From Solirubrobacter deserti (GTDB taxonomy: Bacteria > Actinomycetota > Thermoleophilia > Solirubrobacterales > Solirubrobacteraceae), in the NCBI RefSeq assembly GCF_003344625.1, contig NZ_QPKJ02000003.1:558001-622000 (forward strand): a stretch of 64,000 bases of DNA, read 5' to 3'. Positions 1-64,000 of the stretch are shown here, piece by piece. Under the pieces are notes generated by a model. That model saw nothing but the letters and a program-made list of their open reading frames with translations, did no database searches and was not told the DNA's origin. Numbering within the stretch: position 1 is the first letter of the stretch; each line of letters starts with the position of its first letter. The translations under genes and the position numbers were made by a program.

Positions 1-254
1 AGGACCAGCAGGTCCTCGCCGTCGACCGTGATCTCGGTGCCGCCGTACTTCGAGTACAGGACCTCGTCACCCTCGACGACGTCGAGGGGCTGGCGCTGGC
101 CGTTGTCGTCGAGCTTCCCGTCGCCGACGGCAAGGACCTTGCCCTTCTGGGGCTTCTCCTTGGCGGTGTCAGGAAGAACGATGCCGGAAGCGGTGGTCGC
201 TTCCTCCTCGACGGCCTTGACGATCAAACGATCGCCCAGCGGCTTCAGCTTCAT
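1..254 (-). CDS. groES: GroES co-chaperonin (10 kDa), 3' end outside window
   Basis: Heptameric lid of the GroEL folding chamber in the cytoplasm. The visible 84 residues begin [13 protein letters not shown], the classic GroES N-terminus, and contain the mobile loop region around [12 protein letters not shown] and the strand [10 protein letters not shown]; only the last dozen or so residues are cut off. ATG at 252-254 is preceded by GGAGG (262-266 on this strand). The gene carries its own heat-shock promoter and two CIRCE operators just upstream, so HrcA control is expected. groEL would normally follow beyond the left edge, which cannot be seen here. Confidence 0.97.
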
Positions 255-292
255 TGAGTGACCTCCACTCAGATGGGTGCCTGTTGAATCTG

Positions 293-319
293 TTGGCACT
301 CTCAGGGAGAGAGTGCCAG
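293..319. promoter_or_regulatory. CIRCE operator (proximal), HrcA binding site
   Basis: TTGGCACTC, nine bases, GAGTGCCAG: the CIRCE 9-9-9 inverted repeat with one mismatched end pair. It lies in the 5' leader of groES, about 40 bp before the start codon and just downstream of the predicted transcription start, where bound HrcA would block elongation or initiation. Confidence 0.93.
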
Positions 320-328
320 CGGAGGTGC

Positions 329-356
329 ATGATACGACGAAATTTCAGGTCGTCAA
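329..356 (-). promoter_or_regulatory. Housekeeping-type promoter of groES
   Basis: On the minus strand TTGACG (351-356) and TATCAT (329-334) are separated by 16 bp, a good sigma-A/HrdB-type promoter. It sits exactly between the two CIRCE elements, and the expected start point falls at about 322, next to the proximal CIRCE. The -35 part overlaps the 3' end of the upstream coding sequence. Confidence 0.75.
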
Positions 357-1652
357 GGGCTGCTTGGCACTCTCTTCACAGGAGTGCCAAGACGCGCGCG
401 ACGCGAACGCCCGAGGCGCCGTCACGACTGACGTGACGGAGCCCGGGAGTTGGGCGAAGCGCGTGGCTCGCCTGGCTCCCGGCGCGAGCCGGTAGAGCAC
501 GTCGCCGTCGCTGAAGAACGCGGCGCCGTCGTCCACGCCGACCAGTGCGCCGCGCGTCGAGACGGCGCGCAGCCGCCGCAGGCGCGTGTCGTAGACGCCG
601 TCCGCGCCGAGCAGCCGATCGTCGTCGAGCCACGTGAGCCGTCCGCCCGCGCCGGTGACGAGCTTCCCCGAGCGGACGTCGAGCACCGCCGAGCGGCCGT
701 CCCGCAGGCGCCCGGCGACGCGGTGGCCGTAGCCGGAGATCGACGTGAACTCGCCCCTGATCCGGGCCGAGCGCAGCCTCCCGCCGGTGAGCGGAACGAT
801 CCGGACCAGGCGGCCGTGGGCGAAGTACGCGCGCGAGCCGACGATCGCGGCGGCGTCGGCGCGGCGGTGCATGCGCTCCCGGACGCGCCCGTGGCGCACG
901 GAGAGCAGCACCATCTCGCCGTCGCGCCGGCCGACCGCCCACAGCCGGTCGCCCTGCCCGGTGCACCCCACCGCGACCGCGTCCCGGACCGGCACCGCGG
1001 TGGACCCCGAGAAGCCGCCCGCGGACGTCCTCGCCAGGCGCACCCGGCCGTCCGCGCCGCGGAGGGCCTGCACGACGCCGTCCGTCGCGCAGCGGCTTTG
1101 CGCGAGCACCTGCCCCTGGGCGACGCCGTAGCCCGCGACCCGCCCGTCGGCCCCGAGCTGGACCGTGTCCGTGCCGCGCACGCCGGTGACCGCGGCCACC
1201 AGCCGCGCGGTGCCGCTCGGGGCAGGCAGCTCGCTCGCCGCGATCAGCGTCTCCGGGTCCGACGTGCTGCACGCGAAGATCTCGCCGCCGGCGTCATAGA
1301 GCAGCCCGACGCGCGCGCCGACCGTCAGCTGGACCTGGCAGGAGGTGAAGGCGCTGCGCAGCGTGACGCGCTCGCCCGGCGATCCCTTCAGCGCACGCTC
1401 GACGCGCACGGAGTATTCGAGGGCGCCCGCCGCCGCCGTGCGCGACTCGACGACGCCGACCACCGCGTTCTGCGCCCCGGCGAGCGACATGGCCGGATGG
1501 CCGGGGATGCAGACGCAGGCGCTCGCCGTGGCCGGGGCCAGAGCGAGCGCGAGAAGGCTAGTTCTGAGCGCCGCCCACGCCGCGGAGGCGATCCTGGAAG
1601 TCCGGCGGGTTCTCGACGATCTGTGAGAAGCGCACGACCGTGACCGTGTCAT
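345..1652 (-). CDS. Secreted protein: TIMP/NTR-like domain plus beta-propeller-like repeats
   Basis: Exported protein of about 435 residues with no known pathway. The arginine-rich start is followed by a hydrophobic segment (LLALALAPATASA), after which the mature chain would begin CVCIP. A Cys-x-Cys right behind the signal peptide is the hallmark of netrin/TIMP-like (NTR) folds, and the next 110 residues (AVVGVVESR, ALKGSPGERVTL) fit that fold. The rest reads as short repeated strands typical of a beta-propeller. ATG at 1650-1652 is the first workable start, but it overlaps the ASCH gene by about 95 bp, so the true start is uncertain. The last codons run through a CIRCE and the groES -35 box. 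Confidence 0.72.
   Translation of the reverse strand: MTRSRSCASHRSSRTRRTSRIASAAWAALRTSLLALALAPATASACVCIPGHPAMSLAGAQNAVVGVVESRTAAAGALEYSVRVERALKGSPGERVTLRSAFTSCQVQLTVGARVGLLYDAGGEIFACSTSDPETLIAASELPAPSGTARLVAAVTGVRGTDTVQLGADGRVAGYGVAQGQVLAQSRCATDGVVQALRGADGRVRLARTSAGGFSGSTAVPVRDAVAVGCTGQGDRLWAVGRRDGEMVLLSVRHGRVRERMHRRADAAAIVGSRAYFAHGRLVRIVPLTGGRLRSARIRGEFTSISGYGHRVAGRLRDGRSAVLDVRSGKLVTGAGGRLTWLDDDRLLGADGVYDTRLRRLRAVSTRGALVGVDDGAAFFSDGDVLYRLAPGARRATRFAQLPGSVTSVVTAPRAFASRASWHSCEESAKQPLTT
364..390. promoter_or_regulatory. CIRCE operator (distal), perfect 9-9-9
   Basis: TTGGCACTC, nine bases, GAGTGCCAA: a perfect CIRCE dyad 8 bp upstream of the groES -35 box. It lies inside the last codons of the upstream secreted-protein gene. 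Two CIRCEs flanking one promoter usually mean tight HrcA repression. Confidence 0.94.
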
Positions 1653-1956
1653 CCAGGGCGACCTCGCGATCATAGATCTGCTTGAGGAAGTGGACGAGCT
1701 CTTCCGTCCGGCGGAACTCGGGGTTGTCGTGCTCGATGTCGCGCGGCGAGAGGTCCTTGACCCGCTTGACCTCCACGTTGTCGATGACGGCGTGGAACAG
1801 CTTCTCGCGCGGCGAGTACTGGTAGCCGACGGTGACGAGCACGACCTGGTTCTTGCGGTACTTGTGCCGCTTGTCGCCGAGGCGGATGGTGGCGGTCTTG
1901 CGACCGCGCTTCATCTGGTCGGCGAACACCGTGGAGTAGAAGTTGAGGACCTGCAC
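1558..1956 (-). CDS. ASCH-domain protein
   Basis: About 132 residues beginning VQVLNFYSTVFADQ and containing KTATIRLGDKRHKY, typical of ASCH domains, a PUA-like fold thought to bind RNA or act in RNA-linked processes. The reading frame runs through the Nudix stop; GTG at 1954-1956 gives the start that matches the domain edge, while TTG at 1975-1977 overlapping the Nudix stop is an alternative. It lies third in the Crp-Nudix-ASCH operon. The actual substrate is unknown. Confidence 0.7.
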   Translation of the reverse strand: MQVLNFYSTVFADQMKRGRKTATIRLGDKRHKYRKNQVVLVTVGYQYSPREKLFHAVIDNVEVKRVKDLSPRDIEHDNPEFRRTEELVHFLKQIYDREVALDDTVTVVRFSQIVENPPDFQDRLRGVGGAQN

Positions 1957-1973
1957 GACGCGGCAGACTAGCG

Positions 1974-2381
1974 TCAAGAAGCCTTCTTGGACAGCAGGCG
2001 CCCGATCAGCGCCCGCTCGCCGGGGTACGAGAGCGTGTCCGGGGCGCTCTCGAGCGCGATCCAGCGGGCGTCGTCGACCTCGTGGTCGTGGTCGCTCGTG
2101 GAGCCTCCGACGTACTCGCACAGGAAGAAGTGGACGGTCTTGCGCACCCGCCGACCACCCCGACGGTAGGTGTAGCGAACATCCCCGAGCGGCTCGAGCA
2201 CGTTCGCGACCACGCCGGTCTCCTCGCGCACCTCGCGCGCCGCGACCTCCTCGGGCGTCTCGCCGTCCTCCATCCCGCCCTTGGGCAACCCGGTGACGCG
2301 CTTGCCGGCGGGTGTGATGACGAGGAGTTCCTCCCCGCGCAGGACCACACCGCCGTAGGACGTCTCGCGCTCAGTAGACAT
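1974..2381 (-). CDS. Nudix hydrolase
   Basis: A 135-residue pyrophosphohydrolase acting on a nucleoside diphosphate linked to another moiety. The Nudix box G-x5-E-x7-REVREETGV is complete at residues 35-57 (GGMEDGE to REETGV), so metal binding and catalysis should be intact. The substrate is not readable from sequence; the length and the basic YRRGGRRVRK segment resemble small diphosphoinositol-polyphosphate-type or MutT-like enzymes. ATG 2379-2381 overlaps the stop of the Crp-like gene by 11 bp, so the two are translationally coupled. Confidence 0.92.
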   Translation of the reverse strand: MSTERETSYGGVVLRGEELLVITPAGKRVTGLPKGGMEDGETPEEVAAREVREETGVVANVLEPLGDVRYTYRRGGRRVRKTVHFFLCEYVGGSTSDHDHEVDDARWIALESAPDTLSYPGERALIGRLLSKKAS

Positions 2382-3072
2382 AGTTGCGCAGCGCGTCGGG
2401 TTCGTGGACGACCAGCCGGCCACGTCCCTGAGAGATCACGCCTGCCCGTTCGAGCGTCGCCAGGAACCGGGACGCGGACTCACGGGAGGAGCCCGCGAGC
2501 ATCGCGAGATCGGCCTGCGTGGCCGTGATCTGGACGTCGCCCTCGGGCGCGCCCTCGGCCACCGCCTGCTGCACCAGCTGCGCGATCACGCTCGCCACGC
2601 GCGACTGCACGGTCTGGAACGACTGCGAGGCCAGGCGCTCATTGGTGGCGCGCAGGCGGCGCGCCAGCGATCCGGCGAGTGCCACCGCCAGCTGCGGCCG
2701 GCGCAGCATCAGCCGGCGCATGTCCGGGCCGAGGATCGCGAGCGCCTCGACGGCATCGATCGTCTCCACCGTGGCGCTGCGGCGCTCGTCGTCGAACATC
2801 GCGAGCTCGCCGAAGATGTCGCCGGGGCCGAAGGTGGCGAGCGCGATCTGGCGCCCGTCGGCGTGCTCGCGCACGGCCCGCGCGTGGCCGGACCGCACGA
2901 CGTAACAGGTGTTGGACTCGTCCCCCTCGCGGAAGACGACCTCACCCGCGCCGAAGCGGCGCGGGTGCGAGACCTCGGCGACGAGCGCGAGGTCGTCGGG
3001 TCCCAGCGAGACGAACACCGGGACCCGGGCGAGAAGCTCTGCGGTTGGGAGTGTGCTGCCGGTCACGTTCAC
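2371..3072 (-). CDS. Crp/Fnr-family transcription regulator
   Basis: 233 residues. A cyclic-nucleotide-binding beta-roll spans about 10-130, with FGPGDIFGELAMFDDERRSATVE matching the phosphate-binding cassette (GELAMF...RSA). A winged HTH lies near the C-terminus, ATQADLAMLAGSSRESASRFLATLERAGVI. The cassette keeps the Arg and Ser that contact cAMP in CRP, so cNMP binding is plausible. GTG start at 3070-3072. First gene of an operon with the Nudix and ASCH genes; it may regulate them, but no operator was identified. Confidence 0.93.
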   Translation of the reverse strand: MNVTGSTLPTAELLARVPVFVSLGPDDLALVAEVSHPRRFGAGEVVFREGDESNTCYVVRSGHARAVREHADGRQIALATFGPGDIFGELAMFDDERRSATVETIDAVEALAILGPDMRRLMLRRPQLAVALAGSLARRLRATNERLASQSFQTVQSRVASVIAQLVQQAVAEGAPEGDVQITATQADLAMLAGSSRESASRFLATLERAGVISQGRGRLVVHEPDALRNYVY

Positions 3073-3098
3073 CGGGGGTCTACCACCCCCGGCGGAAC

Positions 3099-4166
3099 TT
3101 ATGCCACCTCGAGGGCCCGCTCGCGCCGTCTGCGGGTGAAGATCCGGCCCGCGAACACGGCCAGGAGCGCGATCGCGGCGATCGGCAAGATGATCGCCAG
3201 CGCGATCAGCGCCACGCCCGCGATCACCTCCAGCACACGTACGGCGTCCCCGATCGCGTCGCCCGGCGTCCAGCGGTCGCCGGGCGCGGCCGCCGCGCCG
3301 CGGCGGCGCTCGCCCTCGATCGACAGGTCGACCGTCGCATAGCTGACCTCCGCGCCGAGCTCGTTCACCTCGCGCTGCGCCTGGGTGACGCGGCGGGAGG
3401 CGCGGTCGAGCGCGGCGCGCAGCCGCTGGCGGTCCTTGTCGGTCGTCGCCTTGGCGAGACGGTTGCGCAGCCCCTCGCGGTCGGCCCGCGCGTCGCGGAC
3501 CCGCGACTCGAGCACCTCGCGCATGTCCGTGAGGTCCTCCGTCTGCTGCGAGCGCGCCTTCACGTGCGCCAGCTTGGAGATGCGCGCCAGGCCGTCGTCG
3601 AGCCGGGCGGACGGGATCCGCAGGGCGAGGGTCGCGCTCGCCGTGCGCTCGCTGGGCTGCTCCACCTGCGAGCTCTGCACGAAGCCGCCGAGGGAGTCGA
3701 CGGTCGCGATCACCCGATCGGCCAAGGCCGGGACCCGGTCGGGTGTCGTGGAGAGGGTGAGCGACGCGTTGGTCTTGACCGCGCGGTCCTGCGGCGCGAC
3801 CGTCGCGGGCACGACGGAGCGCTTGGACTCGGGCTGCGCGGCGCTCGACGCGCCCGACGAGTCCTCCGACATCGAGTTCGGCTCGGTCGGGGCCATCGCC
3901 GCGACCTCGCCGCTCCCGCCCGACGCGGGCTCTTCTTCATCGCCGCCGCCGCCGGAAAGCCCGGCGATCACGACCACGGCCATCACGCCCGCCACGGCCA
4001 GGGACGCCACGATCGCGACCATGTGCTCGCCGATCGTGATCATGCGCCGCTTGAACCGTGACGGCGGCTGGGGGAAACGGTTGGCCACCCGGGTGTCGAG
4101 CTTGAGCGTCCAGGCGGGGTCGGGCTCAGGCTTGACGTCCCGCAGGAGGGTCTCGAGATCAGGCAT
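3099..4166 (-). CDS. DUF4349 membrane protein, probable anti-sigma factor
   Basis: 355 residues. A cytoplasmic N-terminus (about 1-45), a membrane segment (AIVASLAVAGVMAVVVIAGL, about 50-70), a low-complexity linker, an extracytoplasmic DUF4349 domain with a coiled coil (about 225-270, ADREGLRNRLAKATTDK), a second hydrophobic segment (about 315-340) and a basic tail. The start overlaps the stop of the ECF sigma gene by 8 bp. That coupling makes a cognate anti-sigma role likely, with the N-terminal stretch as sigma-binding part; the family itself is not biochemically settled. Confidence 0.8.
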   Translation of the reverse strand: MPDLETLLRDVKPEPDPAWTLKLDTRVANRFPQPPSRFKRRMITIGEHMVAIVASLAVAGVMAVVVIAGLSGGGGDEEEPASGGSGEVAAMAPTEPNSMSEDSSGASSAAQPESKRSVVPATVAPQDRAVKTNASLTLSTTPDRVPALADRVIATVDSLGGFVQSSQVEQPSERTASATLALRIPSARLDDGLARISKLAHVKARSQQTEDLTDMREVLESRVRDARADREGLRNRLAKATTDKDRQRLRAALDRASRRVTQAQREVNELGAEVSYATVDLSIEGERRRGAAAAPGDRWTPGDAIGDAVRVLEVIAGVALIALAIILPIAAIALLAVFAGRIFTRRRRERALEVA

Positions 4167-4710
4167 CGACGGCCTCCCGGAGCTTGGTCATGGCGCGGTG
4201 CAGGAGCGTGCCGGCGTTCGTGGCGCTCACGCCGAGGACTTCGGCGATCTCGGCGTTGGAGAGGTCGGCGTGGTACTTGAGCGCGATCACCTCGCGGTCG
4301 CGCGCAGCGAGCGTCGAGAGCGCGGCGCGGACGGCGTCGCGCGCCGCCGCCAGCTCGGCCGCCTCGTCCGGGCTCGGCTCTTCCAGCGGCCCGGGGATCT
4401 CGGCCGTCGCCGCGCGCTTGCGCCGGCGCAGCTCGTCCAGGGCCGCGTTGCGGGCGATGCCGAACAGCCACGCGCGCGGTGAGCCGCGGCGGGCGTCGAA
4501 GCGTGAGCGCTTGCGGTAGGCGCGCTCGAACGCCATTGCGGTCACGTCCTCGGCGGCCGCGCTGTCACGCAGAAGCGTCGCGGCGTAGGCGAAGACATCA
4601 TCCCGTGACTCGCGGTACAGCGCGTCGAAGTTCAGCGCGCGCTCCGCCGTCGTGGGCACGGTCGCGGTGGTGGCCGTCACACCCTCACTACGAACCTCTC
4701 CGGGATCCAT
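4159..4710 (-). CDS. ECF RNA polymerase sigma factor
   Basis: 183 residues. Region 2 at about 28-95 (FDALYRESRDDVFAYAATLL, DVTAMAFERAYR) and region 4 at about 120-178 (LAARDREVIALKYHADLSNAEIAEVLGVSATNAGTLLHRA, given here only as a span). It directs RNA polymerase to a small regulon, probably including its own operon. ATG 4708-4710 is chosen because homology starts soon after; the longer frame upstream runs antisense through the next gene. Coupled to the DUF4349 anti-sigma candidate. Confidence 0.93.
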   Translation of the reverse strand: MDPGEVRSEGVTATTATVPTTAERALNFDALYRESRDDVFAYAATLLRDSAAAEDVTAMAFERAYRKRSRFDARRGSPRAWLFGIARNAALDELRRRKRAATAEIPGPLEEPSPDEAAELAAARDAVRAALSTLAARDREVIALKYHADLSNAEIAEVLGVSATNAGTLLHRAMTKLREAVDA

Positions 4711-4737
4711 CACAGCCGCGCTAGATTCCTTCGCCCG

Positions 4738-5205
4738 ATGCTGCGCGTGGTGGTGGTCGCTCTCGCTGTCCTGGTGCTGTTGCCCGCTGCTGCGATCGCG
4801 CGGGAACCGGCGGAGCTGTGGGCCACGGTCAACGTCTGCGACACGGCCAAGCAGCCTGACGCGATCGGCATCCGCGCGTCGATGCCCGGCACACCGAAGG
4901 GTGCGCGGCTCTCCATGCGCTTCCGCGTCCAGTACCGGCTCGCGGACGGCACGTGGGAGGACGTCGAGGACGCCGACTCGGGCTGGCGCAACGTCGGCAT
5001 CGCCAAGGGCGTGCCGCTCGAGTACGGCTGGAGCTTCACGTTCGCCAAGCGCACCACGCCGGTGACGCTGCGCGGCGTGGTGAAGTTCCGCACCCGCCGC
5101 GGCAACACGCTCCCGCGCGAGCAGGAGGCCGCGACCGAGGCCGGGCACCCCACCAAGGCCGGCTCCGACCCGGTCGGCTACTCAGCGGCTACGTGCTTGC
5201 TGTGA
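4738..5205 (+). CDS. Small secreted protein of unknown function
   Basis: 155 residues. A clear signal peptide ([21 protein letters not shown]) is followed by a beta-rich domain with two Cys (residue 37 area NVCDTA and near the C-terminus ATCLL) that may form a disulfide. Family not recognised. A TAGATT box ends 10 nt before the ATG and there is no ribosome-binding site, so a leaderless mRNA is likely. Divergent from the sigma gene; its 3' end overlaps the convergent diesterase gene by 17 bp. Confidence 0.78.
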
Positions 5206-5881
5206 ACAACCTCGGGTCGTTCGTGATGACGCCCGTCACGCCCAGCCGCTCCAGCTTGCTGATGCGCGGCCCGTCGTCGACGGTCCACACGTAGAGCTCG
5301 CCGCCCGCTTCCTTGATCGCCCGCACCAGGCGCGGCGTGACGAGCCGCCAGTGGGACATGATCGCGTCGCAGCGGCCGGCGCCGATGTGCGCCCGCGCCG
5401 CCCCCGGCAGCTTGGTGCGCACCCAGGCTGCGCCCGCGTAGGCGGGCAGCTTGGTGACCCACGACTGCGTGGGGTCGGACTTCAGGCGCGGCACGCTCCA
5501 GCCCAGCCGCAGACGCGGCTCCAGCGCGCGCAGGACGATCAGCGAGCGCATCCACATCGTCGAGATCAGCGTCCGCTCGACGAGGTCGTACTCGCGCAGC
5601 AGCTCGACGGCGCGCTGCTCATAGCCCGGGAGCTTGAGATCCACGTCGAGCTCGATCCCCTCGAAGGCGCTGCTCGCCAGGTGCGCGAGGCCCTCCTCGA
5701 GCGTCGGCGCGCCGTCCACGTGCGCGTAGTCGTGGGCCAGCAGCAGGCGACCCTCGTGCTCGAGCACGTCGAACTCGATCATGTCCACGCCGTGCTCGAG
5801 CGCGGCGTCGAACGAGGCGGGCGTGTTGCCCGGAACGATGAGGTCGGCGCCCTTGTGGCCGATCCGTCTCAGCGCTGACAT
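5189..5881 (-). CDS. Glycerophosphodiester phosphodiesterase family protein
   Basis: 230 residues, cytoplasmic by the absence of a signal peptide. It hydrolyses glycerophosphodiesters to an alcohol and glycerol-3-phosphate. GDPD signatures: HKG near residue 9, [21 protein letters not shown], the metal/catalytic pair in MIEFDV, LLAHD, and the C-terminal [10 protein letters not shown]. The usual Glu of the ENT motif is Gly here (PGNTP), which is unusual and could lower metal binding. ATG 5879-5881 overlaps the nei2 stop by 13 bp, so it ends the lhr-PIN-nei2 operon. Confidence 0.87.
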
Positions 5882-6642
5882 CGTGGACACCAGTATGTAA
5901 TGCGGTTGTCGTCGCCCTGCCCGCGGGAACGGATCTTTGACAACTTCCCGCAGCGCGGGCAGTCCTGGCCGACCGTGCCGTAGACGAGCTTGAAGCGGTC
6001 CTGCATCCCGTCGCGCGCCGAGCGCTGCATCCGCGGGCGCGTCAGGCGCAGGATGCGCAGCACCTCCTCGTCGGAGACGTCGCCCGTGCGCCGCCACGGG
6101 TCGATCTCGGCCGCGAAGCAGCCCTCGACCTTCCACAGGTTCCCGATCCCGGCGAGGATCCGCTGGTCGAGCAGCGCGTCGCCGATCGGCCGCGTCGGGT
6201 CGTCCTCGCGCAGGCGCCGCAGGATGCCGGCCTCGTCGAGCTCGGGCGCGAGGATGTCCGGGCCGAGCATCGCCAGTCGCCGGTCGAAGCGCGTTCGGCT
6301 GTCGGTCATCAGCTCGAGCACCGGGCCGTTGATCTGCGCGACGAGCATGTTCCCGTGGCGCAGGATCAGCCACGTGTTGCGCGGCGTGCGCCAGTCCCCG
6401 GGCCGGGTGCGCCACCTGCCCGTCATCCGCAGGTGGCTGTGGATCGTCAGCCCGTTGTCGAAGCGGATGAACAGGTTCTTGCCGTGCGCGTCGACGGAGC
6501 GCACCGCGCTGCCCGCGAGCTTCTGCGGCCAGCGGTCGCGCCCGAAGCGCGGGTGCGGCGTCTCGATCGAATCCGGCACGTGTCCCTGCAGCACGGGGCG
6601 GATCTTGTTCGCCGCGTAGTGGATCGTGTCGCCCTCAGGCAC
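5869..6642 (-). CDS. nei2: Endonuclease VIII-like DNA glycosylase (Nei2)
   Basis: 257 residues; removes oxidised pyrimidines and nicks the abasic site. It starts MPEGDTIHY: Pro2 is the Schiff-base nucleophile and Glu3 the catalytic acid, and MPEGDT is the Nei rather than Fpg form. The H2TH region ([17 protein letters not shown]) and a C-terminal zinc finger (CPRCG...CPRCQ, about 231-256) are intact. Lies downstream of lhr, the neighbourhood seen in mycobacteria for Lhr and Nei2, here with a PIN gene between. Confidence 0.93.
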
Positions 6643-7075
6643 GGCGTGTCGCCCACTCGAGCAGCTCGGCGCTGGACCACACGTCGTTGCCCGCCTCGTA
6701 CGCCTCGCGCGCCAGCCGTCGGTCGTCCGTCACGAGCAGGTCGGCGCGCGCGGCGGTCGCGTCCGCGATCAGCGAGTCCTGGAAATGCCGCACATCACGC
6801 ATACGTGCGTACTGGCTGTCCGGCTTCACCCGCGCACGGCCCGTGCGTGTCACACCTTCGACCACGACGGAGGAGGGAACGACCGTCCGCGGCAGCCGCT
6901 GCAGCGCCTTTCGGCGCACCGCGTCGCGGATCGCCGCCACCTGGTCCTCCTGCACGTGGGTCGTGAGCAGCTCCAGCGCGCCCTCGCGGATCGCCGTCAG
7001 CACGGCGTCTCGCCCATCCGGGTCGTCGTGCAGCGCGTCGAACACCATCGTGTCGATCATCACCCTGCGGATCAC
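6635..7075 (-). CDS. PIN-domain-like nuclease
   Basis: 146 residues. The order of acidic residues fits a PIN domain: MIDTMVFD at the N-terminus, a mid-chain Glu/Asp cluster, DSLIADATAARADLLVTDD near the C-terminus. PIN proteins are metal-dependent RNases or structure-specific nucleases. No antitoxin gene is adjacent, so a VapC role is not supported; its place between lhr and nei2, overlapping nei2 by 8 bp, suggests a link with repair. Starts possible at 7075 (MIRRV) or five codons later (MIDT). Confidence 0.75.
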   Translation of the reverse strand: MIRRVMIDTMVFDALHDDPDGRDAVLTAIREGALELLTTHVQEDQVAAIRDAVRRKALQRLPRTVVPSSVVVEGVTRTGRARVKPDSQYARMRDVRHFQDSLIADATAARADLLVTDDRRLAREAYEAGNDVWSSAELLEWATRRA

Positions 7076-7099
7076 GCCGCTGCGAGCGTAGACGGCCGC

Positions 7100-10000
7100 T
7101 CAAGTCGTGAGCGTCAGCTTGCGCGGGCCGGCACGGAAGCCGAGCTCGAGCAGCGGCTCCTCCCACGGGGAGCCGACCACGGGCTCGCCGTCGACCTTCT
7201 CCAGCGCGAGCCGCTTGATGCGGCCGCGTTTGACCGCTTCGGCGAGCGCGGCCAGCGACGGCTCCACGCGCGGGTCGTCAGCGTCCACGAGGACCTGCAG
7301 GCCCTTGCCGCCGCGCTCGACGAACAGCACGGGCTCGGCGCCGGCCAGGATGACGTAGGCGCCGGCCTGGCGGGCGGGACGACGCGGCGAGTCCGGCCAC
7401 TTCAGGGCCGCGCCGTACGGCTGGGCCGGGTCGGTGGCGGCGAGCAGGATCGGCGGGGCGGCGTCGTCGTCCTTCTGCGCGCGCAGGCGCTCGACGGCGC
7501 CCGGAAGCGCGAACTGCGCGCCGCCCAGCCCTTCGACGAAGTACCCGCGGCGGGCGACGCCGATCGTCTCCAGCGCGGCGAGGGAGTCGTAGAGGCTGGA
7601 GAAGCCGCCCGGGATGCCCTCGGCCAGCACCTGCTCGCGGGTGACGATGCCGTAGCGCTCCAGCAGCAGCTCGGCCTGTGTCCGCCGGCGCGCGGACGGG
7701 TCCTCGTCGCCGGCCCGGAACAGCGGCGGCGTGAGCGACCAGCGGCCCTGGACGGCCGGCTGCGCGCCGCCCCGCCGCCGCGATCCGAACGTGCGCTTGC
7801 GCTCGGCCCGGGCGCGCTGCGACCACTGCGGGGTCGCCGCGGTGAGCTTCGGCGAGCGCAGGGGCGCGAACGCGTCGTTGGTCGCCTCGCCCGCCCACAC
7901 GAGGTCCCACAGCCCGTTCTGCAGCTCCTCCGTCGTGAAGCCGGCGACGTCGGTCAGCAGGTCGGTGAAGAAGCACGGGCCGGCGGCGAGGCGCTCACGG
8001 ATCGCGGTGTGGATCGGCTCGGTCGGCGCATCGGCGGCCTTCGGCGGCGGGCCGATCAGCGGCGCGTCGTCGCGGAAGTACAGCGCCACGCGGCCGGAGC
8101 GGCGGCCCAACGCGCCCGCGCCGACCCACACGACCTCACCGGACGCGCACAGCTGATCCAGCCAGTTCGGCGAGTAGGCGCCGGTGCGGCGCGGCAACAC
8201 GTCCCGTTCCCACACCTCGAGCGGCAGCGGCAAGCCCTGCAGCGGGACGAGCACCTCGCGCAGCCGGTCGATCCCGGCGCCGGCCGGCGGGTGGCGGTCC
8301 ACCCCCTGCCAGGAGGCCTGAAAGCGGGCGTAGGCGCGCTGGTCCGCGGGCTCGATCTCGGCGCGCAGCGCGGCCAGGGAGGCGCGACGCAGCCGCCGCA
8401 GCACCTCGGGATCGCACCACTCACGCGTGGTGCCGCCGGGCCGCAGCTCGCCGCGCACGAGGTCGCCCGCGGACTCCAGCCGCTCGAGCACGGGCGTGAA
8501 GTCCAGCCCGTAGCGCTCGCGCAGCGCGACAGTCTCGAACGGCCCGTGCGTGCGCGCGTAGCGGCGCACCAGCCGGTCCATCGCGTCCGGGACGTCGGCG
8601 ATGAAGGCCTCGGGCAGGCCGGAAGGCGGGACGGCGCCGAGCGCGTCCCGGTAGAGCCCGGCGTCCTCGGCCGCCACCCAGCGCTGTTCGCCGCCGACGC
8701 GCAGCTTTGCGACCCGCCGCTCGCCCTTGAGCTGCTCCAGCCACGCCTCCGTGCCGCCGCGCGCGATCGCCTCCTCGAGCGTGACGTCGCCGACGCGGCG
8801 CAGCACGTCGTGCAGCGCGTCCACGGAGTCGGCCCGGGTGCGCTCGGACAGCCGTTGCAGGTCGGCCTCGACCGTCTCCAGGGCGCCCGGGTCGATCAGC
8901 TCGCGCAGCTCCTCCTGGCCGAGCAGCTCGCGCAGCAGCTCGCGGTCCAGCGCCAGCGCGGCGGCGCGCCGCTCGGCGTTCGGCTGGTCGCCCTCGTACA
9001 TGTACGTGGCGACGTAGTCGAACAGCAGGCTGGAGGCGAACGGGGAGGCGGTCTCGGTCTCCACCGTCACCAGCGACAGCTCGCGCCGGTGCAGCTTGGT
9101 CAGCAGCTCCTGCAGGCCGGGCAGGTCGAGCACGTCGCGCAGGACCTCGCGGTAGGTCTCCAGCACGATCGGGAACTGCGCGTAACGGCGCGCGACCTCC
9201 AGCAGCGACTGGGACTTCAGGCGCTGCTGCCACAGCGGCGTGCGCCGGCCCGGGTAGGCGCGCGGGATCAGCAACGCGCGGCCGGCGTTCTCGCGGAACC
9301 GCGCGCCGAACAGGGCGCTCCCGCCCAGCTCGCCGACCACCAGGTCCTCGAGCTCGTCCGGGTCGATCAGCATCAGCTCCTCGTCCGGCGGCTCGTCGGC
9401 GTCGGGGAGGTGGACGATGATGCCGTCGTCGGACCAGATCGCGTCCGACTCGAGGCCGTAGACCTCGCGGATGCGGGCACTCAAGGCGAGGCCCCAGGCG
9501 GCGTGCACGCGGCCGCCGAACGGCGAGAGCACGCACACGCGCCAGTCGCCGATCTCGTCCCGGAAGCGCTCGACGACGATCGTGCGGTCGGACGGGATGA
9601 CCCGCGTCGCCTCCTGCTGCTCGCGCAGGAACTGCACGAGGTTGACGGCCGCCTTCTCGTCCAGGTGGTGGCTCTCGGCCAGCGTGGACGGGTCCTCGTC
9701 GACGGCCCAGCGCGCGAAGGCGCCGATCGCCTCGCCCAGCTCGCGCGGGCGGCCGAGCCCGTCGCCCTTCCAGAACGGCACCGCGCCCGGGACGCCCGGG
9801 GCGGGCGTGACGATCACGCGGTCGCGCGTGATCTCCTCGATCCGCCAGGACGAGGCGCCGAGCAGGAACGTCTGGCCCGGCCGCGCCTCGTAGACCATCT
9901 CCTCGTCGAGCTCGCCGACGCGGCGGCCGTCCGGGAGGTTGACCGAGTACAGGCCGCGGTCCGGAATGGTGCCCGCGTTCGTGATCGCCAGCGCCCGCGA

Positions 10001-11458
10001 GCCCTTGCGCGGGCGGATCGTCCCGTTCACGCGGTCCCACACGATGCGCGGGCGCAACTCGCCGAACTCCTCGGACGGATAGCGCCCGTCCAGCATGTCC
10101 AGCACGTTCTCGAGCTGCTGGCGCGAGAGCTCCGCGTACGTGTACGTGCGGGCGAGCATCGCCGCGAGCTGGTCGACCGCGATCGGCGTGTCCTCGTCGG
10201 TCGCGGCGATCGCGACGATCTGCTGCGCGAGCACGTCCAGCGGGTTGCGCGGGACGACGGTCGTCTCGATCTTGCCCTCGCGCATGCGCTGGGCGACCAC
10301 GGCGCACTCCAGCAGGTCAGCCCGGAACTTCGGGAAGATGCGGCCCTTCGACGTGTCCCCGACGTTGTGGCCGGCGCGGCCGATGCGCTGCAGGCCGGCG
10401 GTGACGGACTTGGGCGACTCCACCTGCAGGACGAGGTCCACGGCGCCCATGTCGATGCCGAGCTCGAGGGAGGAGGTCGCGACCAGGCACGGCAGCTCGC
10501 CGGCCTTCAGCTGCTCCTCGACGATCAGCCGCTCCTCGCGGGCGAGGCTGCCGTGGTGGGCTCTCGCGATGTTCTCCTCGGCGATCTCGTTCAACCGCAG
10601 TGCGAGCCGCTCGGCCGCGCGCCGGTTGTTGACGAAGATCAGCGTCGAGGTGTGTTCGCGCACGAGCTTGAGCAGCTCGGGGTAGATCGCCGGCCAGATC
10701 GACTTGCGCGTGGCCTCCTGGCCCGCGAACGGGTCCAGGTCCATGTCCATCGTCTCCGGCTCCACCATCGACTCCACCGGCACGTGGATCTTCAGGTCCA
10801 GCGGCTTGCGCACGCCGGTGTCCACGATCGTGGCCGTGCGCTTGGGGCCGACCATGAAGCGGCCGACCTCCTCCAGCGGGTTCTGCGTCGCGGACAGGCC
10901 GACGCGCTGTACGTCGCGGTCCGCCTGCTCGACCAGCCGCTCCAGCGTGATCGCCAGGTGCGCGCCGCGCTTGGTCTGCGCGACGGCGTGGATCTCGTCC
11001 AGGATCACGGTCTCCGTGCCCTCGAAGATCGCGCGGGCGCCGCTCGTGAGCATCAGGTACAGCGACTCGGGCGTGGTGATCAGCACGTCGGGCGGGTGCT
11101 TGACCATGTCCCGCCGCTCCTTCTGCGGCGTGTCGCCCGTGCGGATGGCGACGTTCAGGTCCGCCCCGATCCCGCGCAGCGGCGCGCGCAGGTTCTTCTC
11201 CACGTCGTAGCTCAGGGCCTTCAGCGGCGAGACGTAGACGAGCCGCGTCTGCTCGTGCGTCGGGTTCGCGACGAAGCGGTCCAGGCCGTACAGGAACGCC
11301 GCGAGCGTCTTGCCCGAGCCGGTCGGCGCGGAGATCAGCACGTGCTCCCCGGTCGCGATCGCGGGCCACGCCTGCGCCTGCGCCTCCGTCGGCCCCGCGA
11401 AGGCCCGGCCGAACCACTCGCGAACCTGAGGTGTGAACTGAGCGAGTGGATCCGTCAT
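7100..11458 (-). CDS. lhr: Lhr-type ATP-dependent superfamily II helicase, long form
   Basis: 1,452 residues, the usual size of full-length Lhr. N-terminal RecA lobes carry APTGSGKT (motif I), DEIH (motif II), SATQNP (motif III) and QRIGRAGH (motif VI), followed by the winged-helix/beta-barrel Lhr core (to about residue 860) and a long C-terminal domain found only in bacterial long forms. Lhr is a 3'-5' DNA/RNA-DNA translocase induced by crosslinking damage in mycobacteria. First gene of lhr-PIN-nei2-GDPD. A very long frame on the opposite strand is an antisense shadow. Confidence 0.97.
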   Translation of the reverse strand: MTDPLAQFTPQVREWFGRAFAGPTEAQAQAWPAIATGEHVLISAPTGSGKTLAAFLYGLDRFVANPTHEQTRLVYVSPLKALSYDVEKNLRAPLRGIGADLNVAIRTGDTPQKERRDMVKHPPDVLITTPESLYLMLTSGARAIFEGTETVILDEIHAVAQTKRGAHLAITLERLVEQADRDVQRVGLSATQNPLEEVGRFMVGPKRTATIVDTGVRKPLDLKIHVPVESMVEPETMDMDLDPFAGQEATRKSIWPAIYPELLKLVREHTSTLIFVNNRRAAERLALRLNEIAEENIARAHHGSLAREERLIVEEQLKAGELPCLVATSSLELGIDMGAVDLVLQVESPKSVTAGLQRIGRAGHNVGDTSKGRIFPKFRADLLECAVVAQRMREGKIETTVVPRNPLDVLAQQIVAIAATDEDTPIAVDQLAAMLARTYTYAELSRQQLENVLDMLDGRYPSEEFGELRPRIVWDRVNGTIRPRKGSRALAITNAGTIPDRGLYSVNLPDGRRVGELDEEMVYEARPGQTFLLGASSWRIEEITRDRVIVTPAPGVPGAVPFWKGDGLGRPRELGEAIGAFARWAVDEDPSTLAESHHLDEKAAVNLVQFLREQQEATRVIPSDRTIVVERFRDEIGDWRVCVLSPFGGRVHAAWGLALSARIREVYGLESDAIWSDDGIIVHLPDADEPPDEELMLIDPDELEDLVVGELGGSALFGARFRENAGRALLIPRAYPGRRTPLWQQRLKSQSLLEVARRYAQFPIVLETYREVLRDVLDLPGLQELLTKLHRRELSLVTVETETASPFASSLLFDYVATYMYEGDQPNAERRAAALALDRELLRELLGQEELRELIDPGALETVEADLQRLSERTRADSVDALHDVLRRVGDVTLEEAIARGGTEAWLEQLKGERRVAKLRVGGEQRWVAAEDAGLYRDALGAVPPSGLPEAFIADVPDAMDRLVRRYARTHGPFETVALRERYGLDFTPVLERLESAGDLVRGELRPGGTTREWCDPEVLRRLRRASLAALRAEIEPADQRAYARFQASWQGVDRHPPAGAGIDRLREVLVPLQGLPLPLEVWERDVLPRRTGAYSPNWLDQLCASGEVVWVGAGALGRRSGRVALYFRDDAPLIGPPPKAADAPTEPIHTAIRERLAAGPCFFTDLLTDVAGFTTEELQNGLWDLVWAGEATNDAFAPLRSPKLTAATPQWSQRARAERKRTFGSRRRGGAQPAVQGRWSLTPPLFRAGDEDPSARRRTQAELLLERYGIVTREQVLAEGIPGGFSSLYDSLAALETIGVARRGYFVEGLGGAQFALPGAVERLRAQKDDDAAPPILLAATDPAQPYGAALKWPDSPRRPARQAGAYVILAGAEPVLFVERGGKGLQVLVDADDPRVEPSLAALAEAVKRGRIKRLALEKVDGEPVVGSPWEEPLLELGFRAGPRKLTLTT

Positions 11459-11491
11459 GGACCGAAGAACACTACGCGGTGCCCCTGACGT

Positions 11492-11998
11492 CTAGATCAA
11501 AACGGCCACGCCGACCGCGATCAGCGCGACGGGCACGGCGTAGCGGCCGAGCCGCTCGATCGCGGCCGCGACGGGCGGGCGCGTCGCGATCCAGCGGGCC
11601 AGCAGGCACCACGGCACGATCAGCGCCGCGAACACGGCGACGAACACCGCGGTGTCGGCGGCCGCGAACACCGGCGGCAGCACGCCGACGTCGTCGATGC
11701 CGCCGGCGAACGCGATCGCGGCCAGGCTGGGCGTGCCGAGCGGCGCTTGCTCCTCCTCACGCTCGAGCAGCTCCTTGACGCCGATCACGATCGGCAGCAG
11801 CCCCAGCCAGCGCAGCGCGTCCTCGGGCACGACCGCCACCACGCCCGCCGCGAGCACCGCGATCGCCGCCCACGCGAGGTACTGGCCCGCGACGAGCCGG
11901 GCGAACGAGACGCCGCTCGCGACGAGCACCGCCAGCAGCGCGAGGTCGTCGAGGTTCGTGACCACGAACAGCCCGACGGCCTGCGCGACCGTGCTCAT
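11492..11998 (-). CDS. CadD-like cadmium resistance/small permease family protein
   Basis: 168 residues with about five membrane helices. The family signature is the early TNLDDLALL motif (VVTNLDDLA) and the symmetric second acidic motif GGIDDVGVLPPVF, as in CadD-type transporters that efflux or sequester Cd2+. The substrate is inferred from the family only. ATG 11996-11998 overlaps the stop of the MFS gene (ATGA), third in the operon UDG-MFS-CadD. Confidence 0.77.
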   Translation of the reverse strand: MSTVAQAVGLFVVTNLDDLALLAVLVASGVSFARLVAGQYLAWAAIAVLAAGVVAVVPEDALRWLGLLPIVIGVKELLEREEEQAPLGTPSLAAIAFAGGIDDVGVLPPVFAAADTAVFVAVFAALIVPWCLLARWIATRPPVAAAIERLGRYAVPVALIAVGVAVLI

Positions 11999-13179
11999 GC
12001 CCGGGCGGGCACGAGCGTGTGCCGGCCGATCAGGGCCGCGACGGTGCCCGTGGCCGAGATCGCGGCCGCGATCAGGAACGCCGTCTGCCAGCCCGGCCCT
12101 TCCACCAGCGCGCCCGAGAGCGCCGCGCCGGCCGCGATCCCGCCCACGAAGGACGTGATCGGCCAGGTGTAGGCCTCCGTCCGCATCCCGGGCGGGGCCA
12201 CACCGCCGACGAGCTCGTTGCGGGTCGCGAGCAGCGGGGCGATCGCGCAGCCGGCCGGGATCACCAGCACCGCCATCGCCCACACGTTCGGCGCGAGCGC
12301 GGGCGGCAGCAGCGTGAGCGGGATCACCGCCGTGAGGATGATGTGGGTGCGGTGCAGCGACCGGCGCGGGAGCATCCCGTAGGCGAGGCCGCCCACCAGG
12401 CTGCCGAAGGACCACACCGCGAGCAGCACACCGGCGGTCGCCGCGGCGCCCTCGGCGCGGCTGAAGGCCGGGATGCCGACCTCGAGCATCCCGAGGCCGA
12501 CGCCGGTCGGGAACGACGTGATGACCAGCGTGCGCACACCGGGCGAGGCGAGGGCGCCCAGCAGGCCGCGTACCGGGCGGTCCCCGTCACTCTCGACGTG
12601 GCGCGTGGGCGGGAGCGCGGTGAAGATCGCCGTGCCGACGACGACCGCCACGGCCGAGACGATCAGCGCGCCCGCGGGCGAGAAGATCGCGGCAATCAGC
12701 GCGGTCAGCAGGGGACCCGAGATGAAGATCAGCTCGATCATGGTGCTGTCGAGCGCGTAGGCGGCCTGGTGCAGGCGCGGCTCGACGAGCTCGGTCCACA
12801 TCGACCGCAGCACCGAAGAAGTCGGCGGGACCGCGAACCCGGCGACGAACCCGCACAGCAGCAGGATCGCGGTGGGGGCGCTGAGCTCGGCCAGGCCGAC
12901 GATCGCCCCGAGGCTGACGGCGTGGATCACCGCGACGGGCAACAGGACCCGGCGCGCCCCCAGCTGATCGACGAAGCGGCCCTGCAGCGGCGCGCCCAGC
13001 GCGGAACCCAGCGAGAGCGTGCCCGACACCGCGCCCGCGACCGCGAACGAGCCCGTCTGCTCGCGCAGGTAGAGGACGATGGCGAGCGCGTTGATGCCGA
13101 TCGGCAGGCGGCTGAACAGCGAGGACGCGACCAGCACGCCCACGTAGGGCGAGCGCAGGATCTCGAGGTAGCGCCTCAT
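11995..13179 (-). CDS. MFS transporter
   Basis: 394 residues with about 12 predicted membrane segments. The loop between helices 2 and 3 reads GRFVDQLGARRVL, the MFS motif A in degenerate form, and the central loop after helix 6 holds RHVESDGDRP. Substrate unknown; the family branch resembles drug or metabolite exporters. ATG 13177-13179 overlaps the stop of the uracil glycosylase gene; the longer frame upstream only reads through that gene out of phase. Confidence 0.88.
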   Translation of the reverse strand: MRRYLEILRSPYVGVLVASSLFSRLPIGINALAIVLYLREQTGSFAVAGAVSGTLSLGSALGAPLQGRFVDQLGARRVLLPVAVIHAVSLGAIVGLAELSAPTAILLLCGFVAGFAVPPTSSVLRSMWTELVEPRLHQAAYALDSTMIELIFISGPLLTALIAAIFSPAGALIVSAVAVVVGTAIFTALPPTRHVESDGDRPVRGLLGALASPGVRTLVITSFPTGVGLGMLEVGIPAFSRAEGAAATAGVLLAVWSFGSLVGGLAYGMLPRRSLHRTHIILTAVIPLTLLPPALAPNVWAMAVLVIPAGCAIAPLLATRNELVGGVAPPGMRTEAYTWPITSFVGGIAAGAALSGALVEGPGWQTAFLIAAAISATGTVAALIGRHTLVPARA

Positions 13180-13862
13180 CTGCCCCAGGCGAGGTCCTTC
13201 GCCTGCTGCAGGACCTCGTCGAGCATGGCGGGCGTGAGCTTGCCCGTGAACGTGTTCTGCTGGCTGGGGTGGAAGCAGCCGAGCAGCGGCCACGGCTCGC
13301 CGTCGGCGACCACGCCGTGGCCGAACTTCGGCTTGGGCCGCGGCGTCGGCGTGCGGCTCAGCGTGGCCCGCAGGCGCAGCGCGCTCTCCCACGCGAACCC
13401 GCCGAGGCAGAGCACGACGTGCACGTCCGGCAGCAGCACGACCTCGCGCTCCAGCCACTCGCTGCAGTTCGCGCGCTCCTCCGGCGTGGGGAGGTTGGCG
13501 GGCGGTGCGCAGCGCACCGCGGCGACCATGTACGCGCCGCGCAGCTCGAGGCCGTCGTCTTTGTGGATCGACTCGGCCTGGTTGGCGAGCCCGACCCGGT
13601 GCAGGCCGGCGAACAGGAAGTCGCCCGAGCGGTCGCCGGTGAAGATCCGGCCCGTGCGATTGCCGCCGTGCGCCGCGGGCGCGAGGCCGAGGATGAGGAT
13701 GCGGGCGGCGGGGTCGCCGAAGCCCGGCATCGGGCGGCCCCAGTAGGTCCAGTCCCGGTACGCGGCCCGTTTCTCGCGCGCCACCTGCTCGCGCCACTCG
13801 ACGAGCCGGTCACAGCGGCGGCAGTCGACGACCGCCTCGTTGAGCGCTTCCAAGGCGGCCAT
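13176..13862 (-). CDS. Family 5 uracil-DNA glycosylase (UDGb type)
   Basis: 228 residues; excises uracil (and in family 5 often hypoxanthine) from DNA. Motif A GLAPAAHGGNRTGRIFTGD lacks the polar catalytic residue of family 1, as is normal for family 5, and motif B is HPSQQNTFTG. Four cysteines for a 4Fe-4S cluster are visible: C14, C17 (DCRRCDRL), one in VRCAPP and one in ANCSEW. First gene of a three-gene operon with transporters to which it has no evident functional tie. Confidence 0.95.
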   Translation of the reverse strand: MAALEALNEAVVDCRRCDRLVEWREQVAREKRAAYRDWTYWGRPMPGFGDPAARILILGLAPAAHGGNRTGRIFTGDRSGDFLFAGLHRVGLANQAESIHKDDGLELRGAYMVAAVRCAPPANLPTPEERANCSEWLEREVVLLPDVHVVLCLGGFAWESALRLRATLSRTPTPRPKPKFGHGVVADGEPWPLLGCFHPSQQNTFTGKLTPAMLDEVLQQAKDLAWGR

Positions 13863-13887
13863 GGGACGGATCGATCCTAGCTCCGGC

Positions 13888-13893
13888 TAGGCT
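13888..13893 (+). promoter_or_regulatory. -10 box of a probable leaderless promoter
   Basis: TAGGCT ends nine nucleotides before the ATG of the lipoprotein gene and no ribosome-binding site lies between. The spacing puts the transcription start at or next to the ATG. The same arrangement precedes several other plus-strand genes here. Confidence 0.55.
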
Positions 13894-13902
13894 CTTGGGC
13901 GT

Positions 13903-17541
<3,639 letters not shown>

Positions 17542-17576
17542 TTGTCACGAGGCTACAGAAAAGGGCGACGGTAAGT

Positions 17577-18515
17577 GTGGCGACCGGTCATGAAGCGAGG
17601 GCCCTCCGGCGGGTAGACCTTGCCACTGTGACGTGGACCCATCGAGTACTGAACCTGGCGGGCGTCGTCCTGCCGTTTGTCGGCGTGATCGTCGCGATCG
17701 TCCTGCTGTGGGACAAGCTGGTCGACTGGACGTCGCTGGCGGTCATGGCGTTCATGTACGTCGTGACGATCATGGGCGTCACGCTCGGGTTCCACCGGCT
17801 GTTCACGCACCGTTCGTTCGCGACCTACAAACCGGTCGAATATTTCCTGGCCGCGCTCGGGTCGGTGGCGGTCGAAGGCCCGGTCATGAACTGGGTGGCC
17901 GACCACCGCAAGCACCACGCGCACACCGACCAGGAGGGCGACCCGCACTCGCCCCACGGCCACGGCGACGGCCTCAAGGGCGCGGTCTCCGGCCTCTGGT
18001 ACGCGCACATGGGCTGGCTGTTCGACCACTCCGGGACGAGCGAGCACAGCAAGTACGCGCGCGACCTCTACGAGGACCGCGGCATGCAACTCATCCACAA
18101 GACGTTCGGCTTCTGGGTGCTGGTCGGGATCGCGGTTCCGGGGCTGCTCGGCCTCGCGCTCACCGGCAGCTGGCGCGGCGCGTTCGAAGCCGCGCTGTGG
18201 GGTGGCCCCGTGCGGATCTTCCTCGTCCACCACGTGACGTGGTCGATCAACTCGGTCTGCCACTTCTTCGGCCGCCGGCGCTTCGACGTCGACGATCACT
18301 CGACCAACGTCGCCTGGCTCTCGCTGCTCTCGATGGGCGAGTCCTGGCACCACAACCACCACACGTTCCCGCGCTCGGCCTTCCACGGCCTGAAGTGGTG
18401 GGAGCGCAACCTGGACCCGACGGGCTGGGTGATCCGCGCGATGCGGCGCATGAAGCTGGCCTGGAACGTGGTCGAGATCACGCCCGAGCGCCAGCGGCAG
18501 AAGCTCGCGGCCTGA
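17577..18515 (+). CDS. Acyl-CoA/acyl-lipid desaturase (delta-9 type)
   Basis: About 312 residues, integral membrane di-iron enzyme that puts a double bond into fatty acyl chains. All three His boxes are present: HRLFTH, HRKHHAHTD and SWHHNHHTF. Four hydrophobic segments flank them. GTG 17577 is an upper limit; the GTG about 17 codons later (VTWTHRV) is also plausible. Convergent with a NarL-type regulator operon, a layout reminiscent of DesK-DesR control of desaturases, though only proximity supports that. Confidence 0.93.
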   Translation: MATGHEARALRRVDLATVTWTHRVLNLAGVVLPFVGVIVAIVLLWDKLVDWTSLAVMAFMYVVTIMGVTLGFHRLFTHRSFATYKPVEYFLAALGSVAVEGPVMNWVADHRKHHAHTDQEGDPHSPHGHGDGLKGAVSGLWYAHMGWLFDHSGTSEHSKYARDLYEDRGMQLIHKTFGFWVLVGIAVPGLLGLALTGSWRGAFEAALWGGPVRIFLVHHVTWSINSVCHFFGRRRFDVDDHSTNVAWLSLLSMGESWHHNHHTFPRSAFHGLKWWERNLDPTGWVIRAMRRMKLAWNVVEITPERQRQKLAA

Positions 18516-18551
18516 GCGGGGGGAGTCTCGAGGGGGCGGCAGCGCCCTCGG

Positions 18552-18761
18552 TCAATCTTCGAGCACGTCGTCCAGCAGCACGCGGAGCTCGTTCGCCGCG
18601 TCCTGGATGCGCTGCGCGAACTCGCGCCGGTCGGCTTCAGAGATGTTGCGCTCGCCGGCGAGCACCTCCGCGAAACCGGCGACGATCGTCAGCGGCGTGC
18701 GCAGGTCGTGGCGGAGGCGGCGGCGCGCCTCGGCGTCCAGCACCAGGTCCTCGTCGCTCAA
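18552..18761 (-). CDS. Stand-alone HisKA (dimerisation/phosphoacceptor) domain
   Basis: Only 69 residues, yet it holds a full histidine-kinase H-box: RHDLRTPLTIVAGFAEVL, with His in HDLRTP. There is no ATP-binding HATPase domain and none is encoded before the convergent desaturase gene, 36 bp away. TTG start overlaps the response-regulator stop (TTGA), so it is co-translated with it. It may be a phosphotransfer/dimer partner or the stub of a lost kinase; the intact frame and coupling favour function. Confidence 0.7.
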   Translation of the reverse strand: MSDEDLVLDAEARRRLRHDLRTPLTIVAGFAEVLAGERNISEADRREFAQRIQDAANELRVLLDDVLED

Positions 18762-19375
18762 ATGAAGCCCTCACGGAGCGCGATCGCGATGGCGTGGACG
18801 CGCGTGTTGGCTTCCAGCTTGTTCATGGCGTTGCGGATGTGGGTCTTGATCGTCTCAGGTGAGAGGAACAGCCGCTCCGCCACTTGCTCACCGGTCAGGC
18901 CTTGTGCGAGCAGGTCCATGATCTCGCGCTCGCGCTTGGACAGGCTCTTCTGCTTCTGCGTCGCGCGCTGGGACAGCAGGGCGGGATGCAGGCGCGGGTC
19001 CACGTACGTGCCGCCGTCGGCGACCGTGCGCAGCGCGGTCGTGAGCTCCTCCTGCGTGCCGTCCTTGAGCGCGTAGCCGCGCGCGCCGGAGTCCAGGCCG
19101 CTGATCAGCAGTTCGATCTCGCTCGAGCCCGTGTAGAGCACGACGCGCCGCTCAGGGTCGGCATCGATCAGCTGCGCGGTGAGGTCGATGCCGGACTCCT
19201 CGCCGAGCCGGATGTCCACCAGCGCCACGTCCGGGTTGTGGCGCTCGATCAGCTCGCGGCCCTCGGCGGCGGTGCCCGACGAGGCCACCACGTCGATGCC
19301 CGCGCGATCGAGCAGCAACTCGAGGCCCTCACGGAGGGCCTGGTGATCCTCGATCAGCACAAGGCGAAGCGGCAT
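18758..19375 (-). CDS. NarL/LuxR-type response regulator
   Basis: 205 residues. Receiver domain at 1-120 with the acidic pocket in LIEDHQ, the phosphoacceptor Asp in ALVDIRLGEE and the conserved Lys in YALKDG. C-terminal LuxR HTH (SKREREIMDLLAQGLTGEQ, SPETIKTHIRNAMNKL). ATG at 19373-19375. No full sensor kinase is encoded nearby; the partner downstream is the HisKA-only protein. Possible target is the facing desaturase gene. Confidence 0.95.
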   Translation of the reverse strand: MPLRLVLIEDHQALREGLELLLDRAGIDVVASSGTAAEGRELIERHNPDVALVDIRLGEESGIDLTAQLIDADPERRVVLYTGSSEIELLISGLDSGARGYALKDGTQEELTTALRTVADGGTYVDPRLHPALLSQRATQKQKSLSKREREIMDLLAQGLTGEQVAERLFLSPETIKTHIRNAMNKLEANTRVHAIAIALREGFI

Positions 19376-19432
19376 GCGGAAATGCGCAAAGAGCGCGGGA
19401 AGCCAGCATACGTCTTCGCGCCTCACTCTAAG

Positions 19433-21466
19433 GTGTGGCGCAGTTTGGCGAAGGACACGGAAAAGCTCATCCGCCAGCTGTCGCTGATCTCGTATTTGAT
19501 GGCGGAGCGGCGACCGGTCACGGCTACGGAGATCCGGCGCGACGTGGAGGGCTACTCGGACATGACCGAGGACGCCTTCGCGCGACGTTTCTATGCGGAC
19601 CGCGCCGAGCTCGACGCGCTCGGGATCCACCTCAGTGTGGACAAGCCCGCGGACGGCTTCTCCGAGCAGGAGAACTACTCGCTCGCGCCCGAGGCCTTCC
19701 ACCTGCCGCCGATCGCGTTCACGGACGCCGAGCGCGCCGCGCTGCAGACGGCGCTCACGCTGCTCGACGGCGAGTTCGCCTACGCCGAGCCGTTGCGGCT
19801 CGCGCTGCAGCAGATCACGTGGGGCCGCCCGTCCCCGCTGGGCAGCGACTCGCGCCAGACGATCGGGCTCGGCATCACGGCGTCGGCCGGCGGCGGTGAG
19901 GTCAGCGCCCGGCTGGCGAAGATCGATACCGCGATCTACCGTCGCAAGCGGATCGAGTTCGAGTACCACACGATGGAGCGGGACACGACCGAGTCGCGCA
20001 AGGTCGACCCGTACCACCTGCTGTTCGAGGGCGGCCAGTTCTACCTGGTCGGCTACTCGCACGAGCGCAAGGACGTGCGCGTGTTCCGGCTCTCGCGCAT
20101 CCGCGGGAAGGTGGCGTACGCGACCAAGGCCGAGCACGACTTCCAGCGCCCGGAGGACTTCGACCCGCGCGGGTACGCGAACCGGATCCCGTGGCAGCTC
20201 GGCGAGCCGGTCGGCGTCGCCGAGGTCGAGATCCCGGAGGACCTGGTCTGGTACGTGCAGCGCCAGTTCGGCGAGTACGGCGAGTTCGAGGGCAACGTCT
20301 TCAAGACGCCCTACCGAAGCGACCGGCTGCTGATCTCGTGGGCGCTCGAGTACGGCCTGCGCATCCTCGGCCCGCCCGCGTTGGTGGACGAGACGCGCAC
20401 GCGCGTGGACCGCATCATCGAGGCGCACCGCGGCGAGCCCGAACCCGTCGTGGCGGCTCCCGCCGCGCCCGCGCCGCCGCCGGCCGAGAGCAACGGCCGC
20501 GGGCGCAGCGAGGCGGCGATCCGCCCGGAGCGCTTTGCCCGGCTCGTCACGCTGGCCACGGTGCTGATCGCGGCGGGCCGCAAGCGCGACACGCTGCTGG
20601 TGAGCGACGTGTGCGACCAGATCCAGGTCTCCCCGCAGGAGCTGCGCGAGGACATCGCGGTGCTCAACGTCGTGAACTTCGGTGGCGGCGCGTACGTGAT
20701 CTACGCCGAGGTGACGCCCACCGGCGAGATCGAGGTGGACGTCGAGCCCTACTCGGACACGTTCGACCGCCCCGCGCGGCTGCTCCCGATCGAGGGCAAC
20801 GCGCTGGTCGCCGCCATCGACCATCTGAAGGTCGTGCACGCGGACCTGCAGAGCGCGCGTCAGAAGGTCGTCGACGCGCTCGGCTTCGACCCCGTGGAGG
20901 AAGGGCTGCACATCGTCTCGCCGCGCGTGGACGAGGGGATCATGCACACCGTCGAGCGCGCGATGCACGACAACCGGCTGCTCCAGCTCGAGTACTGGAC
21001 CCCGTCGTCGGATCGCTACAGCGAGCGCTCGGTCGAGCCCTACGCGCTCATCAACTCGCGCGAGGGCTGGTACGTGGCCGCCTGGGACCTCAAGAACGAG
21101 TCGCTGCGCCACTTCCGGCTGGACCGCATCAAGTCCGCGCAGGTCGAGGAGCGGACCTTCGAGCCGCGTGAGGGCCTGAACCCCGCCGCGGACATCGGCG
21201 GCTGGCCGCGCACGGGCCGGATCGGCGGCTCGCGCTCTGCCCGTGTGAAGATCAACGCCGAGCAGGCCCGCTGGGCGCGCGAGCGCCGCGACGTCCTGAC
21301 CGAGCTCGAGGGCGGCGAGATCGTCGTCGAGATCACGTTCAAGGGCCTGGACTTCCTCGTCCGCGAGGTCTTGAAGGAAGCGGGCGACGCCGTCGTGCTC
21401 GAGCCCGCCGACGCCCGCGAGGCGGTCCTGGTGGCCGCCGAAGGCCTGATCGCCCGCGCGACGTGA
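19433..21466 (+). CDS. Fused PafB-PafC-like WYL-domain regulator
   Basis: 677 residues made of two related halves. Each has a winged HTH (about 5-65: KLIRQLSLISYLMAERRP; about 360-430: RLVTLATVLIAAGRKRD) followed by a WYL-type domain (about 165-235, GQFYLVGYSHERKD; about 515-585, EGWYVAAWDLKNE) and a WCX-like C-terminal part. Separate PafB and PafC form the actinobacterial LexA-independent DNA-damage activator, and fused forms are known. GTG 19433-19435 is the likely start. Its overlap (GTGA) with the next gene implies co-transcription. Confidence 0.87.
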   Translation: MWRSLAKDTEKLIRQLSLISYLMAERRPVTATEIRRDVEGYSDMTEDAFARRFYADRAELDALGIHLSVDKPADGFSEQENYSLAPEAFHLPPIAFTDAERAALQTALTLLDGEFAYAEPLRLALQQITWGRPSPLGSDSRQTIGLGITASAGGGEVSARLAKIDTAIYRRKRIEFEYHTMERDTTESRKVDPYHLLFEGGQFYLVGYSHERKDVRVFRLSRIRGKVAYATKAEHDFQRPEDFDPRGYANRIPWQLGEPVGVAEVEIPEDLVWYVQRQFGEYGEFEGNVFKTPYRSDRLLISWALEYGLRILGPPALVDETRTRVDRIIEAHRGEPEPVVAAPAAPAPPPAESNGRGRSEAAIRPERFARLVTLATVLIAAGRKRDTLLVSDVCDQIQVSPQELREDIAVLNVVNFGGGAYVIYAEVTPTGEIEVDVEPYSDTFDRPARLLPIEGNALVAAIDHLKVVHADLQSARQKVVDALGFDPVEEGLHIVSPRVDEGIMHTVERAMHDNRLLQLEYWTPSSDRYSERSVEPYALINSREGWYVAAWDLKNESLRHFRLDRIKSAQVEERTFEPREGLNPAADIGGWPRTGRIGGSRSARVKINAEQARWARERRDVLTELEGGEIVVEITFKGLDFLVREVLKEAGDAVVLEPADAREAVLVAAEGLIARAT

Positions 21467-21903
21467 GCTCCCGCCGCGCCGAGATCGCGATGTCCTCGGA
21501 CGAGGTGCTCGCGTTCTTGGCGTCCGAACGGGTGCTGACGGTGGCGACGCTGGGGCAGGACGGGTGGCCGCACCTGATGCCGCTGTGGTATGTGGTCCGA
21601 GACGGCGAGTGCTGGGGCTGGACCTACGGCAAGTCGCAGAAGGTGCGCAACCTCGAGCGGGACGAGCGGTGCACGCTGCAGGTCGAGGCCGGGTCCGAGT
21701 ACCACGAGCTGCGGGGCGTGATGATCAAGGCGCGCGCGGAGATCGTGCGTGACGCCTCGGTGATCGCCGAGGTCGGGAACGGGTTGTCCGCGCGGTACGG
21801 GGACGGGTCGCCGGTGTCGGATCGCGTGGCCGCCAAGCGGGTGGCCCTGCGGTTCCGCGTCGAGTCAGTGGCCTCGTTCGACCACCGCAAGCTCGCCGGC
21901 TAG
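21463..21903 (+). CDS. Pyridoxamine-5'-phosphate-oxidase-fold FMN/F420-binding protein
   Basis: 146 residues with a split beta-barrel: VLTVATLGQDGWPHLMPLWYVVRDGECWGWTY (span about 27-58) is the usual opening of actinobacterial PPOX-class proteins, followed by KSQKVRNLERDERCTLQVE. These reduce or bind substrates with F420 or FMN. Substrate unknown. GTG start overlaps the WYL gene stop. Followed by a bidirectional terminator. Confidence 0.87.
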   Translation: MSSRRAEIAMSSDEVLAFLASERVLTVATLGQDGWPHLMPLWYVVRDGECWGWTYGKSQKVRNLERDERCTLQVEAGSEYHELRGVMIKARAEIVRDASVIAEVGNGLSARYGDGSPVSDRVAAKRVALRFRVESVASFDHRKLAG

Positions 21904-21906
21904 CCA

Positions 21907-21955
21907 CGCGAGCGTTCACTCACCCGCGCTCTCGCCGGGTTTCTGAACGCTCGCG
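21907..21955. terminator. Bidirectional hairpin terminator between convergent genes
   Basis: CGCGAGCGTTCA (21907-21918) and TGAACGCTCGCG (21944-21955) form a perfect 12-bp stem with a 25-nt loop. It fills the 54-bp gap between the PPOX stop and the GntR stop. No U-tract, so it would act as a GC-rich actinobacterial hairpin terminator. Confidence 0.7.
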
Positions 21956-21957
21956 CG

Positions 21958-22566
21958 TCAGCGGCCCCGGATGGTGTCGAGCGCGTTGTCGAGGTGCAGC
22001 CGCAACGTCTGCAGCGCGAGCGCGCTGTTGCCCGCGGCGATCGCGTCCGCCAATTCGCCGTGCTCGCGCATCGTGCGCTCGCGGATCTCCGCTCGGCGAG
22101 CCGTCGCGTGCGCCATCCGGCGCTGGCGGTCGCGCAGCGAGTCGTAGAGGCCCAACAGGATCTCGTTGCCGGTCCCCGCGACCAGCGTGCGGTGGAACGC
22201 GCGGTCGGCCTCGACGAAGTCCGCGCCCTCGAGCCCCTCCTGCGTCGCGACCGACTCGGCCAGCCGCGCCGGCACGTCGCCCGGGCGCTCGATCACGCGC
22301 TCGATCGCGTAGCGCTCGATCACCCAGCGCGTCTCCATCACGGCCTCGGTCTCTGATGCCGAGACCGGCACCACCAGCGCGCCGCGCTTCGGGTAGAGCC
22401 GGAGCAGGCCCTCGGCCTCGAGCTGGCCGAAGGCGGCGCGCACCGGCGTACGGCTCATGCCCAGCGCTTCCGCGATCTCGCCCTCGCTGATCAGGTCTCC
22501 GCCGGGCAGCGAGCCGTCGAGGATGCGGGCCTTGACGTCCTGGTAGGCGCGCTCGGAGGCGGACAC
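21958..22566 (-). CDS. GntR/FadR (FCD) family transcription regulator
   Basis: 202 residues. N-terminal winged HTH (VKARILDGSLPGGDLISEGEIAEALGMSRTPVR, span about 11-43) and an all-helical FCD effector domain with the metal-binding His positions (DRAFHRTLV, HGELADAI, RLHLDNAL). Such proteins respond to carboxylic acids. Divergent from an MFS transporter gene, which is the natural target; an inverted repeat lies between them. Confidence 0.94.
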   Translation of the reverse strand: MSASERAYQDVKARILDGSLPGGDLISEGEIAEALGMSRTPVRAAFGQLEAEGLLRLYPKRGALVVPVSASETEAVMETRWVIERYAIERVIERPGDVPARLAESVATQEGLEGADFVEADRAFHRTLVAGTGNEILLGLYDSLRDRQRRMAHATARRAEIRERTMREHGELADAIAAGNSALALQTLRLHLDNALDTIRGR

Positions 22567-22577
22567 ATGTGAAGCCT

Positions 22578-22598
22578 ATGTGTCCGACTCGCACACAT
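22578..22598. promoter_or_regulatory. Candidate GntR operator in the GntR-MFS divergon
   Basis: ATGTGT and ACACAT stand 9 bp apart (22578-22583 and 22593-22598), followed at once by a second small dyad, ATGCATACAT. They lie between the two divergent start codons, the usual site for autoregulation. Dyads are seen; binding is inferred. Confidence 0.45.
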
Positions 22599-22629
22599 CA
22601 TGCATACATGTTGGATACCATGCGCGCGC

Positions 22630-23865
22630 ATGACGACGGCGTGGCGGATGTGGGCCTTGGCCGCGGCGTTCTATCTCGTTGCGATCTTCCATCGGATGAG
22701 CCTGGGCGTCGCGTCGCTGGACGCGGCGGAGCGGTTCGGCGTGGCCGCGGGGACGATCGCGCTGCTGTCGACCGTGCAGCTCGGCTTCTACCTCGCGATG
22801 CAGATCCCGGCGGGCCTGCTCGCCGACCGCATCGGCCCGCGCCGGAGCCTCACGCTGGGCCTGGTGGCGATGGGCGTCGGGGAACTGCTGTTCGCGGTCA
22901 GCCCGTCGATCGGGCCCGCGATCGCGGGCCGAGCGCTGGTCGGCATCGGGGACGCCTGCATGTTCCTCAACGTCCTGCGGGTCGCGGCGCACTGGCTGCC
23001 GCCGCGCCGCTACGCGCTCGCCGCGGCGCTGACGGCCGCGTGCGGCGCGTTCGGCCAGCTGCTCTCCACCGCGCCGCTCTCCGCCGCGCTCTCGGGACTT
23101 GGCTGGACGCCGACGTTCGCCGCCAGCGGCGTCCTCACCGCCGCGCTCGCCTACCTCGCCGTCAGCCGCATCCAGGACCGCCCGCGGGACCCGGAGCCCG
23201 CGCCGGTCCCGACGACGCTCGCCGAGCGCATCCGGACGGTCGCGCCGGAGCACCCGCCGATCGTGCCCGCGCTGCGCAAGGCGTGGCGGTCACCGGCCAC
23301 CCGGCACGGGTTGTGGGTGCACTTCGCGCTCAACGCCCCGTTCGTCACGCTCACGGGCCTGTGGGCGTACCCGTACCTCGTCGAGGGGCAGGGCGTCGCG
23401 CCCGGCACGGCCGCGGCGATGCTGGCGGCCGCGGTGATCACCTTCGGCGTCTCCGCGCCGGTGCTCGGCGCGGTCGCGGGCCGCATCCCGCACGCCGTCC
23501 CGACGCTCGCCGCGGCCATCGCCGTCACGACGGCGGCCGGCCTGGCGACGATGCTCGGCTGGCCCGGCGGCCATCCGCCGCTGGCGCTGATCGCCGCGGT
23601 GCTCGCCCTGTCGGGCTTCGCGGGCGCCGGCTCGATGCTCGCCTTCACGCTCGCGCGGGAGGGCGGAGGCAGCGCGTCCGGCATGGTGAACATCGGTGGC
23701 TTCGGGGCCGCGATCGTCGGCCAGGCGGCGATCGGGCTCCTGGTCTCGGTCCATCTGGACTACCGGCTCGCGCTCACGCCGCTGCTCGCCCTGGTGGTCT
23801 GGGGCGCCGTCCAGACGGTCCGCCACGCTAGCCTGCCGCTGCCATGGAGCAGCTCAAAGGCCTGA
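22630..23865 (+). CDS. MFS transporter
   Basis: 411 residues with about 12 membrane helices. Motif A appears in GLLADRIGPRRSLTLG and the helix 4-5 segment reads ALVGIGDACMFLNVLRVAAHW, a branch of MFS with nitrate/oxalate-formate-like proteins. The start at 22630 (MTTAWRMW) fits the first helix; ten extra codons upstream would be hydrophilic. Substrate unknown, likely a carboxylate if the GntR partner controls it. The 3' end overlaps rmlA by 22 bp. Confidence 0.87.
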   Translation: MTTAWRMWALAAAFYLVAIFHRMSLGVASLDAAERFGVAAGTIALLSTVQLGFYLAMQIPAGLLADRIGPRRSLTLGLVAMGVGELLFAVSPSIGPAIAGRALVGIGDACMFLNVLRVAAHWLPPRRYALAAALTAACGAFGQLLSTAPLSAALSGLGWTPTFAASGVLTAALAYLAVSRIQDRPRDPEPAPVPTTLAERIRTVAPEHPPIVPALRKAWRSPATRHGLWVHFALNAPFVTLTGLWAYPYLVEGQGVAPGTAAAMLAAAVITFGVSAPVLGAVAGRIPHAVPTLAAAIAVTTAAGLATMLGWPGGHPPLALIAAVLALSGFAGAGSMLAFTLAREGGGSASGMVNIGGFGAAIVGQAAIGLLVSVHLDYRLALTPLLALVVWGAVQTVRHASLPLPWSSSKA

Positions 23866-24920
23866 TCCTCTCGGGCGGCAAAGGCACGCGCCTGCGCCCG
23901 ATCACCTACACGTCGGCGAAGCAGCTCGTTCCCGTCGCGAACAAGCCGGTCCTGTTCTACGGGATCGAGGCGATGGCGGCCGCGGGCATTCGCGAGGTCG
24001 GGATCATCATCGCGCCGGAGACCGGCGATGAGATCCGCGCGACCGCCGGCGACGGCTCGCAGTTCGGCGTCGAGATCACGTACATCCCGCAGTCCGAGCC
24101 GCTGGGGCTCGCGCACGCGGTGCTGACCGCGGAGCCGTTCCTCGGCACCGACCCGTTCGTCATGTACCTCGGCGACAACCTGCTGCAGGGCGGGATCGAG
24201 GAGCTCGTCGCGAACTTCCGCACGAACCAGCCCGAGGCGCTGATCCTGCTCACGAAGGTGCCGGACCCGCAGAACTACGGCGTCGCGGAGCTCGACGCGA
24301 CCGGCGGCGTCACACGCCTGGTCGAGAAGCCGGCCGAGCCCGCGACCGATCTCGCGCTCGTCGGCGTGTACATGTTCACGCCGCGCATCCACGAGGCCGC
24401 GAAGTCGATCCAGCCGTCCGGCCGCGGCGAGCTCGAGATCACCGACGCGATCCAGTGGCTCGTCGACGCCGGCGCGCCGGTCGAGTCGCACGTCGTCCGT
24501 GGCTGGTGGAAGGACACCGGCCGCCTCGCGGACATGCTCGAGGCCAACCGCTTGATCCTCGAGACCGTCATCCAGAAGGTCGACGGCGAGCTGATCGACT
24601 CCCAGATCGAGGGCCGCGTGGTCGTCGAGGCGGGCGCCGTGCTCGAGCGCAGCACGGTCCGCGGCCCCGCGATCATCGGCGCCGGCGCCCGGCTGGTGGA
24701 CGCCTACGTCGGCCCGTACACCGCGGTCGGTCGCCACTGCACGATCGACTCGTCCGAGGTCGAGCACTCGATCCTGCTCGAGAACTCCTCGGTCTCCGGC
24801 CTCCAGGGCCGCATGGAGTCCAGCCTGCTCGGTCGCGACGTGACGATCAGCCGCGGCCAGTCCCAGCCGCGCGCCTACCGCTTCATGGTCGGCGACTCGA
24901 GCGAGATCGGAATTCTATAG
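23844..24920 (+). CDS. rmlA: Glucose-1-phosphate thymidylyltransferase, long form
   Basis: 358 residues; makes dTDP-glucose from glucose-1-phosphate and dTTP, step 1 of dTDP-sugar synthesis. Nucleotidyltransferase domain opens LKGLILSGGKGTRLRP; YLGDNLLQGG and VEKPAEP follow; a left-handed beta-helix tail (about 245-330) makes it the RmlA-long type, as in StrD and archaeal enzymes. A TAGCCT box lies 9 nt before the ATG, so it may also be expressed on its own. Supplies RmlB and RmlD encoded at 14.3-16.1 kb. Confidence 0.94.
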   Translation: MEQLKGLILSGGKGTRLRPITYTSAKQLVPVANKPVLFYGIEAMAAAGIREVGIIIAPETGDEIRATAGDGSQFGVEITYIPQSEPLGLAHAVLTAEPFLGTDPFVMYLGDNLLQGGIEELVANFRTNQPEALILLTKVPDPQNYGVAELDATGGVTRLVEKPAEPATDLALVGVYMFTPRIHEAAKSIQPSGRGELEITDAIQWLVDAGAPVESHVVRGWWKDTGRLADMLEANRLILETVIQKVDGELIDSQIEGRVVVEAGAVLERSTVRGPAIIGAGARLVDAYVGPYTAVGRHCTIDSSEVEHSILLENSSVSGLQGRMESSLLGRDVTISRGQSQPRAYRFMVGDSSEIGIL

Positions 24921-24936
24921 AGGGCTCACCAAACCC

Positions 24937-25827
24937 TCAGGCAGCGCGCGAGGCGAACCAGGCGCCGCCGCCGAGCGCGCGGTCGTAGCCCGACCACGCG
25001 GAGCCCTCGGGGAGCTCCTTCTCGAGCCGGTCGAACGAGCCGAGCCGGCCGCCGAGGTTGTCGAGCATGTGCACGAGCGTCGCCTCGCGCGTGCACGGGA
25101 CGACCGGCGAGCCGTGCTCGAGCTGGCCGTGGTGGCTGAGGATGATGTGGAGCACGGCGACGGCGAGCTCAGACGGGAAGTCCGGCAGGTCCTCGATGAT
25201 CCGGCGCACGCGGTAGTAGCCGAGCGGGATCTCGCCCTGGAGCTTGCCCAGGTCGGTCATGTCGATGGCCAGCGGGTCGCTCGTGTAGGCGTCGAGCTTG
25301 CCGATGTCGTGCAGCAGCGCGCCGGTGACGGCGACGTCGCGGTCCACGCCGCCGAAGGTCGCGCTGATCGCGGACACGCCCTGCGCGACCGTCAACGAGT
25401 GCTCGAGCAGCCCGTGCCGGTAGGCCTGGTGAAAGCGCTTGGCGGCCGGGGCCTCGCGGAAGCGCTCCCAGGTCTCCGTGCCCGGCCCGAACACGGCTTC
25501 CAGCAGCGCGCGCAGGTGGACGCACTGGATCGTGCCGATCAGCGTGCGCAGGTCGGCCTCCATCCGGTCCACGGGGATGCGCGGACCGTCCAGCAGGTCG
25601 TCCAGGTCGTACTCGCCGGCCTCCGCGTCCCGCACCGAGCGCACGTGCAGGCGCCCGCGCGGCTCCACAGTGCCCTCCACGCGCACGCAGGAACCGGCCG
25701 CGATCGGGCAGGGCGCCGCCTCCAGCGTTCCCGTCCGGTCGCCCAAGACCACGCGTCGCGCGTCGCTCGCCCGAACCATCAGGACCTGGTCGATCTCCTG
25801 GCCGGGTGTGAGGTCGCGGACACGCAC
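24937..25827 (-). CDS. YhaM-like 3'-5' exoribonuclease (OB fold plus HD domain)
   Basis: About 296 residues. N-terminal OB-fold (LTPGQEIDQVLMVR, RTGTLEAAPC) and an HD domain with H in FHQAYRHGLLEHSLTV, the HD pair in ALLHDIGKLDAY and a late His/Asp in LSHHGQLEHGS and HMLDNLGG. This order matches YhaM/CBF1 RNases. GTG 25825-25827 begins at the OB fold; an ATG at 25877-25879 would add 17 residues but overlaps the start of the divergent SDR gene. Confidence 0.88.
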   Translation of the reverse strand: MRVRDLTPGQEIDQVLMVRASDARRVVLGDRTGTLEAAPCPIAAGSCVRVEGTVEPRGRLHVRSVRDAEAGEYDLDDLLDGPRIPVDRMEADLRTLIGTIQCVHLRALLEAVFGPGTETWERFREAPAAKRFHQAYRHGLLEHSLTVAQGVSAISATFGGVDRDVAVTGALLHDIGKLDAYTSDPLAIDMTDLGKLQGEIPLGYYRVRRIIEDLPDFPSELAVAVLHIILSHHGQLEHGSPVVPCTREATLVHMLDNLGGRLGSFDRLEKELPEGSAWSGYDRALGGGAWFASRAA

Positions 25828-25876
25828 TGTGCGGTGAACCCTAGGTCCACGGTCGGACGAAATACCATCGCGCCCC

Positions 25877-26524
25877 ATGCCCGCACGCACCGCGCTTGTC
25901 ACCGGAGGCGCCGGCGGCCTCGGCCGCTCGGTGGTCGCCGCGCTCGTCGAGGACGGCTGGGACGTGGTCGTCCCGGTCACGACCGAGACGGATCTCGGTG
26001 AGCACGTCACCACGGTCGTCGCCGACCTCACCGACCCCGACGACGTCGCCCGCACGCTCCGCACCGCGCAGGATCCGCTGAAGGCGGTGGTGAACCTGGT
26101 CGGCGGGTTCGCGGCCGGGCAGCCGGTGGAGACGACGCCGCTGCAGGACTTCGAGCGCATGTTCACGCTCAACCTGCGCCCGACCTACCTGGTCACCCAG
26201 GCCGCGCTCCCGCGCCTGAAGGCCAGCGGCGGCGCGATCGTGTGCACGAGCTCCGCGACCGCGCTGAACCCGTTCAAGGGCTCCGCGGGCTACTCCGCGA
26301 GCAAGGCGGCCGTGATCGCGTTCACGCAGGCCGTCGCCAAGGAGGCGGAGAACGTCCGCGCCAACGTCATCCTCCCGACGATGATCGACACACCGGCCAA
26401 CCGCGAGTCGATGCCGGCCGAGCAGCACCACAAGCTCATCCCGCCGGAGCGCATCGCGAGGACCGTCGCGTTCCTGTGCGACGACGCCTCGGCCGCGATC
26501 AACGGGGCGGCAGTTCCGGTCTGA
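25877..26524 (+). CDS. Short-chain dehydrogenase/reductase
   Basis: 215 residues. Cofactor motif GGAGGLG after a first strand, VNLVGGF replacing the NNAG motif, catalytic Ser in CTSSA and Y-SASK. Short for a classical SDR, because the C-terminal substrate-binding lid is reduced and it ends INGAAVPV. Substrate unknown. TACCAT lies 8 nt before the ATG with no Shine-Dalgarno sequence, pointing to a leaderless mRNA. Its last 26 bp overlap the convergent EcsC gene. Confidence 0.9.
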   Translation: MPARTALVTGGAGGLGRSVVAALVEDGWDVVVPVTTETDLGEHVTTVVADLTDPDDVARTLRTAQDPLKAVVNLVGGFAAGQPVETTPLQDFERMFTLNLRPTYLVTQAALPRLKASGGAIVCTSSATALNPFKGSAGYSASKAAVIAFTQAVAKEAENVRANVILPTMIDTPANRESMPAEQHHKLIPPERIARTVAFLCDDASAAINGAAVPV

Positions 26525-27173
26525 CGGACTGCCCATAGAAGTCGACGGCGCGCTTGCCCAGGCGGTTCGTGTCGCGCCGGTTGGACACGGCGCTGAAGGC
26601 GATCGCGAAGCCGGGGATGAGCTTGCCCGCGACCTTCTTGGCCCCGCTCTTGCCGACCATCTTCAGCAGCTTGGACGCGAGCGCCTCGTCGCGCTGGAGC
26701 TTGGAGCCGACCCAGTGCTCGGCGACGCTCACCTCTGCCGCGCCGTCCAGCGCCCGCCGCGCACCCGCAGGATCGCTGTAGAGCCCGGTGAGCGCCAGCA
26801 GCTCGGCCGGACGCATCGGGTCGCGCGGGTCCCACCCGTACGCGCCCGCGATGAAGAAGACCATGCGCGACTGCAGCCAGGCGAGCGCGACCAGGTCCGG
26901 GACGATCGTGACGATTCCGCCGATTCCGGCCGCGGCACCCTCCGCCGAAGCCAGATTGGCATGGCGTTTGCGCGCCATCTCTCCCATCGCGATCGGGTGC
27001 AGGCCCATGACGTTGCGCTGGCGATGCGCCCAGGTGGCGGCGGGCGGGCCGAACGCGTCGGCGGCCGCCAGCGCCACGTGTTCCGGGGCACGGACCGGGT
27101 CGGCCCGCAGTCGCTCCAGCAGCGAGGCGGGCGGGGCGGCAGGCTCGTCCGCTTCGCTCATTTCGTCCAACAT
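26499..27173 (-). CDS. EcsC family protein
   Basis: 224 residues. EcsC signature: the glycine-rich amphipathic stretch GAAAGIGGIVTIVPDLVALAW (span about 82-102), ending with KLIPGFAIAFSAVSNRRDTNRLGKRAVDFYG. EcsC proteins associate with membranes and, in Bacillus, accompany the EcsAB transporter, which is not present here. Molecular role unknown. Confidence 0.88.
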   Translation of the reverse strand: MLDEMSEADEPAAPPASLLERLRADPVRAPEHVALAAADAFGPPAATWAHRQRNVMGLHPIAMGEMARKRHANLASAEGAAAGIGGIVTIVPDLVALAWLQSRMVFFIAGAYGWDPRDPMRPAELLALTGLYSDPAGARRALDGAAEVSVAEHWVGSKLQRDEALASKLLKMVGKSGAKKVAGKLIPGFAIAFSAVSNRRDTNRLGKRAVDFYGQSVRPELPPR

Positions 27174-27219
27174 AGATCACATGCTTTGACGGCGTGTCAT
27201 CGAGTGCCGATGAGCGGGT

Positions 27220-28065
27220 ATGCCTCTGGACATGTCCTCCGTCATCGAACACCGCGTTGAGTTGGCCGGTCATGTCACGCGCGCGCTCGAGGTGGCGGGG
27301 GAAGGCCCCGGCATCGTCCTGCTGCACGGCTGGAACCACTCCGCCGACACCTGGCGCCCGCTGCTGAGCGCGCTCGCCGCGCGCGGGCGGCGCGCGATCG
27401 CCGTCGACCTCCCCGGCTTCGGCGAGGCGACGCCGCTCGAGCCCGGCGCCGTGCTCCCGCAGCTGGACGCGTTCGCCGCCGAGCTCGTCACGGCCTGGGC
27501 CGGAAGCGAGCCCGTCGTGATCGCGGGCGCATCGCTCGGTGGCTGCCTGGCGCTGCGCCTGGCCGAGCACCCGGGCGAGCTCAAGCTGGCGGGCGTCGTC
27601 CCGGTCTCCCCGGACGGGCTCGAGGTGCCGTCCTGGTTTGACCCGATCGAGGAGGACCCGATCGTCCGCCGGCTGCTCTCGCTGCCGGTGCCCGTGCCGG
27701 GCGAGATCGTGCGCCGGGCCCACAAGGGCGCGCACCGGCCGCTGGCCTTCAGCGACGCGCAGCGCGCCGTCGTGGACGCCTTCGGGCGCAGCGGCGACAC
27801 GCGGGCGGACGTCGCCGCACTGCTGGAGTCCGGGCGCGAGCTCGCGCCTGAGCTGCTCAACGCGCCGTTCGACCTGGTCGGCATCCGCTGCCCGGTGCTG
27901 CTCGTGTGGGGCGCCTACGACCGCATGCTGCCGCACAGCGACGCCCGCATGGCGCTGGACTCGCTGCCCACCACGCAGGTGGAGCTGATCGAGGGTTGCG
28001 GCCACCAGCCGCAGCTCGAGGCCACCGGCCGTCTGGTCGAGCTCCTGCTGCCGTTCGGCAGATAA
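27220..28065 (+). CDS. Alpha/beta hydrolase
   Basis: 281 residues. Oxyanion segment LLHGWNHSADTW, nucleophile elbow GASLGG (Ser near residue 106), Asp in WGAYDRMLPHSDA and His in GCGHQPQLEA complete the catalytic triad. A small helical cap lies between about 135 and 210. Substrate unknown; resembles esterase/haloperoxidase-type cytosolic hydrolases. Divergent from the EcsC gene. Confidence 0.93.
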   Translation: MPLDMSSVIEHRVELAGHVTRALEVAGEGPGIVLLHGWNHSADTWRPLLSALAARGRRAIAVDLPGFGEATPLEPGAVLPQLDAFAAELVTAWAGSEPVVIAGASLGGCLALRLAEHPGELKLAGVVPVSPDGLEVPSWFDPIEEDPIVRRLLSLPVPVPGEIVRRAHKGAHRPLAFSDAQRAVVDAFGRSGDTRADVAALLESGRELAPELLNAPFDLVGIRCPVLLVWGAYDRMLPHSDARMALDSLPTTQVELIEGCGHQPQLEATGRLVELLLPFGR

Positions 28066-28087
28066 GTTGCAGCGTTTCGGGGACGGC

Positions 28088-28093
28088 TAGGCT
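28088..28093 (+). promoter_or_regulatory. -10 box of a probable leaderless promoter
   Basis: TAGGCT lies 8 nt before the ATG of the L,D-transpeptidase gene, with no ribosome-binding site. It duplicates the CGGCTAGGCT context seen before the lipoprotein gene at 13.9 kb. Confidence 0.55.
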
Positions 28094-28101
28094 TTCCCGC
28101 C

Positions 28102-29085
28102 ATGCGCCGTGCTCTGCTGCTGACCTTCGCCTCGTTCCTTCTGCTCGCTCCGACGGCGTCGGCGCAAGAGCCGCGCATCCCGGCCGGCGTCACCGCCGCC
28201 GGCATCGACGTGTCGAACCTGACGCTGCCCGAGGCCGCCAACCGGATCGCGTTCACGTTCACGACCACGATCAACAGCCCGCTGTCCACGCGCGTCGCCG
28301 GGCGGCGCTTCCTGCTGCGCACGAAGGACGTGGACTTCAAGTTCGACGCGGCAAAGACGGCGCGGCGCGCGCTCAATGCCGGCCGCACCGCCGCCGGCGC
28401 CCCGGTCAACGTGCCGCTGTACGTGAAGTTCAAGGTGGCCAAGGTCCGGACCTACGTCGACAAGGTCGAGAAGGGCATCGCGACCGCCCCGCGGGACGCG
28501 CGCGTGGACATCAAGCTCACGAAGATCGACCGGATCGAGCACCGCGACGGGCGCACGGTCGACAAGAAGGCGCTCGAGGCGGCGGTCATCGCGACGCTGA
28601 GCGACCCGGCCGCCAACCGCAAGCTGCGCCCGGAGCCCGTGGCCGTCAAGCCGAAGATCACGACCGGCAGCCTGGCCAAGGCCTACGGGACGATCCTCAC
28701 GATCGACCGCGGGAACTTCAAGCTGCGCCTGTTCAAGAACCTGAAGCTCTCCAAGACCTACGGGGTGGCTGTCGGCGCGCCAGGTTATTCGACGCCGACG
28801 GGCCGCTACACGATCGCCAACAAGGCCGTCAACCCGGCCTGGACGGCGCCTGACTCGCCGTGGGCCGGCGCGTACCGCAACGAGGTCGTGCCGGGCGGCT
28901 CGGCCGAGAATCCCCTGAAGGCGCGCTGGATGGGCATCGTCGGCGGCGTGGGCATCCACGGCACGGGTGCCCCGGGCTCGATCGGCTCGCGCGCCTCGCA
29001 CGGCTGCATTCGCATGACCGTCCCGGACGTGATCGACCTCTATGACCGGGTGCCGGTGGGCTCCCCGGTGTTGATCGGAAACTGA
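28102..29085 (+). CDS. L,D-transpeptidase (YkuD) with VanW-like/PG-binding N-terminal domain
   Basis: 327 residues, exported (signal peptide ends near PTASAQ). Residues about 30-190 are a VanW-associated peptidoglycan-binding-type domain; the YkuD catalytic domain follows (LTIDRGNFKLRLFKNL) with GIHGTGAPGSIGSRASHGCIRM, where Cys is the nucleophile and both His are conserved. It crosslinks peptidoglycan stems 3-3 or attaches proteins. A second, different L,D-transpeptidase is encoded at 61.7 kb. Confidence 0.93.
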   Translation: MRRALLLTFASFLLLAPTASAQEPRIPAGVTAAGIDVSNLTLPEAANRIAFTFTTTINSPLSTRVAGRRFLLRTKDVDFKFDAAKTARRALNAGRTAAGAPVNVPLYVKFKVAKVRTYVDKVEKGIATAPRDARVDIKLTKIDRIEHRDGRTVDKKALEAAVIATLSDPAANRKLRPEPVAVKPKITTGSLAKAYGTILTIDRGNFKLRLFKNLKLSKTYGVAVGAPGYSTPTGRYTIANKAVNPAWTAPDSPWAGAYRNEVVPGGSAENPLKARWMGIVGGVGIHGTGAPGSIGSRASHGCIRMTVPDVIDLYDRVPVGSPVLIGN

Positions 29086-29123
29086 CACACACGCTCCGCG
29101 GGGCCGGGTAGGGTCGCGCCAGC

Positions 29124-30281
29124 ATGCAGCAGACGCAGACGGAGGTGGACCGCCTCGCCGACATGGCGAAGGCGGAAGGACGGCTGGGACTGGACACGGA
29201 GTTCATGCCCGAGGGCCGCTATCGGCCGCTGCTCTGCCTCGTGCAGATCGTGGTGGGTGAGCACGTCGAAGTGCTCGACCCGCTGACCTCGACCTTCAAC
29301 CCGGCGCCCTTGGCCGCGGTGCTCGCCGACCCGGCGATCGAGATCGTGCTCCATGCCGGGCGCCAGGATGTTGCGATCCTGCGACGCGAGTGGAAGACGA
29401 CGTTCACCAACGTCTTCGACACCCAGGTCGCCGCGGGCTTCGCCGGGTTCTCCGCCCAGGCCGGCTACAACGGCCTGCTCCACGACGTCCTGCGCATCCG
29501 CCTGCCCAAGACGGCGAGCTTCACGCGCTGGGACGCGCGGCCGCTGACCGACGAGCAGATCGCGTACGCGCGCGGGGACGTCGAGCATCTGATGCCGCTG
29601 GCCGACAACATCCAGGCCCGGTTGACCGAGCGCGGCCGGCTGGATTGGGCTCGCGAGGAGTGCGTCGCCATCGCGGAGGCCACCGACGAGCGCGACCCGC
29701 TGGAGGTCTGGCGCCGGCTCCCGCGCGTGAGCGGGCTGGACCCGCGCGAGCGCGCGGTCGCGCAGGCGATCGCGGGCTGGCGTGAGCGGACGGCCGCGGC
29801 CGAGGACCGCCCGGTCGGCGCCGTCGTACGCGACCCGACCGTGGTCGAGCTGGCCAAGCGCCAACCGTCCGGCCGCCGCGACCTGGCCCAGATCCGCGGC
29901 ATCACACCCGACGTCGTGCGCCGGCGCGGGGACGACCTGATCGCGGCCATCGCGGCCGGCAAGGAGGCCGAGCCGATCCAGCTCGAGGAGGGCGACCGCT
30001 CGCCCACCGAGGCCGTCGACGGGCCGACGATCGCGCTCGCCGAGTCGCTGGTGCGCTCACGCGCGCAGGAGGCCGGGCTGGCCTACGAGCTGATCGCGGC
30101 GCGCGCGGACCTCTCGCCGATCGTCGTCGCCGCCCGCCGCAACCAGCCCGAGCCGGACGTCCGCACGCTGCGCGGCTGGCGGCGGGAGCTCGTGGGCGAG
30201 GAGCTGCTGGCGCTGCTCGCGGGCCGGTACACGCTCGGCGTCGGCCACGGCGGCCGAGTCGAGATCAAGCCCGTGGGCTGA
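29124..30281 (+). CDS. rnd: Ribonuclease D-like 3'-5' exonuclease with HRDC domain
   Basis: 385 residues. DEDDy exonuclease: LGLDTEFMPEG (D-x-E), HAGRQDVAIL (second D), and YARGDVEHL (Y...D, YxxxD). HRDC domain(s) at about 195-270 and a helical C-terminus. Trims tRNA and other stable RNA 3' ends. TAGGGT lies 9 nt before the ATG. Convergent with the TetR gene, overlapping by 17 bp. Confidence 0.94.
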   Translation: MQQTQTEVDRLADMAKAEGRLGLDTEFMPEGRYRPLLCLVQIVVGEHVEVLDPLTSTFNPAPLAAVLADPAIEIVLHAGRQDVAILRREWKTTFTNVFDTQVAAGFAGFSAQAGYNGLLHDVLRIRLPKTASFTRWDARPLTDEQIAYARGDVEHLMPLADNIQARLTERGRLDWAREECVAIAEATDERDPLEVWRRLPRVSGLDPRERAVAQAIAGWRERTAAAEDRPVGAVVRDPTVVELAKRQPSGRRDLAQIRGITPDVVRRRGDDLIAAIAAGKEAEPIQLEEGDRSPTEAVDGPTIALAESLVRSRAQEAGLAYELIAARADLSPIVVAARRNQPEPDVRTLRGWRRELVGEELLALLAGRYTLGVGHGGRVEIKPVG

Positions 30282-30864
30282 GCCCGGCCATCACCGTTCC
30301 GAGCAGCTCGACGGGGTCGCCGAGCCCTTCTTCGTGCCCCCCGCAGATGATCAGGCGGTAGATGAACGGGCCGACCATCAGGTCGACCGCGACCTCGGTG
30401 TCCACGTCGGCGCGAATCTCCCCGCGCGCCTTCGCCCGCTCGACGATCCCCCGCACCACACGCCGGCGCGGCTCGACCAGGTGCTCGTGGAACAGCGCGT
30501 GCATCTCCGGCTCGCCGACCACTTCCGAGAGCAGCCGCGGCATCAGCGAGAGCGCGCCCGTACGCGCCGCTCCCGCGAGCACGTTCTGCGCCGTGGCGGC
30601 GAAGTCGCCCTGCAGCGAGCCCGTGTCGTCGGGCAGCGGGATGTCCGAGTTCAGGTGCGCGATCGCCGCGCGCACGAGCTCCTCCTTGGAGCCGTAGCGG
30701 CGGTAGATCGTCGCCTTGCCGACGCCGGAGCGCTCCCGCACGCGCTCCATCGTCAGCGCGCGATAGCCGTCCTCGGCCAGCAGCTCGAGCGCGGCCTGCA
30801 GGATGGCCTCGTCCGCCTCGGCGGAGCGAGGCCTTCCCGGAGGGCGCGTCTCGACGTCGCTCAA
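30265..30864 (-). CDS. TetR family repressor
   Basis: 199 residues. HTH at about 18-62 (ILQAALELLAEDGYRALTMERV, GVGKATIYRRYGSKEEL). The C-terminal ligand domain belongs to the TetR_C_11/AcrR-like group. TTG start overlaps the stop of the efflux gene (TTGA), so it is co-expressed with the pump and probably represses the shared promoter near 32.37 kb. Confidence 0.93.
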   Translation of the reverse strand: MSDVETRPPGRPRSAEADEAILQAALELLAEDGYRALTMERVRERSGVGKATIYRRYGSKEELVRAAIAHLNSDIPLPDDTGSLQGDFAATAQNVLAGAARTGALSLMPRLLSEVVGEPEMHALFHEHLVEPRRRVVRGIVERAKARGEIRADVDTEVAVDLMVGPFIYRLIICGGHEEGLGDPVELLGTVMAGLSPRA

Positions 30865-32354
30865 GCCGGCACGACCTCGCCGACCCGGCCGCGGCGCTCA
30901 CGCGGCAGGAACACGGCCGCGACCAGCGCGCCGGCGAGCGCGACGCCCACGGCGACGAGCGTTGCGGTCTGCATCGCGTCCATGAACGCGTTCTGGCCGG
31001 CTGCGATCAACTGCGGGTTGCCCGTCGCGAGCGCGCCCGCGAGCGAGTCGCGCGCCACCTCGGGAGCAGACTCCATGTCTCCACGGTAGCCGCTGGCCAG
31101 CAGCGAGCCGAGCACTGCGACACCCAGCGAGCCGCCCGCCACGCGCGTGGTGTCGTTGATCGCCGATCCGACGCTCATCTTGGCCTCGGGCAGCACGCTC
31201 ATGATCGCGTCGGTCGCGGGCGCCATCGCCGTCCCGATGCCGTAGCCGAGCAGCACCAGCGCGGCCGCGATCAGCCCGTAGGAGGAGCTCGCGTCGGCCA
31301 GCGAGATCAGGAACATGCCGGCCGCGACGAACACGAGCCCGAGCGGGACCACGGCACGCAGACCGATCCGCTCCGCGAGCTTGGTCGAGGACGGCCCGGC
31401 GAACACGAGCCCCGCGGCGACCGGCAGCGTCTTGATGCCGGCGTCGAGCGCGTCGTAGCCCTTGACCAGCTGCATGTACTGCGTCAGGAAGAAGATCATC
31501 CCGAACAGCGCGAAGAACGCGAGCGAGATGGCGGCGCTGGACGCGGTGAAGCGCGGATTGCGGAAGAGCGCGACGTCGAGCATCGGGGCCGGCGCGCGGC
31601 GCTCCCACGCCACGAACGCGGCGCCGACCGCGAGCGCGACCGCGAAGGCGCCGAGCACGAGGCCGTCGGTCCAGCCGCGCGCGGGCGCCTCGATCAGGCC
31701 CCAGATCAGCGTCGTGAGCGCGGCGAAGGAGAGTGTGAAGCCGCGCAGGTCCAGGCGCGGCGCACTCTCGTCACGGCTCTCGGGCACCAGCCAGCGGCCC
31801 GCGACGAGCGCGCCGAGCACGATCGGGACGTTGACGAGGAAGATCCACGCCCAGTCGGCGCGCTCGATCAGCCAGCCGCCCGCCACCGGACCGATCGCGA
31901 TGCCCAGGCCGGAGACCCCGGCCCAGATGCCGATCGCCTTCGCGCGCTCGTGCGCGGGGAACGTGGCGACGAGGATCGAGAGCGTGGACGGCATGATGAA
32001 CGCGCCGCCGACGCCCATGATCGCCCGCATCACGATCAACAGGTCCGGCGAGGTGGCCAGCGCGGAGCCGAGTGAACCGGCGCCGAAGACGATCAGGCCG
32101 AGCGTGAGCGCGCGCTTGCGGCCGAAGCGGTCGCCGAGCGAGCCGGCGGTGAGCAGCACGCCGGCGAAGACGAGCATGTAGACGTCGACGATCCATTGCA
32201 GCTGCGAGGAGGTCGCGTCCAGGTCGCGCTGGAGCGTGGGCAGCGCGACGTTGAGGATCGTGTTGTCGAGCCCGATCACCAGCAGCGACAAGCACAGGAC
32301 CGCCAGCGTCCACCAGCGGCGCGGGTTCAACGAATCGAGACTGTTCCGTTTCAT
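30861..32354 (-). CDS. DHA2-type (14-helix) MFS drug exporter
   Basis: 497 residues, about 14 membrane segments. Motif A GSLGDRFGRKRAL, motif C-like GVSGLGIAIGPVAGGWL, and the early LDNTILNVALPTL are typical of the EmrB/QacA DHA2 group that expels lipophilic drugs by proton antiport. ATG 32352-32354 is followed by MKRNSL; longer frames lack homology. Operon with the TetR gene. Confidence 0.95.
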   Translation of the reverse strand: MKRNSLDSLNPRRWWTLAVLCLSLLVIGLDNTILNVALPTLQRDLDATSSQLQWIVDVYMLVFAGVLLTAGSLGDRFGRKRALTLGLIVFGAGSLGSALATSPDLLIVMRAIMGVGGAFIMPSTLSILVATFPAHERAKAIGIWAGVSGLGIAIGPVAGGWLIERADWAWIFLVNVPIVLGALVAGRWLVPESRDESAPRLDLRGFTLSFAALTTLIWGLIEAPARGWTDGLVLGAFAVALAVGAAFVAWERRAPAPMLDVALFRNPRFTASSAAISLAFFALFGMIFFLTQYMQLVKGYDALDAGIKTLPVAAGLVFAGPSSTKLAERIGLRAVVPLGLVFVAAGMFLISLADASSSYGLIAAALVLLGYGIGTAMAPATDAIMSVLPEAKMSVGSAINDTTRVAGGSLGVAVLGSLLASGYRGDMESAPEVARDSLAGALATGNPQLIAAGQNAFMDAMQTATLVAVGVALAGALVAAVFLPRERRGRVGEVVPA

Positions 32355-32380
32355 AACGACGACGATACGCCGCGTTGATA

Positions 32381-32398
32381 CGAAACGCAACCGTTCCG
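32381..32398. promoter_or_regulatory. Candidate TetR operator before the DHA2 exporter
   Basis: CGAAACG, four bases, CGTTCCG: an imperfect dyad (6 of 7 pairs) 27 bp upstream of the exporter ATG. A related half-site, GAAACGGAAC, overlaps the exporter's first codons. Position fits autoregulation of the efflux-TetR operon; binding is inferred. Confidence 0.5.
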
Positions 32399-32505
32399 TC
32401 TTGATACTCGAGCTAGCCGCACCCCGGTCGCTTAATGAGCGGCTGGGGAAGCCCTTAAGGACATTTGAGGGTCGACTTACCGCTTCCTTGAGAAAGGGCT
32501 CCAAC

Positions 32506-32577
32506 ATGGCTCTCGTGATCAACGTCGTGGCCGACACCCTCCCGACCCTCCTGGCCACGACGGCGTACACGCCCTAA
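32506..32577 (+). CDS. 23-residue micropeptide
   Basis: A free-standing small gene: AGAAAGGG (purine-rich ribosome-binding site, 32491-32498) lies 7 nt before ATG, followed by 23 codons starting MALVINVV, ending ATTAYTP, TAA, and then at once a strong intrinsic terminator. The peptide is hydrophobic, has no Cys or charged cluster and only one Asp. No family recognised. It could be a small membrane or signalling peptide, or a ribosomally made precursor; no modification enzyme is encoded next to it. Confidence 0.6.
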   Translation: MALVINVVADTLPTLLATTAYTP

Positions 32578-32606
32578 CCCCTCTCCTGGGCGTGGACAAC
32601 CCTCAA

Positions 32607-32660
32607 CGCCGCGGCGCCCGGAACTCCCTCTCCTCCGGGCGCCGCGGCGCCCCTCTTTAA
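32607..32660 (+). terminator. Intrinsic terminator of the micropeptide gene
   Basis: A perfect 16-bp stem (32607-32622 with 32634-32649; CGCCGCGGCGCCCGGA) and an 11-nt loop, followed by CCCCTCTTTAA. It starts 30 nt after the micropeptide stop and ends nothing else on this strand, which is strong support that a short transcript is made here. Confidence 0.88.
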
Positions 32661-32666
32661 GCGAGC

Positions 32667-32745
32667 CCGCCGGGCAATACCGGCACGCGCGCTGCGGCAC
32701 ATCCACGGCTGCACCACATCGGGCGCACCGCACATTGCCCGGCGG
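32667..32745. repeat. Perfect 12-bp inverted repeat with 55-nt spacer
   Basis: CCGCCGGGCAAT (32667-32678) and ATTGCCCGGCGG (32734-32745) are exact complements. The right arm ends 3 bp from the stop codon of the minus-strand propeller gene, so it may be that gene's 3' structure or terminator; the spacer is long for that. Function unknown. Confidence 0.6.
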
Positions 32746-32748
32746 ACT

Positions 32749-34587
32749 CTAAAAGGCCGTGTACTTGACGGCGCCGAGCGTCGCGATGTCGCTCGAGAGC
32801 ACGCCGAGGTAGGACAGCGTGTAGAGGCGGTCGCCGATGACGAACGAGCGCTGGATCGGCACCTGGCCGCGCTCGGGCGTCTCATGCTCGAGCCGGCCCT
32901 GCTCGACCAGCGACGTCGGTCCGATCTTGATCGCGGCCGCGCCGGTGAACGGCGCCTCGCCGTAGCTCTCGACCGGCATCACGGCCAGGTTCGCGGGCGC
33001 CCAGTAGGTGAAGGCGTGCGGTTCGTTCTCGACCGGCGTGGAGCCGGAGCCGAACGGGAGCACCGCGAGCCGCGCCGGCGCGGCGGGGTTGGAGACGTCG
33101 AACAGCGACGCCTGCACGGCCTCGCCTTCGCGGCCGACGCCCAGCAACCGGCCCTCGCCGACCGGGTGCAGGTACGCGGAGTAGCCCGGGATCTTGAGCT
33201 CGCCGACGACCTTCGGCGCCTTCGGGTCGCGCAGATCGAGCGTGTAGAGCGGGTCGATCTGCCGGAAGGTGACGACGTAGCCCTGCTCGCCCATGAAGCG
33301 CACGGCGTAGATGCGCTCGCCCTTGCCGAGGCCGGTCACCGAGCCGATCCGGACGAGGCGGGCGCCCTGCTGGTCGAGCACGGTCACCGTGCTCTGGCTC
33401 TCCTGCTGGGAGCCGGGCGCCCAGCTGGGCTCCTCGGTCGAGGCGACGCGCAGCTTGCCTTCGTGCTCGGAGAGCGCGTAGTTGTTCAGGATGAAGCCGG
33501 GCACGACGCCCGTCGCCCGGTAGACCGTCTTCGTCGGGTCGGTGATGTCGAAGCGGTGGATCTCGGTCTGCATGCCCTCGGGCACCTCGCCGCCGGTCTC
33601 CAGCCCGCGCACGTAGCGGTGGCTGGCGACGTACAGCGAGCCGGCGGAGCCGTAGACGACCTGCGCGCTCGCCATCACGCCGTCGCGGTCCAGCGAGTAC
33701 ATGCCGCGATCCAGGTCGACCGTGAGGATCGCGAGCACGCCGAGGCCGGAGAACCGGCGCGGGTGCGAGACGGCGTCGCACGGCGTGAGGTTGCGGCGGA
33801 ACGTCTTGCCCGAGAGGTTGCTCTTGAGCGTCGTGCGGCCGAGGAAGTCGCGCACGCTGGCTTCCGCCGGGTCCTCGACCGCCGCCGGCGCGCCCTCGAA
33901 CACGAGCCGGGCGACCGCGCCGTTCTGGCGCGCGTCGACGAAGCGGCCGGGGACCTCCATCGTGCGCAGGACCTTCGGCGCGGCGCTGACGTCGAGCTCG
34001 GTGACGATCGTCGCCTGCTCCCCCGGCGGGAACTGCGCGTCGAGGCGCTCCTGCGGCCCGGAATCCCCGCTCTTGGCCGCGATCGCCAGCACGCGATCGC
34101 CGCGCAGCAGCAGCTGGTGGCCGTGGCCCTCCAGCGTCAGCGTGCCGGTGACCGTCCCGCTCTCGACGTCGATCACCCGCAGCGTGCGGTCGGTCACCGC
34201 GAACACCCGGCGGCCGTCCGTCTTGAGGATGTCCGGCTCGTCGACGCCGATCTCCTGCACGTTGGTGCCGGAGAACTCCGGGACGGCGCCCCCGACGGCC
34301 GCACCCGAGTCGCTCTCGCCCGACACGGGAGCCGCGGCCGGCGGCGCTGAGGTGACGCGCTCGGCCGGCGGCCGGATCGGCGGCGTGGTGACGACATCGA
34401 CCGGCATCGGCGCCGCGCGGCCCGTCACCCCCACTCCGCCGCCCGTGCGCTCGGCGCCCGCGCGCGCGTAGTCGACGAGCTGCGTGCACGAGGCGAACGC
34501 CTTCAGGCGCGGTCGCTTCGTGGCAGCGCCGGCGACGTCCGCGAACGCGATGGTCAGGACGAGGGTGACCGCCGCGAGAGCTCGCAT
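32749..34587 (-). CDS. Secreted beta-propeller domain protein (PF09826 type)
   Basis: 612 residues. Signal peptide (ends VAGAATK), a Pro/Ala-rich linker, then the family's signature FSGTNVQEIGVDEPDILKTDG at about residues 103-123 and a long run of propeller blades (VIDVESGTVTGTL, LDLRDPKAPKVVG, YWAPANLAVMP). Members are extracellular or membrane-attached in bacteria and archaea, with no settled function. Alone in its orientation; upstream lies the amidase gene. Confidence 0.92.
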   Translation of the reverse strand: MRALAAVTLVLTIAFADVAGAATKRPRLKAFASCTQLVDYARAGAERTGGGVGVTGRAAPMPVDVVTTPPIRPPAERVTSAPPAAAPVSGESDSGAAVGGAVPEFSGTNVQEIGVDEPDILKTDGRRVFAVTDRTLRVIDVESGTVTGTLTLEGHGHQLLLRGDRVLAIAAKSGDSGPQERLDAQFPPGEQATIVTELDVSAAPKVLRTMEVPGRFVDARQNGAVARLVFEGAPAAVEDPAEASVRDFLGRTTLKSNLSGKTFRRNLTPCDAVSHPRRFSGLGVLAILTVDLDRGMYSLDRDGVMASAQVVYGSAGSLYVASHRYVRGLETGGEVPEGMQTEIHRFDITDPTKTVYRATGVVPGFILNNYALSEHEGKLRVASTEEPSWAPGSQQESQSTVTVLDQQGARLVRIGSVTGLGKGERIYAVRFMGEQGYVVTFRQIDPLYTLDLRDPKAPKVVGELKIPGYSAYLHPVGEGRLLGVGREGEAVQASLFDVSNPAAPARLAVLPFGSGSTPVENEPHAFTYWAPANLAVMPVESYGEAPFTGAAAIKIGPTSLVEQGRLEHETPERGQVPIQRSFVIGDRLYTLSYLGVLSSDIATLGAVKYTAF

Positions 34588-34600
34588 GCGGTCAACATAC

Positions 34601-35206
34601 TCAACAGTCGAGCATCCGGGCGCGATATCTCTGCATCGTCGCGCGGGTGAAATCCCCGTGCGTCTGCGTCCGCAGCCGCTCGACGTTCTCCTTGTGGAAC
34701 GGCGACGAGCGGTTCTCGTTGTGGCCGATCACGTTCTTGGTCTCGATGCCGTAGCGGCAGCGCAGCCAGCGCGTGAGCCGCAGCGAGGCCGCCAGCTGGC
34801 GCTGGTTGCCCATCACGTCGCCGTCGCTCATCCCGACGTGCTCGATCCCGAACGACGTGTAGTTCAGGCCCACCGTGTGGCGGCACATGATCGAGCGCGG
34901 GACGAGCTGGTAGATCGTGCCGTCGCGGTCGATCACGTAGTGCGCGCACGTGCCCGGCAGCTCCTTGAGCTCCGGGTCCGGGCGGTTGGGCGCGAAGGTG
35001 TTGTAGGTCTGCTGGAAGGTGGAGGTGACCGTGTAGTGCTGGACGATCACCTTCGGGTCGCGCAGCCGGTAGGAGTCGATGCCGTAGTGGCGGCGCGCGT
35101 ACGCGGCCATCTGCTCCTTGCGCGCGCGGGGGAAGGGGATCGGCTTCTGCACGATCGTCGGCTGCGGGACCGCGGCCGCGAGCACCGAGGTGATCAGGGC
35201 GAGCAC
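34601..35206 (-). CDS. N-acetylmuramoyl-L-alanine amidase (Amidase_2/PGRP fold)
   Basis: 201 residues with a short N-terminal hydrophobic export signal. VIVQHYTVTSTF supplies the first zinc His, HYVIDRDGTIYQLVPRSIMCRHTVGLNYTSFGIEHVG (span about 112-149) the fold core, and VIGHNENRSSPFH the last His. Cleaves the lactyl-amide bond between MurNAc and the peptide. GTG start at 35204-35206; ends 13 bp from the propeller gene start and is probably co-transcribed. Confidence 0.9.
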   Translation of the reverse strand: MLALITSVLAAAVPQPTIVQKPIPFPRARKEQMAAYARRHYGIDSYRLRDPKVIVQHYTVTSTFQQTYNTFAPNRPDPELKELPGTCAHYVIDRDGTIYQLVPRSIMCRHTVGLNYTSFGIEHVGMSDGDVMGNQRQLAASLRLTRWLRCRYGIETKNVIGHNENRSSPFHKENVERLRTQTHGDFTRATMQRYRARMLDC

Positions 35207-35273
35207 TCACTTGCAATTTGACAGGTCGTCACCAGCGGAGGAACCTCGCAGCGGTCCACCACTGGGAGGTGTC

Positions 35274-36137
35274 GTGCACACTTTGCGCGCGTTCGCGGCC
35301 GTCGCCGCGACGATCGGAGCCCTCGCGGTCGCCCCGGCGTCCGCCAACGCGGCCTACTGGGTCGGCCTCGGTGACTCGTTCGCCGCCGGGCCGCTGATCC
35401 CCAGTCAGACGCTCAACCCGCTCGGCTGCCTGCGCTCCACGCGCAACTACGCACGGCAGGCGTCCGCACAGCTCGGCGTGTCGCTCCGGGACGTCTCGTG
35501 CAGCGGCGCCGAGACCGCCGAGATGACGACCTCCCAGGAGACGTACGCCGGGACCAACCCGCCGCAGCTGGACGCGATCGCCGCTGACACGCGGGTGGTC
35601 TCGCTGCAGATCGGCGGCAACGACATCGGCTTCACCGAGATCCTGACCAACTGCCAGACGGCGAACCCGTTCGGCCGCCCGTGCCAGGACCGCTACGTGC
35701 GCAACGGGGTGGACGAGCTGCGCCGGCGGATCGGGGAGACCGCGCCGAAGGTCGCGGCCGTCCTGCGCGACATCAAGGCGCGCAGCCTCGACCGGGCGCG
35801 GATCGTGGTGCTCAACTACGAGGCGATCCTGCCTTCGAGCGGCTCGGGCTGCTGGCCGCAGGTGCCGCTGGCCTGGGCCGACGTGCCGTACGTGCGCGGC
35901 ATCCAGCTCGAGCTCAACGCGATGATCGCCCGCCAGGTCACCGAGGCCAACCGCGAGTACGGGCCGGGTGTGCGGCTCGCGGACACCTACACGGCGAGCC
36001 TGGGCAAGGACGCGTGCAAGGGCTCGGGCACGCGCTGGCTGGAGCCGCTCGTGCCGGGCAACGCCGCCGCCCCGTTCCATCCGAACGCGCGCGGCATGAC
36101 CGGCGTGACGCCGACGGTCGTCGCGGCGGCGAGCTAG
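35274..36137 (+). CDS. Secreted SGNH/GDSL hydrolase
   Basis: 287 residues, signal peptide ending near ASANA. Block I GLGDSFAAG with Ser35 as nucleophile, block III LQIGGNDIGF, block V AAPFHPNARGM with Asp/His replaced by the His-containing PFHPN. Several Cys (LGCLRS, VSCSGAE, NCQTANPFGRPCQD) suggest disulfides, as in actinobacterial secreted lipases/esterases. GTG 35274 is chosen because a strong GGGAGG sits four bases before it. Confidence 0.92.
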   Translation: MHTLRAFAAVAATIGALAVAPASANAAYWVGLGDSFAAGPLIPSQTLNPLGCLRSTRNYARQASAQLGVSLRDVSCSGAETAEMTTSQETYAGTNPPQLDAIAADTRVVSLQIGGNDIGFTEILTNCQTANPFGRPCQDRYVRNGVDELRRRIGETAPKVAAVLRDIKARSLDRARIVVLNYEAILPSSGSGCWPQVPLAWADVPYVRGIQLELNAMIARQVTEANREYGPGVRLADTYTASLGKDACKGSGTRWLEPLVPGNAAAPFHPNARGMTGVTPTVVAAAS

Positions 36138-36148
36138 AGCCACCGGCA

Positions 36149-36175
36149 CCCGGCCGCGCGTCATGCGCGGCCGGG
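36149..36175. terminator. Bidirectional hairpin terminator
   Basis: CCCGGCCGCGC (36149-36159), loop GTCAT, GCGCGGCCGGG (36165-36175): a perfect 11-bp stem between the SGNH stop and the stop of the convergent secreted-protein gene. Confidence 0.8.
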
Positions 36176-36189
36176 CGTGACCCCCGGGG

Positions 36190-36732
36190 CTAGCGGCCTT
36201 TGCGGGAGTTGTCGATCTTGCCGCTCTTGAGCTTGGCGGCGGCGGCGCGGACGGACTTGCGGGCGAACTTGGCGCCCTCCACGTCCCACATCTGGCACTT
36301 CTGGCCGTCGGCGGTGCAGACCTGGCCGAAGTGCATGTCCTTGCCGCCGACCGTGCCGCGCGTGCGGATCAGCCAGGTGCCGTCGGCCCGCTTGGAGTAG
36401 ACGCTCGTGGTGCTGCCGTCCTCGAGGGTGGTCGTCTTCTCGGCGCTGACACCGCCGGCTTCCTCGATGGTCGCGAACGCCGTCTGCGGGTCGCCCTGGA
36501 ACTTGATGCACGGCATGTCGTCGTCCTCGGGCTCGGTCCACTCGCAGGCGAGCGTCTTGACCGTGGTGCCGGCAGCATCGAAGACCTTGGCGTCGACCTT
36601 CACGAGCGGGAAGTCGGTCACGGGGGAGACCGACGGTGCGCCGGCGCCGCCGCCGGCGACCTGGGCTTCGGCGACGCCGCCGGTGGCGAGAAGTGCGGCT
36701 AGCGCGATGGCGGAGAGAGTGGGGATTCGCAT
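36190..36732 (-). CDS. Secreted protein of unknown function
   Basis: 180 residues. Signal peptide MRIPTLSAIALAALLATGGVAEA, then a Gly-rich stretch and a beta-rich domain with two Cys pairs (LACEWTEPEDDDMPCIKF, VCTADGQKCQMWD). Basic, Lys-rich C-terminus. GGAAGG precedes the ATG at 36730-36732. Family not recognised. Divergent from a sigma-factor gene. Confidence 0.75.
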   Translation of the reverse strand: MRIPTLSAIALAALLATGGVAEAQVAGGGAGAPSVSPVTDFPLVKVDAKVFDAAGTTVKTLACEWTEPEDDDMPCIKFQGDPQTAFATIEEAGGVSAEKTTTLEDGSTTSVYSKRADGTWLIRTRGTVGGKDMHFGQVCTADGQKCQMWDVEGAKFARKSVRAAAAKLKSGKIDNSRKGR

Positions 36733-36822
36733 ACCTTCCACGTCGGTCGCGCCGCCGCCCGGTGTCGCGTCATCAAAAGTTTTCCGAACCTGCGACACAT
36801 CTCCTGAGATCGAGCGTCAGCC

Positions 36823-38109
36823 GTGTGGATGTCAGACGACCGTGAGCACGACCGACGGCTCGCCGAACGCGCGGGCGGCGGCGACGAGCGGGCTTTCGAC
36901 GAGCTCGTGGAACGCCACCAGAAACCACTGCTGCGCTACGTCGCGCGGCGCTTCCGGCCTGAGCTGGCCGAGGATGCGGTGCAGGAGGCGCTGCTCGCCG
37001 CGCACCGGGCGCTGATCGCCGGCACGCGCCCGGCCGACGTGCGCGCGTGGCTGTCCACGATCGCGTGGCGGCGAGCGCTGGACATCGCCCGGCGCGAGCG
37101 CGACGCGCTGCCGCTCGACGCGGGCGTCGCGGCGAAGGTGTCCGACGATCCCGAGGCGCGCGCGATGCAGGCGCACGAGCTCGACCGCGTGGTGAGCGCG
37201 ATGTGCGAGCTGCCCGAGCGCCAGCGCACCGCGCTGAAGCTCAGCGCGCTCGAGGGGCGCTCGCTGGAAGAGATCGGGCACGCGCTCGACGTCGGCGCCG
37301 ACACGGCCAAGTCGCTGGTGGCCCGCTCGCGCCGTACGCTCACGCACCGGCTCGCGGCGGCGGACATGGACTGCGGCGACGTGCGCCTGGAGATGGAGGC
37401 GGCGGCGCTGCGCGGCGTGCGGCTCTCGGGCACGGTGACGCTGCACCTCGACGGCTGCCGTGCCTGCGCGCGGGCGCACCGCGCGATCCGGCGCCGCCGC
37501 CGCGTGGCGCTGCTGATCCCGTTCGGCCTGATCGTGCGCACGGCGGGCATCCGCGACAAGTTGCGCGACCTGATCGCGTTCAACCCCGCGTGGGAGATGC
37601 ACGCGACCGCTGCGAAGATGTGCACGGCCGCGTGCCTGACCGCGGTCGGCACGGGCGCGGTGGCGGCGCCGACGGTGACGGTCGCGGTGCCGCTGGTGGT
37701 CCAGACCGCGACGCCGACGCCGATGAAGGCGAAGCTCGCCAAGAAGAAGAAGCGCGCCAAGCCCAGGGCGACGCCCACGCCGACCGCGACGGTCGTCGTG
37801 GCGCAGGCGACCCCGGTGTGGACGCCGACGGCGAACCCGACGGCCGCGGCGAAGAAGAAGAAGAAGGCCGACCGGCAGCAGGTGCCCGAGTGGATGCGGC
37901 ACAAGAAGCGGCCGCAGGTCGTGATGGCGGGCAGCGGCGAGTCCGGGCCGGGCGTCGTCAAGCCCAAGCGGACCCCGACGCCGGCCCCCACGCCCGTCGC
38001 GACCCCCACGCCCGCTCCCCCGGCCGCGACGCCGCCGCCGCCCGAGCCGACGCCGACGCCTCCGGCACCGGTCGAGACGCCGGCGGCGACGGCGACGCCG
38101 ACCGGTTAG
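36823..38109 (+). CDS. ECF sigma factor fused to ZAS motif, membrane segment and Pro/Thr tail
   Basis: 428 residues. Sigma region 2 at about 22-90 (FDELVERHQKPLLRYVARRF, AVQEALLAAHRAL) and region 4 at about 128-180 (LPERQRTALKLSALEGRSLEE). Then HLDGCRAC, the His-x3-Cys-x2-Cys of zinc anti-sigma domains, a hydrophobic stretch at about 268-297 (AACLTAVGTGAVAAPTVTV) and about 130 residues rich in Thr-Pro and Lys. The layout is a sigma factor tied to its own anti-sigma and to the membrane. Followed 28 bp later by another sigma gene. GTG 36823 or ATG 36829 may be the start. Confidence 0.85.
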   Translation: MWMSDDREHDRRLAERAGGGDERAFDELVERHQKPLLRYVARRFRPELAEDAVQEALLAAHRALIAGTRPADVRAWLSTIAWRRALDIARRERDALPLDAGVAAKVSDDPEARAMQAHELDRVVSAMCELPERQRTALKLSALEGRSLEEIGHALDVGADTAKSLVARSRRTLTHRLAAADMDCGDVRLEMEAAALRGVRLSGTVTLHLDGCRACARAHRAIRRRRRVALLIPFGLIVRTAGIRDKLRDLIAFNPAWEMHATAAKMCTAACLTAVGTGAVAAPTVTVAVPLVVQTATPTPMKAKLAKKKKRAKPRATPTPTATVVVAQATPVWTPTANPTAAAKKKKKADRQQVPEWMRHKKRPQVVMAGSGESGPGVVKPKRTPTPAPTPVATPTPAPPAATPPPPEPTPTPPAPVETPAATATPTG

Positions 38110-38137
38110 TTTCCGGCGGTCACGTCGTTTGACCGCC

Positions 38138-39076
38138 ATGAGCCTCGACGAGATCACGTTCAACCGCGCGCTCGACGCCCACCGGCGTGAGCTGCACGTG
38201 CACTGTTACCGGATGCTCGGCTCCTTCGAAGAGGCCGAGGACGCGCTCCAGGACGCCTTCCTGCGCGCGTGGAAGGCGCGCGAGGGCTTTTCCGGCGGTG
38301 AAGGCCTGCGCGCGTGGCTGTACAAGATCGCCACCAACACGTGCCTGGACGCCCTGCGCGCGAAGAAGCGGCGCGCACCCGCGCAGGGCGAGATCCCGTG
38401 GCTGCAGCCGTACCCGGACCGGCTGCTGGACGAGGTCGCGCCCAGCGAGCACGAGCCGGACGCGGTCGTCGTCGCGCGCGAGACGATCGAGCTCACGTAC
38501 ATGGCCGTCATCCAGCTGTTGCCGGCGCGCCAGCGCGCGGTGCTGGTGCTGCGCGACGTGCTCGAGTGGTCGGCGGCGGAGACGGCCGAGATCCTCGACC
38601 TGAGCGTGCAGGCGGCCAACAGCGCGCTGCAGCGGGCGCGGGCGACGCTCAAGGAGCGGCTGCCCGAGCGCCCGGAGGCGCGCGTCGAGCTCAGCGAGCC
38701 CGAGCAGCAGCTGCTGCGCGGGTTCATCGAGCACCACGAGAGCGGCGACTACGAGGCCGCGGCACAGCTCATGCGCGAGGACATCCGGGTCACGATGCCG
38801 CCGAACCCGGGCGAGTACGTGGGCCGGCAGGCGCTGCGCCCGCTGATCGCCAGCGCGCGCGAGATGGGCGAGTGGCGGCTGGTGGAGACGCGCGCGAACC
38901 GGATGCCCTGCGCCGCCTCCTACCTGCGCCGCCCGGGCGACACGGTCTTCCGCGCGTTCAAGTTCGACGTGCTCCGGGTCGCCGACGGCGAGATCGCCGA
39001 GATCACCACCTTCGACTCCTCGCTCTTCAGCGCCTTCGGGCTGCCCGATGAATTGCCGGACGTGGCACGGTCTTAA
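38138..39076 (+). CDS. ECF sigma factor with C-terminal SnoaL-like domain
   Basis: 312 residues. Region 2 ([31 protein letters not shown], span 11-41), region 4 ([26 protein letters not shown]) and a SnoaL/NTF2-like C-terminal domain (about 190-300) with the [10 protein letters not shown] segment. This is the SigG/SigX5-like group (TIGR02960), in which the C-terminal domain regulates activity instead of a separate anti-sigma. MSLDE at 38138 is taken as start. Confidence 0.9.
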
Positions 39077-39081
39077 TCCAC

Positions 39082-39456
39082 ATGTTCAAGGACACGAAGG
39101 CCTTCAGCGGCTTCTCGGCCCCCGACATCGAGGCCGCGCGCGCGTTCTATGCCGACACGCTCGGCATCGAGACCAGCGAGGACAACGGGATGCTGATCCT
39201 GCACCTCGCCGGCGGGCGCGACACGCTCATCTATCCCAAGCCGAACCACGAGCCGGCCACCTACACGATCCTCAACTTCGGGGTCGACGACATCGAGGCG
39301 ACGGTCGACGAGCTGCTCGAGCGCGGCGTGGACATGGAGATCTACGACGGCTTCGAGCAGGACGAGCGCGGGATCGCGCGCAACGCCGGCCCGCCGATCG
39401 CGTGGTTCCGCGATCCCGCCGGGAACATCCTCTCGGTGATCGAGAACGAAAGTTAA
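39082..39456 (+). CDS. VOC (glyoxalase/bleomycin-resistance fold) protein
   Basis: 124 residues, two beta-alpha-beta3 units: [21 protein letters not shown] opens the first; the second ends [16 protein letters not shown]. Metal-binding residues are partly kept (E at the C-terminal strand). Function unknown; cytoplasmic. Starts 5 bp after the sigma gene and may be in its operon. Confidence 0.9.
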
Positions 39457-39507
39457 GGGCGTCGACCCGAGTGACACGGGCGGGCGCAGCCTCCAAGCTG
39501 CCCCGCC

Positions 39508-39990
39508 ATGCGCATCCTCCCCACCGCAGCTCTGCTGACCCTCGCCCTGGCCGCCCCCGCCGCGGCCCAGTCCGACGTGAACCCGCCGGCCGGTCATGTG
39601 CCGTTCGACGCCGGGTTCGCGCTCGGTGTGCAGACCTACAAGTGCGACGGCACGGCCTGGGCCTTCACCGGCCCGCGTGCGACGGTCTACAGCCTCAACG
39701 GCCGCATCGACCACTACGCCGGCCCGACGTGGGAGGCTCGCGACGGCAGCACGGTCGTCGGGGCGAAGGTGGCCGAGGAGCCGAGCCCCGTGGGCGCGAT
39801 CCCGCACCTGCTGCTGAAGGCCACCCCCACGGCGCCGGGCCACCTCGGCAAGACGTCCTACATCCAGCGCCTGGCGACCACGGGCGGCGTCGCGCCGGCC
39901 GCGTCCAAGTGCACGGCGGCGACCGCCGGCAAGGTCGCCGAGGTCCCGTACACGGCCGTCTACACGTTCTGGCGAGCGGCGCGCGCTTAA
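39508..39990 (+). CDS. DUF3455 secreted protein
   Basis: 160 residues. Signal peptide (ALAAPAAAQS), then the DUF3455 pattern: GVQTYKCDGTAWAFTGPRA, HYAGPTWEARDGSTVVG, IPHLLLKA, YIQRLATTGGVAP and VPYTAVYTFW at the end. Family function unknown. Cys in YKCDG and SKCTA may form a disulfide. Confidence 0.88.
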   Translation: MRILPTAALLTLALAAPAAAQSDVNPPAGHVPFDAGFALGVQTYKCDGTAWAFTGPRATVYSLNGRIDHYAGPTWEARDGSTVVGAKVAEEPSPVGAIPHLLLKATPTAPGHLGKTSYIQRLATTGGVAPAASKCTAATAGKVAEVPYTAVYTFWRAARA

Positions 39991-40010
39991 GGAGTACAGT
40001 CCGCTTCGCT

Positions 40011-43000
40011 TTGCGGAGCCTGATCGCGTGCATGGTGCTGCTGCTGGTCTGGTGCGGCGTGGCCGGGGCCAAGACGCGCGTCGGCACGGGCGGCAACGTG
40101 CACGCGGTCGCGGACCCCGACGGGACCGCGCATGTCCTCTGGCGCAGCGGCAACACGATCACGTACTGCCGGGTCGCCCCGGGGACGGAGGCGTGCGCCG
40201 CGACGCGCACGTGGTCGAGCGCGGGCGGCGACATCGACATCGTGCGTGCGCCGGCCGGCGCGGTGCACGTGCTCGTCTCGGTCTGGTTCGCGGGCGGCGA
40301 CTTCGGCACGCCGGGCCTGTGGGACGTCGTGCTCAGCGGCGGGACGTGGGCGGCGCCGAAGCGGATCACCAACACCGTCCCGGGAAACTCGCACCAGGGC
40401 ACGATCTTCGGGCCGGGCGAGTTCCAGGTCGGTTGGCTCACCCAGGTCGGCACACCGACCGGCGCGCGGTTGACGTTCGGCACCACGAACTCGCCGGGCG
40501 TCAGCCAGGGTGCGGTGGACCTGATCGTCCCGGGCTCCTACGAGGCCGACGTCGGGCTCGCGACCACGGCCTCGCCGGTCGTCGTCTCCCGCAGCACGGG
40601 CACCGGGATCACCGCCTACCAGTCCCACAGCGGCGCGGGCGACGTGCGCAACGTCGCGAACTGGCGGGCGGCCAAGACGCTCGGTGACGTCGGCCCGACG
40701 ATCGACCTCGCCGCCAATGCCCTCGCCGCGCCCGCGCTGGTCTCCTACCAGTACGTCGCGGGCACGGACTGGCGGATCAACGTGCGTCGCTACGACCATG
40801 CGTCCGACGCGTTCGGCGCGCCGGTCGTCGTCAACGAGGACGACGAGACGCGTGACGTGTGGGCGTTTCTGGACAGCGCGTCCAACGTGCACGCGCTGTG
40901 GCGCTCGGGCAGCCCGAAGTACCGCGGTGCCGCCTCCGCGGCGCTCGTCTACAGCGCGTCCGCGACCGGCGAGGCGTGGCCGAAGAACGGCATCGTGCTC
41001 GACCAGGGCATGTCGAACGCGGTGCCGGCGCTCGCGGCGGGGTCCGGAGGGGCCGGCGTGGCGGCGTGGACGCGTGACGCCGGCGACGGCTCGACCGACG
41101 ACGACGAGGTCTGGCTCGGCGCGATCGGCGGGCCGGGCAGCGCCTTCCCGCCCGATCCGCCGCCGCCCGACACGCCGCCGCCACCCGTCCAGCCGCCGCC
41201 GGTGGACCCGTCGTGCGTCAAGCAGCCGGCGCTCGGCGTCGCGAAGCTGCTCGCCACGGGCTGCTTCAAGAAGACGACGGGCTCGAAGCTGACGACGACG
41301 CAGCCGTTCCTGGTCAACGGGATCACCGTCGACCCGGGCGGCAAGACCGTCACGGTCGACACCGCCAAGCGAACGCTCGCCGTCTCGAGCGCGTCGGTCG
41401 CGATGGGCGTGATCAAGCTGGGCAAGGCCAAGCTCGACTGGACGTTCCCGGCCTCGGGCACGTGGACGCGGCCCGGCGGCGCGATCGATCTCGACGCCGG
41501 CGGCTTCGGCGGCGAGCTGCTCGGCCTGAAGATCACGGGCGACGCGACGCTCAAGCTCACCGACGGCAAGGCGTTGCTGACCGGTTTCCTGCGCCTGCCC
41601 GCGCCCTTCGACGGCGTCACCGCGCAGCTGGACTTCCGCTCGGACAACTTCACCGGGCTGCAGCTGCAGGGCCTGAAGTCGCACATCGACGAGCTCGGGC
41701 TCGGCTTCCACGACCTCGACCTGGAGTACACGAGCGACCCGCCCACGTGGACCGGCAAGCTCAAGTTCCAGCCCTCCGTGCTCGAGGGGTCCGGGACCGA
41801 CTTCGAGGGCGAGATCCGGCTCGTGAACGGGACGCTGGACAAGCTCGCGATCGCGGCCAAGTTCGACGCGCCCGGGCGGGAGCTGTACCCGCCGCTCGTG
41901 TACCTGCGCTACGCCGGGCTCGACCTGGAGGTCAAGCCGCTGCAGATCACCGGGAAGGTGATCGTCGCGGGCGGTGCGTCGCCGACCGACACGCCGATCA
42001 TCAGCGTCGGGCGCCCCTATGACGACTTCGGGATCCTCAAGCTGCGCCTGGCCTCGCCGTTCTCCCTGCGGGCGGAGGGACCCGTGTACGTGCTGGGGAC
42101 GCGGGTCGGCGGCGGCTTCTTCCAGTACACGCACAAGGGCGTGATCGACTTCGGCGCGGACGCGAAGATCGGGTCCTGCGACGGCGGGATCGCGGGCGCG
42201 GAGGCTTCGGTCAAGGGCTTCGTGGACGTGTCCGGCGGCTTGAAGATGAACGCCAAGGGCGAAGGCCGCGCGTGCCTGGGCGCGCTGTCGGCGAGCGCGA
42301 CCGCGGTCGTCTCCTCCAAGGGCATGGCCGCCTGCGCCGACTTCAAGTTCCCGCCCATCAGCGCGGGCGCCGGGATCTTCTGGGGCGACGCACTGCCCGA
42401 CCTCAAGCCGCTGCTGTGCAAGACGAAGCCGTACGAGGTGGCGCAGGCGGCGCAAGCGGGCGGACCGATCCAGGTCGGCGCGGGCCTCAGGCAGCTCAAC
42501 GTGATCGTCACGGGCGATGCCGGCGTGCCGGTCGTGACGCTGGTCGGGCCGAACGGGCTCCGGTACGCGGGCGCGGCGTCGGGCGTGGTGAGCTCGGCCA
42601 CGGGCGTGTCGGTCGGCGAGCCCGCCCTCAAGCGCCAGACGTTCATGATCGCGCGGCCGCCCGCGGGCGCGTGGGCGCTGGAACTCGCGCCGGGCTCGCC
42701 GGGCGTGACGGGCGTGCAGGTGGCGCGCGACGCGCCGGCCCTGAAGGTGACGGGCCGGGTCGAGCGCGGCGAGCTGCGCTGGAAGCAGTCCGGCGGCTCC
42801 GGCCAGGTCGTGAGCTTCTACGAGCAGGGCGACGGCGTGTTCCGGCGCCTGGGCGTGGCGCGCGGGGCGTCCGGGACGCTGCGCTGGAAGCCGGCGGCGG
42901 TGCGCGGCGGCCGGCGGACGGTCATCGCCGTCGGCGAGCTCGACGGGCTGGCTTCCGACCAGTTCACGCTCGGCTCGTTCACGCTGCCGCGGCCCGCGAA

Positions 43001-43262
43001 GCCGGGTATCGCGCGGCGGCTGAAGGCGGCCAAGCGGGCGGGCGCGCTGCGGCTGACGTGGGTGCCGGGGCGCGGCGCCGCGCGGCAGGAGGTGCGCGTG
43101 CAGCTCTCCAACGGGATCGGGTTGGTGGAGCGCGTCTCCGGGCGCACGCGCCGGCTGCGGGTGCCGGGCGTGGCCAAGGGCGTGACGGGCCGCGTGACGG
43201 TCGTCGGGCTGCGCGCGGACGGGGTGGCCGGAAAGACCGCACGAGTCGTCGTGAGGCGCTGA
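40011..43262 (+). CDS. Large secreted multidomain protein of unknown function
   Basis: About 1,083 residues. Signal sequence (LIACMVLLLVWCGVAGA), an N-terminal region of repeated beta strands like a sialidase-type or WD-like propeller (about 25-370: AVADPDGTAHVLWRSGNTI, VHALWRSGSPK), a Pro-rich linker (about 380-402), a long beta-helical/solenoid-like domain (about 405-800, rich in LDLEYTS, LQLQGLKSH, GDATLKLTDGK) and a C-terminal Ig/jelly-roll-like part with a basic FnIII-like end. TTG 40011 is chosen since an AAGGAG lies upstream and all later ATGs cut the signal peptide; start uncertain. No family recognised. Confidence 0.75.
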   Translation: MRSLIACMVLLLVWCGVAGAKTRVGTGGNVHAVADPDGTAHVLWRSGNTITYCRVAPGTEACAATRTWSSAGGDIDIVRAPAGAVHVLVSVWFAGGDFGTPGLWDVVLSGGTWAAPKRITNTVPGNSHQGTIFGPGEFQVGWLTQVGTPTGARLTFGTTNSPGVSQGAVDLIVPGSYEADVGLATTASPVVVSRSTGTGITAYQSHSGAGDVRNVANWRAAKTLGDVGPTIDLAANALAAPALVSYQYVAGTDWRINVRRYDHASDAFGAPVVVNEDDETRDVWAFLDSASNVHALWRSGSPKYRGAASAALVYSASATGEAWPKNGIVLDQGMSNAVPALAAGSGGAGVAAWTRDAGDGSTDDDEVWLGAIGGPGSAFPPDPPPPDTPPPPVQPPPVDPSCVKQPALGVAKLLATGCFKKTTGSKLTTTQPFLVNGITVDPGGKTVTVDTAKRTLAVSSASVAMGVIKLGKAKLDWTFPASGTWTRPGGAIDLDAGGFGGELLGLKITGDATLKLTDGKALLTGFLRLPAPFDGVTAQLDFRSDNFTGLQLQGLKSHIDELGLGFHDLDLEYTSDPPTWTGKLKFQPSVLEGSGTDFEGEIRLVNGTLDKLAIAAKFDAPGRELYPPLVYLRYAGLDLEVKPLQITGKVIVAGGASPTDTPIISVGRPYDDFGILKLRLASPFSLRAEGPVYVLGTRVGGGFFQYTHKGVIDFGADAKIGSCDGGIAGAEASVKGFVDVSGGLKMNAKGEGRACLGALSASATAVVSSKGMAACADFKFPPISAGAGIFWGDALPDLKPLLCKTKPYEVAQAAQAGGPIQVGAGLRQLNVIVTGDAGVPVVTLVGPNGLRYAGAASGVVSSATGVSVGEPALKRQTFMIARPPAGAWALELAPGSPGVTGVQVARDAPALKVTGRVERGELRWKQSGGSGQVVSFYEQGDGVFRRLGVARGASGTLRWKPAAVRGGRRTVIAVGELDGLASDQFTLGSFTLPRPAKPGIARRLKAAKRAGALRLTWVPGRGAARQEVRVQLSNGIGLVERVSGRTRRLRVPGVAKGVTGRVTVVGLRADGVAGKTARVVVRR

Positions 43263-43298
43263 GTTCCCTCCGGCGCGTCTGCTTATCTGGCGCGTCCG

Positions 43299-44381
43299 AT
43301 GTCAGTCGACAAGCTTCAAGAGGCCGAGGAACAGGTCGCGCAGATGCGCGAGGCGGAGGAGGAGTCGCGCCGCGAGGACCTTCGCCGCCCGCCCCTGGAC
43401 GAGACCGCGACCAAGGCGCACAGCGCCATCACGGCGCCGCTCGCGCAGGTGCGCACGATGACGAACATGCGCACGGGTCCGCTGGAGGCCATCCACGAGC
43501 TCGCGGTCTCGATCCGCGAGACCGGGCTCCTGCACCCGCCGCTCGTGCGCGCGACCGAGGACGAAGAGCAGCCGTACGAGCTGCTCGCCGGCCAGCGCCG
43601 GTTCGCGGCCATGAAGCTGCTCGACCAGGCGGAAGAGCCGCGGGAGTGGCGCTTCACGCTCGTCGACGGCGTCTCCACGCGTGAGGCGCTGACGATGCAG
43701 TTCGCCGAGAACTTCCACCAGAGCAAGCCCGAGCCCGTCCAGTTCGCCCGTGCCGTGCGGCTGATCATGAAGGAGGACGAGTCGCTCACCGCCGCAGAGG
43801 TGTCGCGGATCGTGGGCGCGCCCGTGGACTGGACGCGCAAGTCGCTGAAGCTGCTCGAGCTGCCGGACACGATCCTCGCTCGCGTCGAGCGCGGGGACCT
43901 GTCGTTCACGACGGCCGACTTCGTGCGCCGCCAGGTCGCGCGCGGGGCCGTGACCGAGGCCAAGGCGCAGGAGCTCGTGGAGGCGCACACCGCCGGGGAC
44001 ATCAGCGCGACCGAGCTGAAGTTCGGCGCGGGCTACGTCCCGCCGCCGCCGGAGAACTACGAGGAGGTCTCGGCCCGCTTGGACGCCGCGCGGCGCGAGG
44101 CGTCCAAGCCGGTCCCGCGCGAGGAGCGCGACGAGGACTGGACGGAGGAGTCCGGCGGCGAGCCGACGCCCACCCCGGAGTTCCGGGACGGCCCGTCGGA
44201 CGCCGAGGTGGACGCGTTCGTGCTCGGCGCGTTCCTGCACCACTCGGCGACCGCGCGCACCAAGAAGCTGCTCCGCATCACGGGCGAGGCCGACGCGCAC
44301 GAATACGCGCGCTCCCTGCGCCCGCACGAGCGGCTGTCGGCGCTGCGGTCGTTTGCGCGCGAGGCGATCGACGCAATCTAG
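43299..44381 (+). CDS. ParB/RepB-like nuclease-fold DNA-binding protein (orphan)
   Basis: 360 residues. ParB N-terminal domain at about 55-130 with ELLAGQRRFAAM (the GxxRxxA/CTP-binding box), followed by an HTH (SLTAAEVSRIVGAPVDWTRKSLKLLELP) and a poorly conserved acidic C-terminus. No parA and no parS-like cluster are visible, and the N-terminus is charged and coiled-coil. It is therefore probably a ParB-family regulator or adaptor and not the chromosomal segregation ParB. TTATCT lies 10 nt before the ATG. Confidence 0.85.
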   Translation: MSVDKLQEAEEQVAQMREAEEESRREDLRRPPLDETATKAHSAITAPLAQVRTMTNMRTGPLEAIHELAVSIRETGLLHPPLVRATEDEEQPYELLAGQRRFAAMKLLDQAEEPREWRFTLVDGVSTREALTMQFAENFHQSKPEPVQFARAVRLIMKEDESLTAAEVSRIVGAPVDWTRKSLKLLELPDTILARVERGDLSFTTADFVRRQVARGAVTEAKAQELVEAHTAGDISATELKFGAGYVPPPPENYEEVSARLDAARREASKPVPREERDEDWTEESGGEPTPTPEFRDGPSDAEVDAFVLGAFLHHSATARTKKLLRITGEADAHEYARSLRPHERLSALRSFAREAIDAI

Positions 44382-44385
44382 GCCC

Positions 44386-44537
44386 GTGGGCGCCTGGGGA
44401 GCCGGCAACTTCGAGAACGACACCGCGGCGGACTGGATCGCCGAGGAGTCCGAGCTGTACGACCTGTGGGCGAGGACGGCACGCTCGATCCGGAATGGGT
44501 CGCGGCCGTCCAGGATCTTCAGCGCCGGCTCGCCTGA
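44386..44537 (+). pseudogene. Remnant of a DUF4259 gene (internal deletion plus frameshift)
   Basis: GTG start followed by MGAWGAGNFENDTAADWIAE, the diagnostic DUF4259 N-terminus, then directly ESELYDLW, which belongs to the C-terminal part. After that Trp the frame breaks: one missing base restores EDGTLDPEWVAAVQDLQRRLA and a stop at 44535-44537, which is how the family ends. Intact members are about 120-140 residues, so some 70 central codons are gone. The end overlaps the convergent LysR gene. Inferred from remembered family features; an alignment would settle it. Confidence 0.75.
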
Positions 44538-45412
44538 GCCAGCGCGTCGACGAGCGCCTGGGTCGCCGCGGAGCGGTCCGGGCGGGTGACGGCCAGAACC
44601 TCGCGCCGCACCGGGCGCGGGTCGTCGACGTTGATCGCGTGCAGGCCGGGCGGGAGCGCGTCCGCGAGCAGTGAAGGGATGACCGCGACGCCGAGCCCGG
44701 CGGCCACCAGGCCGAGGCGCGCCGGCCAGTCGCGCAGCGCGTAGGCGACGGTCGCGTCCTCCTGCAGCGTCGGCCACACACCGAACTGCGGGCCTTCGGC
44801 GGTGGCCTCGCCGACGATCCACGTCTGGCCGTAGAGGTCGCCGACGTTCACCCACGAGCGGCCGGCGAACGGGTGCTGGGCGCCCACGACGAGCATCATC
44901 GCGCCGCGGTAGAGCGCGTCGTGGGTGAGGCCTTCGAGGTCGTACTCGGCGCTGGCGCCGGCCGCGATCACCGCGACGTCGACGCGCTCGGCCCGCAGCC
45001 GCCGCAGCTGCGCCGCGCTCCCGCCCTCGCGCAGGCGGACGCTGATCGCCGGGTGCTCTTGCTGCATGCGCTTCAGCGCCCGGGGGACGAGCGTGCTCAG
45101 CGCGGTCGGGAACGCGCCGAGCGTGAGCCGGTCCGTGAGCGTCTCCTCGAGCTGGGTGAGCGCGAGCGCGGCGGCGTCGACGCGGTCGAGGATCGGGTGG
45201 AGGTGCGCGAGCAGTGCGCGGCCGCGGGCGGTGGGCCGCACGCCGCGCGGCAGACGCTCGAACAGCGGCGCGCCGGCCGCCGCCTCCATCAGCGCGACCT
45301 GGCGCGAGATCGCGGACTGCGTGTATCCGAGCGCGCGGGCGGCGCCGGTGAGCGAGCCGCGGGCCGCCACCTCGCGGACGATCCGCATCCCGACAAGGGT
45401 CAGCTCAGCCAT
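44519..45412 (-). CDS. LysR family transcription regulator
   Basis: 297 residues. N-terminal HTH (REVAARGSLTGAARALGYTQSAISRQVALME, span 12-42) and a periplasmic-binding-like effector domain (LTLGAFPTALSTLVPRAL to GVAVIPSLLAD). Divergent from the SDR gene at 45483, with a 70-bp gap that would hold a shared operator, the standard LysR layout. Effector unknown. Confidence 0.94.
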   Translation of the reverse strand: MAELTLVGMRIVREVAARGSLTGAARALGYTQSAISRQVALMEAAAGAPLFERLPRGVRPTARGRALLAHLHPILDRVDAAALALTQLEETLTDRLTLGAFPTALSTLVPRALKRMQQEHPAISVRLREGGSAAQLRRLRAERVDVAVIAAGASAEYDLEGLTHDALYRGAMMLVVGAQHPFAGRSWVNVGDLYGQTWIVGEATAEGPQFGVWPTLQEDATVAYALRDWPARLGLVAAGLGVAVIPSLLADALPPGLHAINVDDPRPVRREVLAVTRPDRSAATQALVDALAQASRR

Positions 45413-45482
45413 GCGCGTTTGCGATGGCTTCGATGCGAGATCATCGCTTGTTCGATAGCAGATCGGTCGTACGGTCGAAGGC

Positions 45483-46289
45483 ATGAAGACTTGGTTGATC
45501 ACCGGAGCGGCGGCGGGACTCGGCCGCGAATGGACCGAAGCGGCCCTCGAGCGCGGCGATCGCGTCGCGGCCACGGGACGCAGCGGGCTCGAGCGGCTCG
45601 ACGATCTGCGCGACCAGCACGCTGAGCGCCTGCTCGCGCTCGAGCTCGACGTCACCGACCGCGAGCGCGCGTTCGCGGTCGTCCAGGAGGCGGCCGACAC
45701 GTTCGGGTCGCTCGACGTTGTCGTCAACAACGCCGGCTACGGGCACTTCGGCATGGTCGAGGAGCTCACCGAGGCCGAGGTGCGCGCGCAGATGGAGACG
45801 AACTTCTACGGGACGCTGTGGGTGACGCAGGCGGCACTGCCGATCATGCGCGCCCAGGGCGCCGGCCACATCCTCCAGAACACGAGCGAGGGCGGCATCA
45901 TCGCGTACCCCGGCATCGGCGCCTACCACGCGTCCAAGTGGGCGGTGGAAGGGCTCACCGAGTCGCTCGCGCAGGAGGTCGCCGGGCTCGGCATCAAGGT
46001 CACGCTGGTCGAACCCGGCCCGTTCGGGACGGGCTGGCTCGACGCCGGCGTGCAGAGCGCGCGCATCCCCGCGTACGACCCCGTGCGCCCCGAGAACCTG
46101 GTGTGGGAGCTCGGCGACCCGCGCGCGACGCGCGAGGCGATCCTCAAGGTCGTCGACGCGCAGGAGCCGCCGCGGCGGATCTTCCTCGGGCGCGGCTCGT
46201 TGCCGCAGGCCGAGGCCGCCTACGCCGAGCGGCTGGAGACCTGGCGCGAGTGGCAGCCGGTGTCCGTCGCGGCTATGGGTGCCGCTTGA
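45483..46289 (+). CDS. Short-chain dehydrogenase/reductase
   Basis: 268 residues. TGAAAGLGRE (cofactor), NNAGYGHFG, catalytic Ser in NTSEGG, YHASK; the NTSEGGIIAYPG and VEPGPFGTGW segments match the classical SDR group acting on sugars, steroids or aromatic alcohols. TACGGT lies 7 nt before the ATG (leaderless). Likely controlled by the divergent LysR protein. Confidence 0.93.
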   Translation: MKTWLITGAAAGLGREWTEAALERGDRVAATGRSGLERLDDLRDQHAERLLALELDVTDRERAFAVVQEAADTFGSLDVVVNNAGYGHFGMVEELTEAEVRAQMETNFYGTLWVTQAALPIMRAQGAGHILQNTSEGGIIAYPGIGAYHASKWAVEGLTESLAQEVAGLGIKVTLVEPGPFGTGWLDAGVQSARIPAYDPVRPENLVWELGDPRATREAILKVVDAQEPPRRIFLGRGSLPQAEAAYAERLETWREWQPVSVAAMGAA

Positions 46290-46695
46290 GGCCGCGCAGG
46301 ATCTGATCGGCCTGGCGGTGCGGCGCACGGATCGCGACGCCGACGAGGTCGAGGTCGTCGGTGGCGACGGCCTTGACCGCGGCGCGGTTGTCGTCGTCGT
46401 GGCCGGTGCTGAACAGCTCGCGCGTGTAGATCGCCATGTCGGCCTCACGCTCCAGCGCGCGCCGGTGGGTCTTGGTCAGCGCGTCGGCGCTGCCCTCGAA
46501 CACGAGCACGGGCTGGCGCAGCATCGGGAGGTACTGGACGCCGTCCGCGTCCTCATAGTTCGGCCCGACGGTCTGCTCGTTGCCCGTGGCGATGATCCCG
46601 CTCATCAGGAACGCGGTGACGTTGAGCCGCTGCCAGGTGGCGAGGTCGTCGCGCACGACGACGGCGATCTTGGTCGGAAAGTCGGTGACGCCCAT
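46273..46695 (-). CDS. DUF2000 family protein
   Basis: 140 residues. Family features: KIAVVVRDDLATWQRLNVTAFLMSGI at the start, QPVLVFEGS and FSTGHDDDNRAAV near the end. DUF2000 proteins adopt a peptidyl-tRNA-hydrolase-like fold, without known function. Convergent with the SDR gene, 17-bp overlap. Usual partner of AraC-type regulators, as here. Confidence 0.88.
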   Translation of the reverse strand: MGVTDFPTKIAVVVRDDLATWQRLNVTAFLMSGIIATGNEQTVGPNYEDADGVQYLPMLRQPVLVFEGSADALTKTHRRALEREADMAIYTRELFSTGHDDDNRAAVKAVATDDLDLVGVAIRAPHRQADQILRGLKRHP

Positions 46696-46715
46696 CGGCT
46701 GGGCAGCTTCGCGCC

Positions 46716-47540
46716 TCAGGACGCGGCCGTCTTGAACGTTCTTGCGCTCGCGTAGCGGGCGGGCGTGATCCCGACCGTGCGCCGGAACGTGCGCGTGAGG
46801 TGCGCCTGGTCGGCGAAGCCGCAGGTGAGCGCGACCTGCGCGGGCGTGTGCCCGCGGGTGAGGAGGTCGCGGGCGGCCTTGACGCGCAGGTCGGTCTGGA
46901 ACGCGTGCGGCGGCAGGCCGACCTGCGCGGTGAAGCGCCGCACGAGCTCGAACCGGCTCAGCTGCGCGACGCGCGCGAGCTCGGCCAGCGGGACGGGCTC
47001 GTCCCAGCGTTCGCGCAGGTGCTGCACGGCGCGCCGGACGGCGGCGTGTTCGACGCGGTCGCGCGCCGGCGGCGGGCCGGGCCGCAGGTGCGGCTTGAGC
47101 GTCTCGACCGCCTGCAGGACGGCCTCGTCGCGCTGCAGGCCCGCCGGCTCCTCGGCCAGCGCGCGGTGCGCGCGCAGCATCGCGGCCCGGAGCGCCGCGT
47201 CCTTGAACACGACCCAGCGGGCGGCGCGCGGCGCGGCCGCGTCCTGCTCGTCCCACGCCGACAGCAGCTCCGGCTCCAGGTAGAGCACCTTGTACGCCCA
47301 GCCCTCGGGCACCGCCGGCACGCCCGTGTGCACGGCCTCGGGTTCCAGCACGAAGCACTCGCCGTCGTCGGCCCGCTCCCGGCGCGCGTCGACCTGGAAG
47401 GCCGCCGCGCCGCGCTCCATCACCGCGATCGTCCACGTCGGGTGGCTGTGCGGGCGGTACGCGTGGCGCTCGAAGTTCGCGTGCAGCGCCTCGACGCCGC
47501 TGAGCCCGTCAGGTCGGTACCAGCGGGCCGCTTCGCTCAC
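46716..47540 (-). CDS. AraC family transcription regulator
   Basis: 274 residues. Cupin-like arabinose-binding domain (about 15-100, HAYRPHSHPTWTIAVMERGA) and a C-terminal double HTH (PLAELARVAQLSRFELVRRFTAQVG, RKVGITPARY-type end: RRTVGITPARYASAR). Ends 20 bp before the DUF2000 gene, the likely target. GTG start overlaps the upstream stop (GTGA). Confidence 0.94.
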   Translation of the reverse strand: MSEAARWYRPDGLSGVEALHANFERHAYRPHSHPTWTIAVMERGAAAFQVDARRERADDGECFVLEPEAVHTGVPAVPEGWAYKVLYLEPELLSAWDEQDAAAPRAARWVVFKDAALRAAMLRAHRALAEEPAGLQRDEAVLQAVETLKPHLRPGPPPARDRVEHAAVRRAVQHLRERWDEPVPLAELARVAQLSRFELVRRFTAQVGLPPHAFQTDLRVKAARDLLTRGHTPAQVALTCGFADQAHLTRTFRRTVGITPARYASARTFKTAAS

Positions 47541-48433
47541 CGGGTGCGCTGGATGTTCGACACCGACGGGGGCAGCGAGTCCTCGCCGCCCTTGTAGGCG
47601 CCTTCGCTGAGCTGGACCGCGATCGCCTCGAGCATCGCGAACCCGTCCTTGTAGCCGTCGACCTCCATGCCGAGCCGGTCGTAGATCATCAGGTAGTCGG
47701 GCTTGTCGTCGACCACGAGCTCCACCTCGCGCACCGTCGCGCCCGCGGGCAGCATGTGCCGCGGGCGGTGCGGAAAGCCCCCGCGAGCGAACGCCGCCTT
47801 GATCTCGTCGGTCAGCCCGGGGGCGACGTCGCCCGTCCACTCCGAGCTGGCGCCCACGAAGTGCAGCTCGAGCTTCGCGTGGTTGTCCTCGTCGATGATC
47901 AGCTCGATGCGCCCGAACGGGTTGCCGGGGTTGTGCTCGTTGCCGATCGAGTACCAGACGGACTGCCCGGCCGCGAGACCCGAGCGCCGGAACCGGAACA
48001 CCGGGACGATCGCCACGCCCTTGGCGGCCTGCATGAACGCCTGCGCGTCCTCGTGGTTCCAGAACAGCCCGTGCGGGCTGAGGCGGTCGTCGAGGTCGTG
48101 CAGGCTGCGGTGCAGCAGCGCGGACTTGCCCTTCTTGTCGGCGACGTCGAAGCCCCGGAACTCCCACCACCCGCCGCGCTGATCGCCGAGCGCGACGTAG
48201 TCGTAGTTGTCGTTGCCCTGGCGCGAGAGGTCGATCAGCAGCTCACGGACGCCGTCGATGTCGTCCGCGGCCAGCAGCTCACGACCGCGCTCCGCGACAT
48301 CCTGCGGGACCTCGTCGCCGAAGCTCTCGCGCTCGAAGCCCTCGTAGGCGTCGTCGCGCCGGAGCACGACCCGGCGCAGCTGCTCCCAGTCGATCTGCTC
48401 GCGGCGGCCGAGCAGCTTGTCCAAGCGCCCCAT
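47537..48433 (-). CDS. Conserved protein of unknown function
   Basis: 298 residues, soluble, acidic, no signal peptide. Notable segments: WWEFRGFDVADKKGKSALL, HGLFWNHEDAQAF, WYSIGNEHNPGNPFGRIELIIDEDNHAKLELHFVGAS (span about 160-194) and KPDYLMIYDRLGMEVDGYKDGF. It looks like two alpha+beta halves of a fold used for protein binding. Family not recognised. First gene of the operon with AraC and DUF2000 genes. Confidence 0.75.
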   Translation of the reverse strand: MGRLDKLLGRREQIDWEQLRRVVLRRDDAYEGFERESFGDEVPQDVAERGRELLAADDIDGVRELLIDLSRQGNDNYDYVALGDQRGGWWEFRGFDVADKKGKSALLHRSLHDLDDRLSPHGLFWNHEDAQAFMQAAKGVAIVPVFRFRRSGLAAGQSVWYSIGNEHNPGNPFGRIELIIDEDNHAKLELHFVGASSEWTGDVAPGLTDEIKAAFARGGFPHRPRHMLPAGATVREVELVVDDKPDYLMIYDRLGMEVDGYKDGFAMLEAIAVQLSEGAYKGGEDSLPPSVSNIQRTR

Positions 48434-48461
48434 CAGCCGGCGATTGCGAAGTCGACCCTGA

Positions 48462-48761
48462 TCATGCGGTTGAGCGTAGCGAGGCCGGCTTCACGCGCGG
48501 CCGAACGGGAAAGGGCGCGGGGACGCGCATCGCCTGCACGTCGCCGTAGACTGCGGAGCCGTCGCTGATCGTGTGCGGAACGCTCGCCCCGTGGGCGGCG
48601 GCGAGCTCGTCCGCGATCCACTCGACCCTGCGGGCGGGATCAGGGCTCCCGAGCATCAGGATCGCGCACGGCGCCTCGCCCGCCGCGAGCGTGATGTGCG
48701 CCGTCCGGGCCGGCGCATGCTGTTTCGCGCGCGCAAAGGCGGCATGCAGCACGCCGCTCAC
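48462..48761 (-). CDS. Small hypothetical protein
   Basis: 99 residues from a GTG at 48759-48761. Ala-rich, single Cys, with a plausible alpha-beta start (RTAHITLAAGEAPCAILMLG). No family recognised. Codon use is like its neighbours, and it points toward the gene at 48433, 28 bp away. Could be a non-coding frame. Confidence 0.4.
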   Translation of the reverse strand: MSGVLHAAFARAKQHAPARTAHITLAAGEAPCAILMLGSPDPARRVEWIADELAAAHGASVPHTISDGSAVYGDVQAMRVPAPFPVRPRVKPASLRSTA

Positions 48762-48822
48762 CGCACACAGATTCCGTCAAGCCCGGTGACGCGGTGAACC
48801 GGTGCCCGCATCGGGTTCGGTG

Positions 48823-48981
48823 CTAGAGCAAGAGGCGAGCCAGGAGGTAGCCGCAGCCGAAAAACCCGGCGACGACGACGAGGTACGTCAGCACGATGCC
48901 GGCGACGAACCCCGGATCCCAGGTGTGGCGCCTGCGCGGGCGAGCGGTTCGTGTGTCGCGCCTGCGGGTCGATGTCGGCAT
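48823..48981 (-). CDS. Possible 52-residue single-pass membrane protein
   Basis: An intact frame from ATG 48979-48981 to TAG: a basic N-terminus (MPTSTRRRDTRTARPRRRH) followed by one clear membrane helix (GIVLTYLVVVAGFFGCGYLL) and a short LARLLL tail, a believable positive-inside topology. No good ribosome-binding site is spaced correctly (GGAG abuts the ATG), so confidence is limited. Confidence 0.42.
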   Translation of the reverse strand: MPTSTRRRDTRTARPRRRHTWDPGFVAGIVLTYLVVVAGFFGCGYLLARLLL

Positions 48982-49203
48982 CTCCGAGGCGGCGAAGTCT
49001 CATCGCGGTCCGCCGGCCGGGCAAGCGCCGAGGCTGAAGCTCCACCCGAGGTCGCAGACCGACGGACCAGGCGTCGGGCCGGCCGGGCCGAGTGCGACCT
49101 TCGGTGGATGTGGCCGGGCAGCGCTTGTGCGCGCGAGCAGGCGAAGGGAGGGTTCCGGGACGTCGGCGCACTGCCGGCCGGATACGACCCCACAGGAGAC
49201 TCG

Positions 49204-49950
49204 ATGCACCCGCGCCGTATCACTGCCGCCGAGTTCGTCGGCACGTTCGTCCTCGTCTTTGGCGGCGTGGGCTCTGCTGTGATCGCCGGGGAGGTGATCG
49301 GCGCACTCGGCGTCGCCTTCGCCTTCGGTCTATCGCTGCTGGCTATGGCGTACGCGATCGGCCCGATCTCCGGCTGCCACATCAACCCGGCGGTGACGAT
49401 CGGCCTCGCCGTCTCTCGCCGCATCACCTGGCGCGAGACGGTCGGCTACTTCGTCGGGCAGGTGCTCGGAGCCGTCGCCGCGGCGCTGCTGCTGCTCATC
49501 ATCGTCAAGGCTCCTGACAGCGCCTACGACCTTTCCGAGCAAGGCTTCGGCGCGAACGGCTTCGGCGACCACTCACCGTCCAACTATCCGCTCCTTGCGG
49601 CGTTGCTCGCCGAGATCGTGCTCACCGGACTGCTGGTGTTCACGGTCCTCTCGGCGACCGATCGGATGGCCAACGTCGCGTTCGCCGGCATCCCGATCGG
49701 CCTCGTGCTCACGCTGATCCACCTCGTCGGCATCCCGATCGACAACACGTCGGTCAACCCTGCGCGCAGCCTCGGACCGGCCGTATTCGTCGGGGGGTGG
49801 GCGCTGGAGCAGCTGTGGCTGTTCATCGTCGCGCCGATCGTCGGCGCGGTCGGCGGCGCGCTGCTGCACGGGTACCTGTTCACCGGCGCGGCGCCGGTGG
49901 ACCCCGAGGCGTCCGCCGTCGCCGCCGAGCCGCCCTTGGCGACGACCTGA
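49204..49950 (+). CDS. aqpZ: Aquaporin Z-like water channel
   Basis: 248 residues, six membrane helices with two half-helices. First NPA in SGCHINPAVTIG (about residue 58-65), second in NTSVNPARSLGPA (about 182-188); the NTSVNPAR context with preceding His-poor IGIP and Arg after NPA marks water-selective AqpZ and not glycerol channels. AGGAG lies 6 nt before the ATG; the longer frame upstream is not conserved. About 220 bp of apparently non-coding DNA precede it. Confidence 0.93.
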   Translation: MHPRRITAAEFVGTFVLVFGGVGSAVIAGEVIGALGVAFAFGLSLLAMAYAIGPISGCHINPAVTIGLAVSRRITWRETVGYFVGQVLGAVAAALLLLIIVKAPDSAYDLSEQGFGANGFGDHSPSNYPLLAALLAEIVLTGLLVFTVLSATDRMANVAFAGIPIGLVLTLIHLVGIPIDNTSVNPARSLGPAVFVGGWALEQLWLFIVAPIVGAVGGALLHGYLFTGAAPVDPEASAVAAEPPLATT

Positions 49951-49985
49951 CCGGCTGCCGGTCGCGGCCGCCCGTGCCGTGGCCG
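49949..49985 (+). terminator. Weak hairpins after aqpZ
   Basis: GACCGG-CTG-CCGGTC (49949-49963) spans the stop codon and GCGGCC...GGCCGC follows. They could stop aqpZ transcription; the rest of the 200-bp gap to the next gene shows nothing recognisable. Confidence 0.35.
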
Positions 49986-50149
49986 CCGCAACGAGCGCCA
50001 CCCGGCCGAGCGCAAACTCGTGGGGGGGTGAAACGCCGTCCGATCCGACGAAGGGGTGCACCGCAAACCCCGTCGCGGAGGACGTCATTGCCACACCAGG
50101 CGCAGCACCCTGAACCCGCTCGACGCCAACGACGCGCCACCTCGTCGGC

Positions 50150-50935
50150 GTGATCGCGTCGCCTAAGAGCGCCGACCGCTACTGCAGTGGCTACTCGCGG
50201 CGGCTCGGCGGCGACGCCTGGGGCGACGACGAGCGGCTCGCGTGGTACGCACTGGACTGGATCACGACTGTGGTGCCGGCAGCAGCCGTCCTGTCGCCGG
50301 TGGACCGGCGTCTGGAGCTGTTCACCGCCGGGCCGGTGGTCGCAAAGGTCGACGGCCCGCAAGGACGACTCGACCTCACGCGGCTGCGTCCCGAGTACTT
50401 GAGCCGGGCCCGGACGTTCGACCCGTTCGCGCCCTCGCGCTGGAACCGCGGCGCGGCAACGGTCGTCGGCCCGGCGGACGTCGGCGGCCAGGACGCCCTC
50501 GCGCGGTCGTCATACGGCGCGTTCCTGGCCGCCCACGGCGTGGGCACCCAAGTGTCGGTGTTCTTCCGCGACGGCGGGAGGATCGCCGGTGCGATGCTGC
50601 TCTTTCGCCGCCGCGACGATCCGCCGTTGACGCAGGCGGAGAGCGTGCTGCTGCGTCGCGTGCAGCCGTTCCTCGAGCTTGCGCTGGCCTACGGCGGGCG
50701 CGCGGTCGAGCCGGCGGCGACGGAGCCGCTGCTCGCCTCCGGCCTGACGCCGCGCCAGATCGAGGTGGCCCGGCTCGCCGCGGCCGGCGCCACCAACGCC
50801 GAGATCGCGCGTGCGCTGTTCGTGAGCATTCCCACGGTCAAGACGCACATGAACCAGGTCTTGGCGAAGCTCGGCCTGCGCTCGCGCACCGAGCTCGTGA
50901 CCTTCTTGCGCGGTACGCGCGCAGGTGACGGGTGA
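50150..50935 (+). CDS. LuxR-type regulator, paralog 1 of the local family
   Basis: 261 residues. Residues about 20-175 form a GAF-like sensor domain also found in the LuxR genes at 54.1 and 57.2 kb (shared marks: FDPFAPSRW, SSYGAFLAAHG, LLLRRVQPFLE). C-terminal LuxR HTH at about 195-255 (LTPRQIEVARLAAAGATNAEIA, VSIPTVKTHMNQVLAKLGL). No receiver domain, so not an ordinary response regulator. The start is uncertain (ATC-rich region; an in-frame GTG at 50150). Convergent with the sigma-fusion operon. Confidence 0.88.
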   Translation: MIASPKSADRYCSGYSRRLGGDAWGDDERLAWYALDWITTVVPAAAVLSPVDRRLELFTAGPVVAKVDGPQGRLDLTRLRPEYLSRARTFDPFAPSRWNRGAATVVGPADVGGQDALARSSYGAFLAAHGVGTQVSVFFRDGGRIAGAMLLFRRRDDPPLTQAESVLLRRVQPFLELALAYGGRAVEPAATEPLLASGLTPRQIEVARLAAAGATNAEIARALFVSIPTVKTHMNQVLAKLGLRSRTELVTFLRGTRAGDG

Positions 50936-50941
50936 GCCGGG

Positions 50942-52297
50942 TCAGCGCAACTCGAACTCGCCCGCGCCGTCGCGGTCCCGCGGCGCCCGGCTCGGCGGCG
51001 CCGCGGGTGAAGCGACGCCGGGCCGGGGCGTGGCCGACGGCGCGACAGCGGGCGGGGCGGTAGGCGACGGCACGACGGCGGGCGGGGCCGTCGCCGTCGG
51101 CGCCGCGGCCCGCTGCCGCGCGGCGCGCGAGCGCGCCGCGTTGCGGCGTTGACGCTTGGCCCGGCGCGCCTCCGAGGCCGCGCGTGATGCGGTCCGCGCG
51201 CGGGCTGCCCGACCGGGCCGCGCCCTGTCGTGTTCGGCCGCTTCGCCGGATCGCGTCGCCCGCTTCTCGCCGGTGGAGGGCGCACCCGCTGGCGGGGAGA
51301 TCGCGGGCCGCGTCAGTCCGCGGCGGTCCGCGGCGGCCTGGCCGGCACCGGCACCCGGCGTGCCGCTGGTCACGGCCGCGCCCGGAGGCTCCGGCGCGCT
51401 GTGGCCGGGCGGCCGATCGAAGAGCCGGACGCCGGCGAACGCCGTCACGGCCACCGCGCCGGCGGTCGCCGCCGCCAGCCCGGCCTGGCGAGCGCGCCGC
51501 GCGAGACGCGTGCGGTCTCGCGGCCCGGTCGACGCCCCGCTCCCTCCGGCGGACAGCGCGGCAACCACCGCCGCGGCGGGCGGGGTCACGGCGGCGAGCC
51601 CGCGCATGCGCAGCACGCGGTACCGGCAGGCCGAGCAGTCCTCGAGGTGCTGCGCCGCGAGGCGGCGTCGCTCCCCGCCGGTGTCGAGCAGGCCAAGCGC
51701 ATAGGCCCTGATGAGCGACTCCCTTCGATCGCACCACTCGCCGCGCTCGATCTCGCCGAGCAGATCGCCGAGCTTCTTCGACACGCCGTCCATCAGCTTC
51801 TCCATCCGCCGCGGGCTCACACCGAGCACCCGGGCGGCGTCCCGGCGCGTGTAGGCGTGCACGTAGCAGAGCGCCGCGGCCTGCTGCTCGCGCACCGTCA
51901 GCCGCTCACGCAGCCCTTCGACGAACTGGCCGAGCCGGACATGGTCGTCAAGCCGCTCGGCGAGGTCGGGCTCCACCATCGGCAGCTCGACGTCGTCGAC
52001 GGCCGCACGACGGTCCGGGTGCAACGCGCGCACCTCGTCGAGGGCACGCCGCTCGGCGATCGTGATCACCAGCCCGGCGCGGTTCGCGATCGGCTCGCCG
52101 GCCGCAAGCCGCGTGTACACGCCATGCCAGGCCTGGTTGTAGGACGCTTCAAGGTCCGCGTCGTCGAGGCGAAGGCCGCGCGCGGCGAGCTTGCCCCGCA
52201 GCGTGCTGAGGACCTCGGGCTTGAGCCGCTCGTAGTCCTGCGCGACGATCGCGTCGGCGCGCTGGCGCCGATACCGCGACTCGGCAAGCGCGGTCAT
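50942..52297 (-). CDS. Sigma-70-like factor fused to ZAS motif, membrane helix and low-complexity tail
   Basis: 451 residues. Divergent region 2 (about 15-90, LKPEVLSTLRGKLAARGLRL, NQAWHGVYTRL) and region 4 (about 130-185, LTVREQQAAALCYVHAYTRRDAARVLGVSPRR). Then HLEDCSAC (His-x3-Cys-x2-Cys), a membrane helix near 262-290 (AGLAAATAGAVAVTAFAGV) and 160 residues rich in Arg, Ala, Pro. Same plan as the gene at 36.8 kb. ATG 52295-52297 overlaps the stop of the secreted gene upstream (ATGA). Confidence 0.8.
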   Translation of the reverse strand: MTALAESRYRRQRADAIVAQDYERLKPEVLSTLRGKLAARGLRLDDADLEASYNQAWHGVYTRLAAGEPIANRAGLVITIAERRALDEVRALHPDRRAAVDDVELPMVEPDLAERLDDHVRLGQFVEGLRERLTVREQQAAALCYVHAYTRRDAARVLGVSPRRMEKLMDGVSKKLGDLLGEIERGEWCDRRESLIRAYALGLLDTGGERRRLAAQHLEDCSACRYRVLRMRGLAAVTPPAAAVVAALSAGGSGASTGPRDRTRLARRARQAGLAAATAGAVAVTAFAGVRLFDRPPGHSAPEPPGAAVTSGTPGAGAGQAAADRRGLTRPAISPPAGAPSTGEKRATRSGEAAEHDRARPGRAARARTASRAASEARRAKRQRRNAARSRAARQRAAAPTATAPPAVVPSPTAPPAVAPSATPRPGVASPAAPPSRAPRDRDGAGEFELR

Positions 52298-53931
52298 CGG
52301 ATGTCGACGTCGACGAGCTGGCGCTCGCTGCGCACGACCGGCCACGGCCACCCGGGCGTGGACTCGACCACCGTCCGGAACGAGAACGTCGTGTCGCGCG
52401 TCAGGTGGACGAACCGGTAGCGCCAGCGGTACCGGCCGTCTGCGCGGGCGCGGGCGACGCCGACCGGCGCCCAGCGTCCGTTGACGATCGACTCGACGCG
52501 TACGATCGCGCCGCGGGCCGACGGCCCCGCGCCGCGCAGCCGTCCTTGCAACGTGAGCGTGCGCCCCTTCACCAGCGAGCCGGGGTGCGGCTCGGCGCTG
52601 AGCCGCAGACGCGTCCGGACCGTCACGGACGCGCTTGCGGCCGGCGCGCTCCCGGCGGCGGGGACGAACGCAACGGTGATGCGCCGCGCGCCGTCACCAC
52701 GGGCGGGCACGGTGAAGCGTCCGCGCTGGTCGGTCGTGACCCGCGCGAGCGGGCGCGGCTCGGGGTCGTCGACGCCGAGGTCGAGCGAGGTCACCTCGAG
52801 CCGGGCGCCGGCGAGCGGTGCGCCCCGCGGCGTCCGCAACGTCCCGGTCACGTGCGCTGTGGCCCCGGCGCCGTGGACGATCGATCGCCGCGCCAGCCGC
52901 AGCTCGGCCGCTCGGAGCGCCTGCGCCGGCCCGGGCGCAGGTGCCGCCAGCACGGCGGGCGGCGTCACGGGCACGGGGCGCGGATCGGCCACGGTCGGGG
53001 CCCGCACCTCGAACTCGACGGGTCCCCAGCCGGTGACGTTGCCCGCCGCGTCGGCGACGGTCCCGGACGCGGTGTGGTGCCCGGCGGTGAGCGCGCCGGC
53101 ATCGACGCGGAAGTGCTCGGCCACGGAGGTCGGACACGGAACGGCGGTCACGTACGGCTCGCGGCACCCCGTGGACGCGGTCTGCGCCGGCCTGCCGTCA
53201 ATCGAGAGAGACACCGACTCCACGCCGCCGCCCCGGTCCCACGCGGAGACCGTCAAGACCGCCGCGCCAGGCGCCACCGGCCCGTCCACGAGCTGGCCCG
53301 ACACCGTCGGAGCCGCCGGCGGCTCCAGGTCTTCGAGGGTCACCTGCGCGCGGTACAGCGCGGCCTGCGCCGGCGTGCGGTCCGGTCGCTGGCACCACGA
53401 CCGCTCGCACGAGACCTGCAACCGCACCGCGTCGAGCGGCGCCCGACGCTGCGTGACTTCGTTGGCCGGCGCGAGCGGGTCACCCGGATCCCCGGCGGCC
53501 GTGCATGTCCACGTGCTGCAGCCGTACGGCACCGCCGCACCGCCGGCGCTCTCCGCCACCGCGGCGCCGTAGTCGAAGCTGCGCAGGAACTGCGGCGGCG
53601 CGACCGCCAGCGAGCGCCACAGCCGGTAGCCGGCGATCCGCGTCCCGGGCGGAGCGGACAACGCCGCCATCCCGACGACGGCGCTGCTGAACTCCCGGCC
53701 TGGCGCCAGCGAGACGCTCAGCGCGCCGCCCTGGGCGCAGGTGTCGGCGAAGGTCACGTCGCCCGCCGCCGCGTTCACCGTCGTCGACGTCCACGCCGCG
53801 GCGCTCAGCGGCTCGCCCGCCGGCCCGCGACACGACCACACCGAGTACGTCTTGGCGTGGACGACCGCCGGCAGGGTCAGGCACACTCCCACCGCGGCGG
53901 CCGACGCGTAGCTCAACCAGCCCTTGCCCAT
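52294..53931 (-). CDS. Secreted protein with Ig-like/CarboxypepD-type domains
   Basis: 545 residues. Signal peptide (ASAAAVGVCLTLPAVVHA), an N-terminal domain with paired Cys (SCRGPAGE, DTCAQGG, PYGCSTWTCTAAG, SCERSWCQRP), an Ig-like domain with bacterial-adhesin features (VSAWDRGGGVESVSLSIDG, GTVADAAGNVTGWGP), and a carboxypeptidase-regulatory-like part (TGTLRTPRGAPLAGARLEV). Function unknown; likely cell-surface or exported. First gene of the operon with the sigma fusion; one arm of the large inverted repeat lies 52 bp upstream. Confidence 0.8.
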   Translation of the reverse strand: MGKGWLSYASAAAVGVCLTLPAVVHAKTYSVWSCRGPAGEPLSAAAWTSTTVNAAAGDVTFADTCAQGGALSVSLAPGREFSSAVVGMAALSAPPGTRIAGYRLWRSLAVAPPQFLRSFDYGAAVAESAGGAAVPYGCSTWTCTAAGDPGDPLAPANEVTQRRAPLDAVRLQVSCERSWCQRPDRTPAQAALYRAQVTLEDLEPPAAPTVSGQLVDGPVAPGAAVLTVSAWDRGGGVESVSLSIDGRPAQTASTGCREPYVTAVPCPTSVAEHFRVDAGALTAGHHTASGTVADAAGNVTGWGPVEFEVRAPTVADPRPVPVTPPAVLAAPAPGPAQALRAAELRLARRSIVHGAGATAHVTGTLRTPRGAPLAGARLEVTSLDLGVDDPEPRPLARVTTDQRGRFTVPARGDGARRITVAFVPAAGSAPAASASVTVRTRLRLSAEPHPGSLVKGRTLTLQGRLRGAGPSARGAIVRVESIVNGRWAPVGVARARADGRYRWRYRFVHLTRDTTFSFRTVVESTPGWPWPVVRSERQLVDVDIR

Positions 53932-53982
53932 GTCAGCCCGGCGAGCGTACACCTTCGGGGACGCCATCTCCGGCCTTACGGC

Positions 53983-54070
53983 TACGACCTTGGGATGATC
54001 TTCGGCGCCGGACCTGGTCCGGCAGCGCACGCCCGGTGGCTCAGGGCGGGAAGATCATCCCAACGTCGTA
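53983..54070. promoter_or_regulatory. Large inverted repeat with two copies of a recurring motif
   Basis: Arms 53983-54003 and 54050-54070 match over 20 of 21 positions, with a 46-bp spacer. Each arm carries the motif TCATCCCAA(G/C)GTCGTA (minus strand in the left arm, plus in the right). It sits between the divergent starts of a secreted-protein/sigma operon and a LuxR gene, 52 and 36 bp from the respective start codons. Best read as a double operator for a dimeric regulator. Confidence 0.7.
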
Positions 54071-54106
54071 GGCCACGTCGACGGCGCACGGCTCATACTC
54101 GGCGCG

Positions 54107-54877
54107 ATGCGGAGGCGGCCGAGCGAGGCAGCGCGTGGATCTGCGCCGGTGCTCACACCGGTCGACCTCACGCCCCCAGGCGACGGACTGCTGCAGCTGA
54201 TGGCCTCGGCCCTGCGGGTCGTCGTCACGGTGGTCCCCGCCGCGGTCGCCATCTTCTACGTCGTCACGCGGCGGCTACGCGTCGGCGATGGGGTGTTCAC
54301 GCCGCCGCCGCCCGCGCTGGCCCAGCTGCCGGACGAGTGGGCCGAGCGCCACCGCAGCCCGGACTTCGTCGATCCGTTCGCCGCCAGCCGCGTCGCCGAC
54401 GTCAGCGCCCCCGTGCTGCACCTCGACGACGTGCTCCCCCGGGAAGCGCTCGCCGACTCGTCGTACGGACGCTTCCTGGCGCGGTACGGCGTCGACGACC
54501 AGCTCGCGCTCTACGTCCGCGCGTCCGGCGCGATCGTCGGCGCCATCACGCTGATGCGCACGGCCGAGGCACCGGCGTTCGATCCCCGCGAGCGGCTGCT
54601 GCTGCGACGGCTCCAGCCCCTGGTCGAGCACGTCTACGTCGAGGCGCGCGAGCCGGCGGTGGCGTCGGACCGCCACGAGGCGCTGCTCCTGGCGAGCCTC
54701 ACGCCGCGCGAAGCGGAGGTCGCCCAGCTCGTGGCCGGGGGCTCGACCAACGCGGAGATCTCGCGGGCGCTGTACATGAGTCTTCCGACCGTGAAGACCC
54801 ACGTGACGCAGATCTACGCCAAGCTCGGGGTGCGCAACCGGACCCAGCTCGCGATTCTGCTCGGCCCGCGGGCGTGA
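54107..54877 (+). CDS. LuxR-type regulator, paralog 2
   Basis: 256 residues. Sensor-like domain at about 20-180 (DFVDPFAASRV, DSSYGRFLARYG, LLLRRLQPLVEH) as in the other two local LuxR proteins, then LuxR HTH (LTPREAEVAQLVAGGSTNAEIS, SLPTVKTHVTQIYAKLGV). No receiver domain. Preceded by the inverted repeat at 53.98-54.07 kb, which likely mediates autoregulation or cross-regulation. Start could be a later GTG at about 54147. Confidence 0.9.
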   Translation: MRRRPSEAARGSAPVLTPVDLTPPGDGLLQLMASALRVVVTVVPAAVAIFYVVTRRLRVGDGVFTPPPPALAQLPDEWAERHRSPDFVDPFAASRVADVSAPVLHLDDVLPREALADSSYGRFLARYGVDDQLALYVRASGAIVGAITLMRTAEAPAFDPRERLLLRRLQPLVEHVYVEAREPAVASDRHEALLLASLTPREAEVAQLVAGGSTNAEISRALYMSLPTVKTHVTQIYAKLGVRNRTQLAILLGPRA

Positions 54878-54883
54878 CCGTCG

Positions 54884-56587
54884 TCAGGCGTACGGGCCGC
54901 GGAACGCGGCGAGCCGGCCCTCCCCGGCGGCGCGCGCTTGACGGCAGGCGGCCTCGGCGCCGGCGATCAGCGCTTCCGGCGTCGTGAGCCTGCGGGAGGC
55001 GTCGGCGACGCCGACGCTCGCGCTCAGCCCGCGCTGCAGGAGCGCGGCCTGAACCTCGCGTCCGGCCGCGGCGCAGGCGTCGAGGTCGGCGCCGGTGAGC
55101 ACCGCGGCGAGCGTCCCGGCTCCGATCCGCGCGGCGTCCGCGCCCGTGTGCGCGCGCATCACCGCGGCCGCGACGAGCAGCGCCTCGTCGCCGGCCGCGA
55201 AGCCGTGCTCGGCGTTGAGCCGGCGAAGGTCATCCAGCTCGACCACGAGCACGCTGAGCGGCCGCCCGGAGGCGCACGCCCGCTGGACGTCCGCATGCAG
55301 CAGGTCGCGGAAGCGCCGGTGGTTGGCCAGCCCGGTCAGCTCGTCCTGCAGATCGGGGTTCCGGAGCCGCTCGTGCAGGTCGATGGCTTCGATCGACGCG
55401 GCGGTCTGCGCCGCGAGATACGCGAGCAGCTCGCTCTGCTCGCGCGAGAACGGCCCGCTCGTCCGGCAGACCGCGAGCGCGCCGAGGATCACGGGATCTC
55501 GCGACGCCAGCAGCGGACGCCCGATCGCCCACAACCCGTGGTCGTCGCTCGACGCGGTCGCGTCCCCGGCGAGCGCCGCCCGCTCGACCGAGAGCAGCGC
55601 CTCCGAGTCGGCGTCGCCCGAGCGCGCGGGCACCGCCTCGAAGACGGACGACTCCAGCGCGCCGGCAAGTCGCGCCCGGCCGGCCGTGCCGGCGACGGCG
55701 TCGACGGCGGTCCCGAGCGCGACCTCGAGCATCGCGTCGCGGTCGAGGCTGTAGCCGAGCGATCGTGCCGTGCGGTGGATGGCCACCCGTACGCGCTCGC
55801 GCTCGCGCTCGACCTCGTCGAGCCGGTCGAGCGCGGCGTTCACCCGCTGGGTCCGGTCGCGTGCGAGCGCCGCCAGCAGCAGGGCCAGGGGCAGGGTCGC
55901 GAGCACGCCGAGCGGCTCGTGGGCGGCGGCCGTCGCGGTCACGAGTCCGGCGGGCACGAGCGTCGCGTCGACCGCGTAGACGGTGAGCATGACCCGCAGC
56001 TGGAGCGAAGGGCGGATGCCGCGACCGAGCCACTCGCGTCCGACGGACAGGACGCAGTCGAGCGCGATCTGCGCCGCGAACGCCGCGGCGAGCACCGCCC
56101 ACTGGCCGGTGGCCGCGTCCGGCTCGCCCGCGGCGCTGAGCACCACCACCGGCGCGAACGCGTACCCCGCGTCGCCGACCGCGGTGAGCAGCCGGCTGGG
56201 GGACTGCCGCCCCGCTAGCACCTCCGGGAGCGCGCCGCATACCAGCGCCACGACGACGACCAGTGGCACCAGCCCGAGCGGCAGCAGGAACAGCAGCGGG
56301 ACGAAGACGAGCTGCGTGGCGAGCGCGGACCCGCCACCGACATACAGCCGCACGTGCGTGCAGACCGCGAACGCGAACACGCCCGCGACGAGCGAGCCGA
56401 CGTCCAGCGAGCGCGCCGACGGCAGGGCGACCGCGGCGGCCAGCGCTCCGCCCGCGACGAGCGCCGCGAGCGCGAGCTCGACCCGCAGCTCGCGTTCGCT
56501 CAGCCCACGCGGGCGGTCGGGGCGCGACCGCGCAAGCAGCTCCTCGACACCGCCCTCAGCCCTTGCTGTAGGGGTCGACGTAGACAT
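54884..56587 (-). CDS. Membrane protein with GAF and degenerate GGDEF domain
   Basis: 567 residues. Multiple N-terminal membrane helices (about 35-235), a coiled region (LDRLDEVERERERVRVAI), a GAF domain (about 270-400) and a GGDEF-like domain (about 405-565). The latter starts normally (DELTGLANHRRFRDLL, VVELDDLRRLNAEHGFAAGDEAL), but the active loop is RIGAGTLAAVL in place of the GGDEF sequence, so cyclase activity is not expected. It may sense or scaffold. Convergent with the LuxR gene at 54.1 kb. Confidence 0.88.
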   Translation of the reverse strand: MSTSTPTARAEGGVEELLARSRPDRPRGLSERELRVELALAALVAGGALAAAVALPSARSLDVGSLVAGVFAFAVCTHVRLYVGGGSALATQLVFVPLLFLLPLGLVPLVVVVALVCGALPEVLAGRQSPSRLLTAVGDAGYAFAPVVVLSAAGEPDAATGQWAVLAAAFAAQIALDCVLSVGREWLGRGIRPSLQLRVMLTVYAVDATLVPAGLVTATAAAHEPLGVLATLPLALLLAALARDRTQRVNAALDRLDEVERERERVRVAIHRTARSLGYSLDRDAMLEVALGTAVDAVAGTAGRARLAGALESSVFEAVPARSGDADSEALLSVERAALAGDATASSDDHGLWAIGRPLLASRDPVILGALAVCRTSGPFSREQSELLAYLAAQTAASIEAIDLHERLRNPDLQDELTGLANHRRFRDLLHADVQRACASGRPLSVLVVELDDLRRLNAEHGFAAGDEALLVAAAVMRAHTGADAARIGAGTLAAVLTGADLDACAAAGREVQAALLQRGLSASVGVADASRRLTTPEALIAGAEAACRQARAAGEGRLAAFRGPYA

Positions 56588-57167
56588 CGTCAATCTCCCA
56601 TGTGCTCAAGCCCAGCGACGTGAAGCGCAGCGCGACCCGCGTACGTCCGCCGAGCGCCAGCAGGTTCGCCAGCACCGGCATGGGCGGTGATGGAGCCCAG
56701 CCGCCCCCGGAGCTCACCAGCAGGCCCACGGGCAGACCGATTCGCAGGCCGAGGACCGTCGTCACCACGACCTCGACCGCGAGCGAGCCCAACGGCGATC
56801 CCGTCTTGCGGACGAAGAAGCGCAGCGACGGGTGGTGGAGTCCCACGCAGATCTCCGGCGACTTCGCGGTCCCTCCCGGCGCCAGCTCCAGGGCGTGCGC
56901 GTCCGTCGCCGCGCGCTTGTTGAGGGGCTGGTTGCCCTCGACCACGATGGCGCGCGACCGCTGCCAGCCGCTGGCTCCGCCCTCGAAGCCACCGTCGCCG
57001 ACGAGCACGTAGTTCGCGTCGTCCGCCCACGGCGCGAACGGGCGCTCGAGCGTCTCCGGCGGGCAGTTGTAGGCCGGGCGCACGAGGATCTGCGCGTGCG
57101 CTGGGGCGGCGGAGAACGCGAAAACGGCGACGACGGCGAACACCAGTGCGAGCGGCATGCGGCGCAT
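56556..57167 (-). CDS. Secreted protein of unknown function
   Basis: 203 residues. Signal peptide (LALVFAVVAVFAFSAAPAHAQ), then a jelly-roll/carbohydrate-binding-like fold: GGFEGGASGWQRSRAIVVEGN, HALELAPGGTAKSPEICVG, TRVALRFTSLGLSTWEIDDVYVDPY. The DGGFEGG...W...IDDVYVDPY frame resembles CBM-type lectin domains. Two Cys (YNCPP, EICVG). Overlaps the GGDEF-like gene by about 30 bp, so they form an operon. A motif copy lies 44-59 bp upstream of its start. Confidence 0.78.
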   Translation of the reverse strand: MRRMPLALVFAVVAVFAFSAAPAHAQILVRPAYNCPPETLERPFAPWADDANYVLVGDGGFEGGASGWQRSRAIVVEGNQPLNKRAATDAHALELAPGGTAKSPEICVGLHHPSLRFFVRKTGSPLGSLAVEVVVTTVLGLRIGLPVGLLVSSGGGWAPSPPMPVLANLLALGGRTRVALRFTSLGLSTWEIDDVYVDPYSKG

Positions 57168-57210
57168 CGTCGCCGCCGGCGACGCGCCCGTGTGCCGTCG
57201 GCCGCGAGGA

Positions 57211-57226
57211 TCAACCCTAAGTCGCA
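57211..57226. promoter_or_regulatory. Motif copy upstream of the CBM-like secreted gene
   Basis: TCAACCCTAAGTCGCA matches TCATCCCAAGGTCGTA at 12 of 16 positions. It lies in the 65-bp gap between a LuxR stop codon and the secreted-protein start, the expected promoter position for the latter. Confidence 0.45.
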
Positions 57227-57232
57227 GGCCGC

Positions 57233-57949
57233 TCATGCGCTCGCCACCGTCGGCGCGGCGCCCAGGACCACGGCCAGCTGCGTTCTCGTCCGCACGCCGA
57301 CCTTGGCGTAGATCTTCGTCAGGTGAGTCTTGACGGTCGCCTGGCTCATCGCCAGCGCCTGCGCAATGTCCGCGTTGCTGGACCCGCTCGCGACCAGCGC
57401 GGCGACCTGGCGTTCCCGGCGGGTCAGGGCGTCGACCGGCTCGCGCGCGGCCAGCGGGTCGGCCGCCACCGCCTCTGCGGCGCCGACGAGCAACGACTGC
57501 TCGAGCAGCAGCGACAGACGCCTGAGCAGCAGCAAGTTCGCGGGCTCGAACGGCGGCATGCCCGCCTCGCGGAACAGCCCGATGGCCGCGACGATCCGCC
57601 GGTCGCGCCGCAGGTAGAGGAACGCCGGGTATCCGTACCCGTTGTCGAGCAGGCGCCGTCCGTAGATCGAGTTGAAGAAGCGCGTGGTCCCGCCGATCTC
57701 GGCCACCGACAGCACGACGTCGCGACGGTCCTGAGCGCGGCGCGGGCTGAACGGGTCGACCGGCTCCAGCCGCCGCAGCAGTTCCGCGAGGCGCTCGGCC
57801 GGGGCGGCGTGCTCCGAACGGCCACGGCTTGCGACCTCGCGATCAAGGGTCCCGGACTCGTCGACCGCGAGGGCAACGACCAGCGAGGCCGGAATGAGCG
57901 CATGCAGCGCGTCGACGGCCAAGCCCAGCAAGACGTCCTCCCTGCTCAC
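57233..57949 (-). CDS. LuxR-type regulator, paralog 3
   Basis: 238 residues. Shares the sensor-like domain of the other two (EPVDPFSPRR, SIYGRRLLDNG, LLLLRRLSLLLEQ), then LuxR HTH (LTRRERQVAALVASGSSNADIAQAL, SQATVKTHLTKIYAKVGVR). No receiver domain. GTG 57947-57949 follows a GGGGGTAGGG ribosome-binding stretch. A motif copy lies 88-103 bp upstream. Leads an operon with the secreted CBM-like and degenerate GGDEF genes. Confidence 0.88.
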   Translation of the reverse strand: MSREDVLLGLAVDALHALIPASLVVALAVDESGTLDREVASRGRSEHAAPAERLAELLRRLEPVDPFSPRRAQDRRDVVLSVAEIGGTTRFFNSIYGRRLLDNGYGYPAFLYLRRDRRIVAAIGLFREAGMPPFEPANLLLLRRLSLLLEQSLLVGAAEAVAADPLAAREPVDALTRRERQVAALVASGSSNADIAQALAMSQATVKTHLTKIYAKVGVRTRTQLAVVLGAAPTVASA

Positions 57950-58036
57950 CCCTACCCCCGAAAGGTTCGTGCCCCGAGATTCTGGACGCGAGCGTCTCCT
58001 ACGCCGGCCCGTCCACGCAAGCATGGCAGGGCGAAC

Positions 58037-58052
58037 TCATCCGAAAGTCGGA
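58037..58052. promoter_or_regulatory. Motif copy upstream of LuxR paralog 3
   Basis: TCATCCGAAAGTCGGA, 13 of 16 matches to the motif; this copy contains a true dyad, TCCGA-AAG-TCGGA, as expected for a dimeric HTH protein. It lies in the 140-bp gap between two LuxR genes. Confidence 0.5.
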
Positions 58053-58090
58053 GACGGCGGGTAGGAGACCCGCCGCCCTCGACCGTGTCC

Positions 58091-58483
58091 TCACGATTCG
58101 ATGCCGCGCAGCGCCTTCAGCGCGTGTTGCAGGCGCTCGGCTTCGGCCGTCGCCGGAGCGAGCTCGTCGAGGCGCGCCTCGAGCTCGCGGATCTGCCGTT
58201 CGATCAGCGGCGACGTCTCGTCGGCGTGCCGCGCGGGCGGCGGCCGCAGCGGGTGGCTCGTGCAGTGCTCGAGGTAGTAGCGGGTGGCCTGGATGCGGTT
58301 CCGGACCCCGATCTTCCTGTACATGTTCGTCAGGTGCGTCTTGATCGTGCCCGGCGTGACCCCCAGCTGGCGCGCGATGTCGGGGGTGGTGTTGCCGGCC
58401 GCCAACAGCGCGAGGGTCTCGAGCTCGCGCGGGGTGAGCGGTTCGTTCCCTCGCACCCGAGCGGGTTCGTTGCGTTGGCCCAT
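58091..58483 (-). CDS. Short LuxR-HTH protein
   Basis: About 130 residues, essentially only the DNA-binding domain (PLTPRELETLALLAAGNTTPDIARQL, TPGTIKTHLTNMYRKIGVRNRIQ at about 15-75) plus a helical tail (LIERQIRELEARLDEL), a likely dimerisation coiled coil. No sensor domain. The longer frame to 58540 begins in the convergent-facing spacer. Lies between LuxR paralog 3 and the DUF11 gene in the same direction. Confidence 0.85.
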   Translation of the reverse strand: MGQRNEPARVRGNEPLTPRELETLALLAAGNTTPDIARQLGVTPGTIKTHLTNMYRKIGVRNRIQATRYYLEHCTSHPLRPPPARHADETSPLIERQIRELEARLDELAPATAEAERLQHALKALRGIES

Positions 58484-58559
58484 GGCGTTCAGTCGGTCGA
58501 CTGCTCCCGCTGGGTGCGGCGCCGCCCGGCGGCGCCGCACCCTGGTGGTGGGGAGGGAG

Positions 58560-61295
58560 CTACCCGGTCACCCCCGGGGAGGGGTTGACCACCCGCACCG
58601 ACCGCCTGGCCGTGGCGGGCTTGACGTCGGACGAGCTGACCGTCGCGCGGTTGACCTTGCGGCCGCTGGCGCCCTTGGCCGCGCGCACCGTCACCCGGAA
58701 CGTGCGGCTCTTGCCGGCGGCGAGCGAGGTGACCGTCCAGCACCGCTGGCTCCCGCTGCGCCGCGCGCGCGGCGACGAGCTGACGAAGGTCAGGCCCGAC
58801 GGCAGGCGGTCGCAGACCTCCACGTTGCGGGCCACGCCCTTGGACGGGTTGCTGACGCGGATGCGGTAGCTCAACGTCGATCCCGCCTGGACGGAGGCCC
58901 GGCTGGCCACCTTGGTCAGCCGCAGCGGCACCTTCTGGACGTCGACGTCTGCCGTGTCCATGTTGTTGCCCGGCGTCGAGTCGGTCCCGCAGCAGCTCGT
59001 CGCGCTGGCAGCGTTGCGCACCCGGCCGCTCTTGAGCGGCGCGATGATCATCGTCACCGTGACGCTCTTGCCCGGCTCGATCCGGCCCAGCTGACAGCTC
59101 ACGGGCAGTTGTTGCGTGCAGGTGCCCTGGGTCGTGCGCGCGGACACCAGGGTCGCCGGGGAGTTGAGCGTGTCGGTGACCTCGGCCGCCGGGGCCGCGC
59201 CCGGGCCGTTGTTGCGGACCACGACCCGGTACGTGAGCCGCTGGCCGACGAGCGGCCGCGCGAGGCCGGCACGCTTGTCGACCGCCAGGTCGAAGGCCTC
59301 GGGCGCCGGCGCGGCTGGCACCGCTGGCACGCAGACCACGGCCGACGCGCGGTTGTCGTCTGCCGCCGGATCGCTGCGCGAGCCCTGCGCCTGTGCCGTG
59401 TTGGTGATGCACCCGGGCGCCGCCGTGGTGTTGGTGGTCACCAGCACCTGCGCCGAGCCGCCGTTGCGGAGCGCGCCGAGATCGCACGCGACGCGGTTGT
59501 TGGCCGTGGTGCACGACCCCTGGCTGGCCTCCGCCGCGACGAGCGTCAGCCCGGCCGGGAGCGGGTCGGTCACCTTCACGTCGGGATCGTCGCTCGGCCC
59601 GTTGTTGCGAACCACGAGCGTGTACATGACCTGTCCACCGCCGGCGGGCACGGTCTGCGTCGAAGCGGTCTTGGTCATCGACACCGCCGACCGGGCCACG
59701 ATCGGGACGCAGATCGTCGAGCTGTTGTTGCTCGTGTTCGGGTCCAGGGTCGCCCCGGCCGTCGTCGCGGTGTTGCGCAGGCAGCTGGTGAGCGAGCTCG
59801 CGACCTGGCCGGTGATCGTGAAGGTCTTCGACGCGCCGACCGCGAGATCGCCGACCGCACACGTCACCGTACCGCTCGCCTCGTTGCAGCCCGGGCTCGC
59901 CGAGGTGAACGTGACCTCGGCCGGCAGCTTGTCGGTGATCGTCTCGTTGACCGCCGTGCTGGGGCCGTTGTTGGTCACCCTCAGGGAGAACGTCACGTCC
60001 TCGCCCGGGACGATCGGCGACGACGTCGCGCGCTTCTCGAGCACCACGTCCGCCATGGCCGAGTTCATGACGTTGCACGTGTAGTAGGTCGCGCTCGCGA
60101 CTGTCAGCGTCCACGTTGGCCCGGTGCCGCCCGTGGCCACCGGGTTGCCGTTGGAGTCCTTGCACGCGAGCGAGCTCTGGTACTCGCCCAGCGGCGTCGG
60201 CGAGCCGGGAGCCATCGCGTCGGTGATCGTGTACGTCCTGCCCTGGCTCACCGGCCAGTTGGTCGTCGACGCCGTCGTCGCGGTGCCGGACGTCGTCGCC
60301 GAGTCCAGCGCCCGCCCCGTGTCCTCGACCAGCCCGACGACGAACTGGTCGGCCGGCCGCACCCGGCCGTTGACCGTCTTGGTCACCGTGATGGTCGGCA
60401 CCGGCGCGCTCGCGCACCGCCCGCCGTCGTTGCCTCCCGACGGCTGTCCCGTGGAGGCGAGGATCGTGGCACGCGTGGTCGTGTCGACGCGGTAGACGTT
60501 GCCGTTCGCGTTCTGGCTTCCGTAGAGGTACCCGGAGGCGTCGACGAAGACGGCGCCGATGCCGCCGCCCGAGAACCCGACGGGCCCCAGGTCGATCACG
60601 CGGCCGGTGGCCGGATCGAAGCGCGCGAGATGCGTGGGCCCGGTCGGCACCGTCGCGCTGACGAGCGCGTGCAACGAGCCATTGACGAACGCCCAGTCGG
60701 CCATGCCGCCCGGCTGCAAGCCCGGGTCCCACGTGAACGTGCCCGACCGCAACACGCTCGGGGTCGGGGTCGTCAGGTCGACTTCGTACCAGTTGACGGT
60801 GTTGGCCACCCAATAGTGGCCATCGGGGCCCACGTCGCCGACGTGGTGACCCTCGGTGGCGGGGATGGTGCCGCCCGGCCCGGTGGGCGATCCGAGGTCG
60901 TCGACGCTGCCGTCGCTGTGGACGCGCACGATCGACAACGTCGGGGTGGCCGGGTCGTCCTCGTTGTTCTGCCGGCCGTAGTAGAAGCCGTCGAGCTGGT
61001 TGAACCCGACGGCGTTGACCGGATGTGCAAGATCGACCAGCTTGGTCTGCTGACCGCTGGCGAGGTCGACCCGATAGATCTCGTTCGTCCCGGCGGTGGG
61101 CGTCTGGAACAGGTAGCCGAACGCGTCGCACGACCACGCGCTCGCCTGGGCCGACGCCGACGGGGCGGCCACCGCCATCGTCGCCAGCGCCAAGGCCGTC
61201 ACCACAGCAGCACGTACCCGGCCCCTGGAGCGCCGGAAGCGCGCACCCGGCCCGCGGGCGTCCGGGTCGTCACTGGATGAGCGTGCTTCGAACAT
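58560..61295 (-). CDS. Large secreted DUF11-repeat surface protein
   Basis: 911 residues. Twin-arginine-like basic stretch (RFRRSRGRVRAAVV) before a signal peptide (ALALATMAVAAPSASAQ), an N-terminal DUF6923-type propeller-like domain (about 55-310: NEIYRVDLASG, LSIVRVHSDGS), a linker domain with VTKTVNGRVRPADQFVV, then at least four DUF11/isopeptide-type repeats, each with V-x-NNGPS (DVTFSLRVTNNGPS, MYTLVVRNNGPS, TYRVVVRNNGPG) and TDPLPAG. A basic C-terminus lacks a sortase motif. GGGAGGG precedes ATG 61293-61295. Likely a cell-surface fibre or adhesin. Confidence 0.9.
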   Translation of the reverse strand: MFEARSSSDDPDARGPGARFRRSRGRVRAAVVTALALATMAVAAPSASAQASAWSCDAFGYLFQTPTAGTNEIYRVDLASGQQTKLVDLAHPVNAVGFNQLDGFYYGRQNNEDDPATPTLSIVRVHSDGSVDDLGSPTGPGGTIPATEGHHVGDVGPDGHYWVANTVNWYEVDLTTPTPSVLRSGTFTWDPGLQPGGMADWAFVNGSLHALVSATVPTGPTHLARFDPATGRVIDLGPVGFSGGGIGAVFVDASGYLYGSQNANGNVYRVDTTTRATILASTGQPSGGNDGGRCASAPVPTITVTKTVNGRVRPADQFVVGLVEDTGRALDSATTSGTATTASTTNWPVSQGRTYTITDAMAPGSPTPLGEYQSSLACKDSNGNPVATGGTGPTWTLTVASATYYTCNVMNSAMADVVLEKRATSSPIVPGEDVTFSLRVTNNGPSTAVNETITDKLPAEVTFTSASPGCNEASGTVTCAVGDLAVGASKTFTITGQVASSLTSCLRNTATTAGATLDPNTSNNSSTICVPIVARSAVSMTKTASTQTVPAGGGQVMYTLVVRNNGPSDDPDVKVTDPLPAGLTLVAAEASQGSCTTANNRVACDLGALRNGGSAQVLVTTNTTAAPGCITNTAQAQGSRSDPAADDNRASAVVCVPAVPAAPAPEAFDLAVDKRAGLARPLVGQRLTYRVVVRNNGPGAAPAAEVTDTLNSPATLVSARTTQGTCTQQLPVSCQLGRIEPGKSVTVTMIIAPLKSGRVRNAASATSCCGTDSTPGNNMDTADVDVQKVPLRLTKVASRASVQAGSTLSYRIRVSNPSKGVARNVEVCDRLPSGLTFVSSSPRARRSGSQRCWTVTSLAAGKSRTFRVTVRAAKGASGRKVNRATVSSSDVKPATARRSVRVVNPSPGVTG

Positions 61296-61705
61296 GCGTG
61301 TCCCTCCCGTATGGGCACTGGCATCCTCCACGCGTGAAGTGACACGCGCGGATCAGCGGGCGTCTCAGCCCGGCTGGTGTTGACTTACTGTGAGTGGAGG
61401 TTGCGGAATGACCTCACGACAGCTCGGTCACTGACAGCTGATGACCTGGTCGTGCCGGCCGAAGCGGCGCGCCAGCGCGCCGGAGGACTCTTCCGACGGG
61501 CCGTCGTGCCGATCGCAGACCATATGCGGTGTGAGTCTCTGCCGCATGGCAGAGCCCGTCTTTCATCCCAAGGTCGTATCCGACCACCGGGGGTCGCTGT
61601 GCGTTCACATACGCGTGACTACGACCAAAGAGTGATTCCGGCGGTGACGCTTACCAGCGACGGCCTCGTGCTGACTAGGCTGGCCACCCCGGGGGCGCGT
61701 CCCGG
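61296..61705. promoter_or_regulatory. 410-bp divergent regulatory region with one exact motif copy
   Basis: No convincing gene. TCATCCCAAGGTCGTA at 61563-61578 is identical, base for base, to the motif in the left arm at 53983-53998. A perfect 7-bp hairpin, CTCTGCC-GCAT-GGCAGAG (61537-61554), lies 9 bp before it. The region separates the DUF11 gene (61295, minus) from the L,D-transpeptidase gene (61706, plus). Confidence 0.6.
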
Positions 61706-62515
61706 ATGCAGACAGCCATGCGACGTCCACGACTCACAGGCGAGGGACCCGGGCGACTGACGCTTCGGCGCCACGCGCGCGCGCTCGTAGCGGTGGGCGC
61801 GATCGCCGTGACAGGCCCCACGCCCGCCCATGCGCAAGCGCCGACGCCGACGCCGACGCCGACGCCGTTCACGGTCGCCGCGCCGTCCCGCGCGAACGGC
61901 TCGACCGTCGCGCGACTCGTCGCGCCCGCGTTCGCTCGCCATGACCTGCGCGCCGCGAAGTCCGGCCGCCGGCTGGGGACGACGACCTCGTGGTCGGCGC
62001 AGCCGCAGGCGCTGCTGGTGCTCGAGGGGGCGACGTTCGAGGGGCAGGACTGGGTGAAGGTGCTGCTGCCGACCCGCCCGAACGGCTCCACCGGGTGGGT
62101 CCCGCGCGACCGCGTCGCGCTCGGCCGCAGCCGCTACTGGATCACGGTCCGCCTGCGCACGCGGCGCGTCACCGTCTACCGCGACGGCAAGCGCGTACGC
62201 TCGTTCCGCGCGGTCATCGGCGCCCGGGCGACGCCGACCCCGCTCGGGCTCGCCGCCATCTACGAGCGCAACCGCCAGCCGAACCCCCGGGTATTCGTCG
62301 GTCCATGGGTGCTGTCCCTGACCAGCCTCTCGAACGTCCTCGAGAGCTACGGCGGCGGCCCGGGACGGGTCGCGATCCACGGCCGGTCCGGCGCCAGCCT
62401 GCGCGACCCGCTCGGCAGTGCCCGCTCGCACGGCTGCATGCGCGTCAATAACCGCGATGTCCGCTGGCTCGCCACGCGGGTGCCGGCCGGCACGCCGGTG
62501 CACGTCAGGCGCTGA
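61706..62515 (+). CDS. L,D-transpeptidase with SH3-like domain
   Basis: 269 residues. N-terminal export signal (ALVAVGAIAVTGPTPAHAQ), a Thr-Pro repeat from (CCGACG)n DNA, an SH3-like segment (about 65-135, LLVLEGATFEGQDWVKVLLP, NGSTGWVPRDRVAL) and a YkuD domain (about 143-268) with AIHGRSGASL and SHGCMRVNN, Cys at about 244 as nucleophile. Exported peptidoglycan 3-3 crosslinker. Probably controlled through the motif 128 bp upstream. Confidence 0.9.
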   Translation: MQTAMRRPRLTGEGPGRLTLRRHARALVAVGAIAVTGPTPAHAQAPTPTPTPTPFTVAAPSRANGSTVARLVAPAFARHDLRAAKSGRRLGTTTSWSAQPQALLVLEGATFEGQDWVKVLLPTRPNGSTGWVPRDRVALGRSRYWITVRLRTRRVTVYRDGKRVRSFRAVIGARATPTPLGLAAIYERNRQPNPRVFVGPWVLSLTSLSNVLESYGGGPGRVAIHGRSGASLRDPLGSARSHGCMRVNNRDVRWLATRVPAGTPVHVRR

Positions 62516-62609
62516 CGTGCCGGATGGAATGGAATCGACTGACGTGCCACCTCGTACACCGGGCCCGGTCAAACGCCCCAGAGTCAAGTCCCGGGACGTG
62601 GTGTAGGAG

Positions 62610-63075
62610 GCCGTCAAGGTGGGCGACCGCTTCCGAGAGCCGATCGCGGGCCTCGGTGAGGCTGTCGGCGGCAAAGATCAGGCGGCTCAGCGCGCCGAGC
62701 GCGCCATGCTGATCCTTGCGCGCCGGCCCGAAGCAGTCCTGGAGGAAATGGACGGTGCAGCGCTGCCAGGCGCAGCCGAGGACCTTGGCGATCGCGGCCT
62801 TCAGGCCGGCGCGGGCGTCGCTGATGGCGAGCTGGACGCCGACCAGGGCCGCGAGCGACCAGCCCGCGCAGCAAGCTGGTCAGAACGCCTCGGTCACGTC
62901 CTCGCCGACATCGATCGAGAGGATTCGCGGCGGCCGGTCTCGTGGACGCCGTGCGCGATCACCAACGCCTTGTTCACCACCCGGCCGCCGTCGCGACCTT
63001 CTCGATCTTGGCGTCTAGGAAGAGCGCGAGATGCGCAACCCCAGGCTCAGGCAGGTCACCAGCTCTCGACGGAGC
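62610..63075 (-). pseudogene. IS256-family transposase fragment
   Basis: On the minus strand, fragments in alternating frames read FLDAKIEKV, VVNKALVIAHGVHETG, ILSIDVGEDVTEAFW, LLRGLVARG, LAISDARAGLKAAIAKVLGCAWQRCTVHF and AADSLTEARDRLSEAVAHLD. These are consecutive parts of the middle of IS256-type transposases, with frameshifts between them. The N-terminus and the STNPLER-type C-terminus are missing. A truncated, dead element. Confidence 0.82.
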
Positions 63076-63077
63076 GC

Positions 63078-63567
63078 GCCGTGGCTTTGCACGTAGAGCG
63101 CCTGATCGATCGCCTCGTGCGAGATCCGCATGCTCGATCATCCGGGAACTCAAGCTTGGGCCGTTTCAGAGATCTGCTGCGGGCTCCACGCATCACTTAC
63201 TGGCGGTCCTGACGACGGGGCTTGTTGCGGCCCTTCCATGCCGGTGTCTCCGGCCCACTCGCGGGTGTCCCGTCGGCTCGACGGACCGCTCCGGCCAAGC
63301 GCTCCTGCACGTACTCGCGCAAACGCTCGTTGGGACCAGCTTGGCCGTCTTGGGGCGCCGCGCGATCAGCTCGGCCTTCCACTGCGCCACCGAGGCCCGG
63401 TTCTCGAGCCGGCCGCAGCGCGTCGCGGCATTGCGCCGCAACTCCCACGAGATCGTCGAAGGCGACCTGCCGAGCCACCGGGCGGTTTCGCGGATCCCGA
63501 CGCCTTGCGCCTTCAGGATCGCGGATCTTCTCGCGCTCGACAAACGACACGTAGCGGCCGCTGAGCG
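63078..63567 (-). pseudogene. IS30-family transposase fragment
   Basis: Minus strand, several frames: GRYVSFVEREKI, ILKAQGVGIRETARWLGRSPSTISWELRRNA (HTH, span), NERLREYVQERLAG, AWSPQQIS, KLEFPDD and MRISHEAIDQALYVQ. That is the N-terminal HTH and the start of the catalytic domain of IS30-type transposases, broken by at least four frameshifts and cut where the IS256 piece begins. Dead. Confidence 0.82.
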
Positions 63568-63577
63568 GCCGCCCGCG

Positions 63578-63828
63578 ATCACGCCGCACACGCTGCGCCG
63601 CGCGTTCGTGACCTTGTCGGCCCGGGCCGGCCGCAGCCCGTCGTGGGTGCAGGCACAGATCGGCCACGCGACATGACCACGATGCAGCGCTACTACATGC
63701 AGGCCTCGCGCTCGGAGATCCGGCCTCGGATCAAGCGCCTGGTGGAGTACCTGCTCGGCGAGGCCGTCATGACCGCCGAGGACGTCGGCGATGCCGGGAT
63801 CGAGCGACTGCTGGATGGGACTCGATGA
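63578..63828 (+). pseudogene. C-terminal remnant of a tyrosine recombinase (phage integrase type)
   Basis: ITPHTLRRAFVTLSARAGRSPSWVQAQIGHA carries the His-x2-Arg and Gly-His boxes; one missing base then shifts the frame, and MTTMQRYYMQASRSEIRPRIK continues with the catalytic Tyr. The N-terminal two thirds are absent. It points at the nearby tRNA 3' end (134 bp away), where integrases of integrative elements usually sit. Confidence 0.78.
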
Positions 63829-63878
63829 GCCGAATGACCGGAGATTCACGGCCATTTAGGCACAGGTTCCCGGCCTCC

Positions 63879-63919
63879 GGCGGTTCTTGTGCCCAAACCC
63901 CCGGGCTCGGAGAACCGCC
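63879..63919. repeat. Inverted repeat between integrase remnant and tRNA
   Basis: GGCGGTTCT (63879-63887) and AGAACCGCC (63911-63919) are exact complements with a 23-bp spacer. Part of the same GCCGGTT family as the tRNA terminator next to it; may be a remnant att or structural element. Confidence 0.4.
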
Positions 63920-63930
63920 CTCAGAACGAG

Positions 63931-63956
63931 AAAACCGCCTGCTGGCAGGCGGTTTC
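63931..63956 (-). terminator. Intrinsic terminator of the tRNA gene
   Basis: AAACCGCCTGC and GCAGGCGGTTT (63932-63955) make a near-perfect stem; on the minus strand it is followed by TTTTC, a good U-rich tail. It lies 6 bp beyond the tRNA 3' end. Confidence 0.82.
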
Positions 63957-63961
63957 GGCGA

Positions 63962-64000
63962 TGGCGAGACCCGGACTCGAACCGGGGACACCACGATTTT
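63962..64000 (-). tRNA. tRNA, 3' half only; probably tRNA-Phe(GAA)
   Basis: Minus strand: T-stem CCCGG, loop TTCGAGT, stem CCGGG, acceptor strand TCTCGCC and discriminator A, with no encoded CCA. Upstream the window shows AAAATCGTG and a short variable loop. If TCGTG is the anticodon 3' strand, the anticodon ends in AA; a short variable loop rules out tRNA-Leu, leaving Phe(GAA). The 5' half lies beyond the window. Confidence 0.8.

Follow-up and report, generated by a model that had tools for sequence, protein, structure and literature searches.

A 16-bp element in the LuxR gene clusters of two Solirubrobacter species, a candidate cluster-restricted operator

The gene cluster and its 16-bp sites

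The window (the whole stretch of 64,000 nucleotides of Solirubrobacter deserti DNA that was analysed) harbors a cluster of genes for LuxR-type regulators and predicted secreted proteins. From left to right, it comprises a gene for an aquaporin-like (MIP) protein (49204..49950, plus strand; named by reading the protein, with no family search), luxR0 (50150..50935, plus), a gene for a sigma-like protein with a long C-terminal extension (50942..52351, minus; its ECF-type match lies below the curated cut-off), secP2 for a predicted secreted protein (52294..53967, minus; signal-like N-terminus, read by eye), luxR1 (54107..54877, plus) and a gene for a GGDEF-domain protein (54884..56593, minus). These are followed by sec4, whose product is predicted to be secreted and has no Pfam family (56556..57236, minus), luxR3 (57233..58024, minus), luxR5 for a small LuxR-type protein with a helix-turn-helix and a C-terminal tail (58091..58540, minus), the gene for a DUF11-repeat surface protein (58560..61331, minus) and a YkuD-type L,D-transpeptidase gene (61706..62515, plus). 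A search of the window with Rfam at gathering cut-offs gave no matches.

luxR0, luxR1 and luxR3 encode paralogous LuxR-type regulators that are 39–40% identical, referred to as the LuxR subfamily in this text; luxR5 falls outside it. The luxR1 product carries a GAF-like domain and a LuxR helix-turn-helix, and the GerE helix-turn-helix matches in the adjacent LuxR genes reach 61–63 bits in Pfam. The autoinducer-binding domain PF03472 scored 20 bits in luxR1, below its curated cut-off of 23, and was not reported in luxR0 and luxR3. The solved full-length folds that Foldseek placed nearest to a luxR1 model were QscR, SdiA, RhlR and CviR, with a low whole-chain TM-score of 0.42 at first rank. A VIA-align comparison of the same model covered the 1000 chains ranked highest by Foldseek and rules out no fold.

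Five copies of a 16-mer had been named in the first-pass annotation, and all five positions proved correct, with 0, 0, 1, 3 and 4 mismatches. Site A (TCATCCCAAGGTCGTA, 53983..53998, minus strand) is an exact match before secP2, 51 nt from an ATG at 53931 and 15 nt from an ATG at 53967. Site B (TCATCCCAACGTCGTA, 54055..54070, plus) lies 36 nt before the luxR1 ATG and has one mismatch. The second exact match, site C (TCATCCCAAGGTCGTA, 61563..61578, plus), is found between the divergent DUF11 and L,D-transpeptidase genes, 127 nt before the ATG of the latter. Site D (TCATCCGAAAGTCGGA, 58037..58052, plus) precedes luxR3, 12 nt from an ATG at 58024 and 87 nt from a GTG at 57949, and differs at three positions. 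Site E (TCAACCCTAAGTCGCA, 57211..57226, plus), with four mismatches between luxR3 and sec4, is weak by itself.

A weight matrix built from these five sites revealed two more that had not been listed before, both in front of the aquaporin-luxR0 pair: site G (TCCACCGAAGGTCGCA, 49093..49108, minus), with a score of 16.9, and site H (TCCACCCGAGGTCGCA, 49041..49056, plus), with a score of 14.2. Each of the long LuxR genes luxR0, luxR1 and luxR3 is thus preceded by a site, either directly or before its upstream neighbor. Before the L,D-transpeptidase gene, a second and weak site is conceivable (TCACTCTTTGGTCGTA, 61620..61635, minus; score 10.2), but it may be a chance occurrence, the background density of such words being 0.08 per kb.

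The copies had all been described as intergenic, which depends on the start codons chosen. If the longest frame is taken for its gene (GTG start, ORF 52294–54030), site A is located inside that frame, but it falls outside if translation begins at 53967 or 53931. Site E is coding with the ATG at 57236 as the sec4 start and not with a start at 57167. The sites occur in both orientations relative to their genes, at about 12 to 127 nt from the nearest plausible start (the starts being uncertain), as is expected of an operator.

Occurrence in S. deserti and in related genomes

The element is a genuine motif; it is restricted to the cluster, recurs in a second species (G003) and occurs jointly with the LuxR subfamily. 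Within the window, four matches with at most three mismatches were found where 0.13 would be expected, a count that 100 dinucleotide shuffles never reached. Across the whole genome (7.55 Mb in 428 contigs, 96.7% complete), at most two mismatches were found in three places, all of them within the cluster, and in none for the pattern read backwards. The matrix was scored against a background of 296 kb of the same genome (15 stretches, 591,550 words), leaving out the site in question and, for A and C, also its identical twin. Sites A (22.1), B (24.0), C (22.1) and D (20.4) each exceeded every background word, none of which reached 16 and two of which reached 14. Site E scored 15.3, a value equaled or exceeded by two background words, so that it would not convince alone. 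The earlier claim that the repetition is beyond chance is thus borne out for A to D, and the genome-wide scan that had been proposed with it shows a local motif with no random scatter.

In G003, another Solirubrobacter species, homologues of sec4 and of the GGDEF gene come after two genes of the LuxR subfamily, in the order seen in S. deserti. A degenerate pattern derived from the five sites of S. deserti matched 13 times in this genome when one mismatch was allowed. Three of these matches fall within the 6.4 kb of the luxR-sec4-GGDEF cluster, and chance would place three or more there with a probability of about 2e-7 (calculated by hand, assuming an even spread of matches); among the three is a match that overlaps the stop codon of a GGDEF gene. 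A match without any mismatch on contig 22 lies inside a 730-codon frame. The S. deserti matrix gave scores of 21.5, 17.4, 16.5 and 15.4 in the G003 cluster and at most 12.2 in 37.6 kb of flanking DNA. A fifth word with a score of 15.1 is located inside a tRNA-Lys gene and was dropped. Two of the G003 sites are weak by this matrix (that at 7496 scored 10.2), and three overlap the stop codon of the preceding gene. One strong G003 site occupies the same position as site E of S. deserti.

The element could also be recovered in G003 de novo. An expectation-maximization search of width 16 over six intergenic segments with uniform 20-nt margins, with no S. deserti input, returned it as the best motif, although the search was not wholly blind, since the G003 cluster had been chosen after the earlier matrix matches. 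Its copies scored 19.1–21.3 in five segments, before luxR2', sec4', a gene for a CAP-domain protein, GGDEF2' and a gene for an RTX-repeat protein, and 12.8 in the sixth; no clear copy was found in the segment between the two luxR genes. The total of 113.8 was not reached by any of 40 control sets of real intergenic DNA (mean 97.3, sd 5.3, maximum 113.2). An earlier run, for which the segment ends had been picked after the sites were known, gave 113.8 against 104.4 for the best of 10 shuffles.

We searched 232 genomes of the order for LuxR relatives, scoring 11 candidates per genome. Among these candidates, full-length sequences closely related to the three LuxR proteins (E below 1e-105) occurred in G000, G231 and G003, and distant relatives in five more genomes (E 1e-30 to 1e-48). 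In a contig search with luxR1 covering at least 80 loci, only S. deserti matched over the full length among the matches listed; a contig of S. deserti strain CPCC 204708 carries a luxR1 with 100% identity. The LuxR subfamily and the motif cluster are found together in three of seven Solirubrobacter genomes (G000, G231 and G003) and are both absent from the other four, the absence of the subfamily referring to the candidates scored, at most 150 per genome. G231 belongs to the same species and is nearly identical to the window (99.83% over 13.0 kb and 99.94% over 5.2 kb), so the motif cluster is carried by two independent species.

The four species that lack the subfamily contain 51 pattern matches (G001 10, G002 13, G005 13, G004 15) versus 30 for the reversed pattern, with no clustering and nowhere three within about 6.4 kb. 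The reversed-pattern controls numbered 6 in G000, 6 in G231, 7 in G001, 5 in G003, 6 in G002, 11 in G005 and 6 in G004. Near the distant LuxR relatives, no word scored above 14.1 in G173, G161, G195, G187 and a second locus of G026, and the best word at the remaining G026 locus (14.4) was not a convincing copy. The proposed link to the local LuxR proteins is thus supported by joint occurrence in the seven Solirubrobacter genomes, whereas binding itself is something that we infer.

A strand-aware scan of upstream regions covered 42 of 60 loci, namely all 30 sec4 loci, of which two had less than 200 nt of upstream sequence, and 12 of the 30 L,D-transpeptidase loci. Before sec4, the element appeared only at the S. 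deserti locus (22.5) and at the G003 locus beside luxR (21.5), the next score being 12.5. This conservation concerns one orthologous target in two species, with an S. deserti copy that is weak by leave-one-out. The sites are confined to the neighborhood of the regulator. Conservation upstream of orthologs, as originally envisaged, gave a mixed picture: it was seen before G003 sec4 and was lacking before G002 secP2 and before the ten testable L,D-transpeptidase homologues.

Two wider distributions were considered and rejected. A housekeeping promoter element is not indicated, since the core CCNAANGTCG was counted 18 times in 360 kb (cluster sites included) versus 10 times for the reversed core, which is no clear general excess. 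A search for TCATCCCAANGTCGTA with at most one mismatch in 201 genomes gave 21 matches in 21 genomes other than its own versus three for the reversed word, an excess that at first sight speaks against a fully local motif. As 20 of the 21 matches lie in open frames of at least 286 codons, with four reading HPNVV and three YDVGM, we take the excess to be coding sequence rather than an order-wide motif, with the caveat that an open frame in GC-rich DNA does not prove coding.

The form of the site and its likeness to known operators

Ten sites (seven from S. deserti and three from G003) were compared for their form. About the center at 8.5, the position pairs 1/16 and 6/11 are complementary in all ten sites and the other six pairs in only one to three, so the symmetry is poor. 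The outer T and A are present in all ten sites and a central AA in seven, and the commonest heptamers around the central dinucleotide are TCANNCC and GGTCGNA. The clearest palindrome is the G003 site TCCGACCAAGGTCTGA. The 5-3-5 dyad TCCGA-AAG-TCGGA, to which attention had been drawn before, is complete in site D and in no other copy.

The element was compared with several known systems. The DosR/DevR box of mycobacteria, GGGACTTTNGTCCC, is an operator of a LuxR-type helix-turn-helix protein from Actinobacteria, as the element putatively is; however, the sites described here do not have its GGAC and GTCC ends. The core of the MalT box is GGGATGA-like, and TCATCCC, as found here, reads GGGATGA on the other strand and may resemble it. 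The autoinducer receptors QscR, SdiA, RhlR and CviR are the nearest folds to luxR1, and regulator genes adjoin the sites as in those systems, but the autoinducer-binding family falls below its cut-off in luxR1 and was not reported in the other two proteins. In layout, the element recalls the 7-2-7 site of E. coli NarL, TACCCCTAAAGGGGTA, a dimer-bound sequence of 16 bp with an outer T and A and with its heptamers separated by a central AA (PMC4549865). Its length, its outer bases and the AA at the center of seven of the ten sites fit this model, whereas an inverted pair of heptamers is seen only in the two constant position pairs. The adjacent LuxR proteins that presumably bind it belong to the same helix-turn-helix family as NarL. 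In contrast to NarL sites, its heptamers are unequal and of different sequence, and the regulators contain a GAF-like part where the NarL type has a phosphorylated receiver domain. In the accessible part of the open-licence literature, we found no report of the exact 16-mer or its complement, or of a regulator binding site from Solirubrobacter or the Thermoleophilia.

A candidate operator of the LuxR subfamily

These observations suggest that the element is probably the operator of the GAF-like LuxR regulators of the cluster, acting on their own genes and on the secreted-protein and GGDEF genes. On this reading, these LuxR proteins would bind it, dimerize and regulate the genes behind it. A regulator dimer would contact the 16-bp site through two unequal heptamers around the central, mostly AA, dinucleotide. 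The regulators would thereby control their own genes, given the sites in front of luxR1, of luxR3 and of the aquaporin-luxR0 pair, as well as secreted-protein genes and, in G003, also a GGDEF gene.

It is also conceivable, though unlikely, that another regulator binds the element, for example the small LuxR protein at 58091–58540 or an unlinked one, and that the LuxR subfamily is merely a target. The small protein also has a LuxR helix-turn-helix, and the distribution would be compatible with any regulator that G000, G231 and G003 have in common. In the G003 region, however, the small protein aligns with the two long LuxR proteins in nothing but their helix-turn-helix parts and therefore has no counterpart there, and an unlinked regulator would leave the confinement of the sites to the cluster unexplained.

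Less probable still is a function as a promoter motif recognized by the sigma-like protein (50942–52351). Its gene belongs to the secP2 operon behind site A, and the protein has an ECF-type match, though below the curated cut-off. The sigma-like gene is present in G000, G231 and G002 (E 4.7e-95 in G002), but G003 has the motif cluster with no sigma-like relative found at E 1e-8. Conversely, G002 possesses orthologues of both secP2 and the sigma-like gene (48% and 65% identity) and no site, the best word in 14 kb scoring 10.7; the element therefore goes with the LuxR regulators and not with secP2 or the sigma-like gene. The two orientations and varied start distances of the sites also differ from the constancy expected of ECF promoters.

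We regard it as very improbable that the copies are remnants of duplicated upstream DNA or of a small repeat without regulatory function. Sites A and B, arranged head to head, agree over 22 of 24 bases, and luxR0, luxR1 and luxR3 are paralogues. Yet at the low identity of these paralogues any unselected upstream likeness should be gone, the longer A/B repeat is not present at C and D, no copies exist elsewhere in the genome, and in G003 the element precedes unrelated genes. Chance repetition picked after the fact has a negligible probability: the motif was chosen by eye in the first-pass annotation and site E alone is not significant, but for A to D chance is ruled out by the genome scan and the leave-one-out scores, the shuffles and the single cluster holding all three genome places point the same way, and the element came up in a second species without being given as input.

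A role of the putative operator in the cell wall would be based on site C alone, which is equal in strength to any in S. deserti. The motif was absent before all ten testable L,D-transpeptidase homologues (best score 7.2; the S. deserti gene and a locus with 14 nt upstream were left out), and the coordination of cell-wall crosslinking proposed earlier thus finds no support outside S. deserti. The gene had been called an SH3-L,D-transpeptidase; its YkuD domain is recognized by Pfam, while no SH3 domain was found at E 0.001.

If the LuxR subfamily does act through the element, the cluster offers a compact test bed with three related regulators and a defined 16-bp site, and the targets include secreted proteins, a GGDEF protein and the L,D-transpeptidase. 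It would then be an example of a cluster-restricted regulon in which the secreted targets differ by species while the regulator and its site are kept. More tentatively, the three paralogous GAF-LuxR regulators, with one common operator before each unit, might form a cross-wired switch that connects GGDEF signaling to changing secreted proteins. Regulator and operator would have been retained and the secreted targets swapped between species, with sec4, CAP-domain and RTX-repeat proteins in G003 and sec4, secP2 and the DUF11 protein/L,D-transpeptidase pair in S. deserti. Site B is centered 44.5 nt before the luxR1 ATG, and the sequence CATACT is found 7 nt before that ATG, a layout that, by the promoter rules we assume, would go well with an activator placed near −43 on a leaderless luxR1 transcript.

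Words upstream of sec4 and its homologues

The word GCCGACTTTAGG is present as a single copy in each of three other Solirubrobacter genomes, G002, G003 and G005, and always stands directly 5' of a homologue of sec4, the predicted secreted protein gene at 56556-57236 (-) (L121:1501-1512, L122:1501-1512 and L123:1501-1512). These copies make up three of the seven places, in 6 of 61 genomes, at which the word was found. It may be a sec4 promoter element. Its core is shared, on the opposite strand, by sites D (58037-58052, +) and E (57211-57226, +) of the 16-bp motif. However, G002 and G005 carry the word before their sec4 homologues and yet lack the LuxR subfamily proposed to bind the motif, which leaves site E open to doubt.

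Upstream of sec4 homologues in other genera (loci L060, L062, L063, L067 and L068), we noticed, by eye only, words resembling GGACGGATGTTC, GGACAGATGTTC or CGACGGATGTCC. To the eye they approximate the palindrome GGAC-N4-GTCC, and perhaps represent another operator.

Arrangement of individual sites

Sites A (53983-53998, -) and B (54055-54070, +) provide the two arms of an inverted repeat of 24 bp (53980-54073, 22 of 24 positions alike). The arms are separated by 46 nt, within which lies an additional palindrome, CCGGACCTGGTCCGG (54008-54022).

Three sites in the G003 cluster (L055:5206, L055:7496 and L055:9836) start with TCA, the stop codon, on the opposite strand, of the preceding gene, whose open frame ends there.

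The G026 locus and a sigma-like protein

In G026, from another genus, LuxR relatives are grouped with a DUF11 protein and an L,D-transpeptidase (67% identical) at L056. The top motif word there, TCACCCGAAGGTCGCC at 13271(-), lies 5' of two divergent frames; its score of 14.4 is not significant alone.

The sigma-like protein encoded at 50942-52351 gave an ECF-type match below the cut-off, and has a relative in G002. By eye, it displays a pair of cysteines such as is usual in anti-sigma domains of the zinc type, a hydrophobic stretch and a long Pro/Ala-rich tail.
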